From Gulosibacter sp. 10 (GTDB taxonomy: Bacteria > Actinomycetota > Actinomycetes > Actinomycetales > Microbacteriaceae): 64,000 bases of DNA. Every line of letters begins with the position of its first letter. The first letter of the stretch is position 1. The position numbers and the translations under genes were made by a program. The stretch spans positions 62,001 through 126,000 of the forward strand of contig NZ_FUIC01000024.1 in NCBI RefSeq assembly GCF_900163695.1, given 5' to 3'. A model generated the notes under the pieces. It saw only the letters and a list, made by a program, of their open reading frames with translations. It did no database searches and was not told the origin of the DNA. Shown in pieces: positions 1 through 64,000 of the stretch.

Positions 1-1
1 G

Positions 2-802
2 TTCAAGTCCATCGAGGAGCAGGAGGCGGTCAAGCAGATCGAGGCCGAGACGGCCGCCCGCGCGGAGCAGATCGAGGAGGCGCGCAAGCCGCTCGGCGAG
101 ATCCTGCGCAAGGGCTGGAAGACCTTCCTGCTCGCGATGATGCTGCGCATCGGCGAATCCGGCACGACGTACCTCTACCAGACCTTCCTCGTCGGCTACA
201 TCGCCACGACGCTGCTCATGGACCGCTCGATCGCCTCCGCCGGCGTCATGGTGGCCTCGCTGCTCGGCTTCATCACGGTGCCGCTGTTCGGCCTGCTCGC
301 CGACAAGTACGGCCGCCGCATCATCTACCGCTACGTCTCGCTGTTCCAGGCGCTCTTCGCCTTCCCGGCGCTCGCCTTCCTGCAGACCACGAGCGTGGCC
401 TCGGTGATGCTCGCGCTCATCGGCGGCATGAGCATCGGCATGCTGGGCATGTACGCGGTGCAGTCCTCCTATCTGCCGGAGATGTTCGGCAGCCGCTACC
501 GCTACACGGGCCTCGCCGCGGCCAAGGAGATCGGCGCGCTCGTCTCGGGCGGCATCGCCCCGGTGGTCGCCACAGGCCTACTCGCCTGGTTCTCGAACTC
601 CTGGATCCCGATCGCCGTGTACATCTCGGTGCTCGCCCTCATCGCCTTCGTCGCGACCTTCATCGCCCCCGAGACGGTGGGCCGCGACCTGACCCGCGAA
701 TCGGACGCGGTCGACGACCCGGACTACGCCGGGCGGTCGAGCGCCGAGGTCCTCGCGGAACTCGACCAGCCCATCCCGACTCCCGAAGGGGGACACCGAT
801 GA
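2..802 (+). CDS. MFS transporter, metabolite:H+ symporter type, 5' end cut by window
   Basis: The reading frame is open from the first bases, so the start lies outside the window and only about the C-terminal 266 residues are present. Hydrophobic helices alternate with the MFS loop LFGLLADKYGRR and with QSSYLPEMFGSRYRYTG, a pattern typical of the MHS (metabolite:H+ symporter) branch that carries carboxylates and sugar acids across the inner membrane. The tail after the last helix is acidic and soluble. The stop overlaps the start of the IolB-like gene (ATGA), so the two are co-transcribed. It is probably the uptake system for the substrate of the operon that follows. The substrate cannot be read from sequence. 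Confidence 0.85.
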   Translation, partial: FKSIEEQEAVKQIEAETAARAEQIEEARKPLGEILRKGWKTFLLAMMLRIGESGTTYLYQTFLVGYIATTLLMDRSIASAGVMVASLLGFITVPLFGLLADKYGRRIIYRYVSLFQALFAFPALAFLQTTSVASVMLALIGGMSIGMLGMYAVQSSYLPEMFGSRYRYTGLAAAKEIGALVSGGIAPVVATGLLAWFSNSWIPIAVYISVLALIAFVATFIAPETVGRDLTRESDAVDDPDYAGRSSAEVLAELDQPIPTPEGGHR

Positions 803-1656
803 CCTACCAGTTCTCGACCGACCGCGACGCGACGGGGATCGTCCTCGACGTGGGCGGGGACCGGGGAAGGCCGCAGTACACGCGACTGCAGGTCGTGCGC
901 ATCGACGGCACCGGCGAGCACTCGCTGCGCGTCGACGACGAGGAGCTCGTCGCCATCCCGCTCTCCGGCGGCTTCGACATCGAGCGCGAGGGCGAGGTCC
1001 ACCGCCTCGCCGGACGCGAGTCGCCCATCCACGAGCTCACGGACTTCCTCTACGTGGAGCCGCACTCGGCCGTCACGATCCGCGGCGAGCGGGGCGCGCG
1101 CATCGCCCTCGCCTTCGCGAAGGCGGAGCGGGGCCCCGCGACCCGGGTGGTCGCCCGCGAGGAGGTCGGGGTGAGTATCCGCGGCGGGGGCACGACCTCG
1201 CGGCAGATCAACGCGCTCGTCGGGGAGAACGCCGCCGAGTCCACGTCGATCATCATCGGCGAGATCCTCACGCCGGGCGGCGGCTGGTCCTCCTATCCCG
1301 CCCACAAGCACGACGACGACTCCGAGGAGGAGAGCGAGCTCGAGGAGATCTACTACTTCGAGATCGACGACGGCGAGGGCCCGGAGGGGCACGGCTTCGC
1401 GTACCAGCGGGTGTGGAGCGCGGACGACCGCGAGCTCGACATCCTCGCGGAGGCGAAGCACGGCGACGCGATCGCGATCCCGCACGGATGGCACGGGCCG
1501 GTGGCGGTGGCCCCCGGCTGCACGCTCTACAACCTCTACCTGATGGCGGGTCCGAACGGGCCGACCTGGAATATCACGGACCATCCCGAGCAGACCTGGA
1601 TCAGGTCGACCTGGGACGGGCAGCCGCCCCATTCCTCGCTTCCCATCGCGCAGTAG
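799..1656 (+). CDS. IolB-like 5-deoxy-glucuronate isomerase family protein
   Basis: A 285-residue bicupin of the KduI/IolB family, cytosolic. Family signatures are visible: SSYPAHKHD near residue 168, LEEIYYFE near 180, HGDAIAIPHGWHG near 225 and LYNLYLMAGP near 242. These carry the metal-binding His and Glu residues of the second cupin. IolB isomerises 5-deoxy-glucuronate in myo-inositol catabolism, but no other inositol gene is visible here. The true substrate is more likely a uronate-like intermediate of this operon. The start overlaps the transporter stop. I therefore give the family but withhold the gene symbol. Confidence 0.8.
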   Translation: MTYQFSTDRDATGIVLDVGGDRGRPQYTRLQVVRIDGTGEHSLRVDDEELVAIPLSGGFDIEREGEVHRLAGRESPIHELTDFLYVEPHSAVTIRGERGARIALAFAKAERGPATRVVAREEVGVSIRGGGTTSRQINALVGENAAESTSIIIGEILTPGGGWSSYPAHKHDDDSEEESELEEIYYFEIDDGEGPEGHGFAYQRVWSADDRELDILAEAKHGDAIAIPHGWHGPVAVAPGCTLYNLYLMAGPNGPTWNITDHPEQTWIRSTWDGQPPHSSLPIAQ

Positions 1657-1670
1657 GGTGTGACTCGATG

Positions 1671-1696
1671 CCCGGCGCATATCGACTTGCGCCGGG
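1671..1696. promoter_or_regulatory. Inverted repeat between iolB-like gene and gntR
   Basis: Nine-base arms CCCGGCGCA and TGCGCCGGG are separated by eight bases. They sit 28 bp before the GntR start and just after the IolB-like stop. This could be an operator for the GntR regulator or a processing hairpin. There is no T-run, so a classic terminator is unlikely. Confidence 0.4.
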
Positions 1697-1723
1697 AATT
1701 CGAGAAGAAAGAGGTCCGCACTG

Positions 1724-2446
1724 ATGAATCCCGATATTCCGCTTTACGAGCAGATCGCGAGATCGATCGAGGCGAGGATCATCTCCGGGGAGCTTCCCGT
1801 CGGTGCGAATCTCGAGAGCGAGGCCACCATGATGGCGCAGTTCGAGGTCTCGCGGGCGACTGTCCGGCAGGCGCTCGCGAGGCTCGAGACGAAGGGCCTC
1901 ATCCACCGGAGCCGGGGCGTGCCGACCACCGTGGCGCGGCGCACCATCGTCCGGCCCACGGAGTTCCACAGCCTCTTCGAGGACCTCGTGGGGCCGGGGG
2001 TGGAGATCGACACGAAGGTGCTGGTCTTCGAGTACATCCCGTGCTCGCGCGAGATCCGGCGGCTGTGCCGGGAATTCTCGGTGGGGGAGCCGCTCGCGCA
2101 CTTCCGCCGCCTGTGCCTCGTCAACTCGACCCCCATCGCGGTCTTCGAGACGTGGATGCGGGAGTCGCTGGTGACCTTCACCAAGCCGGACCTCGAGAAG
2201 CGGAGCCTCTACCAGCTGATCACCGAATCGGGGGTGCAGATGGTCCGCGCGCACCAGGAGCTCGGCGCGCGCAGGTGCACCGCCGAGGAGGCCGAGCTGC
2301 TCGATTCGGAGGAGGGCGCCCCGGTGCTCACGATGACGCGCAGCAGTTATGACGAAAACGATGAACTCGTGGATTTCGGAATCCACGTTCATCACGCCGA
2401 TCGACACGTGTTCACACAGGATCTCGTTCGGCGACATCCCCAATAA
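1724..2446 (+). CDS. GntR family regulator, HutC/UTRA type
   Basis: 240 residues. The N-terminal winged helix-turn-helix starts PLYEQIARSIEARI and contains SRATVRQALARLETKGLIHR (residues about 5-75). It is followed by a UTRA ligand-binding domain (about 85-235) ending in DRHVFTQDLV. HutC-type GntR proteins usually repress the operon they sit in and release DNA on binding a pathway metabolite. Its place inside the sugar-acid operon suggests local control. Flanking palindromes at 1671-1696 and 2451-2475 are candidate binding sites. Confidence 0.9.
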   Translation: MNPDIPLYEQIARSIEARIISGELPVGANLESEATMMAQFEVSRATVRQALARLETKGLIHRSRGVPTTVARRTIVRPTEFHSLFEDLVGPGVEIDTKVLVFEYIPCSREIRRLCREFSVGEPLAHFRRLCLVNSTPIAVFETWMRESLVTFTKPDLEKRSLYQLITESGVQMVRAHQELGARRCTAEEAELLDSEEGAPVLTMTRSSYDENDELVDFGIHVHHADRHVFTQDLVRRHPQ

Positions 2447-2450
2447 CGAT

Positions 2451-2475
2451 ATCCGCGGCACGATACGCCGCGGAT
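2451..2475. promoter_or_regulatory. Inverted repeat upstream of aldehyde dehydrogenase gene
   Basis: Arms ATCCGCGGC and GCCGCGGAT are separated by seven bases, directly after the gntR stop and 23 bp before the chosen dehydrogenase start. Candidate operator or attenuator. Inference only. Confidence 0.4.
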
Positions 2476-2498
2476 GCCAAGAGAAAGCGATAATACTT

Positions 2499-3929
2499 AT
2501 GACGGAGTTCGGTCTGATCATCGGCGGCGAGTCGCGACCCGGCAGCGCCGGCGAGACCGAGGCGATCCGCTCGCCCTACGACGGCCGCGAGGTCGGCAGG
2601 GTGGCGGTGGCCACGGTGCAGGACGCGGAGGCGGCGCTCGACGCCGCGGTCGAGGGCGCGAAGGTCTGGCGCCGGACTCCGGCGCACGAGCGCGCGGCCA
2701 TCCTCGAGCGCGCCGCCGCGCTGCTCGACGAGCGGGCGCCCCGCATCGCCGAGGCGATCTCCGGCGAGAACGGCAAGCCCATCCGCGAGGCGCAGGGGGA
2801 GGCCGGCCGCTCGGGCGCCATCACCCGGCTGGCCGCGTTCGAGGGCACGCAGCTCTACGGCAGCAGCCTGCCGCTCGACGCGAACCCCGGCACCGGCCGC
2901 GACAAGCTCGGCTTCACGCTGCGCGAGCCCGTCGGCGTGGTCGTGGCGATCACGCCCTTCAACTACCCGGCGCTGCTGGTGATGCACAAGATCGCCCCGG
3001 CGCTCGCGGCGGGGAACGCCGTCGTGCTCAAGCCCGCGCGCACCACGCCGCTGACCTCCCTGCTCATCGCCGGCTGCTTCCTCGACGCCGGGCTGCCCGC
3101 GGGCGTGCTCTCGGTGGTCACCGGCTCCGGCGGGGAGCTCGGCGACCGCCTCGTGAGCGATCCCCGCGTGCGCAAGATCTCCTTCACCGGCTCCACCGGG
3201 GTCGGCGAGCGCATCGCCGCGATCGCGGGGGTGAAGAAGCTCTCGCTCGAGCTCGGCTCCTCGGCGCCCACCGTCGTGCTCCGCAGCGCGGACGTCGAGG
3301 CCGCGGCGAGCGCGGTGGCGGCGGGCGGCTACACCAACTGCGGCCAGGTCTGCATCTCGGTGCAGCGGGTGGTCGTGGACCGCGCCGTCGAGGGCGACTT
3401 CCTCGACGCGCTCCGCGGCAGGGTCGAGCGGATCAGGATGGGCGACCCGGCCGATCCCGAGACGACCCTCGGGCCCCTCACCGAGCGCAAGGAGGCCGAG
3501 CGCGTCGAGCAGCGGATCAAGGACGCCGTGGCCGACGGCGCGACCCTCCTCACCGGCGGCGTGCGCGAGGATGGCTTCGTCTCGCCCGCCATCCTCACGG
3601 GCGTGCGCACCGAGCAGCGCATGGCGCAGGAGGAGCTGTTCGGCCCCGCCGTCGCGGTGACCACGGTGGACGGCATCGACGAGGCCATCGACGCGGCGAA
3701 CGGCACGAGCTACGGGCTCGCGGCCGGCGTGTTCAGCGAGAACATGGCCGAGAGCATCCGCGCGATCCGCGAGATCGAGGCGGGCAGCGTCCACATCAAC
3801 TGGACCCCGCTGTGGCGCGCGGACCTCATGCCCTACGGCGGCTTCAAGGCCAGCGGCATCGGCAAGGAGGGCATCCGCTCGACCGTGTCGGAGATGACGG
3901 AGGAGAAGACGGTGGTGATGCACTCGTGA
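2499..3929 (+). CDS. NAD(P)-dependent aldehyde dehydrogenase
   Basis: 476 residues of the ALDH superfamily. The Rossmann-binding stretch FTGSTGVGERI, the general base Glu in LSLELGSS (about residue 250) and the nucleophile Cys in NCGQVC (about 284) are all present. So is the C-terminal MPYGGFKASGIGKEG motif. The frame runs open into gntR, but the ATG at 2499 gives the normal family N-terminus (TEFGLIIGGE) and avoids a 100-bp overlap with gntR. It lies directly before an HpcH/HpaI aldolase, so it probably oxidises the aldehyde released by that aldolase, for example a lactaldehyde- or glyceraldehyde-like compound. The exact substrate is unknown. Confidence 0.9.
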   Translation: MTEFGLIIGGESRPGSAGETEAIRSPYDGREVGRVAVATVQDAEAALDAAVEGAKVWRRTPAHERAAILERAAALLDERAPRIAEAISGENGKPIREAQGEAGRSGAITRLAAFEGTQLYGSSLPLDANPGTGRDKLGFTLREPVGVVVAITPFNYPALLVMHKIAPALAAGNAVVLKPARTTPLTSLLIAGCFLDAGLPAGVLSVVTGSGGELGDRLVSDPRVRKISFTGSTGVGERIAAIAGVKKLSLELGSSAPTVVLRSADVEAAASAVAAGGYTNCGQVCISVQRVVVDRAVEGDFLDALRGRVERIRMGDPADPETTLGPLTERKEAERVEQRIKDAVADGATLLTGGVREDGFVSPAILTGVRTEQRMAQEELFGPAVAVTTVDGIDEAIDAANGTSYGLAAGVFSENMAESIRAIREIEAGSVHINWTPLWRADLMPYGGFKASGIGKEGIRSTVSEMTEEKTVVMHS

Positions 3930-4711
3930 GCGCGGCGCACGACCCGGTCGCCCTGAACCACGCGTTCAAGGAGCGGCTGCGCTCGGGCGAGACCGTGATC
4001 GGCACGTTCCTCGGGCTCGGCTCGCCGGCCGCCGCGGAGGTGTGCGCGGCGGGCGGGCTCGACTGGGTGCTGCTCGACCTCGAGCACGGCGCCGGCTCGG
4101 AGGCGCAGATCGGCGAGATCGTCACCCGCGCGGCCGCGTACGGCGCAGCCACCCTCGTGCGCGTGGAGGAGCTGCGGCGCATCCGCCTCGGCCGGGTGCT
4201 CGACACCGGCGCCGCGGGCGTGATGGTGCCGCGGGTCTCCTCCGTCGAGGAGGTGCGCGACGCGGCGAGCGCCATGCAGTACCCGCCGGCGGGCACGCGC
4301 GGCGTGGCCTCCTACAACCGGCAGGCGCGCTGGTCGCTCGACCCGGCCGTGCTGCGGCGCGCGGGGGAGCGGCACACGCGGATCGTCCAGATCGAGACCC
4401 GCGCGGCGCTCGACGCGGTCGAGGAGATCGCGGCGGAGCCGGGCGCGGATGTGCTGTTCGTGGGGCCGCAGGACCTCAGCTACGCGCTCGGCCTGCCGCT
4501 GCAGTACGAGCATCCGGAGTTCGCGGCGGCGCTCGACCGGGTCGTGGCCGCGGCCGAGGCGCACGGCAAGGCGGCGGGCATCCTCGTGATGGATCCGGTC
4601 GTGGCCGAGCGGCGCCGGGAGCAGGGCTTCCGGTTCATCGGCATCGGCTCGGACGCGTCGATGCTCGCGGCCTCGAGCCGCGCGGCGGCGAAGGTGGGCG
4701 GGGAGCGATGA
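3926..4711 (+). CDS. HpcH/HpaI family class II aldolase
   Basis: 261 residues with a GTG start overlapping the dehydrogenase stop. Family marks are WVLLDLEHG near residue 48, QIETRAALDAVEEIAA near 154 and FVGPQDLSYALG near 178. These are the metal-binding and pyruvate-enolate residues of the HpaI fold. Such enzymes cleave 2-keto-3-deoxy acids into pyruvate and an aldehyde. Paired with an aldehyde dehydrogenase and two alcohol-type dehydrogenases, this fits the cleavage step of a sugar-acid pathway. The family is functionally broad (KDG, rhamnonate, 4-hydroxy-2-oxo acids), so the substrate is left open. Confidence 0.87.
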   Translation: MSAAHDPVALNHAFKERLRSGETVIGTFLGLGSPAAAEVCAAGGLDWVLLDLEHGAGSEAQIGEIVTRAAAYGAATLVRVEELRRIRLGRVLDTGAAGVMVPRVSSVEEVRDAASAMQYPPAGTRGVASYNRQARWSLDPAVLRRAGERHTRIVQIETRAALDAVEEIAAEPGADVLFVGPQDLSYALGLPLQYEHPEFAAALDRVVAAAEAHGKAAGILVMDPVVAERRREQGFRFIGIGSDASMLAASSRAAAKVGGER

Positions 4712-5649
4712 GCGGGTTCACCGTGGTCGGGCTCGGGCCGGTGGACGGCTCGGTGGTCGGGCCGCTGCTGCCGGAGGGCGCGCGGTTCGCGGCCGAGCCG
4801 GATGCCGCGGACCTCGCGGCGGCCGACGCGGCGATCGTGCGCGCGGCCTACGCGGTGGGCGCCGCGGAGCTCGAGCGCATGCCGAACGTGCGCGTGCTCG
4901 CCCGCACCGGCGTGGGGGTGGAGCGCATCGACCTCGACGCGGCGACGGCGCGCGGGGTGGCCGTGGCGATCACGCCCGGCAGCGGCGCCCGCGCGGTGGC
5001 CGAGGGGGCGTTCACGATGGCCGCAGCGCTCGTGAAGCGCACGCTCGTCTCGCACGAGTTCGTCCGCTCGGGCCGGTGGGCGCGGGAGCGGCCGCCCGTG
5101 CCGGGCGACCTGGCGGGCGCGACGATGGCGGTGATCGGCTTCGGCCGCATCGGCAGGCTGATCGCGGCGCTCGCGGACGCCTTCGGCATGCGGGTGCTCG
5201 TGCACGATCCGTTCGTGCGGGCGGAGGAGTACGAGAACCGGTCGCTCGACGAGGCGCTGTGCGAGGCGGACGCGGTGTCGCTGCACATCCCGGGCGGCCA
5301 GGGCACGATCGTCGACGCCGGGCGGATCGCGCGGATGCGCCCCGGCGCCGTGATCGTGAACTGCGCGCGGGCGGAGCTCGTGGACCTCGACGCGGCGGCC
5401 GACGCCCTCGAGGCGGGGCGGCTCGGCGGGCTGGGGCTCGACGTGTTCGCGGTGGAGCCGCCCGAGCACCACCGGGTGTTCGACCTCGAGAACGTGCTGC
5501 TCAGCCCGCACACGACGGGGCTCTCGGCGGGTGCGACCGTGCTGACGCTGGAGATGGCGGCGGCCGCGGTCTCGGCGGTGCTGCGGGGCGAGGCGCCCGC
5601 GGCGGTCGCGAACCCGGGGTACGCGGAGCGGGCCGGGGGCGCGGCGTGA
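4708..5649 (+). CDS. D-isomer specific 2-hydroxyacid dehydrogenase
   Basis: 313 residues, ATGA overlap with the aldolase gene. The NAD-binding loop GFGRIGR (about 144-150), the catalytic Arg in NCARAELVD (about 217), Glu in AVEPP (about 250) and His in SPHTTG (about 268) are all present, so it should be active. The usual RGG segment is changed to RAE, which varies within the family. It probably interconverts a 2-keto acid and its 2-hydroxy form in the operon's pathway. Confidence 0.87.
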   Translation: MSGFTVVGLGPVDGSVVGPLLPEGARFAAEPDAADLAAADAAIVRAAYAVGAAELERMPNVRVLARTGVGVERIDLDAATARGVAVAITPGSGARAVAEGAFTMAAALVKRTLVSHEFVRSGRWARERPPVPGDLAGATMAVIGFGRIGRLIAALADAFGMRVLVHDPFVRAEEYENRSLDEALCEADAVSLHIPGGQGTIVDAGRIARMRPGAVIVNCARAELVDLDAAADALEAGRLGGLGLDVFAVEPPEHHRVFDLENVLLSPHTTGLSAGATVLTLEMAAAAVSAVLRGEAPAAVANPGYAERAGGAA

Positions 5650-6686
5650 GCGGCGAGGCGATGCGCGCGGTGGTGGTGCACGGCGCCGGGGACCTTCGGG
5701 TCGAGACGGTGCCGGGGCCCGCGGCGGACGCGGACCGGGTGCTCGTGGATATCGCGTACGGCGGGATCTGCGGCTCGGACCTGCACTACGTGAAGACGGG
5801 CGCGAACGGCGTCTACCGCATCCGGGAGCCGCTGGTGCTCGGCCACGAGGTGGTCGGCACGGTGGCGCACGTGGGGGAGCGCGTCGCGGATGCGCCGCCG
5901 GTGGGCACGCCGGTGGCGCTGCATCCGGCGTCGCCCGCGCCCGGGCCGGGGGACGCCGAGGGCCGGGGCCTGCACCTGCTGGCCGAGGGACGGTATTTCG
6001 GCAGCGCGGCGGCGATGCCGCACACGCAGGGCGCCTTCGCGGAGCGGATCTCGGTGCGGCCGGAGCAGCTGCGGGCGATCCCGGAGGGGCTGCCGCTCGA
6101 GCTGGCGGTGCTCGCGGAGCCGCTGGCGGTGTCGCTGCACGGCGTGGACCGGGCACGGGATCGGATCGCCGGCGCCCGCGTGCTGGTCGCCGGTTCGGGG
6201 CCGATCGGCTGCCTCGCGATCGCCGCGCTGCGGGCCCGCGGGGCGCGGGAGATCGTCGCCTCGGACATCGCGGCGTTCCCGCTCGGGGTCGCGGCGCGGG
6301 TCGGCGCGGATGCGGTGATCGACCTGACCGCCGAGGCGGTGCCGGCGGGCTCCTTCGACGTGGTGGTGGAGTGCTCGGGCGTGCTGCCCTCGTTCGTCGC
6401 GGCGATCGACTCGGTGCGGGCGGGCGGCACGATCGTGCAGCTCGGCATCCTGCCCAGCGGGGATCTCGCCGCGCCGCTGTCGAAGATCATCAGCCGGGAG
6501 ATCACGCTGCACGGCTCGCAGCGGTTCGAGAACGAGATCGGCGAGGCGCTGGAGATCCTCGCGGCGTATCCCGGGCTGCGGCACGTGGTGACGAGCGTGG
6601 TGCCGCTCGAGGACGCCGAGGCGGCGTTCGCGGAGGCCGCCGACTCGTCGCGGAGCAGCAAGGTGGTGCTCCGCATCGGGGCGTAG
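5646..6686 (+). CDS. L-idonate 5-dehydrogenase-like zinc-type dehydrogenase
   Basis: 346 residues from a GTG overlapping the previous stop; an ATG at 5661 is an alternative start. It is an MDR-family oxidoreductase. The catalytic zinc ligands GGICGSDLHY (about 42) and LGHEVVG (about 66) and the Rossmann motif GSGPIGCLA (about 185) are present. The lobe that normally holds four structural-zinc cysteines is here a Cys-free stretch, HPASPAPGPGDAEGRG, so the structural zinc is missing. The closest family is L-idonate/sorbitol dehydrogenase. It is the last gene of the operon and is followed by a terminator. Confidence 0.82.
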   Translation: MSGEAMRAVVVHGAGDLRVETVPGPAADADRVLVDIAYGGICGSDLHYVKTGANGVYRIREPLVLGHEVVGTVAHVGERVADAPPVGTPVALHPASPAPGPGDAEGRGLHLLAEGRYFGSAAAMPHTQGAFAERISVRPEQLRAIPEGLPLELAVLAEPLAVSLHGVDRARDRIAGARVLVAGSGPIGCLAIAALRARGAREIVASDIAAFPLGVAARVGADAVIDLTAEAVPAGSFDVVVECSGVLPSFVAAIDSVRAGGTIVQLGILPSGDLAAPLSKIISREITLHGSQRFENEIGEALEILAAYPGLRHVVTSVVPLEDAEAAFAEAADSSRSSKVVLRIGA

Positions 6687-6694
6687 CGGTGCTC

Positions 6695-6730
6695 GACGGG
6701 GTCCGCGGGGTTTCCCGCGGGCCCCGTCTT
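6695..6730 (+). terminator. Rho-independent-like terminator after the first operon
   Basis: A 15-bp stem (GACGGGGTCCGCGGG with CCCGCGGGCCCCGTC, one G-T pair) with loop GTTT begins nine bases after the stop at 6686 and is followed by TT. Strong hairpin, weak U-tract, typical of high-GC actinobacteria. Confidence 0.65.
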
Positions 6731-6792
6731 CGATGTGCCGGTCAGGCGGCTCGGGCAGGCTGGGTCGGGACGGATCGTGGAGAGGAGCCGTG

Positions 6793-7128
6793 ATGGGCGG
6801 GGGATCGCTGGTCGTGATCGTGATCTACGTGCCGACGGAGCACGCGGGCGAGGTGCGCAGGGCGCTGGACGAGGCCGGCGCGGGGCGCATCGGCGACTAT
6901 CGCGGGTGCAGCTGGTCGACGCCGGGGATGGGGCGCTTCACGCCGCTCGATGGTGCGCGGCCGGCGATCGGCGCGGTGGGCGAGCCGGAGGAGGTGCCGG
7001 AGGACCGGATCGAGGCGGTGGCGCCGCGGGAGGCCGCGCGGGAGATCCTCGAGGCGGCGCTGGCGGCGCATCCGTACGAGGAGCCCGCGCACCACGTGAT
7101 CCCGGTGCTGACGGCGGGGGAGTTGTAG
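6793..7128 (+). CDS. NIF3-like / YqfO-type domain protein
   Basis: 111 residues. The AGAGGAG ribosome binding site at 6781 supports the ATG at 6793. The sequence starts VVIVIYVPTEHAGEVRRAL and ends in AHPYEEPAHHVIPV, the mark of the CutA/PII-like dimerisation domain inserted in NIF3 proteins and also found alone. Function is unknown; such proteins form trimers in the cytosol. It stands alone between the sugar-acid operon and a monooxygenase gene. Confidence 0.75.
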   Translation: MGGGSLVVIVIYVPTEHAGEVRRALDEAGAGRIGDYRGCSWSTPGMGRFTPLDGARPAIGAVGEPEEVPEDRIEAVAPREAAREILEAALAAHPYEEPAHHVIPVLTAGEL

Positions 7129-7181
7129 AGGACCTGCGGCTAGCGTGGGACGCGTCTCGACGCATTCTCGGAAGGACGGCC

Positions 7182-7463
7182 ATGTACCGATTCATCATCG
7201 ACATCGACCTGCAGCCCGGCACTCGCGACCGGATTCTCGAACGGGCGCCCGAAGCGCAGGCTGCCACGCGGGCCGAGCCCGGCTGCATCGCCTACGACTT
7301 CTTCACCTGCACCGACGACCCCGACCGCCTCGTGTTCATCGAGAGCTGGGACGACAAGGCCGCGCACGACTTCCACATGGAGCAGGAACACACCAAGCGC
7401 TTCATCGCCTTCCACGAGCAGTTCCACCGGGTGCCGCTGCGGTTCACGGAGTTGCCGGGGTAG
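7182..7463 (+). CDS. Antibiotic biosynthesis monooxygenase (ABM) family protein
   Basis: 93 residues forming a dimeric ferredoxin-like ABM fold. It has the EPGCIAYDFF and FIESWDDKAAHDFHME motifs and the conserved C-terminal FHEQF segment. YgiN-like members oxidise quinols without a cofactor; many others have no known substrate. The start is set by GAAGGA eight bases upstream of the ATG. No operon partner is obvious. Confidence 0.82.
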   Translation: MYRFIIDIDLQPGTRDRILERAPEAQAATRAEPGCIAYDFFTCTDDPDRLVFIESWDDKAAHDFHMEQEHTKRFIAFHEQFHRVPLRFTELPG

Positions 7464-7534
7464 GGGTGGGACGGCCCGGAGGCCGCCCCTGGATTCGTCG
7501 GTGGCGGTCTCTACGCGCGATCGTGGCGAGGCCG

Positions 7535-8155
7535 TCATTCGAATACGACTTCGAGCCCTTCCTGCAGGATGATGACGATGGGGTACGCACTCGAGGCGTC
7601 GTCGAACTCCACCCATCCGGGCTGGGCATCTCCTGCGCTTTCGATCAGCATCGGGAATGAAGCGGTCTCGCCGTTCATGAGGCCGTTCTGGGGTTCTCCG
7701 GCCAGTGTGCAGCCGGGGAAGGCATAGTTCATCTCGGTATCATCGTCGGCTCGCCAGGTCACCCATGTGGAGCCGAGGAGCTGGCCGTCCGGATAGATGA
7801 CCTCGTTCCCCGTATTGGTGACAGTGGCGTGCACGGCGAAGAGGGAACGTCCTTGGGGCGGGTAGTAGGTATCCATGCACTCCATCGGGAAACTCTCGAC
7901 GGGTTCGATGGAGTCGATCGTGATGATGGTGTCCGTGAGCTCTACCGTTTCCCCGACTGCGTAGGTGTCGAGTTCCGATTCGACTGCAGTCTCTTCCTCC
8001 GCGGTCTCGGCGTAATCGTAGGTGTAGCGAGGTCGTTCGGTCTCTGCCACGCTGGTGTCTTCTCGTTCTTGAGGCGCTTCCGTTGTACTCGAGCAGCCGA
8101 CAAGGGCTCCCGCCATGACGATGCCGGTTGCGATACTCCAAATACGTTTGTTCAT
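7535..8155 (-). CDS. Secreted lipoprotein of unknown function
   Basis: 206 residues. The signal peptide MNKRIWSIATGIVMAGALVGC ends in a lipobox (AGALVGC), so the protein should be anchored to the outer face of the membrane. An acidic linker rich in Glu and Thr (about 23-65) follows. A beta-rich domain then carries FAVHATVTNTGNEVIYPDG, the pattern of DUF4352-like immunoglobulin-type domains. Two Cys (MECMDT and FPGCTL) may form a disulfide. Function unknown. Confidence 0.7.
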   Translation of the reverse strand: MNKRIWSIATGIVMAGALVGCSSTTEAPQEREDTSVAETERPRYTYDYAETAEEETAVESELDTYAVGETVELTDTIITIDSIEPVESFPMECMDTYYPPQGRSLFAVHATVTNTGNEVIYPDGQLLGSTWVTWRADDDTEMNYAFPGCTLAGEPQNGLMNGETASFPMLIESAGDAQPGWVEFDDASSAYPIVIILQEGLEVVFE

Positions 8156-8283
8156 GTGGGGACTTTCACATGAGCCACCGACATGCGATGACTTAGGAGG
8201 GCATCGTGGAGCGGCAGGTCCGTGCCGAAGCGATTGCGGCTCGCTCTAGATTAGTATCGGTATTCCTCAGGCATGACGTTTAC

Positions 8284-9690
8284 GGTTCTTCGCAGTTGAG
8301 GGTGTAGCCGAGGGTCGGCGGCTGGTTCGCGGATAGGCGTCGAGGTCTCCCAGGATGGAAGTTTCTATACTGCCCATCCGCCGGAAGACCTCGACGTGCA
8401 CCACGCTACCTTCGCTGCGCCTGACTTGACCACGTTCTGCCGTCTCGACGAGCTCGGCCTCGAAGTGATCGGGCAGCTGCTCGAGCCGGATCGGGTGGTG
8501 CTGGAGTGCCGCGTCGTTGACGACGACGCGTGGTGCCGGAAGTGTAGCGCCGAGGGTGTGCCCCGGGACACGGCGACGCCTCCGCTCGCGCATGAGCCGT
8601 TCGGGCATCGGCCGACGACAACTGTTGGTGCGAGTGCGCCGGTACTGGTGCGCGCATTGTCGACGCATCTGGCGGCAGGACACGTCGAAGGTGGCGGCGC
8701 CGCGGTCGAAGATCTCCCGCGGCGGGATCGGGTGGGTGCCGAAAGCGGTCATGGTCGACCACCTCACCGTCTCTCGCGCCGAAGCGGGCCTCGGAGTGTC
8801 GTGGCATACCGCGAACGCCGCGATTCTCGCCGAGGGCAGGAGGCGACTGATCGACGCTCCGGCGAGGTTCGACGTTGTCACCACGATCGAGGGCGATGAG
8901 CATGTCTGGCGTCACACCCGGTTCGGGGACAAGAACGTGACCGTGATCATCGACCTCACGCTTGCGAGGAACGAGACGGGCCCGGCCAGGCTGCCGGACA
9001 TGGTCGAGAGAAGGCCGAAGGCGGTGTTCAAGCAGTGGCTCGCCGCCCGCCCGAATGACTGGGCGAGTCGGATCGAGGTCGTCGCGATGGACGGGTTCAC
9101 CGGGTTCAAGACCGTTGCCGCTGAAGAACTCCCCGACGCGGTCCCAGTGATGGACCCGTTCCATGTCTTCCGCCTCGCCGGCGACGCGCTCGATGCCTGC
9201 CGGCACCGCGTCCAACAGGACCTGCTCGGCCGCCGGGGGCCCCGCTCTACAAGACCCGCCGCACCCTCCACATCGGCGCGAGCCTGCTCACCGAGAAGCA
9301 GAAGATCCGGCTGGACACGGTGTTCGCCGCCGAGGAGCATGTCGAGGTCGAAGCGATCTGGGGCACCTACCAGCGCATCGTCGCCGCCTACCGGGAACCC
9401 GACAAGACCAAGGCCAAGCAGATGAAGCACGCCGTGTTCCACTCCCTCACCACAGGGTTCCCCGCCGCGCTGGTCGAGATCCGCAGACTCGGTCGCGCCC
9501 TGAAGCAACGTGCCGCGGACATCCTCGCGTTCTTTGACCGCCCCGGCACGTCGAACGGACCGACCGAGGTGATCAACGGCCGCCTCGAGCACCTTCGAGA
9601 CTCCACGCTCGGGTCACGAACTACATCGCCCGCAGCCTGCTCGAGGCTAGTGGCTTCAGGCCCCACCCACACACTTGATTCCGAAGAGCC
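8284..9690 (+). mobile_element. ISL3-family insertion sequence, decayed
   Basis: Terminal inverted repeats are recognisable: GGTTCTTCGCAGTTGAGGGTGT at the left end (8284-8305) and the complement of GGCTCTTCGGAATCAAGTGTGT at the right end (9669-9690), matching at 16 of 22 positions. The transposase inside is an ISL3 type broken by three frameshifts. ISL3 elements make 8-bp target duplications, but the flanks here (ACGTTTAC and CGTAATCC) do not match. Sequence on one side has therefore been lost or replaced. The right end lies inside a CRISPR repeat. Confidence 0.8.
8396..9678 (+). pseudogene. ISL3 family transposase, frameshifted
   Basis: Parts of one ISL3 transposase are spread over three frames. 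The N-terminal part has the zinc-ribbon start (DAWCRKC) and AHEPFGHRPTTT. After a shift near 8620 come LLVRVRRYWCAHC, then WRHTRFGDKNVTVIIDLT and VVAMDGFTGFKT, which belong to the DDE core. Another shift lies near 9235, before LYKTRRTLHIGASLLTEKQK. GPTEVINGRLEHLRDS then follows, and a last shift near 9600 leads to NYIARSLLEASGFRP and a stop at 9676-9678. Three shifts make it inactive without repair; the element could only move if helped in trans. Confidence 0.85.
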
Positions 9691-12600
9691 CGTAATCCCA
9701 GCTAGACTTGTCCGGCCATACGGCCATCAAAAAAGCCGGTTGGGAATCCCGTTCCGTAATCCCAGCTAGACTTGGTGCCACCGGCACCGCGACCGAGCAC
9801 TCGTTGGGAATCCCGTTCCGTAATCCCAGCTAGACTTGCGATGTCTGGCTCCACGCTGCACAGCCTGTTGGGAATCCCGTTCCGTAATCCCAGCTCGACT
9901 TGTCCTCGACCCGGATGACGCCCTCGATATGTTGGGAATCCCGTTCCGTAATCCCAGCTAGACTTGGCGGGGGCTTCGGTCGCGGCGAGGAGCCGTTGGG
10001 AATCCCGTTCCGTAATCCCAGCTAGACTTGGGTTCGGCGCGGTGCGCCGGGGTGCTTCGTTGGGAATCCCGTTCCGTAATCCCAGCTAGACTTGGAGCAG
10101 GCCGAGACCTGGCTCGAGGAGCGTTGGGAATCCCGTTCCGTAATCCCAGCTAGACTTGTCGCACCGGCGAGGGTGTTCCTCGGGTCGTTGGGAATCCCGT
10201 TCCGTAATCCCAGCTAGACTTGTACGACACGAGGCGCCGCAGGGGCAGAGGTTGGGAATCCCGTTCCGTAATCCCAGCTAGACTTGCGATCCGGTCCGAA
10301 CCCCGGGCGATGGTGTTGGGAATCCCGTTCCGTAATCCCAGCTAGACTTGACGCCTGCGGCAACACGCACTGCCACTGGTTGGGAATCCCGTTCCGTAAT
10401 CCCAGCTAGACTTGCTCACTCCTCGAAAGGACCGACGACTAAGTTGGGAATCCCGTTCCGTAATCCCAGCTAGACTTGCCGCCGCGTTCCCCGAGGACAT
10501 GCCCACGTTGGGAATCCCGTTCCGTAATCCCAGCTAGACTTGTCCAGGAGATTTTCCCGCCCCGACCCGGGTTGGGAATCCCGTTCCGTAATCCCAGCTA
10601 GACTTGCGCCTCCTCCTGCACAGCCCGATCCTCGGTTGGGAATCCCGTTCCGTAATCCCAGCTAGACTTGAGCCCCACGACGCACGGCGCCGAACCGAGT
10701 TGGGAATCCCGTTCCGTAATCCCAGCTAGACTTGGCCTCCTCCTGCACAGCCCGATCCTCGTGTTGGGAATCCCGTTCCGTAATCCCAGCTAGACTTGCG
10801 GACGCGTACCCGTACAGCGACACCCAGTTGGGAATCCCGTTCCGTAATCCCAGCTAGACTTGTGGGCGCGTGACGCTCAGCGGGCTACCAGTTGGGAATC
10901 CCGTTCCGTAATCCCAGCTAGACTTGCCGCTGAACGTCAGGGTCGGCTGCGAGTGTTGGGAATCCCGTTCCGTAATCCCAGCTAGACTTGCTATTTCTGC
11001 GCGGAACACGACATGCAAGTTGGGAATCCCGTTCCGTAATCCCAGCTAGACTTGGCCTCGCGCAGCAGATCCGCGTGCAAGCGTTGGGAATCCCGTTCCG
11101 TAATCCCAGCTAGACTTGTCGCCGGCATGGTCGCCGCGTCCCCGGAGTTGGGAATCCCGTTCCGTAATCCCAGCTAGACTTGACGGGGCCGGACTCTGCT
11201 GATACATCGAGTTGGGAATCCCGTTCCGTAATCCCAGCTAGACTTGTCGAGGCTGTTGCCTTCGGCATCCACTTGTTGGGAATCCCGTTCCGTAATCCCA
11301 GCTAGACTTGATTGAACTGGGCGGCCACCATTTCAGAGTTGGGAATCCCGTTCCGTAATCCCAGCTAGACTTGCGGCCGTCGACGTCCGTCGTCAGCCAC
11401 AGTTGGGAATCCCGTTCCGTAATCCTAGCTAGACTTGGACACCGGGTCGAAGCCCGGCAGGCCGAGTTGGGAATCCCGTTCCGTAATCCCAGCTAGACTT
11501 GTAATCGAACGCGTCCACGGGGAGGCCGCGTTGGGAATCCCGTTCCGTAATCCCAGCTAGACTTGGCGAGCGCCGCGGCTTCCTCAGCGCCCAGTTGGGA
11601 ATCCCGTTCCGTAATCCCAGCTAGACTTGTCGCGGCCCGCTAGGACATTGACGGCCAGTTGGGAATCCCGTTCCGTAATCCCAGCTAGACTTGCCGACGA
11701 TGCGCGAGCAGTCCGTCGTCTGTTGGGAATCCCGTTCCGTAATCCCAGCTAGACTTGTGGGTGCTCGTTTGGGTGACTGTCCCCCGTTGGGAATCCCGTT
11801 CCGTAATCCCAGCTAGACTTGTTCGCCGACGCGGTGGCGGCGTCACAGGGTTGGGAATCCCGTTCCGTAATCCCAGCTAGACTTGCTTGGCGGATCGCGA
11901 AGGACTGGCTCGAGTTGGGAATCCCGTTCCGTAATCCCAGCTAGACTTGGCCAGCGCCCAGACCCCGCCCGAGAGCAGTTGGGAATCCCGTTCCGTAATC
12001 CCAGCTAGACTTGGCAGCGTGGAAGCGTCCGCCGTTGGCGAGTTGGGAATCCCGTTCCGTAATCCCAGCTAGACTTGAGAAGCGGCTCGAGGTCGTGAAC
12101 GACCTGTTGGGAATCCCGTTCCGTAATCCCAGCTAGACTTGAGTTCCAGGTCGTCGAAACCAACCTGCAGTTGGGAATCCCGTTCCGTAATCCCAGCTAG
12201 ACTTGTGATCGCTTCGCCGTACTCGTCCGCGGCGTTGGGAATCCCGTTCCGTAATCCCAGCTAGACTTGACTCATGCCGCTTCTCCTATCTCCTCAAGTT
12301 GGGAATCCCGTTCCGTAATCCCAGCTAGACTTGATCGCGGGCGGGCAGCTCATCGTGCTGGGTTGGGAATCCCGTTCCGTAATCCCAGCTAGACTTGGGT
12401 CCGCGCGGATGAGCAGGTCCGTCGAGTTGGGAATCCCGTTCCGTAATCCCAGCTAGACTTGGAGGAAGACAACCTCCAGTCGATCATCGGTTGGGAATCC
12501 CGTTCCGTAATCCCAGCTAGACTTGGAGCTTCTCCGCCCACGTCGCCCACTCCGTTGGGAATCCCGTTCCGTAATCCCAGCTAGACTTGGGCACCCTCAA

Positions 12601-12845
12601 CGCCTACGTGCCCGGCGGTTGGGAATCCCGTTCCGTAATCCCAGCTAGACTTGGCATGTGCGGCGTCACCTGCAGCTCTGGGTTGGGAATCCCGTTCCGT
12701 AATCCCAGCTAGACTTGTCGCGTACGTCGACGAAGTCACCGTCCTGTTGGGAATCCCGTTCCGTAATCCCAGCTAGACTTGTTCACGCCACCGATCAGCG
12801 CGCCCCGCAGTTGGGAATCCCGTTCCGTAATCCCAGCTAGACTTG
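9691..12845 (+). CRISPR. CRISPR array, 49 full repeats plus one truncated, 49 spacers
   Basis: The repeat is 36 bp, beginning GTTGGGAATCCCGTTC and ending CCCAGCTAGACTTG. Full repeats start at 9739 and recur every 64 bp to 12810. Spacers are 28 bp, except one of 27 bp at 11311-11337. The first repeat (9691-9710) keeps only its last 20 bases because the ISL3 end replaces the rest. Two repeats carry single changes: CAGCTCGACTTG in the repeat at 9867, and CCTAGC in the repeat at 11402. Pairing of the repeat's 5' half with the tracrRNA on the opposite strand shows that crRNA is read from the plus strand, so the array converges with the cas genes. Spacers 10607-10634 and 10735-10762 overlap by 27 bases. 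Confidence 0.99.
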
Positions 12846-12848
12846 ATC

Positions 12849-12888
12849 AGGCCCCGAGATCCGCACTGTGGTGCGGATCTCGGGGCCT
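12849..12888. terminator. Hairpin between the array and cas2
   Basis: A perfect 18-bp stem (AGGCCCCGAGATCCGCAC and its complement) with loop TGTG starts three bases after the last repeat. It sits between two convergent transcription units, the plus-strand array and the minus-strand cas operon, so a bidirectional terminator is the natural reading. There is no T-run on either side. Confidence 0.7.
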
Positions 12889-12908
12889 TGAACGTCCCAA
12901 AAACCTGG

Positions 12909-13226
12909 TCAGAACAGCAGCAACGTGTCCGGTGGGGCCTCCGGTTCGATGTACTTCGTCCCGAACAAGTGCCATCCACCAGCCCACTGGCGGTCCGTGA
13001 GCTGCAGGATGCGTACGTATCCCTCAGCGGGCACTGTCGCTTTCAAGAAGTTGATGACAGGAAGCGCTGCAGTTCCGTTGATGAGGTAGCGACAGTAGAC
13101 CGAGAGTTGAGCTCGGGAAAATCCTTGATCGAGCAGCAGATTGCGGTATGCAGTGGACGTGCGTCGCTGCTCCTTGGTGAGGGTTGGCAGATCGAACATC
13201 ACAAGAAGCCACACTGGATCAGCCAT
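12909..13226 (-). CDS. cas2: CRISPR-associated endonuclease Cas2
   Basis: 105 residues. The ferredoxin-fold start VWLLVMFDLPT carries the metal-binding Asp. RRTSTAYRNLLLDQGFSRAQLSVYCRYL and YVRILQLTDRQW are typical of type II Cas2. It dimerises and bridges two Cas1 dimers in the spacer-integration complex. The ATG starts one base after the cas1 stop, so the two are translationally coupled. It is the last cas gene before the array. Confidence 0.95.
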   Translation of the reverse strand: MADPVWLLVMFDLPTLTKEQRRTSTAYRNLLLDQGFSRAQLSVYCRYLINGTAALPVINFLKATVPAEGYVRILQLTDRQWAGGWHLFGTKYIEPEAPPDTLLLF

Positions 13227-13227
13227 T

Positions 13228-14130
13228 TCACTCTAAGCGGGGTGAATCCTGAGGCGGTACCCAGACTGCAGGTTCAAGCCGATCCCGATCATTTTCAATA
13301 TAGTACGCGAGTTGCGCTGCAAGCTCATAGATCGAAGTGGCCACGGTAGAACCGCCGAGTCCATTCATCGGCATCGAAAGTACGCTCACGAGCTGCTTCT
13401 TCACTGTTGGTATTTCGAGAGAAGCGTCGGTATCAAGATTTTGCACGATGAAGTCAACTGCGGGACGAAATGGTTCGATCAGGTCGTCTGCGAGCGCAAA
13501 TGAGTTGGATCGGTTACGATGCCAGATGCCATAGGTAGGCCACAGGCCAGAAGCAGAAATTGCCTGGATCACGAACCCACGCATGATCGTGTAGCCATAA
13601 TTGAGCATAGCGTTCAGACGATCTGCGGAGCCCGGGACGCGTTGAAACTGACTGTCTTCCCCGAAATAAACCTGCCAGTAAGCTCGTGCCGCTTGACCTT
13701 CACGGTTATCTGGGTCGCCGGAACGGACGGATTTGCGAATCACTCGTAGCCGTTGTGCTGCGGGAAGACTTGCAGCCGTCAGGTTGTTCTCCTGGCCTTC
13801 GATCTTAGAACGGACAATCTGCTGCCAAGCGTTCTTCCTTCGAGGCTGAGAGAGTTCAGCTTGATATCGGTGTCGAGCGGCTACTCGAGAATTGTCGATC
13901 CAAGGGTAGGCAACCAGGTCGGGAACTCCACGCCAGTCGCAATTGAGCAGTATGATGTCATACTTCGCGAGCATCGTCATCGCACCGCCAGATATGGTTG
14001 CTTTGTTTCCCAGGAGTATCACAGCGACATCGGTAAGAGGAACGTTGTTGCCGTTAATCTCGAGACCGCCTCGTGTTGAACGGATGGTTCCGGTCAATGC
14101 CGTGGCATCAACCACCTGGCGGGCTCGCAC
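13228..14130 (-). CDS. cas1: CRISPR-associated endonuclease Cas1, type II
   Basis: 300 residues from a GTG at 14130, chosen because it lies one base after the cas9 stop. GGAG is placed six bases upstream, and the length matches the family. The frame stays open upstream, but that part is only cas9 in another frame. Core motifs are VPLTDVAVILLGN, LLNCDWRGVPD, the catalytic Glu in REGQAARAYW (about 141), His in WHRNRSNSF (about 203) and Asp in LADDLIEPFRP (about 218). These form the integrase active site. No csn2 or cas4 is present, which fits type II-C. Confidence 0.96.
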   Translation of the reverse strand: MRARQVVDATALTGTIRSTRGGLEINGNNVPLTDVAVILLGNKATISGGAMTMLAKYDIILLNCDWRGVPDLVAYPWIDNSRVAARHRYQAELSQPRRKNAWQQIVRSKIEGQENNLTAASLPAAQRLRVIRKSVRSGDPDNREGQAARAYWQVYFGEDSQFQRVPGSADRLNAMLNYGYTIMRGFVIQAISASGLWPTYGIWHRNRSNSFALADDLIEPFRPAVDFIVQNLDTDASLEIPTVKKQLVSVLSMPMNGLGGSTVATSIYELAAQLAYYIENDRDRLEPAVWVPPQDSPRLE

Positions 14131-14131
14131 C

Positions 14132-17100
14132 TCATTCTCCGTATACCGCTTTGATGGGAGACCAGGATGTAGGCAACCCAGAAGAAATGTTTTGACGAGG
14201 TTCACCGGTTGCTGTTCGGCGGATGACCTGCGTTGAAGGTGTGGACCAGAGTTGAGAAGCCGTAATTCGAAGTGAAGCTTTAAGCACCTTCTTTGTAAGG
14301 GTGGAGACATCGACAAGTCGGTCCGAAGTGTCCTCTGCCTTCTTTCGGATCCCCTCCTCGGAAAGCAACACGGGCTTGATATTTGCAACACCCAACTGTT
14401 CCCAGCCGCTCAGGCGCCAATGCCGTTCTGGCCACTCATCCATGAATCGTCCGGTCTCGTTCGCCCCTCTCCATTCGTAAGGGTCGATCAGAAGTTCATC
14501 CCCGATAACGAATGTGCCGACGTGCTCCGCTGCGTTTTGGTGAATCGCGTCACGCAGTCTCGCATTGGCGGTTCGCCTGACTGCCTGAGAGGTCCCCGAC
14601 AGCGGACTGGTGAGCAAATCTCCTTCTATGCCGTCCTCGAGTTCGTAGAGATCCGCTGCCCATACGCGGACGACGCCTGCCTTTACCTCGCCTTTCGGGG
14701 TGAGCCATCGGTAAAGACGGACATGGTGCATCGATTGGCCAAGCGGTGCCGACGATTTATTCGGAAGAGGCATACGCGCCTTGGCATCGGGGTAGAGGTA
14801 CACTTCGCCCTTGCCATCGAGCCGCATACCGCTGGGCAACGTCAGCGTCCGGGACTCGTCTTCATGAAGTGGAGCGCTTGGAATTAGATCTTTCGATAGG
14901 GCCTCATAGACCCTTCCATCGACGATCCGTGCTCGTTCCCCACTGGTCCATGCCTCGCCGACGGCTTTCGTTCTATGAGGAGACCGCCCGGCCTCGTGCA
15001 GCGCAGCGTGTTTGGCAGAGAAACGTACGGGATACGTGACAACCACATCATCGTGTTTGAGTACCTCGTCGACCAGCCTCGCCAGTTCCTGCATGTCTTC
15101 TTTCCATTTGCAGAACTTTCGGACTGCCTCTGGCGTTGATCCCTCGTACGTCGTCCAATTCCATCGGTCTTCGTTCGATTCGTAGGCGGCCCTTCGCATA
15201 TCATCACGTTCGGCGAGTGTTCTCGCGACTGATGGATTGATCATTGCAGCAACCGCGGCGTCAATGGCATGATGCCTGCGGTCGAAACGGCTCTTCGCGT
15301 GTACTCCCTCTCGTATGCGGATGACCCGATCGATTCCGGATGCCTTCCGGGCGGCCTGGATGATTCGCCCCGAGTACACAGGGACTTCGCCTGTCCCCAG
15401 AGAGAGCGTCCCTTGAATTCGCTCACGGATGTCGACCGCCGCGTAGGCAGTAGAGGCGAGGGACCGTTCGTCGATGGGATCGTCGAATTCGTCCTGTTTC
15501 AAGCGGCGTCTCATTTCACGCTTCAACCGCGAGAACGCCCGGCGGTCGAGCTGCCCTTGCTGAAGTTCGTCGATACGTTGCAACGCGGCCTCGAGTGACA
15601 CTCCTTCACGCTGTGACGTGGCAGCGAAGGCGACGAAGGTGCGCTTCCCCTTCGCGGCATTGCACGCGCGGCACACCGCGACGAGATTCGCCCGGGTCGA
15701 GTTTCCGCCTGTTTTCCGCGGAACGATATGATCCAATTCAATGTCGCCGAAACCCGGTGTGGAACCGCAGTAGAGACAACGCGATCCCTGCCGCTCGAAT
15801 GCTTGTACGCGTCGGATCATGTGATTGCTCGGTTCAGAGATACCGTAGGCATGTCGGATGTGCTCTGCGGCACGTTCACGGTCGCGCTGATTCCTGCGCT
15901 GCTCGGAAAGCGCATCTTCTCGTGCTTGGAATCCTTGGAAAGCGCTTCGAACATGCTCGATGACGACACGCTCCGGCTCCCCATGTTTCGAGACGATTCC
16001 CTGGAGGAACCGGCGCATCGGAGGCAGGATGCGTTGGAGGGTTGGGTGATCTGCCACCACATCGAGTGTGGAAGGCGTGGGTGCATTCTTCTGCTCGTCA
16101 AGATCGAAGAGGTAGTTTCGAACCTCTACGTAGGATTTGCCGGTTCGTTCTATCTCCGCGTTCATGAGGTCAAGCGCGTCTACGCAGTGAGCGTCGCGCC
16201 CGGAAGGGAAAGTGAGTCTCTGAACGGCTTCAGCCTGCTTGTCGTTGAGTGCCTCTAGGATCGGCTCGATCTGGGACTCGATTCGTGCGGGACGCTTGAG
16301 CTTGACCGGATCCGCGATCCATCGGATGAAGTCCCTGCGGTCTTGATCGTTCGCGGTATCCCACCATTGGCGGATCGGATGGCGCTTCGGAAGCGTGTTC
16401 ACCGTTGCGACTGAGCGCAAGGTGGGAGCGACCGAGCCGACCGACTGATCGCGATCTGCAGTGACGAGCGAACGGGGCGAGACCTGGAGGACTTCTTCTG
16501 AGATGTCCTTCCAGGTGGGGGCATCGTTCTTGGAGGTGACGGCGAAGAGGTGATCGACAACGCGCTTCTGCTCTTCTACGGTGAGACGGCGCTTGGCCCC
16601 GTTTTCGCGGATGCGCAGATTCGCCACGGTTTGACGGATCTGGAACTCCTGATGCTCCAAAGATGCGCGGGAGGCTCGCTTGCGGTTCTTGAAGCCGGGA
16701 AGCCAATCGTTACCGACTCGCTCCGCAGGAATGGACGGCTTCTCCTGTGAGAAGGCAATGCGCGCGAGCTGCTCGAAATGATCGTCGGGCACCTGTTGCA
16801 CGCGGCAGATCTGGCGCCACTCGCGTACGACATCAACACGACGTTGGCTGCCAAGCAGGTGGGCTTGTTCAGGTGGTACGGCGTCCGGCCCCGGACGCTG
16901 TGGCTGTCTAGGACGAAGTCGTTCATCTTGTCGCAGGCCGAATGCAGCGAGGTCCGCCTGGTAGTGGATCTCTTGGGGAGCCGTTGCAAAGTCGAAGCGT
17001 TCTGAAGCTACAAGGTCCTCCACCGCCTGCTTGAATTCTGGTGAAGGCTCTTCCTTCCAGAGATACGTGTCGAGACTGACCCAAGCGTTCGCCCAACCGC

Positions 17101-17497
17101 GATGGTTGGACATGTGTCGGATGGCAATCGAAAGCAGACTGCGTCGCGAGTCATCGTCCTTGATGTGCTCCCGAAGCAGTTCTTGGCGGGACCGCCATTC
17201 CTCATAGGTTTGCAGGGGCTCCGGGGCGACGACTGGGTAGCCGAGCTGGCGAAGCCTCTTTTCGAGCTCGATGCTGCGACGGCGGCGGTTCCGATACAGA
17301 CGTCGTACGCGGCGGGCTGAACCCCCAGACGCCTTTCGGCTGACTGAACCGCCGCTTCCCGACGCCATCCCATCACGTCCGTTATCGTGCAGCACGACCA
17401 TGAGACGGTTGACGGCTGCTGGAGACCCGTTCTCGTCAACTTCGATCGACGCCAGGCCGAGAGAGTTTTCTCCGACATCCGTACCCAACACGTGCAT
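14132..17497 (-). CDS. cas9: CRISPR-associated endonuclease Cas9, type II-C
   Basis: 1121 residues from the ATG at 17497, chosen for GGAGG eight bases upstream and the normal N-terminus MHVLGTDVGENSLG. Longer starts exist at 17512 and 17575. All nuclease residues are visible: RuvC-I Asp in GTDVGENS (about 7), RuvC-II Glu in VVIEHVR (about 512), HNH His in ELDHIVPR (about 587) with a CxxC pair and NLVAVCRACN, and RuvC-III in RHHAIDAAV (about 743). An Arg-rich bridge helix (RRVRRLYRNRRRRS) lies near residue 70. The length fits the compact II-C group. With crRNA and tracrRNA it cuts target DNA. The cas block looks A+T-richer than the flanking catabolic genes. Confidence 0.97.
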   Translation of the reverse strand: MHVLGTDVGENSLGLASIEVDENGSPAAVNRLMVVLHDNGRDGMASGSGGSVSRKASGGSARRVRRLYRNRRRRSIELEKRLRQLGYPVVAPEPLQTYEEWRSRQELLREHIKDDDSRRSLLSIAIRHMSNHRGWANAWVSLDTYLWKEEPSPEFKQAVEDLVASERFDFATAPQEIHYQADLAAFGLRQDERLRPRQPQRPGPDAVPPEQAHLLGSQRRVDVVREWRQICRVQQVPDDHFEQLARIAFSQEKPSIPAERVGNDWLPGFKNRKRASRASLEHQEFQIRQTVANLRIRENGAKRRLTVEEQKRVVDHLFAVTSKNDAPTWKDISEEVLQVSPRSLVTADRDQSVGSVAPTLRSVATVNTLPKRHPIRQWWDTANDQDRRDFIRWIADPVKLKRPARIESQIEPILEALNDKQAEAVQRLTFPSGRDAHCVDALDLMNAEIERTGKSYVEVRNYLFDLDEQKNAPTPSTLDVVADHPTLQRILPPMRRFLQGIVSKHGEPERVVIEHVRSAFQGFQAREDALSEQRRNQRDRERAAEHIRHAYGISEPSNHMIRRVQAFERQGSRCLYCGSTPGFGDIELDHIVPRKTGGNSTRANLVAVCRACNAAKGKRTFVAFAATSQREGVSLEAALQRIDELQQGQLDRRAFSRLKREMRRRLKQDEFDDPIDERSLASTAYAAVDIRERIQGTLSLGTGEVPVYSGRIIQAARKASGIDRVIRIREGVHAKSRFDRRHHAIDAAVAAMINPSVARTLAERDDMRRAAYESNEDRWNWTTYEGSTPEAVRKFCKWKEDMQELARLVDEVLKHDDVVVTYPVRFSAKHAALHEAGRSPHRTKAVGEAWTSGERARIVDGRVYEALSKDLIPSAPLHEDESRTLTLPSGMRLDGKGEVYLYPDAKARMPLPNKSSAPLGQSMHHVRLYRWLTPKGEVKAGVVRVWAADLYELEDGIEGDLLTSPLSGTSQAVRRTANARLRDAIHQNAAEHVGTFVIGDELLIDPYEWRGANETGRFMDEWPERHWRLSGWEQLGVANIKPVLLSEEGIRKKAEDTSDRLVDVSTLTKKVLKASLRITASQLWSTPSTQVIRRTATGEPRQNISSGLPTSWSPIKAVYGE

Positions 17498-17581
17498 TGC
17501 GCTCGCCTCCATTGCCGCTGGTGTTTGCCTGACGCTATCCAGTATTAGCCTGCGTCGGCGCACGCATCTCGTCAAGTCCGG

Positions 17582-17622
17582 AAAAGAAAAACCCTCCCCT
17601 GATCGGCGAAGCCGGGGGAGGG
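17582..17622 (-). terminator. Rho-independent terminator of the tracrRNA
   Basis: On the minus strand the 8-bp stem CCCTCCCC / GGGGAGGG (17622-17615 and 17599-17592) is followed by TTTTTCTTTT. It separates the tracrRNA from cas9, so cas9 needs read-through or its own promoter in the 85-bp gap. Confidence 0.85.
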
Positions 17623-17678
17623 CGAGAAATCAATGCTGCAACCTCATGGCCAACACCTTATTGAGAATCCCGTTCGCG
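17582..17678 (-). ncRNA. tracrRNA (predicted)
   Basis: Read on the minus strand, 17675-17660 is GAACGGGATTCTCAAT. It pairs with the first 16 bases of the CRISPR repeat with only two G-U wobbles. CAATAAGG follows, as in other II-C tracrRNAs. The RNA then ends in a hairpin (CCCTCCCC with GGGGAGGG, enclosing a CGGC-TTC-GCCG stem) and a T-rich run. An extended -10 like element TGCTATTCT (17691-17683) lies just upstream of the anti-repeat, so a start near 17678 is likely. The gene lies directly upstream of cas9, on the same strand. Prediction from pairing and structure; no transcript data. Confidence 0.85.
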
Positions 17679-17691
17679 CAAGAGAATAGCA

Positions 17692-17905
17692 CAAGGCTGG
17701 TGGCTGCGCGCGGTCAGTGGGTGGGGGCTGGGGTGGTTAGTCGTTATGTGCAACTGCTCTCCACCGTTGACCTGAGCGGTGGTACTTGAGTGCTGGCGTC
17801 ACCAGAATGTGGATTCGAGGGGCATCGTTCACATGGGGCAGTGTGTTCCCGTGTAGGGAAGCCCCATTCGCTCGCCTCCGAGGTGGTCAGAACCTCAAGC
17901 CGCCA
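17692..17905. other. Intergenic stretch between tracrRNA promoter and glycerate kinase
   Basis: No gene, strong hairpin or repeat that I can support. Open frames crossing it have no homology that I recognise and overlap the kinase on the opposite strand. It marks the edge of the cas locus. Confidence 0.5.
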
Positions 17906-19018
17906 TCAAAACGCCGATGCAGCCGCTCGCGCCCCGGCCGTTTCCGCCCATAGCTCCGTCTCACGCATCGCCGATTCGGCGCTTCCCGCCAGCTCGGAGA
18001 GCGACCACGTCGCGGCTACTCCGCGCACGCGGTCGTTGGCGACCTCATCCGCGACGCGACCTGCAAGGACGACCGTGGGCGTTGAAGCGGCGATCGCGGC
18101 CTCGATCACCTCGGAAGGCACCTTCCCCGCGAGCGACTGCGTATCGAAGGATCCTTCTCCGGTGATCGCGAGGTCGGCCGAGGCGATTGTCTCGTGGAGG
18201 CGGATCGCCTCGGCGATCGTCGCCGCCCCCGGCGAGATGGTTGCACCGATCGCGAGCAAACCGTAGGCGGTGCCTCCCGCGGCGCCGGCGCCGGGCGCAT
18301 CCGGCTCGAGTCCCACCAGCTCGGCGAACCGTGCAAGGCCGGACTCGAATTCCACGATGTCCTCGGATGCGGCGCCCTTCTGCGGCCCGAATACCGCGGC
18401 GGCCCCACGCTTGCCGAGCAGCGGGTTGGTCACGTCGGTGAGCGCCACGATGCCGCGGGGTGGCAGCATGGCGATACCGGAGAGATCGACGGAGGCCAAG
18501 TCGTGCAGGCCGACGTTCCCCGGCCCGATGTCCCGTCCCGAGGCGTCCAGGAGCTTCGCACCGAGCGCCTGCAGCATCCCGGCCCCGGCATCGGTGGACG
18601 CACTGCTGCCGAGGGCCACGAGCACGTTCTGTGCCCCACGGGACGTCGCGAATCGGATCGCCTCGCCGAGCCCGAACGTGCTCGCGGTGCACGCCGAAAA
18701 CCGGGACACTGCTTCCAACCGGGTGATCCCGCTCGTCTCCGCGAGCTCGACGATCCAGGTGCCGTCCGAGAGCTTCAGCAGTGCGGCATCCACCGGGACG
18801 CCGAGGGGACCGCGCACCCGAAGCATCATACGAGCCGCGCCGGGGTCAGACGTCTCGAGAGCGTCGATCGTCCCCTCGCCGCCATCCGCCATCGGCAGCA
18901 GCACGGTCGAGTCCTCTGGGCGCACCCGGCGCCATCCGCGCTCGATGGCACGAGCGACCTCGGGCGCGGTGGCGGTGCCTTTAAAGCTGTCCGGGGCGAT
19001 GACGATGCGACGCTGCAT
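17906..19018 (-). CDS. glxK: Glycerate kinase
   Basis: 370 residues, full length for the GlxK/GarK family. It starts RIVIAPDSFKGTATAPEVARAI and contains LPMADGGEGTIDAL, ALGSSASTDAGAGMLQALGA, the Gly-rich loop PGAGAAGGTAYGLLA and TGEGSFDTQSLAGKVP. All are family hallmarks. It phosphorylates glycerate with ATP in the cytosol, feeding lower glycolysis. It is transcribed divergently from the LacI regulator. The palindrome at 19048-19061 sits in the shared promoter region, so it is probably part of that regulon. Confidence 0.93.
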   Translation of the reverse strand: MQRRIVIAPDSFKGTATAPEVARAIERGWRRVRPEDSTVLLPMADGGEGTIDALETSDPGAARMMLRVRGPLGVPVDAALLKLSDGTWIVELAETSGITRLEAVSRFSACTASTFGLGEAIRFATSRGAQNVLVALGSSASTDAGAGMLQALGAKLLDASGRDIGPGNVGLHDLASVDLSGIAMLPPRGIVALTDVTNPLLGKRGAAAVFGPQKGAASEDIVEFESGLARFAELVGLEPDAPGAGAAGGTAYGLLAIGATISPGAATIAEAIRLHETIASADLAITGEGSFDTQSLAGKVPSEVIEAAIAASTPTVVLAGRVADEVANDRVRGVAATWSLSELAGSAESAMRETELWAETAGARAAASAF

Positions 19019-19047
19019 ATCACCAACATAGCGATTTTCGGCGTTGC

Positions 19048-19061
19048 GGAAAGCACTTACC
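19048..19061. promoter_or_regulatory. LacI-type operator A (glxK / lacI intergenic)
   Basis: GGAAAGCACTTACC is a near-perfect palindrome of the LacI/CcpA class, 30 bp before glxK and 70 bp before the LacI gene. It matches operator B read on the other strand except for one base. Confidence 0.75.
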
Positions 19062-19130
19062 CGGAATGGGCGCCGATATGCTCAAATAGATTCGCAACGG
19101 CGCGCGGACAAAGACGGGAAGGGTCGGGGC

Positions 19131-20177
19131 ATGGGTAGGAAGAGCCAGCCGGTCACGCTCGGCGAAGTGGCCAAGGCCGCGGGGGTCTCGATCGCGACCG
19201 CATCGCGGGCCATCAACGGGAGCAGCCGCAGAGTCAGCGAAGACATCGAGAAGCGCGTCCGCGAGACCGCCGATCGTCTCGGATACCTGCCGAATCTCTC
19301 GGCCCAGGCGGTCGCCAAGGGGGCCTCCTCGACGATTGCGGTGGTCGTCAGCGACATCGCCGATCCCTATTTCAGCGCGATCACTGCGGGCATCATGCGC
19401 GGCGCCCGCGAGGCCGGCCTCGTTGTCACGGTCGCCGCCGCGGAGCACACGCCCCAGAACGAGCTCGACATCGTCCGCACCTTCCGCGGGCAGCGGCCGC
19501 GGGCCATCATCCTCAGCGGTTCCCGCACCCTCGGAGATCCCAATCAGGTGCTGCTCGACCAGCAGCTCGAGGCCTATGCCGCCACGGGCGGTCGCGTCGT
19601 GATGATCTCGCAATCGCCTTCGCCGTTCGATGTCGTCGAGCTCGCGAACCGTGAAGGGGCCCGGGAGCTCGCGCGCACGCTCGTTCAGCGCGGAGGGGAA
19701 CGATTCGGCGTGATCGCGGGGCCTCGCAAGCTCGCCACGAATCACGATCGCATCGAAGGATTCCGCGAAGGGCTCTCGGACAGCGGCATGGCCCTATTCG
19801 AGGATGCGACGGTCGAGGTGCCGTTCAACCGCGATGGCGGATACGAGGGCATGCGGACACTGCTCTCGAGGGTTCCGGAGGTGGATACGGTTTTCGCGAC
19901 GAGCGACGTCATGGCTATCGGTGCGATGACGGCGATGCGGGACCTCGGGAAATCTCCGGGAAAAGATGTGTCGATCGCAGGATTCGACGACATCGAGACG
20001 GTGCGCGACGTGACTCCGAGGCTGACCACGGTCGTCGTGCCGCTCGCTGATATGGGCTATCGCGCGATGCGGCTCGCGATTGAGGAGCCATCGGAGCAGA
20101 AGCCTGTCGTTCTGCGGGTTAACACCTCCGTCGTCGTGCGCGAGAGCACGCCGGTACGGACCGCTGCCCGCGCCTGA
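19131..20177 (+). CDS. LacI family transcriptional regulator
   Basis: 348 residues. The DNA-binding domain VTLGEVAKAAGVSIATASRAING (about 8-30), with its hinge NLSAQAVAKG, is followed by a periplasmic-binding-protein-like domain (about 65-340) with VVVSDIADPYFS, SDVMAIGAMTAMRDLG and SIAGFDDIE. The ATG at 19131 is preceded by GGGAAGGG. It should be a sugar-responsive repressor. Three related palindromes, at its own promoter, before the Gfo/Idh operon and before the ABC transporter operon, define its likely regulon. Confidence 0.93.
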   Translation: MGRKSQPVTLGEVAKAAGVSIATASRAINGSSRRVSEDIEKRVRETADRLGYLPNLSAQAVAKGASSTIAVVVSDIADPYFSAITAGIMRGAREAGLVVTVAAAEHTPQNELDIVRTFRGQRPRAIILSGSRTLGDPNQVLLDQQLEAYAATGGRVVMISQSPSPFDVVELANREGARELARTLVQRGGERFGVIAGPRKLATNHDRIEGFREGLSDSGMALFEDATVEVPFNRDGGYEGMRTLLSRVPEVDTVFATSDVMAIGAMTAMRDLGKSPGKDVSIAGFDDIETVRDVTPRLTTVVVPLADMGYRAMRLAIEEPSEQKPVVLRVNTSVVVRESTPVRTAARA

Positions 20178-20239
20178 GGGGTGAATCCGGCGCCTTCGAG
20201 GCCTGCTTCGAAGGCGCTTCTTCGTGCACGCTTGTGCTT

Positions 20240-20253
20240 GGTAAGCGCTTTCC
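20240..20253. promoter_or_regulatory. LacI-type operator B (Gfo/Idh operon)
   Basis: GGTAAGCGCTTTCC, 48 bp before the Gfo/Idh start. It is a palindrome with the central AAGCGCTT typical of LacI-family operators and the same word as operator A (other strand) and operator C. Confidence 0.8.
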
Positions 20254-20300
20254 ATAGGATGAGGATATCTCAACGACGAGATCCCGACGAGAGGATGGAC

Positions 20301-21455
20301 ATGACCAACGACGTGCTCGGCATCATCGTGAACGGTGCCACTGGGCGGATGGGATACCGCCAACACCTGGTTCGCTCGCTACTCGCGCTTCGCGACGAAG
20401 GCGGGGTGCCGCTCTCCGACGGCACCCGGCGACCGATCGAGCTCTACCTCGTCGCCCGCAATGAGGAGAAGCTCCGCGCGCTCGCGGAGCAGCACAGAGT
20501 GGAGAAGTACACGACGGATCTCGACGAGGCGCTCGCGACCCCCGGTTTCCCCGTGTACTTCGACGCCCTCGTCACGAAGCTGCGCGTGCCGGCCATTCGC
20601 AAGGCCATCGCTGCGGGCAAATCGGTCTACACCGAGAAGCCCACCGCGGAGAGCTACGAGGAGGCGCTCGCCCTCGCCGATGAGGCGGAGGCGGCTGGGG
20701 TCAAGAACGGGGTGGTTCACGACAAGCTCTACCTGCCCGGCCTGCTCAAGCTGAAGCGCCTCATCGACAGCGGCTTCTTCGGCGAGATCCTTTCGGTCCG
20801 AGGCGAGTTCGGCTACTGGGTCTTCGAGGGCGGCTGGCAGCCCGCTCAGCGCCCCAGCTGGAACTACCGCTCGGAGGACGGCGGAGGCATCGTCGTCGAC
20901 ATGTTCCCGCACTGGAATTACGTGATCGAGAACCTCTTCGGCAAGATCGAATCCGTCTACGCCGAAACCCGCACGCACATCCCCGAGCGGGTCGACGAGC
21001 GGGGGGAGCGATACGCCGCAACGGCAGATGACGCTGCCTACGCTGTATTCGACCTCGAAGACGGCCCGATCGTGCAGTTCAACTCCAGCTGGACGGTGCG
21101 GGTGAACCGCGACGAGCTCGTGGAGCTCCACGTCGACGGCACGCGCGGCAGCGCGGTCGTCGGGCTGTTCGGCGCGAAGATCCAGCCGCGCGACGCCACG
21201 CCGAAGCCCACCTGGAACCCCGATCTCCCCGACACGCACGACTACTCCGGGGACTGGATCGAGGTGCCGCAGAACGAGCCTGCCGAGAACGGCTTCAAGC
21301 TGCAGTGGATCGAGTTCCTGCGCTATGTGCTCGACGACGGCCGGCACGACTACGACTTCCGCTCCGGGGCGGCCGGCATGCTGCTCGCTGAGGCCGCCCT
21401 GGCCTCGGACGCGCAGGGCCGTCGGATCGTGCTCGCGGAACAGGCGGGTGCGTGA
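20301..21455 (+). CDS. Gfo/Idh/MocA family oxidoreductase
   Basis: 384 residues from the ATG at 20301, preceded by GAGAGGA. The N-terminal NAD(P)-binding domain starts GIIVNGATGRMGYRQH. The EKPTAESYEEAL motif (EKP at about residue 113) is the dinucleotide/substrate signature. A C-terminal beta-sheet domain follows (SVRGEFGYWVFEGGWQPAQRPSWNYR read in parts, and PHWNYVIENLFG). Such enzymes oxidise or reduce a hydroxyl or keto group on a sugar ring. First gene of a three-gene operon behind operator B; its stop overlaps the start of the DUF993 gene. Confidence 0.87.
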   Translation: MTNDVLGIIVNGATGRMGYRQHLVRSLLALRDEGGVPLSDGTRRPIELYLVARNEEKLRALAEQHRVEKYTTDLDEALATPGFPVYFDALVTKLRVPAIRKAIAAGKSVYTEKPTAESYEEALALADEAEAAGVKNGVVHDKLYLPGLLKLKRLIDSGFFGEILSVRGEFGYWVFEGGWQPAQRPSWNYRSEDGGGIVVDMFPHWNYVIENLFGKIESVYAETRTHIPERVDERGERYAATADDAAYAVFDLEDGPIVQFNSSWTVRVNRDELVELHVDGTRGSAVVGLFGAKIQPRDATPKPTWNPDLPDTHDYSGDWIEVPQNEPAENGFKLQWIEFLRYVLDDGRHDYDFRSGAAGMLLAEAALASDAQGRRIVLAEQAGA

Positions 21456-22672
21456 TGACTCAGACCCTCGACCTTGCGTCGCGGGCCGAGCTCGGCTCCG
21501 CCCTGCGGCTGATCGGCGCCGACGGCTCCCTCGGCGCCGCCGAGCTGCTCGCGGCCCCCGGCTTCGAGCGGCCCTCCGGCCCCCTGGCCTCGAGGGAGCT
21601 CTTCGCGGCAGCGCACGTCATCCCCAAGACTACGAGCGAGACCGTCCCGGGAGCGCCGGCCGACATCGACTGGGAGGCCACGCTGGACTATCGGCGGCAG
21701 CTGTGGTCGTGGGGCCTCGGGGTCGCCGACGCGATGGACACGGCACAGCGCAACATGGGCCTCGATGCCGCGGCTACCCGCGAGCTGATCACCCGCACGG
21801 CCGAGGCCGCGCGCAAGGAGGGCGGTCGCGTCGCCGTAGGCGTGAACACCGACGGTCGTGATGAAGAGCACTTGAGCCTTGACGAGATCGAGGCCGCCTA
21901 TCTCGAACAGCTCGAGTTCGCCGAGGACCGGGGCGTCATCCCGGTCATCATGTCGAGCCGGCACCTCGCCAGGGCGGCGCGGTCGCCCCGGGACTACGTC
22001 CGTGTCTACGATCGCGTGCTCCGCGAGGTATCGGGCAAGGCGGTCATCCACTGGCTCGGCACCGCGTTCGATCCTGTGCTCGAGGGCTACTTCGGCGACT
22101 CCCGCTGGGAGGCGGCCGCAGACGTGCTCCTCGGCATCGTCGAGCGGCATGAGGACCGGATCGCGGGCATCAAGATGAGCTTGCTCGATGCCGAGGCCGA
22201 ACGCCTGGTGCGTTCGCGACTGCCTCAGGGCGTCGCGATGTACACGGGTGACGACTTCAACTACGTCGAGCTCATCGGTGCCGACGAGACGGGCGCGTAT
22301 TCGGACGCCCTGCTGGGGGCGTTCAGCGTGCTCGCCCCCAACGCCTCGGCTGCTGTGCAGGCCCTCGACCGCGGCGACGCCGCCGAGTTCGAGCGCATCC
22401 TTGCGCCGACACAGGAGCTCTCGCGTCAGGTGTTCGCGGCGCCCACCTTCTACTACAAGACGGGTGTCGCCTTCCTTAGCTGGCTCAACGGGCACCAGGA
22501 CGCCTTCCGCATGGTCGGAGGCCTCCACTCGGCCCGCAGCCTGCCGCACCTGTCGCGGATCGTCGAACTCGCGAACTCATCGGGCGCGCTCGAGCAGCCG
22601 GAACTCGCCCTCGAGCGATGGCACGGGATGCTCCGCCTCGACGGACTGCTCGACGGGGAGGTGCGGTCATGA
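21455..22672 (+). CDS. DUF993 family protein (dihydrodipicolinate synthase-like fold)
   Basis: 405 residues. The ATG at 21455 overlaps the previous stop; a GTG at 21452 is equally possible. Family features include YRRQLWSWGLGVADAMDTAQR, VAVGVNTD, FAEDRGVIPVIMSSRHLAR, HWLGTAFDP, AGIKMSLLDA (a Lys at the usual Schiff-base position of the fold) and MYTGDDFNYVELI. The family resembles DHDPS/NAL aldolases, but I know no defined reaction for it. An aldol cleavage or dehydration of the Gfo/Idh product is a reasonable guess. Confidence 0.8.
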   Translation: MTQTLDLASRAELGSALRLIGADGSLGAAELLAAPGFERPSGPLASRELFAAAHVIPKTTSETVPGAPADIDWEATLDYRRQLWSWGLGVADAMDTAQRNMGLDAAATRELITRTAEAARKEGGRVAVGVNTDGRDEEHLSLDEIEAAYLEQLEFAEDRGVIPVIMSSRHLARAARSPRDYVRVYDRVLREVSGKAVIHWLGTAFDPVLEGYFGDSRWEAAADVLLGIVERHEDRIAGIKMSLLDAEAERLVRSRLPQGVAMYTGDDFNYVELIGADETGAYSDALLGAFSVLAPNASAAVQALDRGDAAEFERILAPTQELSRQVFAAPTFYYKTGVAFLSWLNGHQDAFRMVGGLHSARSLPHLSRIVELANSSGALEQPELALERWHGMLRLDGLLDGEVRS

Positions 22673-23526
22673 CGCTCCCCCATGCGCGGTTCTCGCTGAA
22701 TCAGGCGACCATCAAGCACGCTTCGCTCGGTGAGGCGATCGGGCTCTGCGTCGAGCAGGGGGTCGCGAGCATCGGTCTGTGGCGAGAGCCGGTCGCCGAG
22801 GCCGGCCTAGGGCGATCGGTCCGGCTGCTGCGCGACTCCGGCCTGCGGTTCTCGAGCATGTGCCGCGGTGGCTTCCTCACCGATCCGAAGGATCGCTCCG
22901 CCGCCCTCGACGAGAACCGTCGCGCGATCGAGGAGACCGCCGCGCTCGCGGCGGCGGGAGCCCGCGGCAGCGCCGCGGTGCTCGTGATGGTCGCGGGAGG
23001 GATCCCCGAGGGCAGCACGATAGCGGAGGCCAGAGCGAGGCTCGAGGAAGGCGTCGCCGAGCTCGCCCCGGAGGCGGAGGCGGCCGGCGTGACGCTCGCG
23101 CTCGAGCCCCTGCACCCGATGTACGCATCCGATCGGGCCGTGCTCTCGACGCTCGGCCAGGCGCTCGACATCGCGGAGCGGGTCGGGAGCCCCGCCGTCG
23201 GTGCGGTGGTCGATGCCTTCCACGTCTGGTGGGATCCCGACGTGGCGGCGCAGGTCCGTCGCGCGGGTGCCGCGGGGCGGATCGCCTCGTATCAGGCGTG
23301 CGACTGGAGGACGCCGCTGCCGGCGGACGTGCTGCTGAGCCGTCACCTCCCCGGCGGGGGAGTGATCGACTTCGCCGCCCTCACCGCGCTCGTGAACGAG
23401 AGCGGCTACACCGGCGACGTCGAGGTCGAGGTGTTCAACGCCGAGCTGTGGGCGCAGCCGTACGGCGAAGCGCTCCGGGAGACCTGGCAGACCTTCAACG
23501 CACACGTGGGGGTCCACCTCTCCTGA
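22669..23526 (+). CDS. Sugar phosphate isomerase/epimerase family TIM barrel
   Basis: 285 residues with an ATGA overlap to the DUF993 gene. An AP_endonuc_2/xylose isomerase-like barrel: metal ligands appear as Glu in TLALEPLHP, Asp/His in VVDAFHVWWDPD, and Glu in VEVEVFNAELW near the C-terminus. Such enzymes isomerise or epimerise keto sugars, or cleave 3-keto-glycosides. It closes the three-gene operon and is followed by a strong terminator. Confidence 0.85.
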   Translation: MTLPHARFSLNQATIKHASLGEAIGLCVEQGVASIGLWREPVAEAGLGRSVRLLRDSGLRFSSMCRGGFLTDPKDRSAALDENRRAIEETAALAAAGARGSAAVLVMVAGGIPEGSTIAEARARLEEGVAELAPEAEAAGVTLALEPLHPMYASDRAVLSTLGQALDIAERVGSPAVGAVVDAFHVWWDPDVAAQVRRAGAAGRIASYQACDWRTPLPADVLLSRHLPGGGVIDFAALTALVNESGYTGDVEVEVFNAELWAQPYGEALRETWQTFNAHVGVHLS

Positions 23527-23540
23527 GCGCTGGCGAACAC

Positions 23541-23570
23541 GAATGCCCGCCCCGAAGGGGGCGGGCATTC
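23541..23570 (+). terminator. Terminator after the Gfo/Idh operon
   Basis: Perfect 13-bp stem GAATGCCCGCCCC / GGGGCGGGCATTC with loop GAAG, 14 bases after the stop at 23526. Confidence 0.8.
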
Positions 23571-23737
23571 CCGTTGCTCCGACGGATGTCGGGCGTAGCG
23601 GAGCGCGGCGGAATGCGCAGCTCGCCGGGATACGGGCGCGGTGCGGAGCGCTCCCTGGACGAGCGGCAAGATGCGGCCCGATCCGGCTCTGCCCCCAGAC
23701 ATGCCGCTGAGCAGGCACGGTCTCCGCACGCACGATT

Positions 23738-23772
23738 CGGCCCCGACCCCTCTCGAAGAGGAACCGGGGCCG
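23738..23772 (-). terminator. Terminator after the ABC transporter operon
   Basis: Arms CGGCCCCG and CGGGGCCG enclose a second stem CCTCT / AGAGG with loop CGA. It lies 13 bp beyond the ATPase stop on the minus strand and ends the convergent operon. Confidence 0.6.
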
Positions 23773-23785
23773 AGCGGGAGGGGTT

Positions 23786-24613
23786 TCAGTCTCCGCCCAT
23801 GGGGCTGCCCAGCAGTTCGCGGACCCGTCCGGCGACCGCGTGGAAGCGCTGGTCTTCGAGCGTGGGCTCGTACTCGCGCTCGTGGGGCAGATCGATGTCG
23901 AACTCCTCAATGATGCGGCCCGGTCGGGGACCCATCACGACCACACGGCTCGCGAGGTAGACGGCCTCGGGCACCGAATGGGTGACGAGCAGAATGGTCT
24001 TGTTCGTCTGTGCCCAGACGCGCTGCAGCTCGACGTTCAGATGTTCGCGCGTGAGCGCGTCCAGCGCGCCGAACGGCTCGTCCATCAGCAGCACATCAGG
24101 ATCATGGAGCAGCGCGCGGCACAGAGAGACGCGCTGCTGCATGCCGCCGGACAGCTCGTGGGGGAGCGCCTTCGCGAAGTCGGTGAGGCTCGTCAGCTCG
24201 AGAAGCTCGTCGCAGCGCGCGTTCGCGGCCCGTTTGTCGATGCCGCGCATCTCCGCCTGCAGCATGATGTTCCTGCGCACGTCCCGCCACGGCAGCAGTG
24301 CGGGGCGCTGGAAGACGAAGCCCACGTCCTTCCGCGGCGCGGTCACTTCCGAGCCACGGAGCTCGATGCGCCCCGAGGTGGGGAGGGTCAGGCCCGCGAC
24401 GGCTCGGAGCAGCGTGGATTTGCCGCATCCGGATGGACCGACGATCGAGATGAACTCGCCGCGCTGCACCGTCAGATCGACGTGCTCGAGAGCCTGGACG
24501 CTTCTGCGCTTGGTCTCGAATCGGATGCCGACGTCGGCGACGTCGAGGAGCGTGTCACTGCGGTCTGGTGCCATGGTGCCTTCAGCCTTGCGTTCGTCGG
24601 TGATGAGGGTCAT
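23786..24613 (-). CDS. ABC transporter ATP-binding protein, nitrate/sulfonate/NMT1 type
   Basis: 275 residues. Walker A GPSGCGKST, Q-loop FQRPALLPW, signature LSGGMQQRVS, Walker B VLLMDEPFGALD and the His switch VTHSVPEA are all intact. PW after the Q-loop is typical of the SsuB/TauB/ThiZ group. The ATG at 24613 overlaps the stop of the binding-protein gene; a second ATG lies 14 codons in. It powers the importer made with the permease and lipoprotein upstream. Confidence 0.92.
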   Translation of the reverse strand: MTLITDERKAEGTMAPDRSDTLLDVADVGIRFETKRRSVQALEHVDLTVQRGEFISIVGPSGCGKSTLLRAVAGLTLPTSGRIELRGSEVTAPRKDVGFVFQRPALLPWRDVRRNIMLQAEMRGIDKRAANARCDELLELTSLTDFAKALPHELSGGMQQRVSLCRALLHDPDVLLMDEPFGALDALTREHLNVELQRVWAQTNKTILLVTHSVPEAVYLASRVVVMGPRPGRIIEEFDIDLPHEREYEPTLEDQRFHAVAGRVRELLGSPMGGD

Positions 24614-25644
24614 TCAGCGCTCCCGGACGGAGCGAAGCTCGAGTCGAAGTAGTCCTTCGCGGGCTTCGCCTCCTCGATGAGCCCGGCCTCCGCGAGCACG
24701 TCGATGGTGGCGTCCCAGTCCTCGGTGGAATTCGCGCCCGGCACGACGGCACCGCTCGTGGGCGATTCGAGGAGGGGAATGGTGCCGTTCCACTGCTCGA
24801 GCAGCACTTCGGCTTCGGGCATCTGGGGGTCCTTGCCGTCCATGGCGGCCACGGCGTCTTCCGGATTCTCCACTGCGGCGGCGAATGCTTCGGAGGTAGC
24901 CGCAACCATGCTCGACACGAGCTCCGGGTCGTCGGAGATCATTGAGTTGCTCGCGATGAGCCCGTTGCTGAAGAAATTGAGCCCGACATCGGAGTAGCGG
25001 AGATAGGTCACATCGCGGCCGCTCTCGGCGGCGATGGTCGGACCCTGATCGTGGGCGAATCCGATCAGCCCGTCCACTTGGCCGTTCATCATCGCGGACA
25101 TCTTGCCTGCGGCATCGAGGTTCTGTTGCGTGACGTCACCCTCCTCCAGGCCGGCGGCCTCGAGGTAGAGCGGGAACGTGGTGGTCGGGGCGTCACCCGC
25201 GGTCGTCGCGATCGTCGCGCCGACGAGATCCTCGGGCTCCGTGATCCCGGAATCGGTGAAGACCTGGACGGCGGAGGGTGTGGTCTGCAGGAACACGCCG
25301 ACGCTGTGGATCTGCACGCCCTTGTCGATGTTGGAGAGGACCGCGGGGGTGTCGGCCCAGCCGAAGTCGACCTGGCCCTGGCCGGTGGCCTGCGCCGTCT
25401 TCGTCGAGCCCTGCCCTGCCTGGATGGTGAGGTTGATGCCGTGCTCCTCGAAGATGCCCTGCTCCACGCCGTAGTAGAAGGGGGCGTGCTCGCCATAGGG
25501 ATACCAGTTGAGCATGAGGGTGACGTCGGTGAGCTCGCCGTCGCCGCTGCCGCCGCCGGCGTCGCCGCCCGCGCATCCGGACAGGAGCAGACCTGCGCTT
25601 GCTACGGCGGCAACGAGGGCGTTGCGTGTTGTCTTCGTTGACAT
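24610..25644 (-). CDS. ABC transporter substrate-binding lipoprotein, NMT1/THI5-like
   Basis: 344 residues. The signal peptide has lipobox LLLSGC, and the mature part is a type II periplasmic-binding fold. VTLMLNWYPYGEHAPFYYG, the VEQGIFEEHGI stretch and GQVDFGWADTPAVLS are the hallmarks of the NMT1/THI5 family, which binds thiamine pyrimidines, riboflavin, sulfonates and other small ligands. Linked by operator C to the LacI regulon, its ligand is probably the substrate of the Gfo/Idh-DUF993 pathway. That is inferred, not seen. Confidence 0.88.
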   Translation of the reverse strand: MSTKTTRNALVAAVASAGLLLSGCAGGDAGGGSGDGELTDVTLMLNWYPYGEHAPFYYGVEQGIFEEHGINLTIQAGQGSTKTAQATGQGQVDFGWADTPAVLSNIDKGVQIHSVGVFLQTTPSAVQVFTDSGITEPEDLVGATIATTAGDAPTTTFPLYLEAAGLEEGDVTQQNLDAAGKMSAMMNGQVDGLIGFAHDQGPTIAAESGRDVTYLRYSDVGLNFFSNGLIASNSMISDDPELVSSMVAATSEAFAAAVENPEDAVAAMDGKDPQMPEAEVLLEQWNGTIPLLESPTSGAVVPGANSTEDWDATIDVLAEAGLIEEAKPAKDYFDSSFAPSGSAE

Positions 25645-25694
25645 TGGGTGCCTCTCAGGGTTGTTGGGTTGTCGGATGAGGTTGAGGCCGGCCG

Positions 25695-26549
25695 CTACTG
25701 CTCGAGGTTGCGCCGGGATGCGTGCCAAGGCACGAGGAAGTGCTCGGCGATGAGGATGATCGCGAAGAGCAGGATGCCGAGGAGCGACATGATGAAGAGC
25801 GCGGCGAAGAGCATGGCGGTGTCGACGTTGCCGTTGGCCTGCAGGATCACGTAGCCGAGACCTTCGTTCGCGCCCACGAATTCGCCGACCACCGCACCTG
25901 TGACCGCGAGCGTCGCGGCTACCTTCATGCCCGAGAGCAGCTCCGGCAGCGCGGCGGGGAAGCGGACCTTCATGAAGGTCTTGAAGCGGGACGCGCCCAT
26001 CGTGCTCGTCAACTCGAGGATCTCGGGATCGATGGTGCGCAGGCCGCTGATGCCCGCGATCACGATGGGGAAGAACGCCATCAGCACGGCCACGAGGATC
26101 TTCGGCTCGGGGCCGAACCCCATCCATACGATGAATAGCGGCGCGATCGCGATCTTGGGGATAACCTGTGCGAAGAGGATGAGCGGATAGAACGTGCGCT
26201 CGAGGGTGCGCGAATAGACCATCACGATCGCGACGATGATGCCGACGACGACGGAGATGACGAAGCCGAAGACGGTCTCGGCGGTCGTCACCACCGTGTG
26301 CTGCCACAAGTAGGCGGCATTCTCGGTGAACGCCGCGATCGTGTCGGCCGGCGAGGGCAGAATATAGGGGGCCACGAGGTCGGCCTCGGTGACGATCCAC
26401 CAGGCGATGGCCGCGAGCACGAGGAATATGGTCGGGTAGACGTACCCGCTCATGCTCTGCAGCCATGATCCGCGGGCATTGCCCCTCGATTTCGGGGGTC
26501 GCTTCTGCGGGGAATCGATCACGGGCGTTGCGGTGGTCGCACTGGTCAT
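25695..26549 (-). CDS. ABC transporter permease, SsuC/NMT1 type
   Basis: 284 residues with about six membrane helices. The permease coupling motif is visible as EILELTSTMGASRFKTFMKV (EAA loop, about 175-195), and the helices around it are typical of the BPD_transp_1 fold. The N-terminal 35 residues are polar and cytoplasmic. First gene of the operon, 35 bp downstream of operator C. Confidence 0.9.
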   Translation of the reverse strand: MTSATTATPVIDSPQKRPPKSRGNARGSWLQSMSGYVYPTIFLVLAAIAWWIVTEADLVAPYILPSPADTIAAFTENAAYLWQHTVVTTAETVFGFVISVVVGIIVAIVMVYSRTLERTFYPLILFAQVIPKIAIAPLFIVWMGFGPEPKILVAVLMAFFPIVIAGISGLRTIDPEILELTSTMGASRFKTFMKVRFPAALPELLSGMKVAATLAVTGAVVGEFVGANEGLGYVILQANGNVDTAMLFAALFIMSLLGILLFAIILIAEHFLVPWHASRRNLEQ

Positions 26550-26583
26550 GCGGGCTCCTTACATCGTTGTAAGTGGTCAAGCG

Positions 26584-26597
26584 GGTAACCGCTTTCC
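26584..26597. promoter_or_regulatory. LacI-type operator C (ABC transporter operon)
   Basis: GGTAACCGCTTTCC differs from operator B by one base and lies 35 bp before the permease start. This places the transporter under the same LacI regulator as glxK and the Gfo/Idh operon. Confidence 0.75.
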
Positions 26598-26893
26598 CAA
26601 TGGGTTTAGGATAGCGCCACCCCATCCTCGGGGCAACTGTTCGGGGCAGATAGTGTGAGCAGTGGTGCTGTTGGGTGCCCTTGAGCGCGAGAGTTTTCCC
26701 TCGATTTTCCAATGCGGGGAATCCGGCGGCGTCGCGGAAGCTCTGCGCAGGGTGGGTGCGTGTCGCGGCAGTCCTGGCGACGTGGGGCGTGCCGCAAAAG
26801 TCCTGACGGGGCGGTCCGCGCCGTGGAGGCGCGTCCCGAGGATCTTGGGGTTTCCCTTGCGCTCCCGCCCAACCCATGTATATCCTTCAACAA
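26598..26893. other. Intergenic region between the LacI and GntR regulons
   Basis: Divergent promoter region between the ABC transporter and the suyA-like gene. No gene or repeat seen. The two operators at its ends (26584 and 26894) are the only signals I can support. Confidence 0.5.
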
Positions 26894-26913
26894 CTGGTCA
26901 GACCACTGACCAG
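26894..26913. promoter_or_regulatory. FadR-type GntR operator before suyA
   Basis: CTGGTCAGACCACTGACCAG has perfect 8-bp inverted arms (CTGGTCAG / CTGACCAG) around ACCA. It contains TGGTCAGACCA, which fits the TGGTNNNACCA consensus of FadR-subfamily regulators. It ends 14 bp before the suyA start and overlaps the ribosome binding region, as a repressor site would. Confidence 0.75.
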
Positions 26914-26927
26914 AAGGGAGGATACAA

Positions 26928-27230
26928 GTGTCTAATGAATATCCCGACTTCCTAGGCCACGACGCCGACGACGCTGTCGCCGTTGCGGTTCGTGACGTCG
27001 CTCCGGGTGAATCCATCGTCGGGTTCCTGGACGGCTCGCCTACGAAGTCCGTCGTCGTCAATGCGGACATCCCGCTCGGCCACAAGGTCGCGCTCAAGGA
27101 GGTCGCGAACGGTGCCGAGGTCACGGAGTACTCGCTGCCCATCGGCACCGCAACCACTGACATCAAGCAGGGTGACTACGTCCACACCCACAACGTAAGG
27201 AGCGCACGGTGGCAGAACAGCGTCGCCTAA
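26928..27230 (+). CDS. suyA: UxaA-family lyase small subunit (SAF domain), SuyA-like
   Basis: 100 residues with a GTG start and strong AAGGGAGGA upstream. A stand-alone SAF domain: VAVAVRDVAPGESIVG, DIPLGHKVALKEVANGAEV and the end GDYVHTHNVRSARW. In altronate dehydratase this domain is fused to the large domain; in (2R)-sulfolactate sulfo-lyase it is a separate subunit, SuyA. The neighbours (SuyB-like, SlcC-like, ComC-like, YeiH-type exporter) favour SuyA. A hydro-lyase for a sugar acid is the alternative. It overlaps suyB by 22 bp. Confidence 0.75.
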   Translation: MSNEYPDFLGHDADDAVAVAVRDVAPGESIVGFLDGSPTKSVVVNADIPLGHKVALKEVANGAEVTEYSLPIGTATTDIKQGDYVHTHNVRSARWQNSVA

Positions 27231-28369
27231 CCGGTTTCCGCCGTCCCAACGGCAAGGTCGGCATCCGCAACAACGTCGCGATCCTGCCGGTCGACGACCT
27301 CTCGAACGCCGCCGCCGAGGCAGTGGCGTTCCACGTGCCCGGCACGCTCGCGCTGCCGCACGCCTTCGGCCGGCTGCAGTTCGGCGAGGACCTGGAGCTC
27401 ACGTTCCAGACGCTCATCGGCGTCGGCTCCAACCCGAACATCGCGGCCGTCGTCGTCATCGGCATCGAGCCGAACTGGACCGCCCGCGTCGTCGAGGGCA
27501 TCGCCAAGAACGGCGTGCCCGTCGAGGGCTTCTCGATCGAGGGCCACGGCGACCTCAAGGTCGTCGAGCGTGCCTCGCGCGTCGCCCAGAAGTTCCTGCA
27601 GGACGCATCCGAGATCCACCGCGAGCCGGTCGAGCGGGCCGAGATCCTGCTCACCACCAAGGACGGCGAGTCGGACACGACCACCGGCCTCGGCTCCTGC
27701 CGCGCCACCGCCTACCTCATTGACCAGTGGGTGAGCGACGGCGGCACCGTGATCTTCGGCGAGACCAGTGAGCTCACCGGGGGCGAGCACCTCATCGCCG
27801 ACCGCTGCATCGACGACAAGGTGCGCGAGCGCTTCCAGTCGTTCTACGACGGCTACATCGAGATGATCGAATCCACCGGCGCGAACCTCCTCGGCTCGCA
27901 GCCCACCCAGGGCAACATCGCCGGCGGCCTCTCGACCATCGAGGAGAAGGCGCTCGGCAACATCGTCAAGACGGGCTCGCATCCCATCGCCGGCGCGCTG
28001 GCACCCGCCGAGGCGCCGTCCGTGCAGGGGCTCCACTACATGGACACCTCGTCCGCGGCCGCCGAGTGCGTCACGCTCATGACCGCAGGCGGGGGCGTGC
28101 TCAACATGTTCCCCACCGGCCAGGGCAACGTCATCGGCAACCCCGTGCAGCCCGTGGTGAAGATCACCGCCAACCCCAAGACGGCGGACCTGATGGCCGA
28201 CCACATCGATGTCGACTGCTCCCCGCTGCTCACGCGCGGCCAGTCGCTCGAAGAGGCCGGCGAGCAGCTCATCGAGGTCGTGGAGCGGACGATCAACGGG
28301 CGCCTCTCGGCGGCCGAATCGCTCGGCCACCGCGAGTTCACCCTCACGAAGCTCTACCGAAGCGCGTAG
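27209..28369 (+). CDS. suyB: UxaA-family lyase large subunit, SuyB-like
   Basis: 386 residues, GTG start with AAGGAG upstream. The frame shows GKVGIRNNVAILPVDDLSN, RLQFGEDLELTFQTLIG, DGESDTTTGLGS, LLGSQPTQGNIAGGL and GHREFTLTKLYRS. This is the large domain of the UxaA/GarD family. ESDTT replaces the GGSD of altronate dehydratases, and size and split organisation agree with SuyB, which releases sulfite from (R)-sulfolactate to give pyruvate, using iron. I rate SuyB more likely than a sugar-acid dehydratase, on sequence feel and gene context rather than a database search. Confidence 0.75.
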   Translation: MAEQRRLTGFRRPNGKVGIRNNVAILPVDDLSNAAAEAVAFHVPGTLALPHAFGRLQFGEDLELTFQTLIGVGSNPNIAAVVVIGIEPNWTARVVEGIAKNGVPVEGFSIEGHGDLKVVERASRVAQKFLQDASEIHREPVERAEILLTTKDGESDTTTGLGSCRATAYLIDQWVSDGGTVIFGETSELTGGEHLIADRCIDDKVRERFQSFYDGYIEMIESTGANLLGSQPTQGNIAGGLSTIEEKALGNIVKTGSHPIAGALAPAEAPSVQGLHYMDTSSAAAECVTLMTAGGGVLNMFPTGQGNVIGNPVQPVVKITANPKTADLMADHIDVDCSPLLTRGQSLEEAGEQLIEVVERTINGRLSAAESLGHREFTLTKLYRSA

Positions 28370-28383
28370 CGGGGGCAAGCGGA

Positions 28384-28429
28384 TGTCGGCGTTGGGACTG
28401 CTGCGAACCCGGCGGCCTCAACGCCGACA
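28384..28429. terminator. Hairpin between convergent suyB and gntR
   Basis: Arms TGTCGGCGTTG and CAACGCCGACA (11 bp, perfect) are 24 bases apart, between the suyB stop and the gntR stop. Likely a bidirectional terminator. Confidence 0.55.
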
Positions 28430-28450
28430 GCGCCTCGGGGGAGGAGCCGC

Positions 28451-29188
28451 TCAGGCCTCCTCGACGCCCCGGGCGTGGGCCGTGATGCGCGCGCACTCCA
28501 CGTGCAGCTTCGCGGCCGCGGCGGCGCCATCGCCGTCGCCCGCGAGGATGGCCTCGAGGATGCTCCGATGCTCCTCGCGCGCCTGTTCGAGACGCCCCGG
28601 CATGTCGAGCGTGGACTGCATGCCCTCCGAGAGGATGCCGTTGAGCACCCCCTGGGTCTGCGCGAGGAACCGGTTGCCCGAGGCGCGGACGATCTCGAGG
28701 TGGAAGTCCATGTCGAGCCGCTGGATCTCATCGAAATCCGGCGGCTCGGCGAGGGAGGCCTCCTGCAGGCGGTCGTGCGCGAGTCGGACCTTCTCGAGCG
28801 CATCCGCCTCGTGCACCTCGGCGGCCCAGCGGGCCGCCGGCACCTCGAGCACCTCGCGCATGTCGAAGAGCTCCTCCTTGCTGTGCACCGACTCGATCAC
28901 GGACTGCCGCAGCTCCTTCACCGAAGCGGGCTCGGCCACGAACACCCCGCGGCCGTGGTGCACCACCAGCAGTCCCTCGCTCTGCAGCGCCCGAACCGCC
29001 TCGCGCACCGACGGCCGGCTCACCGACAGCGCCTGCGCGAGCTGCCGCTCGGAGGGCAGTCGCTCGCCCGGCTCGAGCCCCTCGACCTCGATCCATCGGA
29101 CGATCTCGTCCTTGATGCGCTCGGTGATCGACGGCTCTTTCAGCTCTCGCCAGGTGTGCCTGACATGTGCATCCGGGGAAGTGGCCAT
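28451..29188 (-). CDS. GntR family regulator, FadR/FCD subfamily
   Basis: 245 residues. The winged helix (ITERIKDEIVRWIEVEG, PSERQLAQALSVSRPSVREAVRAL; about 20-85) is followed by an all-helical FCD domain (about 95-235) with metal-site residues in DMDFHLEIVRASGN and EEHRSILEAIL. FCD regulators bind carboxylate-type ligands. It is convergent with suyB and divergent from the aldehyde dehydrogenase gene. Matching palindromes before suyA and before the dehydrogenase, and a half site near its own start, suggest it represses the whole cluster. Confidence 0.92.
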   Translation of the reverse strand: MATSPDAHVRHTWRELKEPSITERIKDEIVRWIEVEGLEPGERLPSERQLAQALSVSRPSVREAVRALQSEGLLVVHHGRGVFVAEPASVKELRQSVIESVHSKEELFDMREVLEVPAARWAAEVHEADALEKVRLAHDRLQEASLAEPPDFDEIQRLDMDFHLEIVRASGNRFLAQTQGVLNGILSEGMQSTLDMPGRLEQAREEHRSILEAILAGDGDGAAAAAKLHVECARITAHARGVEEA

Positions 29189-29216
29189 GGTTCAAGAGCA
29201 TAGTGCGCATTCATCG

Positions 29217-29228
29217 AGGTCTGACCAG
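29217..29228. promoter_or_regulatory. GntR half operator near gntR start
   Basis: AGGTCTGACCAG matches the centre and right arm of the other two GntR sites, with the same AGGT spacer as the 29367 site. The left arm (29209-29216) does not match. It is 29 bp upstream of gntR and may give weak autoregulation. Confidence 0.4.
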
Positions 29229-29366
29229 TATCCGCTCCCGGATGCCCCCGATCGTCGGGCGGAACCGGAGCGCGGACCGACCGGATCGGCAGCGCTTCTC
29301 CCGCCGGAATAGCGGTGCGGAAAGCCGATTCCACCGCTATTGACAGCGGGCATCGCCCGTCATATG

Positions 29367-29386
29367 TTGGCCAGAGGTCTGGCCAG
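29367..29386. promoter_or_regulatory. FadR-type GntR operator before the aldehyde dehydrogenase
   Basis: TTGGCCAG-AGGT-CTGGCCAG has the same 8-4-8 geometry as the suyA operator, with 7 of 8 arm pairs. It ends 31 bp before the dehydrogenase start. Confidence 0.65.
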
Positions 29387-29417
29387 TGAGTTCAGCAAAC
29401 AAAGGAGTTGTGCGAAC

Positions 29418-30842
29418 ATGACCACCAATCTTGTGGACGGCCGTTGGTTCGATCCCGAACGCCGCCGCGAAGTCCTCAACCCCGTCGACGGATCCGTCGT
29501 GGGCGAGATCGGCTACGGCGACGCGGAGCTCGCCCGCACCGCCGTCGACGCGGCCGCCGCCGCGCAGGCCGAATGGGGCGCCCGCCCGGCCCGGAGCCGG
29601 AGCGACCTGCTCCGCAAGGCCGCCGACCTCATCAGCGAGCGCGCCGAGACCATCGGCGCGACCCTCGCCCGCGAGGCGGGGAAGCGGCTTCCCGAGGCCA
29701 TCGGCGAGGTGCACGGCTCCGCCGAGTACTTCCGCTGGTTCGCCGAGGAGGCCCGCCGCCCGCACGGCGCCGTCTACACCCACGAGGCGCCCAACCGGCG
29801 CCATGCCTCCATCCGCCGCCCCGCCGGCGTGGTCGCGAGCCTCACCCCGTGGAACTTCCCCTGCTCCATCCAGGCGCGCAAGCTCGCCCCGGCGCTCGCG
29901 GCCGGATGCACCGTCGTCGCCCGCGTCTCCGAGAAGGCGCCGCTCGCCGCCACCGAGATGTTCCGCTGCCTCACCGACGCGGGCATCCCCGCCGGCGTCG
30001 TCAATCTCGTCCACGGCCCCGCCCGCGAGATCACCGAGGCCTACCTCTCCCACGACGCCGTGCGCGTCGTGAGCTTCACCGGCTCCACCGGCATCGGCCA
30101 GGACGTCATGCGGCTCGCCTCGCGCAACGTCGCCCGGCCCCTGCTCGAGCTCGGCGGCAACGCCGCCTTCATCGTCTTCGAGGACGCGGACATCGACAAC
30201 GCGGTCGAGGGCGCGATGCTCGCGAAGTTCCGCAACACCGGCCAGTCCTGCATCGGCGCCAACCGGTTCTACGTGCAGCGCTCGATCTTCGACGAGTTCA
30301 CGAGCAGACTCGCCGAGCGCATCTCCGCGATGACCGTGGGCGACGGCACCGCCTACCCCGTGCCCGACCTCGGCCCGTGCATCGACGACCGCCGCGTCGA
30401 GGAGCTCGAGACCATGCTCGCGGAGGCCCTCGACGGCGGAGGCCGCCTGCTGAACTCGCCGGTCGAGACGCCGGCCACGGGCAGCTACTGCGCCCCCGCG
30501 CTCGTCGCGGACGCGCCGGCCGACAGCGCCCTCGCGCGGCAGGAGATCTTCGGGCCCATCGCCGCCGCGTTCCCCTTCGACACGGAGGCGGAGGCCTTCG
30601 ATCTCGCGAACGGCACCGACATGGGCCTCGCGGGCTACGTCTACACCCGCGACGCCGACCGGATCTGGCGCGCGGCGGAACGCATGGAGGTGGGCGTGCT
30701 CGGCGTCAACGAGCCCCTGCCGACCGTAAGCTTCGCACCCATGGGCGGGGTCAAGCGCTCCGGACTCGGCAGGGAGGGCGCCGAGGTCGGACTCGAGGAG
30801 TTCCAGGAGACCGTCTACCTCGCCATCGGGATGAACTCCTGA
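29418..30842 (+). CDS. Aldehyde dehydrogenase, GabD-like; candidate sulfolactaldehyde dehydrogenase
   Basis: 474 residues from the ATG at 29418, with AAAGGAG eleven bases upstream. The ALDH core is complete: TPWNFPCSIQARK, SFTGSTGIGQDV, Glu in LELGGNA (about 250) and Cys in NTGQSCIGANR (about 284), then PMGGVKRSGLGREG. It resembles succinate-semialdehyde dehydrogenases, the group that supplies sulfolactaldehyde dehydrogenase in the sulfo-Entner-Doudoroff route. In this cluster it could make sulfolactate for the SlcC/ComC/SuyAB steps. Family certain, substrate inferred. Confidence 0.87.
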   Translation: MTTNLVDGRWFDPERRREVLNPVDGSVVGEIGYGDAELARTAVDAAAAAQAEWGARPARSRSDLLRKAADLISERAETIGATLAREAGKRLPEAIGEVHGSAEYFRWFAEEARRPHGAVYTHEAPNRRHASIRRPAGVVASLTPWNFPCSIQARKLAPALAAGCTVVARVSEKAPLAATEMFRCLTDAGIPAGVVNLVHGPAREITEAYLSHDAVRVVSFTGSTGIGQDVMRLASRNVARPLLELGGNAAFIVFEDADIDNAVEGAMLAKFRNTGQSCIGANRFYVQRSIFDEFTSRLAERISAMTVGDGTAYPVPDLGPCIDDRRVEELETMLAEALDGGGRLLNSPVETPATGSYCAPALVADAPADSALARQEIFGPIAAAFPFDTEAEAFDLANGTDMGLAGYVYTRDADRIWRAAERMEVGVLGVNEPLPTVSFAPMGGVKRSGLGREGAEVGLEEFQETVYLAIGMNS

Positions 30843-30928
30843 ATCCCGCAGGCACCCATCCGTTCAGCACAGCACGAATCGGCACCGCTGCCGAGAACGA
30901 TTCGAACGAATCACGCGAAAGGAACGCC

Positions 30929-31795
30929 ATGTTCACACTCACCTGCATCGGTGTCGGCAATATGGGCGGCGCAGTCGCCCGGCGCCTCGTCACCGGAGAA
31001 TTCGACGTCACCGTCTACGACCCCGACGAAGCCGCGATGGACCGCTGCGTCGAATCCGGCGCGACCAAGGCGTCCTCGTTCGAGGAGGCCGTCCGCTCGG
31101 GCGACGTCGTCCTGACCAGCCTGCCCACCACGGCGCTGGTGCTCGACACCGTCGAGAAGATCGCGGCCGAGCTGCCCGAGGGCCGCACCGTCGTCGACAT
31201 CTCGACGATCGACCCCGGCACCGCCCGGCGGGCCGCGACGATCTGCGAGGAGCACGGGCTCGACTTCGTCGCCTGCGCGCTCGGCAAGACGCCCGCGCAC
31301 GCCGAGCAGGGCGCCATCCCCCTCTTCGTCGGCGGCGCCCCCGACGTGCTCGACGCGCTCGAGCCCCTCTTCGAGCGGATGGGCGAGAAGACCTACCGGT
31401 TCGACGACGTCGAGGGCGCCACGGCCTTCAAGCTCGTCTCGAACCAGATCGGCATGACCAACGTCGTGACGCTCGCCGAGGGGCTCGCGGTGGCACGCGG
31501 CGCGGGCATCTCGCCCGAGCTCTTCACCGAGGCGCTCAAGGACACCGGCGCGGTCTCCTTCCAATCCGAGGTGCGCCTGCCCTGGATGCTCGAGCACGAC
31601 TGGTCCTCCCGCTTCGGCGTCGACCTCGCCGCCAAGGACGTCGGGCTCGCGCTCGACACCGCGCGGGCCCAGGGCCTCGACACCCCCGTGAGCACTGCCG
31701 CCCTCGAGCAGCTCCGCAAGAGCTCCGCCCAGGGCTCCGGCCGGGAGGACGTCGTCGCCGTCGCGAAGCTCTACGCGGAAGGCTCGGAGGGATGA
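30929..31795 (+). CDS. Beta-hydroxyacid dehydrogenase; YihU-like aldehyde reductase candidate
   Basis: 288 residues with GAAAGGAA before the ATG. The NAD(P) motif GVGNMGGAVARRL, the DISTIDPGTARR helix and the catalytic Lys in AFKLVSNQ (about 170) mark the 3-hydroxyisobutyrate dehydrogenase family. The substrate loop reads LGKTPAHAEQG instead of the usual SGG of hydroxyisobutyrate or tartronate enzymes. This is close to the GRTSANA loop of YihU, the sulfolactaldehyde reductase. It may reduce sulfolactaldehyde or oxidise dihydroxypropanesulfonate. A general semialdehyde reductase is the alternative. Confidence 0.85.
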   Translation: MFTLTCIGVGNMGGAVARRLVTGEFDVTVYDPDEAAMDRCVESGATKASSFEEAVRSGDVVLTSLPTTALVLDTVEKIAAELPEGRTVVDISTIDPGTARRAATICEEHGLDFVACALGKTPAHAEQGAIPLFVGGAPDVLDALEPLFERMGEKTYRFDDVEGATAFKLVSNQIGMTNVVTLAEGLAVARGAGISPELFTEALKDTGAVSFQSEVRLPWMLEHDWSSRFGVDLAAKDVGLALDTARAQGLDTPVSTAALEQLRKSSAQGSGREDVVAVAKLYAEGSEG

Positions 31796-32772
31796 GCGAG
31801 CGCATCGCCGTCGTCGAGGACGTCTGGGGCGCCGCCTTCGACGAGCTCGAGACCAGGCGCGACGTGCTCGTCGACCCCGAGGCCTGGGCGGACCCGGCAC
31901 GGCTCTCGGAGATCGCCGCCGCGAGCGCGGTGCTCGTCGTGCGCAACCGCACGCAGGTCACCCGCGAACTCCTCGAGCGGTCGCCGGGGCTCCGCCTCAT
32001 CGCCCGCGCCGGCGTCGGCCTCGACAACATCGACCTCGAGGCCGCCGACGAGCTCGGCGTCGTGGTGGTCGCCGGCCTCGGCGCGAACGCCGCGAGCGTC
32101 GCCGAGCACGCCCTCGGCCTCGCACTCGCCACGGCCCGCCGCACCCTCCCGCTCGACGCGGAGGTGCGCGAGGGCGGCTGGAACCGGGCGCCCGGCCGCG
32201 AACTCGCCGGGGGCACGTGGGGCCTCCTCTCCGCCGGCGCCACCGCCCGCGCCACCGCGCGGCTCGCCCGCGGCATCGGGATGGAGGTCGTCGCCTTCGA
32301 CCCCTACGTCGACCCCGCCGACCCCGGGCTCGCCGAGCTCGGCATCCGGCTGGTCGAGTTCGAGGCGGTCGCCGCGCTCGCGGACGTGCTCAGCGTGCAC
32401 CTCCCCGCGACGCCCGCCACCCGCAACATCGTCGACACCGGATTCCTCGCGCACATGAAGCCGCACGCGATCCTCATCAACTGCGGCCGCGGCGAAGTGA
32501 TCGACGAATCCGCCCTCGCCGACGCGCTCGCGGCCGGGCGCATCCTCGGCGCCGGACTCGACGTGCGCCAGCAGGAGCCCACCCCGGCCCCCGACCCGCT
32601 CGCGCGGTACGACAACGTCGTGCTCACCCCGCACATCGCGGGCATCACCGAGCAGGCGCAGGCGCGCATCATGCGCATCCTGTGCCGCGACATCGACGCG
32701 GTGCTCGACGGCCGCCCGACCGAGGCGCACGTCGGCAGACGCAGCGCGCCGGAGCGGGGCGCCGAAGGATGA
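31792..32772 (+). CDS. slcC: D-2-hydroxyacid dehydrogenase family; candidate (S)-sulfolactate dehydrogenase
   Basis: 326 residues, ATGA overlap with the reductase gene. It starts with VLVVRNRTQVTRELLE and ARAGVGLDNIDLEAA. Catalytic Arg (NCGRGEVID), Glu (RQQEPTP) and His (LTPHIAGIT) are present. The NAD loop reads SAGATARAT in place of GxGxxG, so two of three glycines are missing. SlcC of racemic sulfolactate degradation belongs to this family and is encoded beside comC and suyAB. Symbol given on family plus context; a phosphoglycerate dehydrogenase-like activity is the alternative. Confidence 0.65.
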   Translation: MSERIAVVEDVWGAAFDELETRRDVLVDPEAWADPARLSEIAAASAVLVVRNRTQVTRELLERSPGLRLIARAGVGLDNIDLEAADELGVVVVAGLGANAASVAEHALGLALATARRTLPLDAEVREGGWNRAPGRELAGGTWGLLSAGATARATARLARGIGMEVVAFDPYVDPADPGLAELGIRLVEFEAVAALADVLSVHLPATPATRNIVDTGFLAHMKPHAILINCGRGEVIDESALADALAAGRILGAGLDVRQQEPTPAPDPLARYDNVVLTPHIAGITEQAQARIMRILCRDIDAVLDGRPTEAHVGRRSAPERGAEG

Positions 32773-33785
32773 GGACCACGGTGCAGGACCTCCTCGCGCT
32801 GACCGCCGAGCTGCTCGTCGACCGCGGGCTCGCCCGCGACCGGGCCGAGCGCACCGCGAAGGTGCTCGTGCAGGCCGAGCTCTGGGGCATCGGCTCGCAC
32901 GGCGTGCTGCGCCTGCCGATCTACCTCGACCGGCTCGCCGAGGGCGGGCACCCGGCGGACGCCGACCTGACCACGGTCGACGACACCGGGCCGCTCCTCA
33001 CGCTCGACGGCAACGGCGGGCTCGGGCACTGGCAGCTCGCGGAGGCGACCTCGCGGGCCGTCGAGCGGGCCGGGCGGTACGGCATCGCCGCGGCCGGCGT
33101 CGCGAACTCCGGCCACTGCGGCGCGCTCGGCGTCTACGCCGCGCAGATCGCGGACGTCGGGATGGCCGGGCTCGTGTTCTCGTGCGGCCCGGCCGCGCTG
33201 CCGGCCTGGGGCGGCAGGACGGCGCTGCTGTCCACCTCGCCCATCGCCGCGGGCTTCCCGATGCCCGGCGGCAACGCGATCATCGACCTCGCGATGTCCA
33301 CCGTGGCGCGCGGCAAGATCGCGGCGCATGCCCGGGCCGGGGAGCCGCTGCCCGACGGCTGGGCGCTCGACGCGGACGGCGAGCCGACCAACGACCCCGT
33401 CGCAGCCCTCACGGGCATGCTGTCGCCGCTCGGCGGCGCGAAGGGATTCGCGCTCGCCTTCATGGTCGAGGCGCTCACGGCCGGACTCGTCGGGCCGCTG
33501 CTCTCGGCCGACGTGCCCGACTTCTTCGACCGCGAGCAGTACGGCGCATCCCAGCGCATCGCGCACCTCGTGATCGTGCTCGACCCCGCCAGGACCGGCG
33601 CGGGCGGCGACGCCGAGCAGCGCCTCGGCGAGCTCGCGGAGCGGACCGCGCAGGCCGGCGGCCGCGTCCCCGGATCGCGGCGGCGCAGCCTCGAGCAGGT
33701 CGAGCCCGACACCCCGATCGACATCGCAGACGACCTCTGGGAGGAACTCACGACCCGTCGAGAACCGACCGAATCGACCGAGTGA
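32769..33785 (+). CDS. comC: Malate/L-lactate dehydrogenase family; candidate (R)-sulfolactate dehydrogenase
   Basis: 338 residues with an ATGA overlap to the gene before. The Ldh_2 (YlbC/AllD/ComC) fold is clear: HGVLRLPIYLDRLAEGG, ANSGHCGALGVYA with the catalytic His, LLSTSPIAAGFPMP and SPLGGAKGFALAFMVE. ComC oxidises (R)-sulfolactate to sulfopyruvate and, with SlcC, interconverts the two enantiomers so that SuyAB can use both. Ureidoglycolate or malate dehydrogenase activity is possible but does not fit the neighbours as well. Confidence 0.68.
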   Translation: MRTTVQDLLALTAELLVDRGLARDRAERTAKVLVQAELWGIGSHGVLRLPIYLDRLAEGGHPADADLTTVDDTGPLLTLDGNGGLGHWQLAEATSRAVERAGRYGIAAAGVANSGHCGALGVYAAQIADVGMAGLVFSCGPAALPAWGGRTALLSTSPIAAGFPMPGGNAIIDLAMSTVARGKIAAHARAGEPLPDGWALDADGEPTNDPVAALTGMLSPLGGAKGFALAFMVEALTAGLVGPLLSADVPDFFDREQYGASQRIAHLVIVLDPARTGAGGDAEQRLGELAERTAQAGGRVPGSRRRSLEQVEPDTPIDIADDLWEELTTRREPTESTE

Positions 33786-34004
33786 ACCGCGCCGAACCGG
33801 CGTGACAACCGTGCGGTGCGAAGGCGCATCGCCGCACATAGCAATCGCAGGAGCAGCCCGCCTCATCCACGGCGGGGCCCGGATCAGCAGGCCGTCAGCG
33901 CCGACGGCGGCACAGCGCTGAGGGCCCCGCAGCCGGCGGCCGCTGCCCGCTGCACGGCGAACCGGGCGCCCGAGCGCGCCCGACAAGCGAAGGAAAGATC
34001 GACA

Positions 34005-35408
34005 ATGGACGCACAGAACAGCGCGAACGACCGGGCGGCGGCCGCCGCCCAGAGCGACCCGCCGGGCGCACAGGCGGCGGACGGCGACCACCAGGTCACC
34101 AACAAGGAGGTCCGCACGGCGGTCTCCTCATCCACGATCGGCACCTCGATCGAGTGGTACGACTTCTTCCTCTACGGCACCGCGGCCGGCCTCGTCTTCG
34201 ACCGGCTCTACTTCCCGAACGACGACCCGATCGTCGCGACGCTCCTCGCGTACGCGACCTTCGCGGTGGGCTTCATCGCCCGACCGCTCGGGGGACTCGT
34301 GTTCGGCCACCTCGGCGACCGGATCGGCCGCAAGAAGACGCTCGTCGCCACGATGTACATCATGGGCATCTCGACCTTCCTCATCGGCGCGATCCCCACC
34401 TACGACCAGATCGGCTACTGGGCGCCCGTGCTGCTGACGCTGCTGCGCATCGCCCAGGGCATCGCGATCGGCGGCGAATGGGGCGGCGCCGTCCTGCTCA
34501 GCGTCGAGTACGCGCCCAAGAACCGACGAGGATTCTTCGGCAGCTTCCCGCAGATGGGCATCGCATTCGGCCTGCTGCTCGGCACGGGCGCGTTCACGAT
34601 GCTGAGCGTGTTCATGTCTCCCGAGAACTTCCTCGCCTGGGGCTGGCGCATCGCGTTCTTCGCGAGCATCGTCCTCGTGATCGTCGGCCTCTACCTGCGG
34701 TCGAAGATCGCCGAGACGCCCGCGTTCCGCGCCGCCCGCGCCAACATGGAGGGCCTCGAGCGGGCGGTGCCGCTCGCCGAGCTGTTCAAGGACCGCATCT
34801 CGCGCCGCCACATGTTCCTCGGCATGGGCACGCGCTACGCGGAGGGCGTCTCGTACAACCTCTGGGCGGTGTTCCTCATCTCGTTCGCGACCGGATCCAT
34901 CGGGTTCGAGCAGACCGACGTGCTGATCTCGCTCATGATCACCGCGGCCGTGCTCGCCGTGTTCATCCCCATCTGGGGGCGCGTCTCGGACAGCCTGCCG
35001 CGGCGCTGGGTCTTCGGCGGCGGGGCGATCGCCCTCGCGATCGTGGTCTTCCCGGCGTTCTGGGCCATGCAATCCGGGTCCTGGATCGTGCTCACGCTCG
35101 TGCTGATCCTCGTGCTCGGCATCATCCACCCGGCGATGTACGGCCCCCAGGCCGCGTTCTACGCCGAGCTGTTCCCGCCCTCGACGCGATACAGCGGCAT
35201 CTCCATCGTGTACCAGGTGTCCGGCATCGTGGCGGGCGGGCTCACGCCGATGATCCTCACGTGGTTGCTGGGGATGGGCGGGCTGCAACTCTCGCTCGCC
35301 TACGTCATCGCCACCTGCGTGGTCACCGTGGTGTGCGTGATCGCCATCCGGCCCAAGCACATCCGCGCGGTGCTCGACGCGGAGAAGGACGTCACCGTGA
35401 ACGAGTGA
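34005..35408 (+). CDS. MFS transporter, metabolite:H+ symporter (MHS) family
   Basis: 467 residues with about 12 helices after a 40-residue polar N-terminus. MHS marks are SIEWYDFFLYGTAAGLVF in helix 1, ARPLGGLVFGHLGDRIGRKKTL, LLRIAQGIAIGGEWGGAVLL and a late PQAAFYAELFPPSTRYSG. These symporters import organic acids, so it is the likely uptake system for the sulfonate or sugar acid used by this cluster. It sits 219 bp after comC, with a hairpin element (35424-35484) right after its stop. Confidence 0.9.
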   Translation: MDAQNSANDRAAAAAQSDPPGAQAADGDHQVTNKEVRTAVSSSTIGTSIEWYDFFLYGTAAGLVFDRLYFPNDDPIVATLLAYATFAVGFIARPLGGLVFGHLGDRIGRKKTLVATMYIMGISTFLIGAIPTYDQIGYWAPVLLTLLRIAQGIAIGGEWGGAVLLSVEYAPKNRRGFFGSFPQMGIAFGLLLGTGAFTMLSVFMSPENFLAWGWRIAFFASIVLVIVGLYLRSKIAETPAFRAARANMEGLERAVPLAELFKDRISRRHMFLGMGTRYAEGVSYNLWAVFLISFATGSIGFEQTDVLISLMITAAVLAVFIPIWGRVSDSLPRRWVFGGGAIALAIVVFPAFWAMQSGSWIVLTLVLILVLGIIHPAMYGPQAAFYAELFPPSTRYSGISIVYQVSGIVAGGLTPMILTWLLGMGGLQLSLAYVIATCVVTVVCVIAIRPKHIRAVLDAEKDVTVNE

Positions 35409-35423
35409 TGTCGGGCTCGCCGG

Positions 35424-35484
35424 ATTCGGGGCGAATAGCCGCGCTGCACCCGTATATGGGTGGGCGGGGCTATTCGCCCCGAAT
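35424..35484. repeat. Palindromic element family B, copy 1
   Basis: Perfect 17-bp arms (ATTCGGGGCGAATAGCC / GGCTATTCGCCCCGAAT) around a 27-bp centre holding CCGTATATGGGTGG. The same centre and right arm recur three times at 42346-42668. It begins 15 bp after the MHS transporter stop, so it may also end its transcript. Confidence 0.75.
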
Positions 35485-35576
35485 CTGTTGGTGCGTCAGC
35501 GCTTGTAGAAGCGCAGGGCGCCGGGCCGGGGCGCCGTCATCCTGCTGCGCCGACCGGTACTCTTCCAATCTGCGAT

Positions 35577-35638
35577 AAGACGTCGCTGAGCGCGGCATGC
35601 CCCCTGTACGGGGAGGATGCTGCGCTCAGCGACGTCTT
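35577..35638. repeat. Palindromic element family C, copy 1
   Basis: Perfect 17-bp arms (AAGACGTCGCTGAGCGC and its complement) around GGCATGCCCCCTGTACGGGG, which can fold again. A second element with the same inner plan is at 36168-36243. Confidence 0.75.
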
Positions 35639-35922
35639 CCCGCAGGCGCCCGGCTCCCGGTCGCCCGCTCGGCACGTCGAAGGGGCCGGGACAGGACAGC
35701 CGGTCCGGACTGAGGTGGCGTTCCGAACTGAGACGGCAGGGCCGGAATGGGAAGGCGGGCCCGGAGCGGGAAGGCAGAGCCAGAACGAGAAAGCGGATCC
35801 GGACTGAGGCGGCGGTCCGGAACGGGAAGGTGGGATCGCCGCAGTCGTCGAAGGGCGCCATGCGAGCGGCAGGCAAGACCATGTGAACCCCAAGCAAGTA
35901 CGGCTGGCTGCAGACATGATGC

Positions 35923-35978
35923 GCACTCTGCACTCTGCACTCTGCACTCTGCACTCTGCACTCTGCACTCTGCACTCC
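35923..35978. repeat. 7-bp tandem repeat (GCACTCT)
   Basis: Seven exact copies of GCACTCT followed by decaying copies (GCACTCC, GGACTCC, GGACCCC). A slippage-type microsatellite in non-coding DNA. Confidence 0.9.
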
Positions 35979-36167
35979 GGACTCCGGACCCCGCACCCCG
36001 CACCCCGGGCCTCAGCCGGGGGACCGCAGCTGGGGCGCGCTGGGTCGCGAGTGGTGTGGCGTGCGGCGGTGTGATGCGATGACGCGTGGCGAGGCCATGG
36101 CACCGAGCGGCTGAACTCTTCAGCACCTGTCGTGTTCGCCTGCGCCGCGCTCTTCGGCAGGGAGAAT

Positions 36168-36243
36168 CTGCACTAGGAGGGCAGTGAGCGAGCCATCCCC
36201 CTCGTATCGGGGGCATGCGGCGCTGACTGCCCTCCTAGTGCAG
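36168..36243. repeat. Palindromic element family C, copy 2
   Basis: Perfect 18-bp arms (CTGCACTAGGAGGGCAGT and complement) around CATCCCCCTCGTATCGGGGG. It shares the inner core (CAT, C-run, GTA, G-run, ATGC.GCGCT) with the copy at 35577 but has different outer arms. Confidence 0.75.
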
Positions 36244-36494
36244 AAGCACGGTCTTCAGTGGTCGCTCGACGGCGCGGAGAGACCGGAACCGAGTGGACTC
36301 AACCGCAGAATGCAGCGGAATCGGATGACCGGCGAGGATGCCCCCGTCCGTCCTGTGCATTGACGAGCGGGCCCGTAGTGAAGACGAGCGGACCCGGAGC
36401 GAATCGGTGCCCGGCGGGCGCCTTCGGCAGGATGCCGTCGATGAGTCCGGGCGGGCAGCCGCAGCGCTGCGGGCGCAACCCTCGGCGGACTGCC

Positions 36495-37529
36495 TCAGAT
36501 CGCGTCGAAGCCCAGCAGGCCGGGCACGAACACCGCCGCGATCCCCACGAGCACGATCACCGCGGTCGACACCGCCGCCAGCACGACCGGCCGCCCGCCG
36601 ACCTTGATGAGCGACTTGATGTGCACGTTGAGCCCGAGCGCGAACATCGCCGTCGAGAGCGCGACGGTCTGCACGACCTGCGTGACGTCGAGCACCGGCT
36701 CCGGCAGCACGCCGAGGCTGCGGAGCGCCACGCATGCGACGAATCCGATGATGAACAGCGGCACGAGCGGCGGCCGCGAACCGGAGCCGGACTCGCCGAC
36801 CTTGCGCCGGCGCGCCGCCGAGAGGCCGATCATGATCGGCGCGAGCAGCAGCACGCGCGCGAGCTTCACCGTGACGGCCACGGCCAGGGCGCCGCCGCCC
36901 ACGATGCCGCCGGCGGCGACCACCTGCGCGACCTCGTGCGTGGTGAGGCCGATGAGCATCCCCGTCTGCTCGGGCGTCGCGCCCAGCAGCGCAGCGAGCG
37001 CGGGCATCGCCGGGATCATCACCGTGCCGAAGACCACGACCAGGGCGAGCGCCGTCGCCGTCTCCTCCTCATCCGCATCCGTCACCGACTTCGCGCCGGC
37101 CACCGCCGCGGCGCCGCAGATCGAGAAGCCCGACGCGATGAGGATGCGCTGGTCGAGGCCGATCCGCAGCCACCGGCCCACGAGCATCGTGAGCCAGAAG
37201 GTGATGCCCACGGCGGCGATCACGGCGAGCACGCCCCATCCGCCGAGCGCGAGGATGTCGCCCATCGACAGCTGCAGGCCGAGCAGCACGATCCCGAACC
37301 GCAGGATCGGCTTCGCGACGATCGCCGTGCCGCCCGACAGCACCTTGGGGTAGGGCAGCAGATTGCGCCAGAGGATGCCGACCACGATCGCGATGAGCAG
37401 GCCGCTGATGCCCGGGATGAACTGGGCCACGACTGTCGAGAGGATCCCCACCGCGGCGCAGACCAGCAGGCCGGGCCAGATGGCGCGGATGCGGTCGGCG
37501 GTGCGGGGCTTCGAGTCTGTCGTCGGCAT
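36495..37529 (-). CDS. YeiH/UPF0324 family anion exporter, SuyZ/TauZ-like
   Basis: 344 residues with about ten hydrophobic helices. Family marks are LRFGIVLLGLQLSMGDI, SGFSICGAAAVAGAKSV and IGLTTHEVAQVVAAGGIVGG. PF03601 proteins include TauZ and SuyZ, proposed to export sulfate or sulfite in bacteria that break down sulfonates. Its position beside the SuyAB-like cluster supports that role. The ATG at 37529 follows the divergent promoter shared with the LysR gene. Confidence 0.87.
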   Translation of the reverse strand: MPTTDSKPRTADRIRAIWPGLLVCAAVGILSTVVAQFIPGISGLLIAIVVGILWRNLLPYPKVLSGGTAIVAKPILRFGIVLLGLQLSMGDILALGGWGVLAVIAAVGITFWLTMLVGRWLRIGLDQRILIASGFSICGAAAVAGAKSVTDADEEETATALALVVVFGTVMIPAMPALAALLGATPEQTGMLIGLTTHEVAQVVAAGGIVGGGALAVAVTVKLARVLLLAPIMIGLSAARRRKVGESGSGSRPPLVPLFIIGFVACVALRSLGVLPEPVLDVTQVVQTVALSTAMFALGLNVHIKSLIKVGGRPVVLAAVSTAVIVLVGIAAVFVPGLLGFDAI

Positions 37530-37569
37530 GCTCCAATGCTGCGGAGCGGCGCCGGCCGCCGGTAGTGCG

Positions 37570-37601
37570 ATATCGCGCATAGGGGTATATGGTCGCGATA
37601 T
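37570..37601. promoter_or_regulatory. Candidate LysR operator between yeiH-like gene and lysR
   Basis: Arms ATATCGCG (37570-37577) and CGCGATAT (37594-37601) form an inverted repeat 16 bp apart, across the 70-bp divergent promoter region. This is the usual place for a LysR site controlling both genes. The right arm runs into the lysR start codon. Confidence 0.5.
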
Positions 37602-38523
37602 GAGTAAGAGCCGGGAATGGCTGGACTGGGTGCAGCTGCCGACGCTGCGCCTGCTCGTCGCGCTGAGCGACGCCCCCTCGCTGAGCGCCGCCGCGCGCAG
37701 CCTCGGGATGGCGCAGCCCAACGCATCCCGGGCGATCACCACGCTCGAGCGCCGCACCGGCCTGGGCCTGCTGAACCGGAGCACGCGCGGTGCCGCGCTC
37801 ACCGAGATCGGCCATCTCATGGCCGCGTGGGCGAAGGAGGTCGTGGAAGCGCAGGAGCGGCTCGCGGTCGGCACGGATGCGCTCAGCGCGGCGGGGAAGG
37901 GCGAGCTCACGGTGGGCGCCTCGCAGACGGTCGCGGAGCATCTCGCGCCGATCTGGATCAGCCGCCTGAACCGCGTGGCTCCGGCCGTGCGCATCGTGCT
38001 CGACATGGAGAACTCGGAGCGGGTCATCGCCGGCGTCGTGCAGGGGGAGTACGGCATCGGATTCGTGGAGTCGCCGGGCGTGCCCGAGCACCTGCACCAG
38101 GTGGTCATCCGCGAGGATCCCCTCGAGCTGGTCGTGGCGCCGGCGCATCCGTGGGCGGAGCTCGGGCGGCGGGACGGGCAGGTGGCTCTCGCGCAGCTCG
38201 CGGAGACGCCGCTCGTCACGCGAGAGCCGGGGTCGGGCACGCGCGCGTTCGCGGATGCGGCGCTCGCGGGATTCGACCGGGTGCCGCCGCTCGCCGAGCT
38301 CAACAGCTCCTCGGCGATCGTTCGCGCGGTGCGGGCGGGCGCGGGGCCGACGCTGCTCAGCCGCCTGGCGGTATCGGAGGAGCTGGCGGCGGGACGGCTC
38401 GTGAGCGTGCCGATCGCGGAGGGGCCGATCCGCCGCAGTCTGCGCGCCGTGTGGTCGGGGCCGCGTCAGCTCGTGGGCACTGCGGCGCTGCTGCTCGAGA
38501 CCGTCATGCAGGGCGAGCAGTAG
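37600..38523 (+). CDS. LysR family transcriptional regulator
   Basis: 307 residues. N-terminal helix-turn-helix (LRLLVALSDAPSLSAAARSLGMAQPNASRAITTLERRTG, given here as one domain at about 17-50) followed by an effector domain with VGASQTVAEHLAPIW and REPGSGTRAF, in which Thr/Ser-rich loops bind small anions. Divergent from the YeiH-type exporter, the classic arrangement for yeiE/yeiH-like pairs, so it probably controls that gene. A sulfur-anion effector would fit but is a guess. Confidence 0.92.
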   Translation: MSKSREWLDWVQLPTLRLLVALSDAPSLSAAARSLGMAQPNASRAITTLERRTGLGLLNRSTRGAALTEIGHLMAAWAKEVVEAQERLAVGTDALSAAGKGELTVGASQTVAEHLAPIWISRLNRVAPAVRIVLDMENSERVIAGVVQGEYGIGFVESPGVPEHLHQVVIREDPLELVVAPAHPWAELGRRDGQVALAQLAETPLVTREPGSGTRAFADAALAGFDRVPPLAELNSSSAIVRAVRAGAGPTLLSRLAVSEELAAGRLVSVPIAEGPIRRSLRAVWSGPRQLVGTAALLLETVMQGEQ

Positions 38524-38573
38524 CCGCGGTCGAGCAGTAGGCGCGGTGCACGCGCTGCTCCAGTGGTTCCTGC

Positions 38574-38669
38574 GGCCCTGTGGCCCTGCGGCCCTGTGGC
38601 CCTGCGGCCCTGTGGCCCTGCGGCCCTGTGGCCCTGTGGCCCTGCGGTCCTGTGGCCCTGTGGCCCTCG
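38574..38669. repeat. 8-bp tandem repeat (GGCCCTGY)
   Basis: About twelve head-to-tail copies of GGCCCTGT or GGCCCTGC, with two changed units near the end. It begins about 50 bp after the lysR stop. Confidence 0.9.
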
Positions 38670-38758
38670 TGCCGGGGCGGAGGCCTGGGCTGAGGCTGAG
38701 GCGCGGGACGCGGGGCCCCCGGGCTTCGTTCGTCCTCTCGGACGGGGCTCCGGCCACG

Positions 38759-38815
38759 GACGCGTCGCAGTTTGCTGTTTTGGAAGCGCGATAACCGCCA
38801 TCTGCGACGCATCTG
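38759..38815. repeat. Family A hairpin element, copy 1
   Basis: GCGTCGCAG and CTGCGACGC arms around a 31-bp centre. The most diverged of nine copies; inner arms are poorly kept. Confidence 0.65.
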
Positions 38816-39109
38816 AGGTGGGTGGGCCGGCCCCGGGCCCCGGCCCCTGAGGTCGGCGACCCTGAGACCTGTGGCCCCGAGTCGGGCGATCCTGAGACGT
38901 GTGGCCCTGAGGCTGGCGAACCTGAGATGTGTGGTCCGGAGGCGGGCGACCCCGGGACGCGGTTCTACCGAGGGCGCCTGCGGAGGGTTCCCGCGGAGCG
39001 TCCCCGGGGAGCGCCCCGCGGGGGCCCGTGAAGGGCATTCCCGCCCAGAGGGCAGGGAGTCCCGCCCGGTACCAGGCCCATCACGACTGCCCACGGTCCT
39101 CGCCCCGGC

Positions 39110-39170
39110 ACAGATGCGTCGCAGATTGTCGTTATTAGGCCGTCGGAACAGCAGATTGCGACGCATCTGT
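39110..39170. repeat. Family A hairpin element, copy 2
   Basis: 61 bp. ACAGATGCGTCGCA and TGCGACGCATCTGT form 14-bp arms around a centre with GTTAT and GTCGGAACAGCAG. Taken as the reference copy. Confidence 0.85.
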
Positions 39171-39216
39171 TGCCCGAGGGATGCTGTCGGTCCTCTGCTA
39201 TGGGGTCGTCTGTACG

Positions 39217-39273
39217 GGTGCGTCGCAGATTGCGGTTATCGGCCTCTCGGAACGGCAGGCTGTGACGCGTCTG
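39217..39273. repeat. Family A hairpin element, copy 3
   Basis: GTGCGTCGCAGATTGCGGTTAT ... GTGACGCGTCTG read in parts. Left and right arms have drifted but keep the family's spacing and centre (CTCGGAACGGCAG). Confidence 0.7.
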
Positions 39274-39338
39274 CGGCTGATGGTGCCGTTGTGCGGGTGG
39301 GTGACCCGCCGGCCATCGGTCTGGTCGACCGCTCAGAT

Positions 39339-39398
39339 CGGATGTGTCGAAGTTTGTGGTTATGGGGTTGTCAGAACTGCAGTCTGCGACGCATCTGT
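39339..39398. repeat. Family A hairpin element, copy 4
   Basis: Left arm GGATGTGTCGAAGTTTGTGG, centre TTATGGGGTTGTCAGAA, right arm CTGCGACGCATCTGT. Confidence 0.7.
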
Positions 39399-39478
39399 GT
39401 CGGGGAGCCGCCTTCGCTGGTGGTCGGCGATTGCCGGGTGTCGACCGGGCTGGCCTCGCTCAGCCCGGATGCTCAGCC

Positions 39479-39539
39479 CAGATGCGTCGAAGTTTGTCGT
39501 TATGGGGCTGTCGGAACAGCAGATTGCGACGCATCTGTG
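39479..39539. repeat. Family A hairpin element, copy 5
   Basis: 61 bp. CAGATGCGTCGAAG and TTGCGACGCATCTG arms; centre GTTATGGGGCTGTCGGAACA shared with copies 2 and 4. Confidence 0.8.
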
Positions 39540-39748
39540 ACCGGGACACCATTCGGATGCGACGCATTGCAGCATCGCACTCCGGTACCCCGAGCATCCA
39601 AAGCAGGCCCCTCGCCACCACGAGCCCACCGCAAGCCCATTCGTCACCGAGAGCCCGAAGCAGGCTCCTCGCCGCCACGAGCCCAGGGCGAGCCCGCTCG
39701 GCGCCGTGAACCCAAAGCCGAGCCCCGGCACGCGAGCCCCGGTCAGGC

Positions 39749-42058
39749 CTACTCGGTGACGCGCGCCCCGAATCGTGAGGGCAGCGTGGCCTCGCGGATC
39801 TCGCGGAGCTGCGAGACGGGCAGCGTGAACTGGCCCTGCACCTCGAGCTGCGCATCCTCGCCCGAGCCGTCGGTCACGCCGATGCGCAGCACGGGGAACC
39901 CGCGCGCCTCGCACATGAAGTTGAAGCGCACGTCGTCCTCGCGCGGCACCGAGACGATCACTCGGCCGGTCGACTCCGAGAAGAGCGCGGTCGCCGCATC
40001 CACGCCGTCGCGAGCGAGGATCTCGTCGAGCACGATCCGCGCGCCGATGCCGAAGCGCGTCACGCACTCCGCCAGCGCCAGCGCCAGGCCGCCCTCCGAG
40101 AGGTCGTGCGCCGATCCCAGCAGCCCCTGCTTCGACGCGCCCTGGATGAGGTCCGCGAGCTCGGCCTCGACCTGGAAATCGACCTGCGGCGGCAGGCCGC
40201 CGAGGTGGTCGTGCACCGCATCCGCCCACAGCGAGCCCGAGAGCTCCTCGCGGGTGGTGCCGAGCAGGTAGATGTTGTTCCCCTCGTCCTGCCAGGCCGA
40301 GGGGACGCGGCGGTCGACGTCGTCGAACTTGCCGAGCACCGCGACGGTGGGGGTCGGGAAGATGGGGTTGTCGCCGGTCTGGTTGTAGAACGACACGTTG
40401 CCGCCGGTCACCGGGATCGACAGCTCGAGGCAGCCGTCCGCGAGGCCCTCGACGGCCTCCTTGAACTGCCACATCACCTCGGGGTTCTCGGGGGAGCCGA
40501 AGTTCAGGCAGTCGGAGACGGCCATGGGCTTCGCGCCCGTGGTCGCCACGTTGCGGAAGGACTCGGCGAGCGCGAGGCGCGCGCCGGTGCGCGGGTCGAG
40601 CTGCGCGTAGCGGCCGTTCGCATCCATGGCGAGCGCCACGCCCAGGCCGGTCCGCTCGTCCACGCGCACGACGCCCGCATCCTCCGGGTATGCGAACGCG
40701 GTGTTGCCGAGCACGTAGCGGTCGTACTGGTCGGTGATCCACGACGCATCCGCCGCGTTGGGCGAGCGGAGCGCCGCGAGGAACTGCTCGCGCAGCTCCT
40801 CCGGGGACTGCGGGCGGGGGAGCGCCTCGGCGCGGTCGGCCTGCAGCGCGTCGATCCAGCTCGGGTGCTCGACGGGGCGGTCGTAGACCGGGCCGTCGAC
40901 GGCGACGGTGGAGGGATCGACGTCGACGATGCGCTCGCCCTTCCAGTCGATCGTGAGGCGGCCGGAGTCGTTGACCTCGCCGAGCACGCTCGCCTCGACC
41001 TCCCACTTGCCGACGATCTCGAGGAACGCGTCGAGCTTCTCGGGCCGCACGACCGCCATCATGCGCTCCTGCGACTCCGACATGAGGATCTCCTCGGCCG
41101 TGAGCGAGGGGTCGCGCAGGAGCACGTCGTCGAGCGAGACGTGCATGCCGCCGTCGCCGGCCGCGGCGAGCTCGCTCGTGGCGCAGGAGATGCCGGCGGC
41201 GCCGAGGTCCTGGATGCCCTCGACCACGTCGTGCGCGAACAGCTCGAGGCAGCACTCGATGAGCACCTTCTCGGCGAAGGGGTCGCCGACCTGCACGGCG
41301 GGGCGCTTGGTGGGGCCGCCGTCGGTGAAGTTGTCGGAGGCGAGCACGGATGCGCCGCCGATGCCGTCGCCGCCCGTGCGCGCGCCGAAGAGCACGACCT
41401 TGTTGCCGGCGCCGCGGGCGTTCGCGAGGTGCAGATCCTCGTGCTTGAGCACGCCGACGGCGAGCGCGTTCACGAGCGGGTTGCCCTGGTAGATCGGGTC
41501 GAACCAGGTCTCGCCGCCGATGTTCGGCAGGCCCAGACAGTTGCCGTAGAACGAGATGCCGCCGGTCACGCCATGCACGACGCGCGCCGTGTCCGGGTGG
41601 TCGATCTGGCCGAAGCGCAGGCCGTCCATGACCGCCACGGGGCGCGCGCCCATCGAGATGATGTCGCGCACGATGCCGCCGACGCCGGTGGCCGCGCCCT
41701 GGAAGGGCTCGATGTAGCTGGGGGAGTTGTGCGACTCGACCTTGAAGGTCACCGCCCAGTCGTCGCCGAGGTCGATGACGCCGGCGTTCTCGCCCATGCC
41801 GACCATGAGGTGCTCGGTCATCTTCTCGTTCGTCTTCTGGCCGAACTGGCGCAGGTACTTCTTCGAGGACTTGTAGGAGCAGTGCTCCGACCACATGACC
41901 GAGTACATGGCCAGCTCGCCCGAGGTGGGGCGGCGGCCGAGGATCTTGCGGATGGCCTCGTACTCGTCCGCCTTGAGTCCGAGGGTCTCGTACGGCTGCT
42001 CCTTCTCGGGCGTCGCCTTCGCGTTTTCAACGGTGTCGGGAACGTGCTGGATGCTCAA
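39749..42058 (-). CDS. purL: Phosphoribosylformylglycinamidine synthase subunit PurL
   Basis: 769 residues, full length for the small (PurSQL-type) PurL. It contains [16 protein letters not shown] near residue 55, [27 protein letters not shown], the AIR-synthase-like halves with [13 protein letters not shown] and [16 protein letters not shown], and [14 protein letters not shown]. It uses ATP and ammonia from PurQ to convert FGAR to FGAM in purine synthesis. Its partners purQ and purS are 16 kb away at 58646-59700, not in an operon with it. Confidence 0.97.
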
Positions 42059-42345
42059 CTGCGACGGCTCCTATGGTGCGGATGCGGACTGCGGAGGATG
42101 CGGATGGCGGTCGGTCGCCGGTCCTCCGACGAGTCTAGTCGCTCGGGGCGCGGCCGCCGCGGTGCAGGTCGGGCGCGGATTCGGGCTTCCGGAGCCGGTT
42201 TCGGGGCGGATGGCGGCGCGGCGTCGCATGCGTGGATGCGGGAGCCATGCGTCCCGGAGGTGGTGGGGTGCGGACACGGATCCGGGAGCCGGCGAGGTGC
42301 GTCCTCGAGGAGGGGACTGCGGGGATGCGGGTGCGCGGCGGCGCG

Positions 42346-42404
42346 ATTGGGGTGGATAGCTGGAGGGGACCGTATATGTGGATGGTTCGGCTATTCGCCC
42401 CGAG
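42346..42404. repeat. Palindromic element family B, copy 2
   Basis: ATTGGGGTGGATAGC pairs imperfectly with GGCTATTCGCCCCGA; the centre is ACCGTATATGTGGATGGTTC. Confidence 0.75.
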
Positions 42405-42519
42405 AGCGGTCGCGCGCAAGGGCGGGGTGCGTTCCGGAACCGGAGGGATGTGTTCCGGAGACGGCTGCGGGAGCCGCACGTCCCCGAAGGCGGCGGGGTG
42501 CTTGGCGGGTGGCGGCGCG

Positions 42520-42577
42520 ATTGGGGTGGATAACCCGTGGGAACCGTATATGTGGATGGTTCGGCTATCCGTCCCGA
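42520..42577. repeat. Palindromic element family B, copy 3
   Basis: ATTGGGGTGGATAACC and GGCTATCCGTCCCGA arms around the same ACCGTATATGTGGATGGTTC centre. Confidence 0.75.
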
Positions 42578-42609
42578 GAATGGTGGCACGCAGGGCTGGT
42601 GGCGGCCCC

Positions 42610-42668
42610 AATTGGGACGGATGGCCGGTGGGGACCGTATATGTGGATGGTTCGGCTATCCGCCCGAG
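42610..42668. repeat. Palindromic element family B, copy 4
   Basis: ATTGGGACGGATGGCC and GGCTATCCGCCCGA arms around the same ACCGTATATGTGGATGGTTC centre. Arm changes at matching positions keep the fold. Confidence 0.75.
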
Positions 42669-42696
42669 AATGGCTGCGCGCAAGGGCCGCGGCGGA

Positions 42697-43347
42697 TCAG
42701 GAGGTGCCGGTGATGCCGGCGTAGACGGCCTCGCCCGTCGACACCTCGTACAGCAGGCGCACGCCCTCGACGCGGAACTGCTCCTCCTCGGAGGCCTCGC
42801 AGCCCGCGTCGCCGCACTCGGCCTTCGACGCATCCATCACGATGGGCTGCACCTCGACGAACTGGCCGTCGGGCTGCCCGGCGATCACGTCCTGCCAGGC
42901 CGGCCAGGACTGGCTGTCCGGGGTGATGTGCTCGAACTCGAGCACCTGGCCCTCGAGCACCGTGAACTGGTAGACCGCCTCGCCGTCGGCGACGGCGTCC
43001 CAATCGGCCGCCTCGAACTGGTCCTGCTCGGGAGAGATGCACCAGTTCTCGCATTCGATCGTGAGGTCGTTGACGGCGAGGGTCACGAGGTCCTCATAGT
43101 CATCGGGGAGGTCGCCGGGCGCGGGCTCGCCGGAGGGCTCCTCGGAGGCGTCGGCCGCGGCGTCCTCCGCGGCGGTATCGCCGGTGTCGGCGGTCTCCTG
43201 CGTCGGTGCGGTATCGGCGGCCGCATCCGAGTCGGAGGTGAGCGGGGCGCTCTCTACCGGCTCGGCGTCGCCGGCGCATCCGGCGAGGGCGAGCGAGGCG
43301 GCCGCGAGCAGGCTCAGCGGCAGGAGGCGTGTGCGGATCGTATTCAT
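42697..43347 (-). CDS. Secreted lipoprotein with four-Cys domain
   Basis: 216 residues. The signal peptide ends in lipobox LALAGC. An acidic Asp/Glu/Ala/Thr linker (about 25-90) follows, then a domain with ECENWCISPEQDQFEAADW and, near the end, KAECGDAGCEAS. The C-terminal domain resembles that of the lipoprotein at 54318-55448 in its NWC...FEAADW motif and second Cys pair. Unknown function; expected on the outer face of the membrane. Confidence 0.75.
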   Translation of the reverse strand: MNTIRTRLLPLSLLAAASLALAGCAGDAEPVESAPLTSDSDAAADTAPTQETADTGDTAAEDAAADASEEPSGEPAPGDLPDDYEDLVTLAVNDLTIECENWCISPEQDQFEAADWDAVADGEAVYQFTVLEGQVLEFEHITPDSQSWPAWQDVIAGQPDGQFVEVQPIVMDASKAECGDAGCEASEEEQFRVEGVRLLYEVSTGEAVYAGITGTS

Positions 43348-43964
43348 GGTGGATCACCTGTTTCGTCCGTCCCGCCGGCCGCTTCGCCGACGGGACGCCA
43401 GTATGCGGCGCGGGCCTTGAAGCCGCCTCCGCCCGAGCGGATGATTCCCCGAGTGCCATGCCGGTGCAAGGCATCCTGACACGCAGCCTCTCCTCGGCGG
43501 ATTCCCGGCAGGCGCCTCTCCCGGCGGCAGGCGCATTCGAGGATCGACGCAGCGGTGAGGTGGGGATACGACGAAGCTGGGAAACGTGCATCGGGAGCAA
43601 GTACGTCGTGGCCGTATGCAGAACGGCCCAGACAGAAACGGCCTGGGACAAAGCCGGTCACGTGCAGAACGGGTCGGCGAACAGGACGAGGCAGCGTGCG
43701 CCGAAGCAGAGTCGGCCAGGTGTGGGCGGCCGGAGGCGGAGAGAGCCCGGGTGAAGGCTGGGCCAGGACGGAGCAGGTCAGGAGCGGAGCCGGCCAGGCG
43801 CTGAGTGGCTCGAGGCAGGACGGGGCGGGCCAGAGCGCGCCGGGCCAGAGCGCGCCGGGCCAGAGCATCCCGGGCCAGAGCATCCCGGGTCAGAGACCCC
43901 GAGGCTGCGCGCACCAGGACGGACACGGCCGCGCCCGGCCGAGAAGGCGGCCGCCGCCCCGCCT
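43348..43964. other. Intergenic stretch with a 15-bp tandem repeat
   Basis: No gene supported. GGGCCAGAGCGCGCC-type units of 15 bp repeat about five times at 43827-43900. Open frames here read the repeat as ALARR or GQSAP runs and are rejected. Confidence 0.55.
43827..43900. repeat. 15-bp tandem repeat
   Basis: About five copies of GGGCCAGAGC followed by GCGCC or ATCCC. Confidence 0.8.
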
Positions 43965-43981
43965 CTCATCCGCGCCTCATC
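43965..43981 (+). promoter_or_regulatory. 11-bp spaced direct repeat before the two-component operon
   Basis: CTCATC at 43965 and 43976 are exactly 11 bp apart, about 25 bp before the first gene. The same hexamer, with the same spacing and orientation, occurs upstream of the genes starting at 50998 and 54192. Spacing of one helical turn suits an OmpR/PhoB-type regulator. Confidence 0.55.
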
Positions 43982-44003
43982 CGGCGCGGGCAGACTGAAC
44001 GCC

Positions 44004-44441
44004 GTGAACGGACGACTCCGAGGCCCGGCGACCCGCGGCACCCCGTGGGTGCGGCTGGGCGCGCTCATCGCCGCGGGCATCGCGGCGGTCGTCATCGTGG
44101 TCGCGCTGGCGCTCGGCCTCGCGAGCGCGACCCCGGGCACCGTGAACCTCGGCCCCCTCGTGGGCGAGAACGACGGGCCGATCGGCGGATCGGCGACCGG
44201 GGCGCCGCAGCCGACCGACCCCGAGGGCACCGAGTCGCCCGAGCCCACGCAGCCGGAGGATCCGACCGAGACCATCCCGCCCACGGAAGGCGACGGGGAC
44301 GCGGCGGCCGACGGGGAGCGCGAGAATCCCGTGACGGTGCCCGGGCCCGGCGTGCAGCTGCCGCAGCCGGAGCCGGAGCGCCACGAGGACGGCGACGATG
44401 ACGACGACGGCGATGACGACGGAGACGACGATGACGACTGA
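44004..44441 (+). CDS. Small membrane protein with Asp-rich tail
   Basis: 145 residues, GTG start. One membrane helix (about 18-42) is followed by a Pro/Glu/Thr-rich outer segment and a tail of almost only Asp (DGDDDDDGDDDGDDDDD). It ends 9 bp before the sensor kinase gene and should be made with it. No family recognised. An acidic, possibly metal-binding extracytoplasmic tail beside a sensor kinase suggests an accessory sensing protein. Speculative. Confidence 0.6.
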   Translation: MNGRLRGPATRGTPWVRLGALIAAGIAAVVIVVALALGLASATPGTVNLGPLVGENDGPIGGSATGAPQPTDPEGTESPEPTQPEDPTETIPPTEGDGDAAADGERENPVTVPGPGVQLPQPEPERHEDGDDDDDGDDDGDDDDD

Positions 44442-44450
44442 GCCGAGGTC

Positions 44451-45953
44451 GTGAGCGCGGCATCGCCTCCCCGCCGCCGGGCCCGCGCCTGGCGGCGGTT
44501 CACCGTGCGCAGCAGGATGATCTTCGTCCTGGTCGCGCTCACGCTGCTCGCCATCGCGATCTCCGGCGTCGTCTCCTACGCGCTGCAGCGCAACGCGACC
44601 CAGGCGCGCATCGACCAGGAGCTCATCCGCGGCGTCGAGGAGGTGCGCATCCTCGCGCAGGAGGGGGTCATGCCCGAGACGGGCGAGCCTTTCGTCGAAT
44701 CCGAGGACCTCGTCTACGTGGCCATGCAGCGCCACTGGCCCGGCCAGCACGAGTCGATGCTCGGCCTCGACGCCGCGGGCATCGCCGTCTACCCGCACAG
44801 CAGCGTGCCGCTGCGGCTCGAGGACGACCCGCAGCTCGTGGCGGCGCTGCAGCAGGAGGCGAGCCCCGGCGCCTTCCTCGAGGATGTCGAGATCCGCACC
44901 ATCGCCACCGACATCACCACCTACCGGGCCGTGCTCATCCCTGTCCACTTCGCGCAGGACGCCGAGCCGAGCCTGCTCGTCTTCGCGATCGACTACGGCG
45001 AGACCCTGCGCGAGCTCGACGGCATCTTCCTCACCTACGCGCTCACAGGCCTGGGCGTGGCCCTCGTCATCGCCCTGCTCGGCTCGATCATCATCGGCCG
45101 GCAGCTCGCCCCGCTGCGAGCGCTGCAGTCCACGGCCGCGGAGATCTCGGATGCGGATCTCGAGCGCCGCGTGCCGGTCACGAGCGCGGACGACATCGCG
45201 GAGCTCTCGCTGACCTTCAACGAGATGCTCGACCGCATCCAGGCGGCGTTCCGCTCGCAGCGGCAGCTGCTCGACGATGTCGGGCACGAGCTCCGCACGC
45301 CCATCACGATCGTGCAGGGCAACCTCGAGCTGCTGAACCCCCGCGACCCGGCCGAGGTGGAGCAGGTGCGCGAGATCTCGCTCGACGAGCTGGAGCGCGT
45401 GAACCGCCTCATCGAGGACCTCATGACCCTCGCGAAGGCCGAACGGCCGGACTTCGTCTCGCCCGCGCCGCTCGACCTCGAGACCTTCACGAGCGAGGTC
45501 GCCGACAAGGCGGCTCGGCTGGGCGACCGCGAATGGTCGGTGGCGGAGTCGGCGCGGATCGTGCACGATCTCGACAGCCAGCGCATCACCCAGGCCTGGC
45601 TGCAGCTCGCGGGCAACGCGGTGAAGTACTCCGAGCCCGGATCGCCCATCTCGCTCGGATCGCGCGTGGTGCCGGGACTCGAACCGACGCTCGAGCTGTG
45701 GGTGCGGGATGCGGGCATCGGCATCGCCGAGGGCGACCGCGACCGCATCTTCGAGCGGTTCGGACGCGGCGGCAACGCCACGCGCGCCGAGGGCACCGGG
45801 CTCGGCCTGAACATCGTCGTCGAGATCGTGCGCGCCCACGGCGGCTCGGTGGGCGTCGACTCCGAGCCGGGCTCCGGTTCGACCTTTACGATGAGCTTCC
45901 CGCTCGGCGCTCGCGGCCGGGCGGCTCCCGCCGCGACCCGAGGAGCGACATGA
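44451..45953 (+). CDS. Sensor histidine kinase
   Basis: 500 residues, GTG start. Two membrane helices (about 21-46 and 195-217) flank an extracytoplasmic sensor segment of about 150 residues. A HAMP domain (RQLAPLRALQSTAAEISDADLERRV), the phosphoacceptor His in DVGHELRTPI (about 276) and ATPase motifs NAVKYS, DAGIGI and GTGLGLNIV follow. Its stop overlaps the response regulator start, so the pair is a coupled two-component system. The stimulus is unknown. Confidence 0.93.
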   Translation: MSAASPPRRRARAWRRFTVRSRMIFVLVALTLLAIAISGVVSYALQRNATQARIDQELIRGVEEVRILAQEGVMPETGEPFVESEDLVYVAMQRHWPGQHESMLGLDAAGIAVYPHSSVPLRLEDDPQLVAALQQEASPGAFLEDVEIRTIATDITTYRAVLIPVHFAQDAEPSLLVFAIDYGETLRELDGIFLTYALTGLGVALVIALLGSIIIGRQLAPLRALQSTAAEISDADLERRVPVTSADDIAELSLTFNEMLDRIQAAFRSQRQLLDDVGHELRTPITIVQGNLELLNPRDPAEVEQVREISLDELERVNRLIEDLMTLAKAERPDFVSPAPLDLETFTSEVADKAARLGDREWSVAESARIVHDLDSQRITQAWLQLAGNAVKYSEPGSPISLGSRVVPGLEPTLELWVRDAGIGIAEGDRDRIFERFGRGGNATRAEGTGLGLNIVVEIVRAHGGSVGVDSEPGSGSTFTMSFPLGARGRAAPAATRGAT

Positions 45954-46639
45954 CGCAGATCCTGATCATCGAGGACGAGCCCCGCATCACCGATTTCATC
46001 TCGAAGGGGCTCGCGATGGAGGGCTTCGAGTCCACCTCGGCAGCGAGCGGCGCGGAGGGGCTCGGGCTCGCGCTCTCGGGGCGGTTCGCGCTCGTGATCC
46101 TCGACCTCGGGCTGCCCGACATGGACGGGTTCCAGGTGCTCCGGAAGATCCGCGCGGTGGACGAGCAGCTGCCGGTGATCATCCTCACGGCGCGCACCTC
46201 GAGCACCGACACCGTCGCCGGCCTCACCTCCGGCGCCGACGACTACGTGCCCAAGCCCTTCCGCTTCCCGGAGCTCGTGGCGCGGGTGCGGCTGCGGCTC
46301 CGGTCTGCGGCGGCGCAGGAGCCCGAACCCGAGGAGGAGGCGCTGCGGCACGGCGACCTCGTGCTCGACCCGGTGCGGCATCTCGTGACCATCGGCGACC
46401 GCGTCGTGGATCTCTCGGCGCGCGAGTTCGACCTGGCGGAGATGTTCCTGCGCAATCCGGGTCAGGCGCTCACCCGCGACCAGCTGCTCGCGAACGTGTG
46501 GGGTTATGACTTCGATGCGGCCTCGAACGTGGTCGACGTATACGTGCGCTACCTCCGCAACAAGCTCGGCGCATCGAGGTTCGAGACGGTGCGCGGCGTC
46601 GGCTACCGGCTCGTGGAGGAGCGGCGATACCTGGGGTAG
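45950..46639 (+). CDS. Response regulator, OmpR/PhoB family
   Basis: 229 residues. The receiver domain has acidic pocket EDE, phospho-Asp in VILDLGLPDMDG (about 51), switch Thr in LTART and Lys in VPKPF. The C-terminal winged helix has LSAREFDLAEMFLRNPGQALTRDQLL and the YVRYLRNKLG recognition helix. OmpR-type proteins bind direct repeats about 11 bp apart. Such repeats occur before its own operon and before two nearby operons, which makes them candidate targets. Confidence 0.94.
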   Translation: MTQILIIEDEPRITDFISKGLAMEGFESTSAASGAEGLGLALSGRFALVILDLGLPDMDGFQVLRKIRAVDEQLPVIILTARTSSTDTVAGLTSGADDYVPKPFRFPELVARVRLRLRSAAAQEPEPEEEALRHGDLVLDPVRHLVTIGDRVVDLSAREFDLAEMFLRNPGQALTRDQLLANVWGYDFDAASNVVDVYVRYLRNKLGASRFETVRGVGYRLVEERRYLG

Positions 46640-47837
46640 CCGCCCGCGCGGGGCTCGTTCCGGTGCCGGGTGGGGCTCACCGCCTGCGGCGGTGCCGTCG
46701 CTGGGATCGAGCGGAGCGGGGCAGGCGCCGGAAGCGATCGGGCCGGCTCGCGTTTCGCGGATGCGCCGCGGTCCGCGTCGAATAAGAGCGTGTCCCCGTG
46801 TTCGTGCGGATATGAGTGCGGCGTTGGACGCGGGCGCGAATGTGGAGGAGACGCCGTGTCCGTGCCCGGATGCGAGACCTGTGCGCGGATGCGAGGGGCC
46901 CGTGCGCGGATGCGAGGGAAACGTCGTGATCGGATGCGGATGTGAGGGAAACGTCGTGATCGGGCGCGGATGTGAGGGAGATGCCCGGTTTGCGTGTTGC
47001 TTTCCGTGTATGAGTCTCATATCCGCGAAGGGCTGTTGTCGCAGTCGAGGACTCATCGTGGATGTGAGGGATATGCGGGTTTTGGCCCGGATGTGAGGAA
47101 GATGCTGCAGCCGGGTTCGGAGGTGAGGAAGATGCTGAAGCCGGGTTCGGATGTGCGGGAGATGCTGCAGCCGGGCGCGGATGTGAGCGATATGTCGGGT
47201 TTGCGCGCCGTATTTCGGTGATATGTCTCATATCCGCGGAGTCTGCTCGGGATGGGGGAACCTGCGCAGACGGCAGACGGCAGACGGCAGACGGCAGACG
47301 GCAGACGGCAGACGGCAGACGGCAGACGGCAGACGGCAGACGGCAGACGGTCGGCGCCGCATCGCAGAGATTGATCGTGAGGCGGCCTTGTGCGGGACCT
47401 CGACCGGATGCGAAGGATATGCAGGGCAGGGCAGGGCAGGGCAGTGCCGGGATGTGAGGGATATGCCGTGATCCATGGCTGATGTGAGACCGATGACGGG
47501 TTTGCGCGTCGCATACCTGGGATATGCCTCATATCGCGCAGAATCCTCATATCGCGCAGAATCCTCATATCCGCGGAAGCGCCTATCTCGGAATCAGAAA
47601 CGGATGGTGCGGGTTCGGATGCGGGTTCGGGCTCAAGTGCGGGCACGGGAACGTTGACGGACCGGGCGCGCGCGGCTCACCACCTGCGGCGGTGGAAGCG
47701 GCTCACCGTCTGCGCTAACGGATGCGCCTCGCCGTCTGCAGCAGCGGGCACAGCTCCTCGCGGGAGGTAGGGCGGCGCCGTCGCCGGGATCGAGCGGAGC
47801 GGCCCGGCCGCCGGGAGCGATCGAGCCGGCTTGCGAC
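46640..47837. other. 1.2-kb intergenic stretch with several tandem repeats
   Basis: No gene supported. 46890-46985 holds three imperfect copies of GGATGTGAGGGAAACGTCGTG. 47085-47200 holds about three copies of a roughly 33-bp unit (GATGTGAGGAAGATGCTGCA plus GCCGGGTTCG). 47266-47349 is a 7-bp repeat. CTCATATCGCGCAGAATC is doubled near 47528-47570. Frames across it are repeat-derived. Confidence 0.6.
47266..47349. repeat. 7-bp tandem repeat (GCAGACG)
   Basis: Twelve exact head-to-tail copies of GCAGACG in non-coding DNA. Confidence 0.95.
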
Positions 47838-49877
47838 TCACTCGTCCTCCGCATCCTCGCCCGCGATGCGGCCGCGACCCGTTACGGCGACCGGCTCGAG
47901 CCCGTCGCCGTCGAGATCCCATTCGCGGTAGTCCGCGAGGACGCGATCCGGGTGCCGCGAGGCGAGCACGACCACGCCCGGGTAGCCGGCGAGCAGCTCG
48001 CGCAGCCGATCCAGACCAGGGGCGTCGAGCCCCGAATCCAGGTGCTCGAGCACGAGCAGGGGAGGCGTGCCGAGCAGCGCCCTCGCGAGCTTGAGCTTCG
48101 CGACGTCCACGCCGCTCCACGGGGCGCCGTCGTTCTTCAGCGTCGTCCGGAGCTCGCGATCCGAGAGCACACCGAGCCCCACCCGCTGCAGCAGCCAGCG
48201 CACCTGACCGGTCAGCGCATCCGGATTCCGGTAGGCCGCGAGCCGCCGCACGGACCCCCGCTCGAGCGGGAGCAGCTGCGAGGCGAAGCCCACGAGCGCG
48301 CGCCGCCGCCGGGCCGGGACCTCCGCGAGATCCACGCCGCCGAGCCGCACGCCGCGAGGCCGCGGATCCGGCTCGACGGTCGGCCCGCCGAACGGGTGGG
48401 GGCTCCGGAACGTCTCGGTGCCGTGAATCCTCTTGCCCGTCCCGTCCCGGGGGATCCTGCTCGCGTCCGCGTCATCGATCCACGGGGCGGAGCCGGCTTC
48501 ATCCGTCCCGCTCCCGGTGATCCCATTCGTGCCCGAGTCGCCGATGCGAGGTGCGGCGTCGGCTTCGCCATCGGGAATCCCGCTCGCGTCCGCATCGTGG
48601 AGTCGAGGCGTGGCGGCAGCCCCGCTCCCGAGCCTCCCGCTCGCACCCGTGCCGTCGACCCGCGGAGCCGCGGCCTCGCCGTCCGGCTCTTCGCCGGCCC
48701 CCGTCGCCGCGGCCTCGCCCGCGAGCAGGGCCCGGATCGCCGCGCGCTCGTGCTCCGGATGCGCCGAGCGCAGCAGGATGCGCTCGCCCGGCCGCGCGAC
48801 CAGGGCGGGCAGCTCCACGCCGCTCGCACGGATCCCGACCGCGCTGAGCTCCGCGGGGCCGGCCTCGGGCATCGGGGCATCCCGCCAGCGCCGCTCGCGC
48901 CTGCGCTCCTCCCGGATGCGCTGCCGCGCCTCGGCGAGCAGCGGCGCGAGGATGCGCCGGGCCGCCCGGTAGTTCTGCCGGTACTCGACCACCCTGCCGA
49001 GGTCGGCGAGCGGCGCGGCCAGCACGCCGAGCAGCGTCATCGCCGACGCCGCCTGCGCCACCCCGATCCCGCCGCCCGCCGCGAGCACGACCACCGCGAC
49101 CGTGCCCAGCGAGGCCGCCGTGACGGTGATTGCGCGCACGAGCCCCGTGGCCCACGCGCGCCGCACCGCGGCATCCACCACCCTGCCCGAGTGCCGGTCG
49201 ACGGCGTTGAGCTCCCGCCGCACGGCGCCCGACGCCCGCACCGACTCGCCCGCGCGCACGGTGTCGGCGATGTGCGCCGACATGCGCCCGCGCAGGCGCC
49301 GGAGCTCGCGGGCGCGGCGGTGCACGCTGCGCGACAGCCCGGGCAGGGCCGCGGCCATGCCGAGCAGCGGCAGCGCGACCGCGGCCGCGAGGAGCGGATT
49401 CGTCAGAGCCAGCGCGCCGAGGACGATGCCGATGAGCGGCAGCGCGGTGACGAGGGGCACGACGCCCTGCGCGATCCAGTTGCGCACGGCCGTCAGGTCG
49501 TTCGACGCCCGCGTCACGACCACCCCGAGGGAGGGGTTGCCGACGCCGTCGAGCGAGGCCGCGACGAGCAGTCGCCGCTGCTCGGCGACGTAGTCTTGCC
49601 CCAGCCGCTCCGCCACGACCCGCTCGAGCCAGCGCGCCGCGCCGATGCCGAGCGCCGAGGCGAGGATGCCGAGCGCCCCGGCCCCGAGCGGGCCCGACGC
49701 CCCGGCCGCCGACGCCCCGGCGCCGGAGAGCAGCCCGTCCACGCCCAGGGCGAGGCACAGCGCGAGCACCGCCTGCAGCACGCCCAGCCCGGCCAGGCAG
49801 AGGAGCAGCGCGCGGCGCCGCCCGCGCCACACCGGCGGCATCGAGGGCGCCTCCGAGCGGGCGACGGCCCGGGTCAT
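47838..49877 (-). CDS. Degenerate ABC exporter (membrane plus ATPase-like domain)
   Basis: 679 residues. The N-terminal half (about 20-310) is a six-helix exporter domain. The ATPase half is worn: RPGERILLRSAHPEHERAAI stands where Walker A should be, WSGVDVAKLKLARALL replaces LSGGQ, and LLVLEHLDSGLD is a changed Walker B. A roughly 110-residue insert (about 395-505) is made of imperfect repeats around PRLHDADASGIP and PWIDDADASRIP. ATP hydrolysis is doubtful unless a partner supplies a second site. It overlaps the P-loop gene upstream by 4 bp. Confidence 0.75.
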   Translation of the reverse strand: MTRAVARSEAPSMPPVWRGRRRALLLCLAGLGVLQAVLALCLALGVDGLLSGAGASAAGASGPLGAGALGILASALGIGAARWLERVVAERLGQDYVAEQRRLLVAASLDGVGNPSLGVVVTRASNDLTAVRNWIAQGVVPLVTALPLIGIVLGALALTNPLLAAAVALPLLGMAAALPGLSRSVHRRARELRRLRGRMSAHIADTVRAGESVRASGAVRRELNAVDRHSGRVVDAAVRRAWATGLVRAITVTAASLGTVAVVVLAAGGGIGVAQAASAMTLLGVLAAPLADLGRVVEYRQNYRAARRILAPLLAEARQRIREERRRERRWRDAPMPEAGPAELSAVGIRASGVELPALVARPGERILLRSAHPEHERAAIRALLAGEAAATGAGEEPDGEAAAPRVDGTGASGRLGSGAAATPRLHDADASGIPDGEADAAPRIGDSGTNGITGSGTDEAGSAPWIDDADASRIPRDGTGKRIHGTETFRSPHPFGGPTVEPDPRPRGVRLGGVDLAEVPARRRRALVGFASQLLPLERGSVRRLAAYRNPDALTGQVRWLLQRVGLGVLSDRELRTTLKNDGAPWSGVDVAKLKLARALLGTPPLLVLEHLDSGLDAPGLDRLRELLAGYPGVVVLASRHPDRVLADYREWDLDGDGLEPVAVTGRGRIAGEDAEDE

Positions 49878-50998
49878 CGGTCCGCGGGGCCGCGGCCGGC
49901 GAGGACGCGCTCGGCGACCTCGGGCAGCGCGAGCTCGTAGGTGCCGAGCACTTCCGCGCCCTGATCGAGCAGCACCGCCCCGGCCTCGGCCGAGGCGAGG
50001 GGCGAGGAGGTCATCACGCCGGTGGCGGCCGCGACTTCGAGCCCCGCCGAGCGGAGCTCCTGCACGCCGGCGCGGGCGCCCAGCGCATCCGAGGCCGCGA
50101 ACAGCACCCGGTCCACGGTGCGCTGGAAGCGGCCGTCGCGCAGCAGCGCCGCGGTCTCCTCCTGGAAGACGCCGTCGGCGATCTCCACGACGATCGCGTC
50201 CGGCCGCGAGGCCGAGAGCTTCGCGACGAGGTTCGCGGTGAGCGCGCGGATCGAGGGCATGTCGAGCCGGAACGTGGTGGCGTAGCCGAAGTCGGTGAAG
50301 TCGAGCACCTCGGCCGCGCCGGCGTCGCCGTAGATCATCGGATCGTTGCCGGCCCCGGTGCCGGTGATCTTCGCCGCGCCCACCGTCCGTCCGGACTTCA
50401 CGAGCCCGTTGATGAGGCAGGCCATGGCGGTGGACTTGCCGGAGTTCATCGAGGTGCCGAGCACGCCGATCACCGCGGGGCGCTCGACCCGCAGGGTCGC
50501 GGGATCGTTCCGCAGCGGGGCGAAGCGCCGCAGGTTCACGACGCCCCGCGCGTCGGCGAGGAGCCCGAGCGGCTCGATCTCCGTCGGCGCCGACACCCGG
50601 TCGTGGGCCGCGACGACGCGGCCGGCCACGCCCCCGGCGGCGACCATGTGACAGGGCTCGAGGCCGCCGGGCACGTGCGCGAGGAACTGGTCGGCCGCGT
50701 ACCGGTGCCCGTAGGCGAGCATCACGAGCGCGCCCTCGAAGAGGATCGCCTTGCGCGACTCCGGTGTCTCGATGCGCTTGTGGCTGCCGATGCGGCCGAT
50801 GCGGGCGACGACGACATCGCCGGGGCGGGGGTGCAGCCCCGCACCCGAGCGCAGGTGGAAGGCCGCGCGGTCGGTGTGCACGGCGGCAGCCACGAACCTG
50901 GTCGTGTAGGCGGCCTGGATGCGCCCCGGCAGCGGCGCGGACACGGCGTCGGCCTCGGCACGGGTGGCGGATGCGGGGGAGAGCAGCGCGGTGGTCAT
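49874..50998 (-). CDS. P-loop NTPase of unknown function
   Basis: 374 residues, start at 50998 with AAAGG upstream. The N-terminal half (about 20-165) is a beta-rich domain with GDVVVARIGRIGSHKRIE. The C-terminal half has Walker A GTSMNSGKST (about 190), then GAAKITGTGAGNDP and DFTDFGYATTF, followed by VVEIADGVFQEETAALL. The P-loop half recalls DUF1611 and MobB-type proteins. It is translationally coupled to the degenerate ABC exporter and preceded by three 11-bp-spaced repeats. Its substrate is not evident. Confidence 0.7.
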   Translation of the reverse strand: MTTALLSPASATRAEADAVSAPLPGRIQAAYTTRFVAAAVHTDRAAFHLRSGAGLHPRPGDVVVARIGRIGSHKRIETPESRKAILFEGALVMLAYGHRYAADQFLAHVPGGLEPCHMVAAGGVAGRVVAAHDRVSAPTEIEPLGLLADARGVVNLRRFAPLRNDPATLRVERPAVIGVLGTSMNSGKSTAMACLINGLVKSGRTVGAAKITGTGAGNDPMIYGDAGAAEVLDFTDFGYATTFRLDMPSIRALTANLVAKLSASRPDAIVVEIADGVFQEETAALLRDGRFQRTVDRVLFAASDALGARAGVQELRSAGLEVAAATGVMTSSPLASAEAGAVLLDQGAEVLGTYELALPEVAERVLAGRGPADR

Positions 50999-51049
50999 GA
51001 TGATCGCCTTTCGGAGTTCGGAACGATTGCTCGCAGTGAACCCCGGCGC

Positions 51050-51077
51050 GATGAGGCGGCGATGAGGTGCGGATGAG
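51050..51077 (-). promoter_or_regulatory. Three 11-bp spaced direct repeats before the P-loop/ABC operon
   Basis: GATGAG on the plus strand (CTCATC on the coding strand) at 51050, 51061 and 51072, exactly 11 bp apart, 52 bp from the start at 50998. Confidence 0.7.
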
Positions 51078-51084
51078 ACCGCTC

Positions 51085-52146
51085 TCATGAACCCCGCACG
51101 AGCGGCCGCTCGACGGGGAAGTACGGCAGGTACGACAGTCCGGAGACGTTGTAGGGGAACTTGATGCCCATGATGGCGCGGATGCCGGCGTGCATCGACC
51201 ACGCGGCGAGGGCGAACAGCCTGCCCGCCCCTCGGTGGAGCAGCGAGATCGGCGCGCCGAGCTCGATCGCGAGGGCGCCGGCCGCGAGCACGCCGAACTG
51301 GGCCCTGCTGCGGTAGAGCGCGCCCGCGAGCCGCGGGGCCTCGACGCCGAAGCGCTCCTTGCGCACCGCGTCGGCCGCGATCTGCTCGCGCAGCACGTCG
51401 CCGCTCGCCCAGCCGAACCCCTTCGGGCTGCGCACCTTCGCGACGCCCGAGATGAGGTAGACCGACGTCGTGGCGAGGTTCATCGCGGTCGCGACGGCGC
51501 CGTACTCCCGGCCCTCGCGCCGGGGCAGGAGCGCGCCGTCGCGCAGCAGGGCGTCGACCGAGAGCGCATCAGCCGATCGGGTCGCGCCGAGCACCGCCTG
51601 ATGCAGCACGAGCATGTTGTCGTTGTGGAGCACCATGCCCCAGGAGTTGCGATAGGCGAGCGTCCAGAGCTGCAGCGCGGCGTTGAGCGGGCCGGTGACC
51701 CGATGCGCGACGCCCAGCGCGGCGAGCAGGTTCGCGACCTGCGCGGCGTCGAAGAGCAGGTCGGCGATGCGCGGGGGCAGCGGGGCGCGCAGGACGCGCA
51801 CGACCCCGACCGGGGCGAAGCGCGAGGCGTCCTGCCGGTGCAGCGCGCGCATCATCCGCCGGCGCCGGAGGTTGTGCGCCGCCGAGTAGCCGTGCGCCGC
51901 GATCCGCAGCACGGCGGGGCGGGCGGCGTGGGCGCGAGGGCGGAGCAGGTCGAGGACGTGCTCGCCGAGGCCGGATCGCGCGGAGGCGGCTCCCCGGCGC
52001 TCGGCGTGCGCGGACCGCCGGCGGGCGGGGTCGCCGACGCCCGCGGATCCGACCGCGGCAGGCTCTCGGCCGCGGCCGCTCTCGAGGCGCCGCGCGGCGT
52101 GGCCGCCGTTGGGGCGCCCGGTGAGCGCGCTGAGGAGGCGGCTCAT
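51085..52146 (-). CDS. HTTM domain membrane protein
   Basis: 353 residues. The ATG at 52146 overlaps the stop of the gene before; longer starts run into that gene. After a basic N-terminal 80 residues come several helices with DAAQVANLLAALG, YRNSWGMVLHNDNMLVLHQ and NLATTSVYLISGVAKV. These are typical of the HTTM family (vitamin K carboxylase-like membrane proteins, which also includes SdpB). Function unknown. It is part of the operon with the FAD oxidoreductase and the 191-residue protein. Confidence 0.82.
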   Translation of the reverse strand: MSRLLSALTGRPNGGHAARRLESGRGREPAAVGSAGVGDPARRRSAHAERRGAASARSGLGEHVLDLLRPRAHAARPAVLRIAAHGYSAAHNLRRRRMMRALHRQDASRFAPVGVVRVLRAPLPPRIADLLFDAAQVANLLAALGVAHRVTGPLNAALQLWTLAYRNSWGMVLHNDNMLVLHQAVLGATRSADALSVDALLRDGALLPRREGREYGAVATAMNLATTSVYLISGVAKVRSPKGFGWASGDVLREQIAADAVRKERFGVEAPRLAGALYRSRAQFGVLAAGALAIELGAPISLLHRGAGRLFALAAWSMHAGIRAIMGIKFPYNVSGLSYLPYFPVERPLVRGS

Positions 52147-52718
52147 GCGAACGCCCGCTTCGAGAGCCGGCTCGGCGGATGCGCGAAGGCGATGCCGCCC
52201 ACGGGGCATTCCGCGCGGATGGACTCGGCGTCGGGGAGGCGGCGCCCGGCGAAGTAGTCCTCGAACACGAACCGGGAGCGCACGACGGCGACGGTGACGA
52301 TCGCCGCCTCGTCCGCGGAGGCGGCGCCCGCGGCCTCCGCCGCCCGCGCCTGCGAGTCGGCCAGCGAGTCCGCGTAGCGCTGGGCGACCTCGGCGGCCCG
52401 GCCGCGGCGCAGCGCGCGGGCCACCTGCTTGCGCACCTGGTTCAGCCCGCCCGATCCGTAGTGCCGGTAGTGCGGGACCACCCGCTCGCCGTGCGCGGTG
52501 ACGCCGATGACGTGCGGCACCACCACCCGTCCCTTCCGGTCGACGGAGAACATGGGGTAGGTCGACAGCGGGAACGAGTCCCTCGCGAACTTCCGCTCGG
52601 CGACCTCGTCGAGCGGGCGGGCGTAGTGGCGCAGCGGCGAGAGCAGCGCGGCGGCGAACGCGAGGCCGAGGAGCAGGCCGCGCCGGTCGGCGCGGCGGGA
52701 TGACGGTCGGGCGGGCAT
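52143..52718 (-). CDS. HTTM-associated protein with one membrane helix
   Basis: 191 residues. A basic N-terminus and one helix (about 13-30) are followed by a soluble domain with DSFPLSTYPMFS (about 45-57), a motif often seen in proteins encoded next to HTTM genes. The gene overlaps the HTTM gene by 4 bp. A joint complex in the membrane is likely, but its job is unknown. Confidence 0.72.
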   Translation of the reverse strand: MPARPSSRRADRRGLLLGLAFAAALLSPLRHYARPLDEVAERKFARDSFPLSTYPMFSVDRKGRVVVPHVIGVTAHGERVVPHYRHYGSGGLNQVRKQVARALRRGRAAEVAQRYADSLADSQARAAEAAGAASADEAAIVTVAVVRSRFVFEDYFAGRRLPDAESIRAECPVGGIAFAHPPSRLSKRAFA

Positions 52719-52743
52719 GGATCCTCCTGGGAAGGGGCCGGCG

Positions 52744-54192
52744 TCAGGGCGCGTCGGCGAGCGCGGCGCGGGCGGCCCACGCGCCGGGCATGCCGTGCAC
52801 GCCGGCGCCGGGCGGGGTGGATGCCGAGGCGAGGTAGAGCCCCGGCCCGAGCCGGTACGGGTCGAGCGTCGGCCCGGGGCGCAGCAGCGCCTGCAGGCCG
52901 GTGGACGCCCCGCCCGCGACGTCGCCGCCGATGAGGTTCGGATCCCAGGCCTCGAGCGCGGCGGGCGGCGTCGCGTTGCGGAACACCACGGTGTCGCGGA
53001 AGCCCGGCGCGAAGCGCTCCAGCTGCCGCTCGACGAGGTCGATCACCTCGCCCTCGCGGGGCTCCTCGTAGCCGTGGGGCACGTGCGCGTAGGTCCACAC
53101 CACGTGGTAGCCGGTGCCGCCGGCGCGGCCCGGGTCGGCGACCTGCTGCTGGCCCACCATCACGAAGGGGCGGTCGGGCATCCTGCCCGCGGCGGCGAGC
53201 GCCTCCGCCCGCTCGAGCTCCCCGGGTCCGCCGATCACGTGCACCGTCGTGGCCTCGGCGCTGCGCGGATCGCTCCACGGGATCGGCTCGGCCAGGAGGT
53301 AGTCGATCTTGTAGACGCCGACGCCGTAGCGCCAGCGGCCGAGCCGCCTCGCGGTGCCGGCGCGGAGGCCGTCGATCGCCGGGCCGCGCAGCCGCAGCAC
53401 CTGCGCGGGTGTGAGGTTGAGCACCGTTGCGTCGGCGGCGGGCAGCTCGCGGAGATCCACGACCTCGACGCCCGTGCGGATGCGCCCGCCGTGCTCGTGC
53501 AGCACGGCGACCAGCGCATCCACGATCGCCTGCGAGCCGCCGCGGGCCACGGGCCATCCGCTCGTCTGCCCGAGCGCCCCGAAGAGGGCGCCGAAGGCGC
53601 CGGTGAAGGGATGCCCGAGCGGCGCGATCGCGTGCGCCGCGGAGCCGCCGAACAGCGCCCGGGCGGGGGCGCCCGCGAAGCAGCGGCGCGCGATCAGGCC
53701 CGCCGGCGCGAGCGCCGTCGGCGCGAACCGCGCGAGCCGGAGCGGATGCCGGGGGAGGCGCAGCATCGGCCCCAGCAGGTTCTCGAGCTGGGCGGGCATG
53801 TCCGCGGTGAGCGGCGAGTGGATGCGGCGCCATGCCCGCGCGTCGCGGCCCAGCTCGGCCGCCGTGTCCTCGAGGCCGCGGTGCAGCACCGCGGTCGGCC
53901 GGCCCGGCAGGGGGTGCGCGAGGGGGTACCGGGAGTGGCGCCACTCGAGCCCGTGCCGCTCGAGCTCCAGCTCGCGGAACACGGGGCTCGCGGCGCCGAA
54001 CGCGTGGCCGGCCGCGCCGAGGTCGACGACGGTTCCGGGACCGAGGGCGGCCGTCGAGCGGGCGGCGCCGCCGGGCAGCGCGTCGCGCTCGAAGACCTCC
54101 ACCCGCCATCCGGCGCGGGCGAGCAGGGCGGCGGCGGTGAGGCCGTTGGGCCCGGCGCCGACGACCACGGCGCTGCGGGGGTCGCTCGTCAT
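52744..54192 (-). CDS. FAD-dependent oxidoreductase, phytoene desaturase-like
   Basis: 482 residues, ATG at 54192 with GAGGAG upstream. The N-terminal dinucleotide motif VVVGAGPNGLTAAALLARAGWRV and the FERDALPGGAARS segment bind FAD. GGSQAIVDALVAVLHEHGGRI (about 260) and the C-terminal GPGLYLASASTPPGAGVHGMPG are marks of the NAD(P)/FAD (CrtI/retinol saturase-like) amine-oxidase group. No other carotenoid gene is near, so the substrate is open. First gene of the operon with the 191-residue and HTTM proteins, behind four 11-bp repeats. Confidence 0.88.
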   Translation of the reverse strand: MTSDPRSAVVVGAGPNGLTAAALLARAGWRVEVFERDALPGGAARSTAALGPGTVVDLGAAGHAFGAASPVFRELELERHGLEWRHSRYPLAHPLPGRPTAVLHRGLEDTAAELGRDARAWRRIHSPLTADMPAQLENLLGPMLRLPRHPLRLARFAPTALAPAGLIARRCFAGAPARALFGGSAAHAIAPLGHPFTGAFGALFGALGQTSGWPVARGGSQAIVDALVAVLHEHGGRIRTGVEVVDLRELPAADATVLNLTPAQVLRLRGPAIDGLRAGTARRLGRWRYGVGVYKIDYLLAEPIPWSDPRSAEATTVHVIGGPGELERAEALAAAGRMPDRPFVMVGQQQVADPGRAGGTGYHVVWTYAHVPHGYEEPREGEVIDLVERQLERFAPGFRDTVVFRNATPPAALEAWDPNLIGGDVAGGASTGLQALLRPGPTLDPYRLGPGLYLASASTPPGAGVHGMPGAWAARAALADAP

Positions 54193-54268
54193 GGCGTGCT
54201 CCTCATGCTGCGGGGGGTGCCGCCCGGGCGGGGCGGCATCGGGGGATGCCTCAACCCTGGGGGAGCGG

Positions 54269-54307
54269 GATGAGGCCGCGATGAGCCGCCTGTGAGAGTT
54301 CGATGAG
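54269..54307 (-). promoter_or_regulatory. Four 11-bp spaced direct repeats before the FAD/HTTM operon
   Basis: GATGAG at 54269 and 54280, TGTGAG at 54291 and GATGAG at 54302 on the plus strand: four hexamers exactly 11 bp apart, 77 bp upstream of 54192. Same word, spacing and orientation as before the gene at 50998. Confidence 0.72.
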
Positions 54308-54317
54308 ACGGGCCCGG

Positions 54318-55448
54318 TCACGCGGTGTTGCCCGCGACGCCGATCAGCTCGACGCGATCGTCGGCGATCGCGAAGAGGAACTGCACGGTGTCGACCACGA
54401 TCGGCAGCTCCGGATCGTTCGACTCGTGGCAGGTCGTGGACGAGCCGCCGTCCGAGCATTCGCTGGTCGAGTAGTTGATGGTGAGCGGGCTGACCTCGAC
54501 GAAGGCGTCCCACGCGTCCGGGCCGCCCGCCTCGTCGATATCGCTCTGCCAGTCGCCGTACCCGGACTCGTCGAGCAGGGGGACGAGATCGGCCCGGTCC
54601 TTCGCCGCGATCATGAAGATGCCGGTGTCCTCGCTCATGCCCGCCCAGTCGGCGGCCTCGAAGCGGTTCGGCTCGGGCTCGCTGCACCAGTTCGAGCAGC
54701 GCTCGTGGATGGCGTCGACCTCGTCCTGCACCAGTGCGGCGCCGGCCTCGGAGAGCTCGAGCGTCGCGCCCTCGATCCCGTCGGCCAGGGCGCTGTGGAT
54801 GCCCGAGGCGTCGCCCGGCGTGACCGGCACGGCGATCGGCTCGCCGGCGACGGCGAGCGCGGGGTTCGCCGCGACGAGCTCGAACTCGTGGGTGCCGGGG
54901 AGCGCGAGCGCCGCGGGGCCGGTGAGCGGATCGGAGCCGGCGGGGAGCGAGTCGTCTTCGGGCAGCAGCGCCTCCTCGGGGATGTCGAGCGCGAGCTCCC
55001 CGGCCTCGGGCGTGCGGAACGGCTGGGTCGCGTTCACGATCTCCCAGTGCGGCTCGCCGCCGTCGTACTCGACGTAGCGGACCACGGCCTGCCACTCCGC
55101 GGTGTCCTCGCCGATGGTGTGCGTCACGTCGATCACGCGGTACTTGTCGTCCGAGGGGCGCGGGTTCGGCTCCTCGCCGCCGATGATCTCGGCGAGCTCC
55201 GGCGCCGTGTCGGGCAGCAGCACGGAGTCCACGGGCACGTGCGGGCCGAGCAGCGTCTGCAGGGCCTCGGCGTCCTGCGAGGCGAGGGACTCGTAGAACT
55301 GCACGATCGCGCCGCGCGCCGTCATCCCGCCGGGGTGCTCCTCGTCCTCGGGCTCGGGGGTCGCGGCGCAGCCGGTCAGCAGGACGAGGCCCGCGAGCAG
55401 CAGCGCCAGCAGCCGGGCCGGCGCGGAGCGCCGCAGCGTCATGTGCAT
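54318..55448 (-). CDS. Secreted lipoprotein of unknown function
   Basis: 376 residues. Signal peptide with lipobox VLLTGC (about 20-25). An N-terminal region (about 40-130) with GAIVQFYESLASQDAEALQTLL resembles small SnoaL/NTF2-like folds. The C-terminal part has RCSNWCSEPEPNRFEAADW, then SECSDG and TTCHES, giving four Cys. This part matches the lipoprotein at 42697-43347. The stop is 11 bp from the direct-repeat block of the FAD operon. It lies 6 bp after the gene at 55455, so those two probably form an operon. Confidence 0.75.
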   Translation of the reverse strand: MHMTLRRSAPARLLALLLAGLVLLTGCAATPEPEDEEHPGGMTARGAIVQFYESLASQDAEALQTLLGPHVPVDSVLLPDTAPELAEIIGGEEPNPRPSDDKYRVIDVTHTIGEDTAEWQAVVRYVEYDGGEPHWEIVNATQPFRTPEAGELALDIPEEALLPEDDSLPAGSDPLTGPAALALPGTHEFELVAANPALAVAGEPIAVPVTPGDASGIHSALADGIEGATLELSEAGAALVQDEVDAIHERCSNWCSEPEPNRFEAADWAGMSEDTGIFMIAAKDRADLVPLLDESGYGDWQSDIDEAGGPDAWDAFVEVSPLTINYSTSECSDGGSSTTCHESNDPELPIVVDTVQFLFAIADDRVELIGVAGNTA

Positions 55449-55454
55449 CCTCGA

Positions 55455-56702
55455 TTACTCCGTGAACTCGATCGTCAGCAGCAGGCGGTCCCGGACGAAC
55501 CGCTCGAACTCCTGGTAGGTGATCCGGGGCTCCTCGCCGCCGGCCTCGTCGTTGCCGGCGAAGTGCAGCAGCAGCGCCGTGCCGTCCTCGTTGAAGACCC
55601 GCAGCGCCACGAACGCCGAGCGTTCCTCGGTGTCGAAGCGGTACACGGCGAACTCCACCGGCTCGACGCCGCCGTCGGGCAGGGCGACGTCGATGGTCAT
55701 CGGCGCGAGCTCGGTCACCGTGCCGTTCGCGCCCGACGCGAGGCCGAGCACCTCGAGCGCGGTCTGCTCCGTGACCTCCCCGTCGTCCGCCCCCTCGATC
55801 ATGGGGAAGGACGCGAGCTCGGCGCCCGTCTCGAACTCCCGGTCGGCGAAGTAGCCGTCGTTCGGCCTGCCGTAGTCCACCGAGAAGGTGTGGCTGAGCC
55901 CGTCGCTGTTCCAGACCTGCAGGTTGCTCGTGCCCTGCTGGTTGGCCTCCCAGCCCGGGGTGGTGCGGACATCGGCCTCGATGGACTCGACGCCGGTGCT
56001 GGCCCCGAGGTGGTAGCCCGGCTCCGGCGGCATGAAGAGCATGAAGGCGGTGATGCCGGCGCCCGCGATGAGCAGCACCGCGGCGGCCGACCAGGCGATG
56101 ACGCGCAGCCGCCGGCGCCGCCGCCTCGGCGAAGGGCCGGAGCTCGATGATCCGGAGCTCGATGATCCGGGGTTCGATGATCCGGGGCCGGACGAGCCCT
56201 CGGCCCCGGGGCGGGCCGTCGTCGAGGGACTTCCGGGGTCCGCCGGCGCCGAGCGTCCCGGTACCTGTCGCGTGGCTGCGTCGTGGTAGCCGGCCTGGTC
56301 GTACCCGGTCCGGTCGTGCCCGGCCGGGTCATGGCCGGTCCGGTCGTAGCCGGTGCCGGCCGATGCCGGGCGCGTCTGCGCGGCGTGCGTCGGGGCGGCG
56401 TCGCCCGGGGCGTGCCGCTCGGACAGCGGCGGCAGGTCGGGCATCGAGGATGCGGGCCGCTGCGCCGAGGGGGCGGTCTCGTCCGGTCCGCGCTCGGCGT
56501 CGCGATGGCCGTCCTGCGGCGCATCCGCGCCGTAGCCGCCGTCGTAGCTGTCGCCGCCGAACACGTACTGGCCCGGGTAGCGCTGCGGCGCGGAGGTATC
56601 GGGGATGGGCGGCAGGTCCTGCTGCCAGGGCGAGTTCGTGCCGGTCCAGGGCAGCGAGGAATCCCGGTCCTCGGATCCCTCGTCCTCCGGCTTGCCGCTC
56701 AC
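55455..56702 (-). CDS. Single-pass membrane protein with long disordered N-terminus
   Basis: 415 residues, GTG start. Residues 1-195 are low-complexity (Pro, Gly, Ser, Asp; repeats of GHDPAGHDRTGYDQAGYH type). They end in an Arg stretch RRRRRRLR and one membrane helix (about 200-221). The outer domain (about 225-415) has VWNSDGLSHTFSVDYGRPNDGYF. This layout is common in actinobacterial envelope proteins. Function unknown. Confidence 0.7.
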   Translation of the reverse strand: MSGKPEDEGSEDRDSSLPWTGTNSPWQQDLPPIPDTSAPQRYPGQYVFGGDSYDGGYGADAPQDGHRDAERGPDETAPSAQRPASSMPDLPPLSERHAPGDAAPTHAAQTRPASAGTGYDRTGHDPAGHDRTGYDQAGYHDAATRQVPGRSAPADPGSPSTTARPGAEGSSGPGSSNPGSSSSGSSSSGPSPRRRRRRLRVIAWSAAAVLLIAGAGITAFMLFMPPEPGYHLGASTGVESIEADVRTTPGWEANQQGTSNLQVWNSDGLSHTFSVDYGRPNDGYFADREFETGAELASFPMIEGADDGEVTEQTALEVLGLASGANGTVTELAPMTIDVALPDGGVEPVEFAVYRFDTEERSAFVALRVFNEDGTALLLHFAGNDEAGGEEPRITYQEFERFVRDRLLLTIEFTE

Positions 56703-56818
56703 GCCCCAACTGCTCCTTCGCGCCCTCGATTCGTGCGCCTCAGTCTAGGGGAGCGCCGCCCCGCGCGATTCAGCCGCGAGTTGCAACCGGCACGGTCCGG
56801 GCGGGGGAGAAGCGGCGG

Positions 56819-57250
56819 TCAGCCCGCCAGCGAGGGCGTGAGGATGAACAGGAAGGCCGCCACCACGATCGCGGTCTGGGTGATGGGGCGCGAGGTAGTC
56901 CAGCGGATGACGCCCTCGATGCGGCGGGGCAGCGGCGACTCGAGCCAATCGCCCCGCGTCGCACCGCGGCGATGCGCGAACCAGTCGAAGAGCAGCGTGA
57001 AGAACGGCGGCACCGAGCTCGCCCACGCGAGCAGCAGCATCCACCAGCGCCAGCGGCCGTTGACGCCGATCACCGTGGTCGCGAACAGGTACGCGAGGAA
57101 CGCGGTGCCGTGCGCTGCGCCCGCGAACGAGACGAGCACGTCGCCGAGCTCGGGCGCCCACACGTACTTCGTGAGCATCGCGAGGATGAGGAAGGCCCAG
57201 GTCGCGGCCTCGGCGAAGGAGGCGACGTGGAGCAGACGGGAGGGACGCAT
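56819..57250 (-). CDS. DUF3817 family membrane protein
   Basis: 143 residues with four helices. The DUF3817 signature RLLHVASFAEAATWAFLILAM (in parts, about 5-25) and HGTAFLAYLFATTVI (about 47-61) are visible. Small integral membrane proteins of unknown role, very common in actinobacteria. Confidence 0.85.
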   Translation of the reverse strand: MRPSRLLHVASFAEAATWAFLILAMLTKYVWAPELGDVLVSFAGAAHGTAFLAYLFATTVIGVNGRWRWWMLLLAWASSVPPFFTLLFDWFAHRRGATRGDWLESPLPRRIEGVIRWTTSRPITQTAIVVAAFLFILTPSLAG

Positions 57251-57279
57251 AGCCCCTCCAGCCTAGGCGAGCGCGGAGG

Positions 57280-58518
57280 CTACTTCGAGCGCCGGGAGCG
57301 CGTCTTCCGCTCCTTCGAGGAGCGCCTCGAGCGCGGGGGTCTCGTGCCGACCGGGACGGACCCGGTGACCCTCGACAGCGCGGCCCTCTTCTTCATCCGC
57401 GCCGAGGCCACCGAGGTGAACCACACGGCCAGCACGATCGCGACGATGCCCACCCACTGCAGCGGCGAGATGAACTCGCCCACGAGCAGCACGCCGCCGA
57501 CCACGGCGACCAGCGGCTGCGTGAGCAGCAGCATCGAGCCGGTCGAGGAGTCCAGGCGCGGCAGCGCGCTCGACGTGGTGACCCAGCCGATCACCTGGCT
57601 GAGCAGCGCCATCGCGATGAGGATCATGAACGGCTGGAACTCGGGCGTGAAGTTCGGCGCGCCGAACGCGGAGGCCACCGTGGTGCCCACGACCATCGAG
57701 GTCAGGGTCGAGAGGAACACGTTCGTCGACGCGTGGCCCGTGGGGCGCGAACGGCCGATGATCATGATGTAGCCGGCGTACGCGACGCCGCCCGCCACCG
57801 CGAGCAGCACGCCGAGGAACGCGTCGCCCGTCAGGTCGCCCTGCTCGATCACGCCGCTGAGCAGCACCACGCCGCCGAGCATCACCGGGATGGCCAGGAT
57901 GAAGGGCAGCGTGAGCTTCTCGCGGAAGATGAGCCACGCCATGAGCGGCACGATGATCACCTGCAGATTGCCGGCGACCGTGGCGATGCCGGCGCCCGCG
58001 AGCATCACGCCGGGGATCCAGAGCCCGACGTCGAGGCCGAAGAACACCCCGGCCAGCAGGTGCAGCAGCACCGGGCGCGCCTTCATCGGCCCGTTCATGC
58101 GCCATTCCAGGACGGCGAAGACGGCGAGCGGGATGAGCGCGATCGCGAAGCGGAAGAACACGGCGGTCGCGGCGTTCTCGCCCGACAGCCGCGTGAGCAC
58201 CGGGTTGAGGCCCACCGCGATCGACCCCATCAGCGCGACCGCGCGCGGGTCGATGCGGTTGAGGAAGCCGAAGAGGTCCTTCGGCACGGGACGGCCCGCG
58301 GCGCGCAGCCGCTCGGCCTCCTCGGTCGAGATCGTCGTGGTGATCGCCGTGGTGGAGGTTCCCAGCACCGGCGCGGCGGCCACCAGCTCGTTGACGTCGG
58401 GGGCCGGCGAGATCGGCACGCCGGTCATCGTCGTATTGATCCGCTCCACCCGGTCGTGCTGCTTGTCGTGCGGCTTGGCCCAGTGCGAACGGTCCGACCC
58501 GCCGAATTCCTCGCTCAT
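57280..58518 (-). CDS. DMT superfamily (EamA) transporter
   Basis: 412 residues. A polar N-terminus of about 90 residues is followed by ten helices in two EamA repeats, with GLDVGLWIPGVMLAGAGIATVAGNLQ (in parts) and LLLTQPLVAVVGGVLL near the end of each. A basic C-terminal tail (RSRRSSKERKTRSRRSK) is cytoplasmic. Likely an exporter of metabolites or amino acids. The unusually long N-terminus may mean that the true start is one of the later Met codons. Confidence 0.85.
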   Translation of the reverse strand: MSEEFGGSDRSHWAKPHDKQHDRVERINTTMTGVPISPAPDVNELVAAAPVLGTSTTAITTTISTEEAERLRAAGRPVPKDLFGFLNRIDPRAVALMGSIAVGLNPVLTRLSGENAATAVFFRFAIALIPLAVFAVLEWRMNGPMKARPVLLHLLAGVFFGLDVGLWIPGVMLAGAGIATVAGNLQVIIVPLMAWLIFREKLTLPFILAIPVMLGGVVLLSGVIEQGDLTGDAFLGVLLAVAGGVAYAGYIMIIGRSRPTGHASTNVFLSTLTSMVVGTTVASAFGAPNFTPEFQPFMILIAMALLSQVIGWVTTSSALPRLDSSTGSMLLLTQPLVAVVGGVLLVGEFISPLQWVGIVAIVLAVWFTSVASARMKKRAALSRVTGSVPVGTRPPRSRRSSKERKTRSRRSK

Positions 58519-58645
58519 CCCACCTCCTGCGTCACTCGTCTGAACGATCCTAGGGGCTGCCGAGGGCGCGACGATTCACCCGCTGCACAAGCGACGGCGG
58601 GTGGACTGGGCGACGGGTGAAACGGCGCTGCGGCGCGGGTCGGGG

Positions 58646-59341
<696 letters not shown>

Positions 59342-59343
59342 GA

Positions 59344-59700
59344 CTACTCGCCCTGCACGTTCTCGCGGGCCTGCTCGTCGCTCGAGGCGCCGGTGGGCAG
59401 GAGGCCGTCGTCGGTAACGGTCTCCGTCTGCGCGGGGTCGAACTCCGCCTCGTCGTCCGCCACCTCGATCGAGACGACGTCCTCGATCACGTCGTTCGAG
59501 AGCAGGTTCGCGGCGAGCTCCGAGATCTCCTCCATGAGCTCCGGGGTGACCTCGCGATCGGTCGTGATCTCGAAGCGCTTGCCGATCCGCACATCCACCA
59601 GGTGGTCCCGACCCTCCGCGGCGAGCGAGCGCTGCACGGCCTTGCCCGCGGGGTCGAGCAACTCCGGCTTGGGCATGACCTGCACGAGAATCTTCGGCAT
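59344..59700 (-). CDS. purS: Phosphoribosylformylglycinamidine synthase subunit PurS
   Basis: 118 residues. The first 80 or so are a normal PurS ([44 protein letters not shown]), which bridges PurL and PurQ. An acidic tail of about 35 residues ([18 protein letters not shown]) goes beyond the usual length. Two bases separate it from purQ. Confidence 0.94.
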
Positions 59701-59841
59701 TCGGAACTCCTGTGGAAACGGGACGGCGAGGTCTCACCATCCTAACGGTGCGGACACGGACCGGCGCACCATGCTGCGCGGTCAGGAGGGATGCGCAAGG
59801 ATAGAGCCGGCGTTGGCCATCAGCGTTGACTAGGAGGCATC

Positions 59842-61074
59842 ATGGCGAAACGGCGTCAGAACACGTCGACAGGCCGCGGTGACGCGGTACCGGGCCCCGA
59901 CGACTTCGAACAGGCCCGGCAGGAGGGGAGGCTCGGCGGCGCGAGAACCGTCGCCGCCCCGTGGACCGACGGCATCGGGCTCGTCGCCGTCCGGGCGCTG
60001 CAGTTCCTGCTCATCCTGACCGCCGGCGGCGTGCTGGTGTTCGGCGCGCTGCAGGTCTCGATCATCGTCATCCCGCTGCTGCTCGCGCTCATCATCGCCT
60101 CGGCGATGGAGCCCGTGCTCTCCTGGCTCAGCTCGAAGGGATGGCCGAGGCTGCTGTCCACCGTGCTCGTGCTGCTCGTGGTGGTGCTGCTGCTCGGCGG
60201 GGCCGTCTGGCTCGTGGTGGCGCAGATCATGGCCGAGTGGGACGGGATGGCCGAGAAGGTCACCGAGGGCATCACGCAGCTCATCGCCTGGTGGAACAGC
60301 ACCTTCCCGCAGTTCGAGCTCAACGACCAGGCGCTCACCGACCTGTGGGGCACCGCGCAGGAGTGGCTGCAGAACCTCAACTACGGCGCGGTCGGCTCGG
60401 GCGTGGCCTCCGGCATCGGCGCCTTCGGCTCCTTCGCGATGTCCGCGGTGCTGTTCGTCGTGATCCTCTTCTTCTTCCTCAAGGACGGCCCGACGATCTG
60501 GTCGTTCCTCATCAAGCCGCTCAAGGAGGCGCACCACCGCCGCGCCGAGCTCATGGGGCTGCGCGCGGTGAGCGTCATGGGCGGCTACGTGCGCGGCACC
60601 GTGATCGTCGCGCTCGTGGACGCCGTGTTCATCGGCATCGGACTCGTGGTGCTGCAGGTGCCGCTGGCCTTCCCGCTCGCGCTGGTCGTGTTCATCACCG
60701 CCTTCATCCCGGTCGTGGGCGCCACCCTCGCCGGCGTGATCGCCGCGCTCGTGACCCTCGTGACGAACGGCCTCTGGCCCGCGGTGATCGTCGTGATCAT
60801 CGTCGTGGTCGTGAACCAGCTCGAGGGCAACCTGCTGCAGCCGATCGTGCTCGGCCGCTCGCTCAAGCTCCACGAACTGGTCGTGCTGCTCGCGCTGACC
60901 ACCGGTACGGTGCTCGGCGGCATCGTCGGCACGCTCATCGCTGTGCCGCTCACGGCGGTGGGTTGGGCGCTCATCAAGGCCTGGAACGAGCCGCTGCCCG
61001 ATCTCGAGCGGGATCCGGACGGCGACAACATCCGAGAACGGCTGCGAGAGAACTGGCGCCGAAAAGCGAACTAG
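59842..61074 (+). CDS. AI-2E family transporter
   Basis: 410 residues with about eight helices. Family marks include FFFLKDGPTIWSFL (about 210), VRGTVIVALVDAVFIGIGL, FITAFIPVVGATLAG and QLEGNLLQPIVLGRSLKLHELVVLLAL (in parts). These PerM-like proteins are ascribed to autoinducer-2 export or Na+/H+ transport. The N-terminal 40 residues are polar. It stands alone, divergent from purS, and has a strong terminator. Confidence 0.93.
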   Translation: MAKRRQNTSTGRGDAVPGPDDFEQARQEGRLGGARTVAAPWTDGIGLVAVRALQFLLILTAGGVLVFGALQVSIIVIPLLLALIIASAMEPVLSWLSSKGWPRLLSTVLVLLVVVLLLGGAVWLVVAQIMAEWDGMAEKVTEGITQLIAWWNSTFPQFELNDQALTDLWGTAQEWLQNLNYGAVGSGVASGIGAFGSFAMSAVLFVVILFFFLKDGPTIWSFLIKPLKEAHHRRAELMGLRAVSVMGGYVRGTVIVALVDAVFIGIGLVVLQVPLAFPLALVVFITAFIPVVGATLAGVIAALVTLVTNGLWPAVIVVIIVVVVNQLEGNLLQPIVLGRSLKLHELVVLLALTTGTVLGGIVGTLIAVPLTAVGWALIKAWNEPLPDLERDPDGDNIRERLRENWRRKAN

Positions 61075-61082
61075 TCGGACCC

Positions 61083-61117
61083 CCGCGGGGCCGCCCACCC
61101 GGTGGGCGGCCCCGCGG
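61083..61117 (+). terminator. Terminator after the AI-2E family gene
   Basis: Arms CCGCGGGGCCGCCCACC and GGTGGGCGGCCCCGCGG (17 bp, perfect) begin nine bases after the stop. Confidence 0.8.
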
Positions 61118-61159
61118 CGTTAACGCCGTACCTGAGCAGGGTCCCGAGCCCTCCGCGCA

Positions 61160-61220
61160 ACAGATGCGTCACAGTCTGCGGTTATGCCGTGTCCGTAACC
61201 GCAAACTGTGACGCATTTGT
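61160..61220. repeat. Family A hairpin element, copy 6
   Basis: 61 bp. ACAGATGCGTCACAGT pairs with ACTGTGACGCATTTGT, and inner arms CTGCGGTTA and TAACCGCA pair as well. The change TCGCAG to TCACAG is matched in the other arm (CTGTGA), so pairing is kept. Confidence 0.88.
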
Positions 61221-61316
61221 GGGCCTCGGGCTGGGCTCCGCCGTCATCCCGGCCTCCTGTGGGGTCTGGGCGTCCCAAAGCTGTACCTGAGAGGCGGGGC
61301 CCGGGCCTTCCCCGCA

Positions 61317-61377
61317 ACAGATGCGTCAGAGATTGTGGTTACGGACTCCCCAAAACCGCGAACTGTGACGCATCTGT
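61317..61377. repeat. Family A hairpin element, copy 7
   Basis: 61 bp. ACAGATGCGTCAGAGATTGT and ACTGTGACGCATCTGT arms; inner GGTTACGG and CCGCG partly pair. Confidence 0.85.
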
Positions 61378-61465
61378 GGGCAGGGAGGGCTCCGCCTTCA
61401 TTCTGGGTCCCGCGTGAGCCGGATGAGCGGACGCTGCCTCGGGATATTTTCAGTGGCCCCACACA

Positions 61466-61526
61466 ACAGATGCGTCAGAGATTGCGGTTACGTCGTGGTC
61501 GTAACCGCAGACTGTGACGCATCTGT
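61466..61526. repeat. Family A hairpin element, copy 8
   Basis: 61 bp. ACAGATGCGTCAGAGATTGC and ACTGTGACGCATCTGT arms; inner GCGGTTACG and CGTAACCGC pair perfectly. Confidence 0.88.
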
Positions 61527-61664
61527 GATGGGCGTCGGGGGCACGTTGGCCCGGGCTTAGGTGAGCTGAGCCCGGACTACGCTCCGGATACGTCGGTGAT
61601 TGTCCCGGGAAGACCGCCCAGCGTCAGGCTATTGGCCCGTCCCGAGCGCCTCGCAAATCGCGGT

Positions 61665-62627
61665 CTATGGCCGGTCCGAATCCGTTGACTGCGACTGCCC
61701 CGAGGCGATGGCACGGCGGATGCTCTGCACGAGAGCCCGGAGGCGCTCCCCTCGCAGATCGCTGCCGGTGATGCGGAACAGCTGTCCGCCAGCATCGCGG
61801 ATAGCGCGCTCCCGTCGGAGGTCGTTCGCGAAGACCTCGGGATCGCGGGCATGGTGCCCGCCCTCGTAATCCACATAGGTTCGGGCCCACGGATAGCCGA
61901 GATCGGGACGGAACTCCTCGCCATTCGGCAGCACGAACCAGGGCTGGACCTCTGGCTCGGGCAGTCCCGCATCCACGAGCCGGAGCCGAGTCACCGTCTC
62001 CATCGGGGACTCCACGCTCGCACGCGCCCGCAGCACCGCCTTGCGCAGCGTTCGAGCGCCGGCCAAACCGTGGAAGTCCTCGAGCATCCACCCCAGATCG
62101 TCAGGACGCAGGTGCGGCCGGGCGCGCAGCAGCAGGCCAGGATAGTTCGAAGCAGAGGCGAGGAGCGAGTCCAGCATCACGGTGACTTCCTCGACATCGA
62201 GATGCACCGCCGAGGTGACGAGAGCGAGCGTCGGCTGCACGATGGGCACGCCGCGCACCGAGACGGCTCGGAAGAGTTCGTCTCGGATCGAGCGGGAGTG
62301 CACGCCCTTGGTCCGCACTCTCGTGGCCGACCTGCTGGTCAGCACTTCCAGGTCTGAGCCGAGGTGCTGCATCCGCCGCGGCACCGGCATGCCCCAGAGC
62401 TGCGCCGCGGCGATCCCCGCGATCGCCTTGCCCGGGCCGAGCCGCTTCGCGAGGGCGGAGGCGCGCTCCCAGATAGAACTCGGCGGCCGGACGGTGCGGA
62501 CGCCGTAGAACGGCGTGAAGAGGTCGCCACTGCGCAGGCGCGCCGGCGTGACGCCGAGTGCCCTCGCCTCGGCCACGCTGAATCCCGTGTTCAAGAGGCT
62601 TGTCGGCAGCGGCTGCGGTGTTCTCAT
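61665..62627 (-). CDS. DUF559/VSR-like endonuclease-fold protein with AbiEi-like N-terminus
   Basis: 320 residues from the ATG at 62627; a TTG at 62636 is also possible. The N-terminal part (FSVAEARALGVTPARLRSGDLFTPFYGV) is a winged-helix/AbiEi-like segment. The C-terminus (about 215-305) has YPWARTYVDYEGGHHARDP and RDAGGQLFRITGSDL, the DUF559/very-short-patch-repair nuclease fold. Such proteins are common single genes in actinobacteria. A defence or toxin-antitoxin role is often suggested but not shown. Confidence 0.75.
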   Translation of the reverse strand: MRTPQPLPTSLLNTGFSVAEARALGVTPARLRSGDLFTPFYGVRTVRPPSSIWERASALAKRLGPGKAIAGIAAAQLWGMPVPRRMQHLGSDLEVLTSRSATRVRTKGVHSRSIRDELFRAVSVRGVPIVQPTLALVTSAVHLDVEEVTVMLDSLLASASNYPGLLLRARPHLRPDDLGWMLEDFHGLAGARTLRKAVLRARASVESPMETVTRLRLVDAGLPEPEVQPWFVLPNGEEFRPDLGYPWARTYVDYEGGHHARDPEVFANDLRRERAIRDAGGQLFRITGSDLRGERLRALVQSIRRAIASGQSQSTDSDRP

Positions 62628-63192
62628 GCCACGCAAACTAGCCGCGCGGTGTCACCCGGCGAGGGCCGGATCATCCGGCTGTGGATAACCCACCCGACAC
62701 TCGCGAATGTGGAAAACCGGGGCCGCCTCTGGTGCCCGCGAGTCTCGGTCGCGAGCGACGCACACAGATGCGTCGCAGAATGCGGTTTCGACGGTGTCAG
62801 AACAGCATTCTGCGACGCATCTGTGTCAGGGCGCGGAGCGAGCCGGTCGGCAGTCGCGTTCAGGGCTCACGTTGACGGCTCATATGGCGGCAGCACTCGC
62901 GAGCGAGGCGACCCGCAACGGAAAGAGTCGTCCGAGCGACGGCAACGCCGCCCCGGTGCGGCTCGCCAGTGAGGCTGCCCCGTCGCGCGCAGTGAGGCGC
63001 CCAGCCCCAGCTTGAGAGGCTGCCCCGCCCTTAGCTTGAGAGGTGGCGCGCTAATGAGGTGCCGGGCCCGCCGGTGAGACGACCTCGCTCCTAGTTTGCA
63101 GAGCGGCCCACTCACGAGGCGATCCGGCCCGGCCAGCGAAGCGGCCTGGCCCCGCTAGCGAAGCGGCCCGCCTGCAGCGAGGCGCCCCGCCC
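62628..63192. other. Intergenic stretch with one family A hairpin and degenerate direct repeats
   Basis: No gene supported. Besides the hairpin at 62764-62825, the 62990-63200 part has several loose copies of a CCTAGCTTGAGAGGC-like word and GCGAAGCGGCC. These run up to the purC stop. Confidence 0.55.
62764..62825. repeat. Family A hairpin element, copy 9
   Basis: 62 bp. ACAGATGCGTCGCAGAATGC pairs with GCATTCTGCGACGCATCTGT over 20 bp, the longest perfect arms in the family. The centre GTGTCAGAACA matches copies 2, 4 and 5. Confidence 0.9.
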
Positions 63193-64000
63193 CTAGCTCG
63201 AGAGGCGGGTCAGCAGCTCGGCGTAGCGCGCGCGGGTCTGCTCGATGATCTCGGCCGGCAGCTCGGGCGGGGTGCCCTGGCCGTCCCAGTTGGCGAGCAG
63301 CCAGTTGCGCACGATTTGCTTGTCGAACGAGGCGAGGCGCTCCTCGAGCGGCAGCTCCCGGTTCTCGTACAGCGCCGCATCCCAGTAGCGCGAGGAGTCG
63401 GAGGTGAGCACCTCGTCGGCGAGGGTGATCTCGCCGGTGCGCGGATCGCGCCCGAACTCGAACTTGGTGTCGGCGAGGATGACGCCCCGCGAGAGGGCCC
63501 GCTCGCTCGCCGTCGCGAAGATCCACAGCGAGAGATCCCGCAGCGCGGCCGCGGCCTCGGGCCCGACGAGCTCCACGGTCTGCTCGAACGTGATGTTCTG
63601 ATCGTGCTCGCCCTGCGGAGCCTTGTACGCGGGCGTGTAGATCGGCGCGGGCAGACGGTCCCCGTCGCCCAGCCCCTCGGGCAGCGGGATGCCGCACACG
63701 GTGCCGGACTCCTGGTACTCCTTGAGCCCCGAGCCGGTGAGGTAGCCGCGCACCACGCACTCGATCGGGAACATGTCGAGGCGCGCCACCCGCATGGACC
63801 GGCTCGCGACCGACTCGGGCAGCCCCGCGGCCCAGCCTTCGGGCTCGCGCAGGTGGTTCGGCACCTCGAGCGCCGCGAACCAGCGCCGGCTCAGCTGCGT
63901 GAGCAGCTCGCCCTTGCCGAGGATCTCGGGCTCGAGGATGTGGTCGAAGGCCGACACGCGGTTGCTCGCGATGATGAGCAGCGCATCCGCATCCCCGTCG
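63193..64000 (-). CDS. purC: Phosphoribosylaminoimidazole-succinocarboxamide synthase, 5' end cut by window
   Basis: About 269 C-terminal residues are in the window, and the frame runs open past 64000. SAICAR synthase marks: DALLIIASNRVSAFD at the edge, VRRYLTGSGLKEY-like VVRGYLTGSGLKEYQ, DGDRLPAPIYTPAYKAP and LADTKFEFG. ATP-dependent joining of aspartate to CAIR in purine synthesis. Third purine locus in the window after purL and purSQ. Confidence 0.95.
   Translation of the reverse strand, partial: DGDADALLIIASNRVSAFDHILEPEILGKGELLTQLSRRWFAALEVPNHLREPEGWAAGLPESVASRSMRVARLDMFPIECVVRGYLTGSGLKEYQESGTVCGIPLPEGLGDGDRLPAPIYTPAYKAPQGEHDQNITFEQTVELVGPEAAAALRDLSLWIFATASERALSRGVILADTKFEFGRDPRTGEITLADEVLTSDSSRYWDAALYENRELPLEERLASFDKQIVRNWLLANWDGQGTPPELPAEIIEQTRARYAELLTRLSS

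Follow-up and report, generated by a model that had tools for sequence, protein, structure and literature searches.

Three neighbouring gene groups of Gulosibacter sp. 10 are very likely under the joint control of one uncharacterised sensor system

Introduction

Do three neighbouring gene groups in Gulosibacter sp. 10, a two-component system (TCS) operon, a P-loop/ABC operon and an operon encoding an FAD enzyme with two further proteins, answer to the same regulator? We addressed this question in a 64,000-nt stretch of genomic DNA (the window). A sequence-only reading of this DNA had noted CTCATC words 11 bp apart before each group, two before the TCS operon, three before the P-loop/ABC operon and four, one of them altered, before the FAD operon, and had proposed that they form the shared operator of an uncharacterised regulon.

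Results

Three arrays of one repeat unit, rare in the genome

Our scan re-found all of these words at the reported positions. Exact CTCATC-N5-CTCATC pairs lie at 43965-43981 on the forward strand and, on the reverse strand, at 51050-51066 and 51061-51077 (three overlapping words) and at 54269-54285; the full FAD array, 54307..54269 (-), reads CTCATC-N5-CTCACA-N5-CTCATC-N5-CTCATC. Every array reads toward the gene that follows, as had been claimed. The six-base word itself gave way on comparison with relatives, in which the conserved unit is the 5-bp CTCAT (C follows as the sixth base in only 73/150), so that the repeat consists of CTCAT plus six free bases. In these terms, the predicted TCS operator (43965..43980, +) has two direct units 11 bp apart (43965-43969 and 43976-43980), the predicted P-loop operator (51051..51077, -) has three (51077, 51066 and 51055), and the predicted FAD operator (54270..54307, -) has four, CTCAT, CTCAC, CTCAT and CTCAT (54307, 54296, 54285 and 54274). 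A leading inverted unit, ATGAG, is located 11 bp ahead of the first direct unit of the P-loop operator (51084..51088, -). In the window it shares bases with the stop codon of the gene upstream; at locus L023 the upstream gene ends ∼80 bp earlier.

Allowing up to two mismatches, the window contains 15 pair matches (shuffled sequences: mean 7.7, with 3 of 100 reaching 15), and its four exact matches all fall at the three operators. Genome-wide (3,651,988 bases), we found five exact pairs, four of them in this region, and 15 more with one mismatch, compared to four matches with at most one mismatch for a reversed control. The fifth exact pair (C11:65809) is inside a coding frame that reads as RpoA-like in translation. 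The three-unit pattern YTCAY-N6 matched three times in the genome, always at the P-loop and FAD promoters, and its reversed control never. The genome-wide search that the earlier reading had called for thus shows a rare pair (five exact copies in 3.65 Mb) that is not common in coding DNA.

A fixed promoter grammar

Spacing within the arrays was strict. Across 12 FAD promoters, sense-strand YTCAY pairs were 11 bp (35 pairs) or 22 bp (24 pairs) apart, with no other distance within 6 to 24 bp; across 35 P-loop promoters the corresponding numbers were 34 and 21, and any other distance occurred at most four times. A -10-like hexamer begins 10 bp past the last unit of each array in the window: CAGACT for the TCS (43991..43996, +), TTCACT for the P-loop gene (51035..51040, -) and CAGGGT for the FAD gene (54254..54259, -). 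Because CAGACT is only 7 bp ahead of the GTG start, we predict that the TCS mRNA is leaderless.

The same rule, a hexamer beginning exactly 10 bp past the last unit, held in 50/52 operators as judged by T at base 6; A at base 2 together with T at base 6 was present at offset 10 in 36/52, compared to at most 6/52 for each of the other offsets between 0 and 29. The two exceptions are the Asp-tail sites of genomes G007 and G008. T at base 6 was likewise present in 19/19 additional operators, including seven from Corynebacterium, whose register was set by eye with the rule already known. The operators of both sets (52 and 19) do not count as independent, having been picked by eye for the clarity of their repeats and drawn from related genomes. 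The leading inverted unit was present at 21/21 P-loop and DUF4956 promoters, followed by one later miss, and for P-loop operators in 14/14 of one set and 10/11 of another.

The distance from pho box to -10 element is ∼10 bp as well. Since the arrays end 10 bp before the -10 hexamer, we propose that they stand in for the -35 element and that the bound regulator recruits RNA polymerase. PhoB sites are described as overlapping the -35 (PMC3348028, in part). Sites of OmpR/PhoB-type regulators are direct repeats, for PhoP of 7+4 bp, with three- and four-unit arrays bound more tightly; as the available part of that source calls the sites of this family all direct repeats (PMC4832192), the inverted unit is left unexplained.

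The two-component system and the predicted target operons

The TCS operon encodes a 145-aa protein with a polyaspartate tail (44004..44441, +), probably membrane-anchored as judged by eye and a putative partner of the TCS, followed by a sensor histidine kinase with HAMP, HisKA and HATPase_c domain matches (44451..45953, +) and a response regulator (45950..46639, +), our proposed binder of the arrays. The kinase phosphoacceptor H279 is invariant in an alignment of 26 homologues. Pfam matches to Response_reg (PF00072, 7e-27) and Trans_reg_C (PF00486, 1e-24), together with alignment and tree, bear out the earlier assignment of the regulator to the OmpR/PhoB type, a class that suits 11-bp direct repeats (PMC4832192, in part). 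Its recognition-helix stretch, SNVVDVY, was identical in all 28 rows of the alignment and hence does not discriminate between regulators. Scores fell below the curated cut-offs for CztR/CopR heavy-metal regulators (TIGR01387, 198.5 against 279.2 bits), CseB (NF041733, 190.3 against 350) and MtrA (NF040689, 188.2 against 300), which does not support these identities.

The P-loop/ABC operon encodes a P-loop protein (49874..50998, -; GTSMNSGKST; 34 loci collected), at best weakly MobB/dethiobiotin-synthetase-like, and an ABC-exporter-like protein (47838..49877, -; PF00664) with a degenerate nucleotide-binding half, in which we saw no Walker A motif by eye. This and scores below the CydC and CydD cut-offs (CydC, 77.6 of 329 bits) led us to reject a CydDC exporter. 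The FAD operon comprises an FAD-dependent oxidoreductase resembling phytoene desaturase/CrtO (52744..54192, -), a companion protein without known family (52143..52718, -) and a multi-pass membrane protein (51085..52209, -). The latter had been labelled HTTM, a label we could not confirm from Pfam or NCBIfam, where it had no match, although these libraries may not hold an HTTM model. Profiles of the P-loop and HTTM-like proteins gave only weak or irrelevant matches to solved structures.

Conservation in relatives

Most orthologous promoters in Gulosibacter, Micrococcaceae and Corynebacterium also carry arrays, made up in Corynebacterium of TTCAC/TTCAT units. The repeats are thus kept in register beside these genes, a further check that the sequence-only reading had suggested. 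Among 20 TCS loci of relatives, 14 have a strict CTCAT pair ahead of the Asp-tail gene and the remaining six have variant units. The Asp-tailed gene adjoins the kinase-regulator pair at 8/8 Gulosibacter loci and the TCS at 20/20 Micrococcaceae/Corynebacterium loci; in other Microbacteriaceae genera it was present at only nine of 20 regulator loci, and a strict array at two. In a 56-row regulator tree, the locus regulators of Gulosibacter and Micrococcaceae except Kocuria form one group (24 rows, 94/95), whereas Kocuria and three Corynebacterium regulators fall outside although their loci have arrays.

The regulator (E≤1e-50) was detected in 7/7 Gulosibacter genomes that have the P-loop gene and in 1/4 of those without. 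In G007 and G008 the TCS is unlinked, yet the convergent Asp-tail gene keeps its repeat; we found no array at the P-loop promoters of these two genomes, not one unit at that of L085, and none by eye at the second P-loop copy of L065. Over 150 Microbacteriaceae genomes, with at most 19 regulator candidates scored in each, a regulator match at E≤1e-70 was present in 32 and a three-unit array in 29 (reversed control, 5); both occurred together in six, about the six expected by chance, and hence showed no association. Most of the outside arrays in this sample break the -10 rule, which held at 5 of 28 loci, one of the five being the FAD site of G008; this suggests that other regulators use similar words. 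The exact three-word CTCATC array was found in only two of 299 family genomes, G000 and G110. We set the G110 site (L226) aside, as it precedes a gene reading as acetyl-CoA-synthetase-like in translation and breaks the -10 rule.

The predicted regulon of relatives also takes in VTC/DUF4956 genes. DUF4956 was tested with Pfam for L150 and L116 and VTC for L146; L143, L146, L151 and L117 were called DUF4956 by likeness, and the gene at L144 was left out of the labelling. The labels PstS, alkaline phosphatase, RegX3/PhoP, RpoA, PurL/PurQ, DUF3817 and EamA come from translations read by eye rather than family searches, and the family names of the genera were likewise assigned by reading.

Alternative explanations

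In a GC-rich genome, in a window where weak pair matches are common, the arrays could be chance repeats or an artefact of codon usage. We consider this hardly credible, as exact pairs and three-unit arrays are rare in the genome and the 11/22-bp spacing and -10 geometry are conserved in register before orthologous genes. Phosphate control, with the arrays as PHO boxes read by the genome's PhoP/RegX3-type regulator, has more to recommend it: PHO boxes are likewise 11-bp direct repeats (GTTCACC in Streptomyces and CTGTCAT in E. coli, PMC4415409, in part; GTTCACnnnnnGTTCaC for PolR, PMC6754071, in part), the TTCAC units of Corynebacterium look alike, and the presence of VTC/DUF4956 genes among the regulon members of relatives points to polymer or phosphate links. 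The same genome, however, has GTTCAC-type repeats (one or two mismatches) ahead of genes whose translations look PstS-like (L173), alkaline phosphatase-like (L166) and RegX3/PhoP-type (L174), where boxes of its Pho regulon would belong. The exact CTCATC pairs include none of these sites, and the TCS with CTCAT arrays at its promoter is another one. The three sites are readings, not proofs, since loose PHO-type matches are common (158 in the genome with at most two mismatches; reversed control, 48). Given these separate boxes, we judge it very unlikely that the arrays belong to the Pho regulon.

An array over the -35 position can also block polymerase, and the local regulator could therefore bind as a repressor. 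This is unlikely, because a fixed 10-bp distance to the -10 element (50/52; 19/19) is needed by a sigma-touching activator but not by a repressor, the array takes the putative place of the -35 element, and the TCS carries an array at the promoter that drives it, a common site of positive feedback. It is also quite unlikely that a third OmpR-type regulator encoded elsewhere reads the arrays, with the TCS as just another target. Such regulators are numerous, similar CTCAT repeats precede an unrelated regulator gene in another context in small Microbacteriaceae genomes (L209, L210), and regulator and array do not co-occur in the 150-genome sample. Against this, Asp-tail, kinase and regulator stay together, with an array in most loci, through rearrangement and across families, and a single tree group takes in 24 of the 28 regulators from these loci (Kocuria and Corynebacterium outside).

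Discussion

Joint control of the three gene groups by one uncharacterised sensor system is very likely on this sequence evidence. The earlier proposal of a regulon with a shared operator stands, given how seldom the arrays occur in the genome and how well their register is kept ahead of orthologous genes; its six-base unit does not, and its HTTM label could not be confirmed. We put at about three in four the probability that a local, conserved two-component regulon, activated by the 45950-46639 regulator, has the arrays as its operator; we infer that this regulator is itself the binder, acting as an activator. Phosphorylation of the regulator (45950-46639) would come from the sensor kinase (44451-45953), which its membrane-anchored Asp-tailed partner probably modulates. 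Each CTCAT unit would then hold one regulator molecule, in a head-to-tail row along a single face of the helix. With the array replacing the -35 element, the regulator would recruit RNA polymerase and switch on its own, leaderless TCS operon, the P-loop/ABC operon and the FAD/companion/membrane-protein operon. Differences in strength may come from the number of units and from the inverted unit at the front. Our guess for the signal is an extracytoplasmic cation or cationic compound, given the polyaspartate tail at the end of the partner and the presence of VTC/DUF4956 genes in the regulon of relatives.

More tentatively, the locus could represent an undescribed three-protein actinobacterial signalling system, in which a membrane-anchored polyaspartate tail on the outside of the cell would serve as part of the sensor, a gauge of cations or cationic peptides, and the regulator would read a fixed grammar (inverted unit, two to four direct units spaced by one helical turn, 10 bp, -10). 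The mixed array would then be a new type of OmpR/PhoB operator, and in the lineage of the window a Micrococcaceae-type homologue would have replaced the regulator with the grammar unchanged, seemingly a case of displacement by a foreign homologue at constant target sites. Within the literature and terms searched, we found no report of this operator, its binding or an Asp-tailed TCS partner. The prediction places P-loop, degenerate ABC, FAD, membrane and Asp-tailed proteins and the DUF4956/VTC pair in one testable regulon common to Gulosibacter, Micrococcaceae and Corynebacterium. Its promoter rule is sufficiently strict for a computer search for further members, and the Asp-tailed protein is a candidate accessory sensor.

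Among known systems, the PHO-box promoters of PhoB/PhoP (E. coli, Streptomyces) share the 11-bp direct-repeat units, the OmpR/PhoB-type regulator and an array over the -35 region, whereas here the word is CTCAT, regulator and targets are others, an inverted unit leads, and PHO-type repeats exist separately in the same genome. M. tuberculosis PhoP sites (TCACAGC twice with a 4-bp spacer) are also strict one-turn direct repeats that allow higher order arrays (PMC4832192, in part), but differ in word, regulon and partner protein. PolS-PolR of Microlunatus (GTTCACnnnnnGTTCaC) has a 17-bp pair with N5 between 6-bp words as well, and resembles our system in its poly-P related targets; word and targets are nevertheless others, and part of the source describes the sites of PolR and Streptomyces PhoP as highly similar (PMC6754071). 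MprAB of C. glutamicum is likewise an actinobacterial TCS with positive autoregulation; its motif, TKTTAAGAAM, differs from our arrays, which led us to reject an MprA-like operator identity, and the available part of the account mentions no Asp-tailed partner (PMC12113857). The CztRS/CopRS, CseBC and MtrAB-type TCS models are the best NCBIfam matches of our kinase and regulator, with the scores given above below their curated cut-offs.

Arrays in the window and their frequency in the genome

Three CTCAT arrays with an 11-bp period precede three operons of the window; on re-reading the repeats, we found each at the position that a sequence-only reading had claimed. The first starts at 43965 (+ strand, CTCAT-ccgcgc-CTCAT), ahead of a two-component system (TCS) encoding an Asp-tailed protein (44004..44441), a sensor kinase (44451..45953) and a response regulator (45950..46639). 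Given by coding strand, the other two run along the minus strand: CTCAT-ccgcac-CTCAT-cgccgc-CTCAT from 51077 downwards, ahead of the P-loop/ABC operon (49874..50998 and 47838..49877), and CTCAT-cgaact-CTCAC-aggcgg-CTCAT-cgcggc-CTCAT from 54307 downwards, ahead of the genes for an FAD protein (52744..54192), its companion (52143..52718) and a membrane protein (51085..52209). The regulator is of the OmpR/PhoB type, as had been read from the sequence; among the matches listed, neither it nor the kinase passed a curated NCBIfam cut-off.

The genome (55 contigs, 3,651,988 bases in all) contains five exact CTCATC-N5-CTCATC pairs, four of them in the window and the fifth inside a coding frame that we read as RpoA-like. 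One-mismatch pairs added 15 sites (4 for the reversed control, the pattern read backwards), and YTCAY-N6-YTCAY-N6-YTCAY matched three times, always inside the P-loop and FAD arrays (reversed control 0). Because exact pairs and three-unit matches are so few, the repeat is not common in coding DNA; commonness there had been named beforehand as what would speak against a regulon. A TTCAT-N6-CTCAT pair ∼45 bp upstream of a lipoprotein-like start elsewhere in this genome (contig C16:55189-55205; locus L010 1500-1517, −) is a possible further weak site.

Conservation in relatives

Seven of 11 Gulosibacter genomes, the window's included, carry the P-loop gene; a regulator match (E ≤ 1e-50) was found in all seven and in one of the four without the gene (G005). 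The order FAD, companion, membrane protein, P-loop, ABC was kept in all six fetched Gulosibacter relatives, one contig (L026) stopping within the ABC gene. All of these six also carry an array at the FAD promoter, with four units except in one relative, which has three. At the P-loop promoter, the window, G002 (Gulosibacter chungangensis), G006 and G009 show the array clearly; G003 has a degenerate version, and none was found in G007 or G008.

The P-loop alignment, searched against named genomes, found 34 loci, 33 from Gulosibacter, Micrococcaceae and Corynebacterium and one from a Hyphomicrobiales MAG (the families are those to which we presume the genera belong). Yaniella, Enteractinococcus and the Micrococcaceae MAG KG10 have four units at the FAD promoter and a separate array at the P-loop promoter; Citricoccus, Micrococcus terreus and Kocuria have an array at the latter, and two Citricoccus genomes carry the FAD gene at another place, with four units upstream. 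Corynebacterium shows the same layout, with TTCAC, TTCAT, CTCAC or CTCAT as units, at 3/3 TCS promoters and at four of the five P-loop genes whose upstream sequence was available; the exception, the second P-loop copy of L065, shows no array. Across 20 such genomes, a three-CTCAT scan allowing one mismatch matched in 15 and its reversed control in none. Relatives from all three groups keep the repeats at most orthologous promoters.

An Asp-tailed gene (defined by 11 or more D among the final 30 residues, or by a D6, DDWDD or DDEWDD motif) adjoins the kinase or regulator at all eight Gulosibacter loci, counting the window, and at 20/20 loci of Micrococcaceae and Corynebacterium, where a strict pair precedes it in 14 and variant pairs in the other six. 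Five Gulosibacter genomes (G003, G005, G007, G008, G009) carry a remoter homologue of the regulator (58-63% identity), with which the Asp-tail gene converges; that gene has its own CTCAT pair in G007 and G008 and visible variant repeats in G003 and G005, and no repeats were seen in G009.

Within 39749-59400, the whole block sits between genes that we read as purL- and purQ-like; matches to one or both flank it in five of six relatives' stretches, none being seen in L025. Two paralogous lipoprotein-like genes, 42697-43347 (−) and 54318-55448 (−), lie on either side of the regulon genes and share a C-terminal part (...NWC..P....F.AADW...); a relative of one or the other adjoins purL in L023, L024, L027 and L045. 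Short tandem repeats at 47223-47471 read RRQTADG in one frame; the opposite strand gives VCRLPSA.

Relatives offer further candidate targets. One is a membrane protein of the DUF4956 family (PF16316; 1e-57 in L116, 6e-57 in L150), which has no match in the window's genome. Its gene lies near the TCS, or elsewhere in L116 and L117, behind an operator of one inverted and three direct units, the second direct unit being altered (CTACT, CTTCT or CTCCT). At the three loci read on, a VTC-like protein (PF09359, 6e-28, tested in L146) follows; these DUF4956-like and VTC-like pairs come from Arthrobacter sp. MYb229 (L143), Enteractinococcus (L146) and Yaniella (L150). One or two genomes each contributed other candidates: L-asparaginase II (L136), a GT28-like protein (L135), a kinase-like protein with a HAMP domain (L112, L113), and a secreted protein resembling a beta-solenoid (L110, L115), whose Pfam matches fell short of the cut-off.

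Promoter grammar

Of the coding-strand YTCAY pairs at 12 FAD promoters, 35 were spaced by 11 bp and 24 by 22 bp, with none at any other distance from 6 to 24 bp; at 35 P-loop promoters the counts were 34 and 21, with at most 4 at other distances. Antisense pairs at 11 bp numbered 2 and 6, respectively. Strict runs of at least two units occurred in 12/12 FAD and 21/35 P-loop promoters; several of the 14 lacking one have arrays with one altered base, and L085 has not one unit.

Over 150 units from 52 operators, which were selected for visible repeats and come in many cases from related genomes, the conserved unit is the five adjacent positions CTCAT (1.5-2 bits each; at most 0.36 at other counted positions). 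A −10-like hexamer ending in T begins exactly 10 bp past the last unit: base 6 is T in 50/52, the two exceptions being the Asp-tail sites of G007 and G008, and A2 with T6 occurs in 36/52 at this offset and in at most 6/52 at any other from 0 to 29. A further 19 operators (7 from Corynebacterium) gave T6 in 19/19 and A2 with T6 in 9/19, and weigh less since their register and last unit were set by eye with the rule already known. The window's hexamers are CAGACT (TCS), TTCACT (P-loop) and CAGGGT (FAD).

An inverted RTGAR lies 11 bp upstream of the first direct unit in 14/14 P-loop, 7/7 DUF4956, 1/13 FAD and 2/18 TCS operators, and, among the 19, in 10/11 P-loop (missing in L079), 3/7 TCS and the one secreted-protein operator. 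A start codon follows the hexamer by 6 or 7 bases in 16 of the 18 TCS operators of the 52-operator set, which is why we predict a leaderless TCS transcript. In two Gulosibacter genomes (L045, L046) the TCS promoter has two CTCAT pairs spaced 32 bp apart, and a Micrococcus sp. (L140) likewise has a second, downstream pair; the window's single pair resembles the downstream one.

Limits across Microbacteriaceae

In a set of 150 Microbacteriaceae genomes, matches to the regulator at E ≤ 1e-70 turned up in 32 (at most 19 candidates scored per genome) and three-unit arrays in 29 (reversed control 5); both together occurred in 6/150, the level expected by chance, and showed no association. Arrays outside Gulosibacter mostly break the −10 rule, which 5 of 28 loci follow. 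One is the FAD site of G008; at the other four the array lies upstream of similar secreted proteins, adjoining the regulator in G085 (L244). At 20 regulator loci of other Microbacteriaceae genera, we found the Asp-tailed gene in nine and a strict array in two. Regulator, Asp tail and array are thus firmly coupled in Gulosibacter, Micrococcaceae and Corynebacterium, though not throughout Microbacteriaceae as a family.

CTCAT repeats serve other systems too, as CTCATAG-type 11-bp repeats stand upstream of an unrelated response-regulator-like gene in two small Microbacteriaceae genomes (L209 in G125, L210 in G055), with no −10 at the fixed distance; this is perhaps another autoregulated system. 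The four secreted-protein sites where a three-unit array keeps the −10 at its place belong to other Microbacteriaceae genomes (L217, L218, L220, L233); the proteins read MK.ST..I..... or MNISRKIV..., and an inverted unit lies upstream of the array (ATGAG in L218 and L220, ATAAG in L217 and L233).

Evolution of the regulator

In a 56-row regulator tree, whose support values are provisional as the bootstrap had not fully settled, 24 of 28 regulators from Asp-tail loci form one group (94/95), with Kocuria (on a long branch) and three Corynebacterium rows outside it. The regulators of the window, G002 and G006, the single such match (E ≤ 1e-50) in each genome, fall within a Micrococcus/Citricoccus group (9 rows, 99/99), and those of five other Gulosibacter genomes form a separate one (5 rows, 96/96). 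In the P-loop tree, 24 Micrococcaceae and Corynebacterium rows (95/95) exclude Kocuria and all Gulosibacter rows, the window's protein among them. The simplest reading of these single-gene trees is that a Micrococcaceae-type TCS displaced an older one and would read the same operators.

Proposed mechanism and comparison with known systems

The uncharacterised shared-operator regulon proposed from the sequence thus holds up as real and conserved, its arrays being rare in the genome and in place at orthologous promoters; we found no description of it in the literature searched. That the arrays are operators under the local TCS we consider probable (roughly three in four), a value lowered from a somewhat higher one because the Kocuria and Corynebacterium regulators fall outside the main group and the register of the 19 added operators was set by eye.

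Since PHO boxes likewise consist of 11-bp repeats (PMC4415409), we checked whether the arrays belong to a Pho regulon. GTTCAC-type repeats stand upstream of genes read as pstS-, alkaline-phosphatase- and RegX3/PhoP-type-regulator-like in the same genome, and none of these three genes has a CTCAT array. Because the GTTCAC pattern also has 158 loose matches (reversed control, 48), the three phosphate-gene sites count as readings. We consider the Pho assignment unlikely for this genome and retain the local TCS as the probable controller.

The positions and conservation of the arrays are observed; binding by the local regulator, and activation by it, are what they suggest. As the array ends a fixed 10 bp upstream of the −10, we read it as an activator site replacing the −35, for which the bound regulator would stand in. 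The Asp tail may take part in sensing. PhoB sites overlap the −35 (PMC3348028); PMC4832192 describes OmpR/PhoB-type regulators as tandem dimers on direct repeats, and PhoP as having a strict 11-bp period and binding three or four units more tightly. CTCAT arrays share this direct-repeat period with PhoP sites, and the regulon is of a known general kind, its unusual features being the Asp-tailed partner and the mixed inverted and direct operator.
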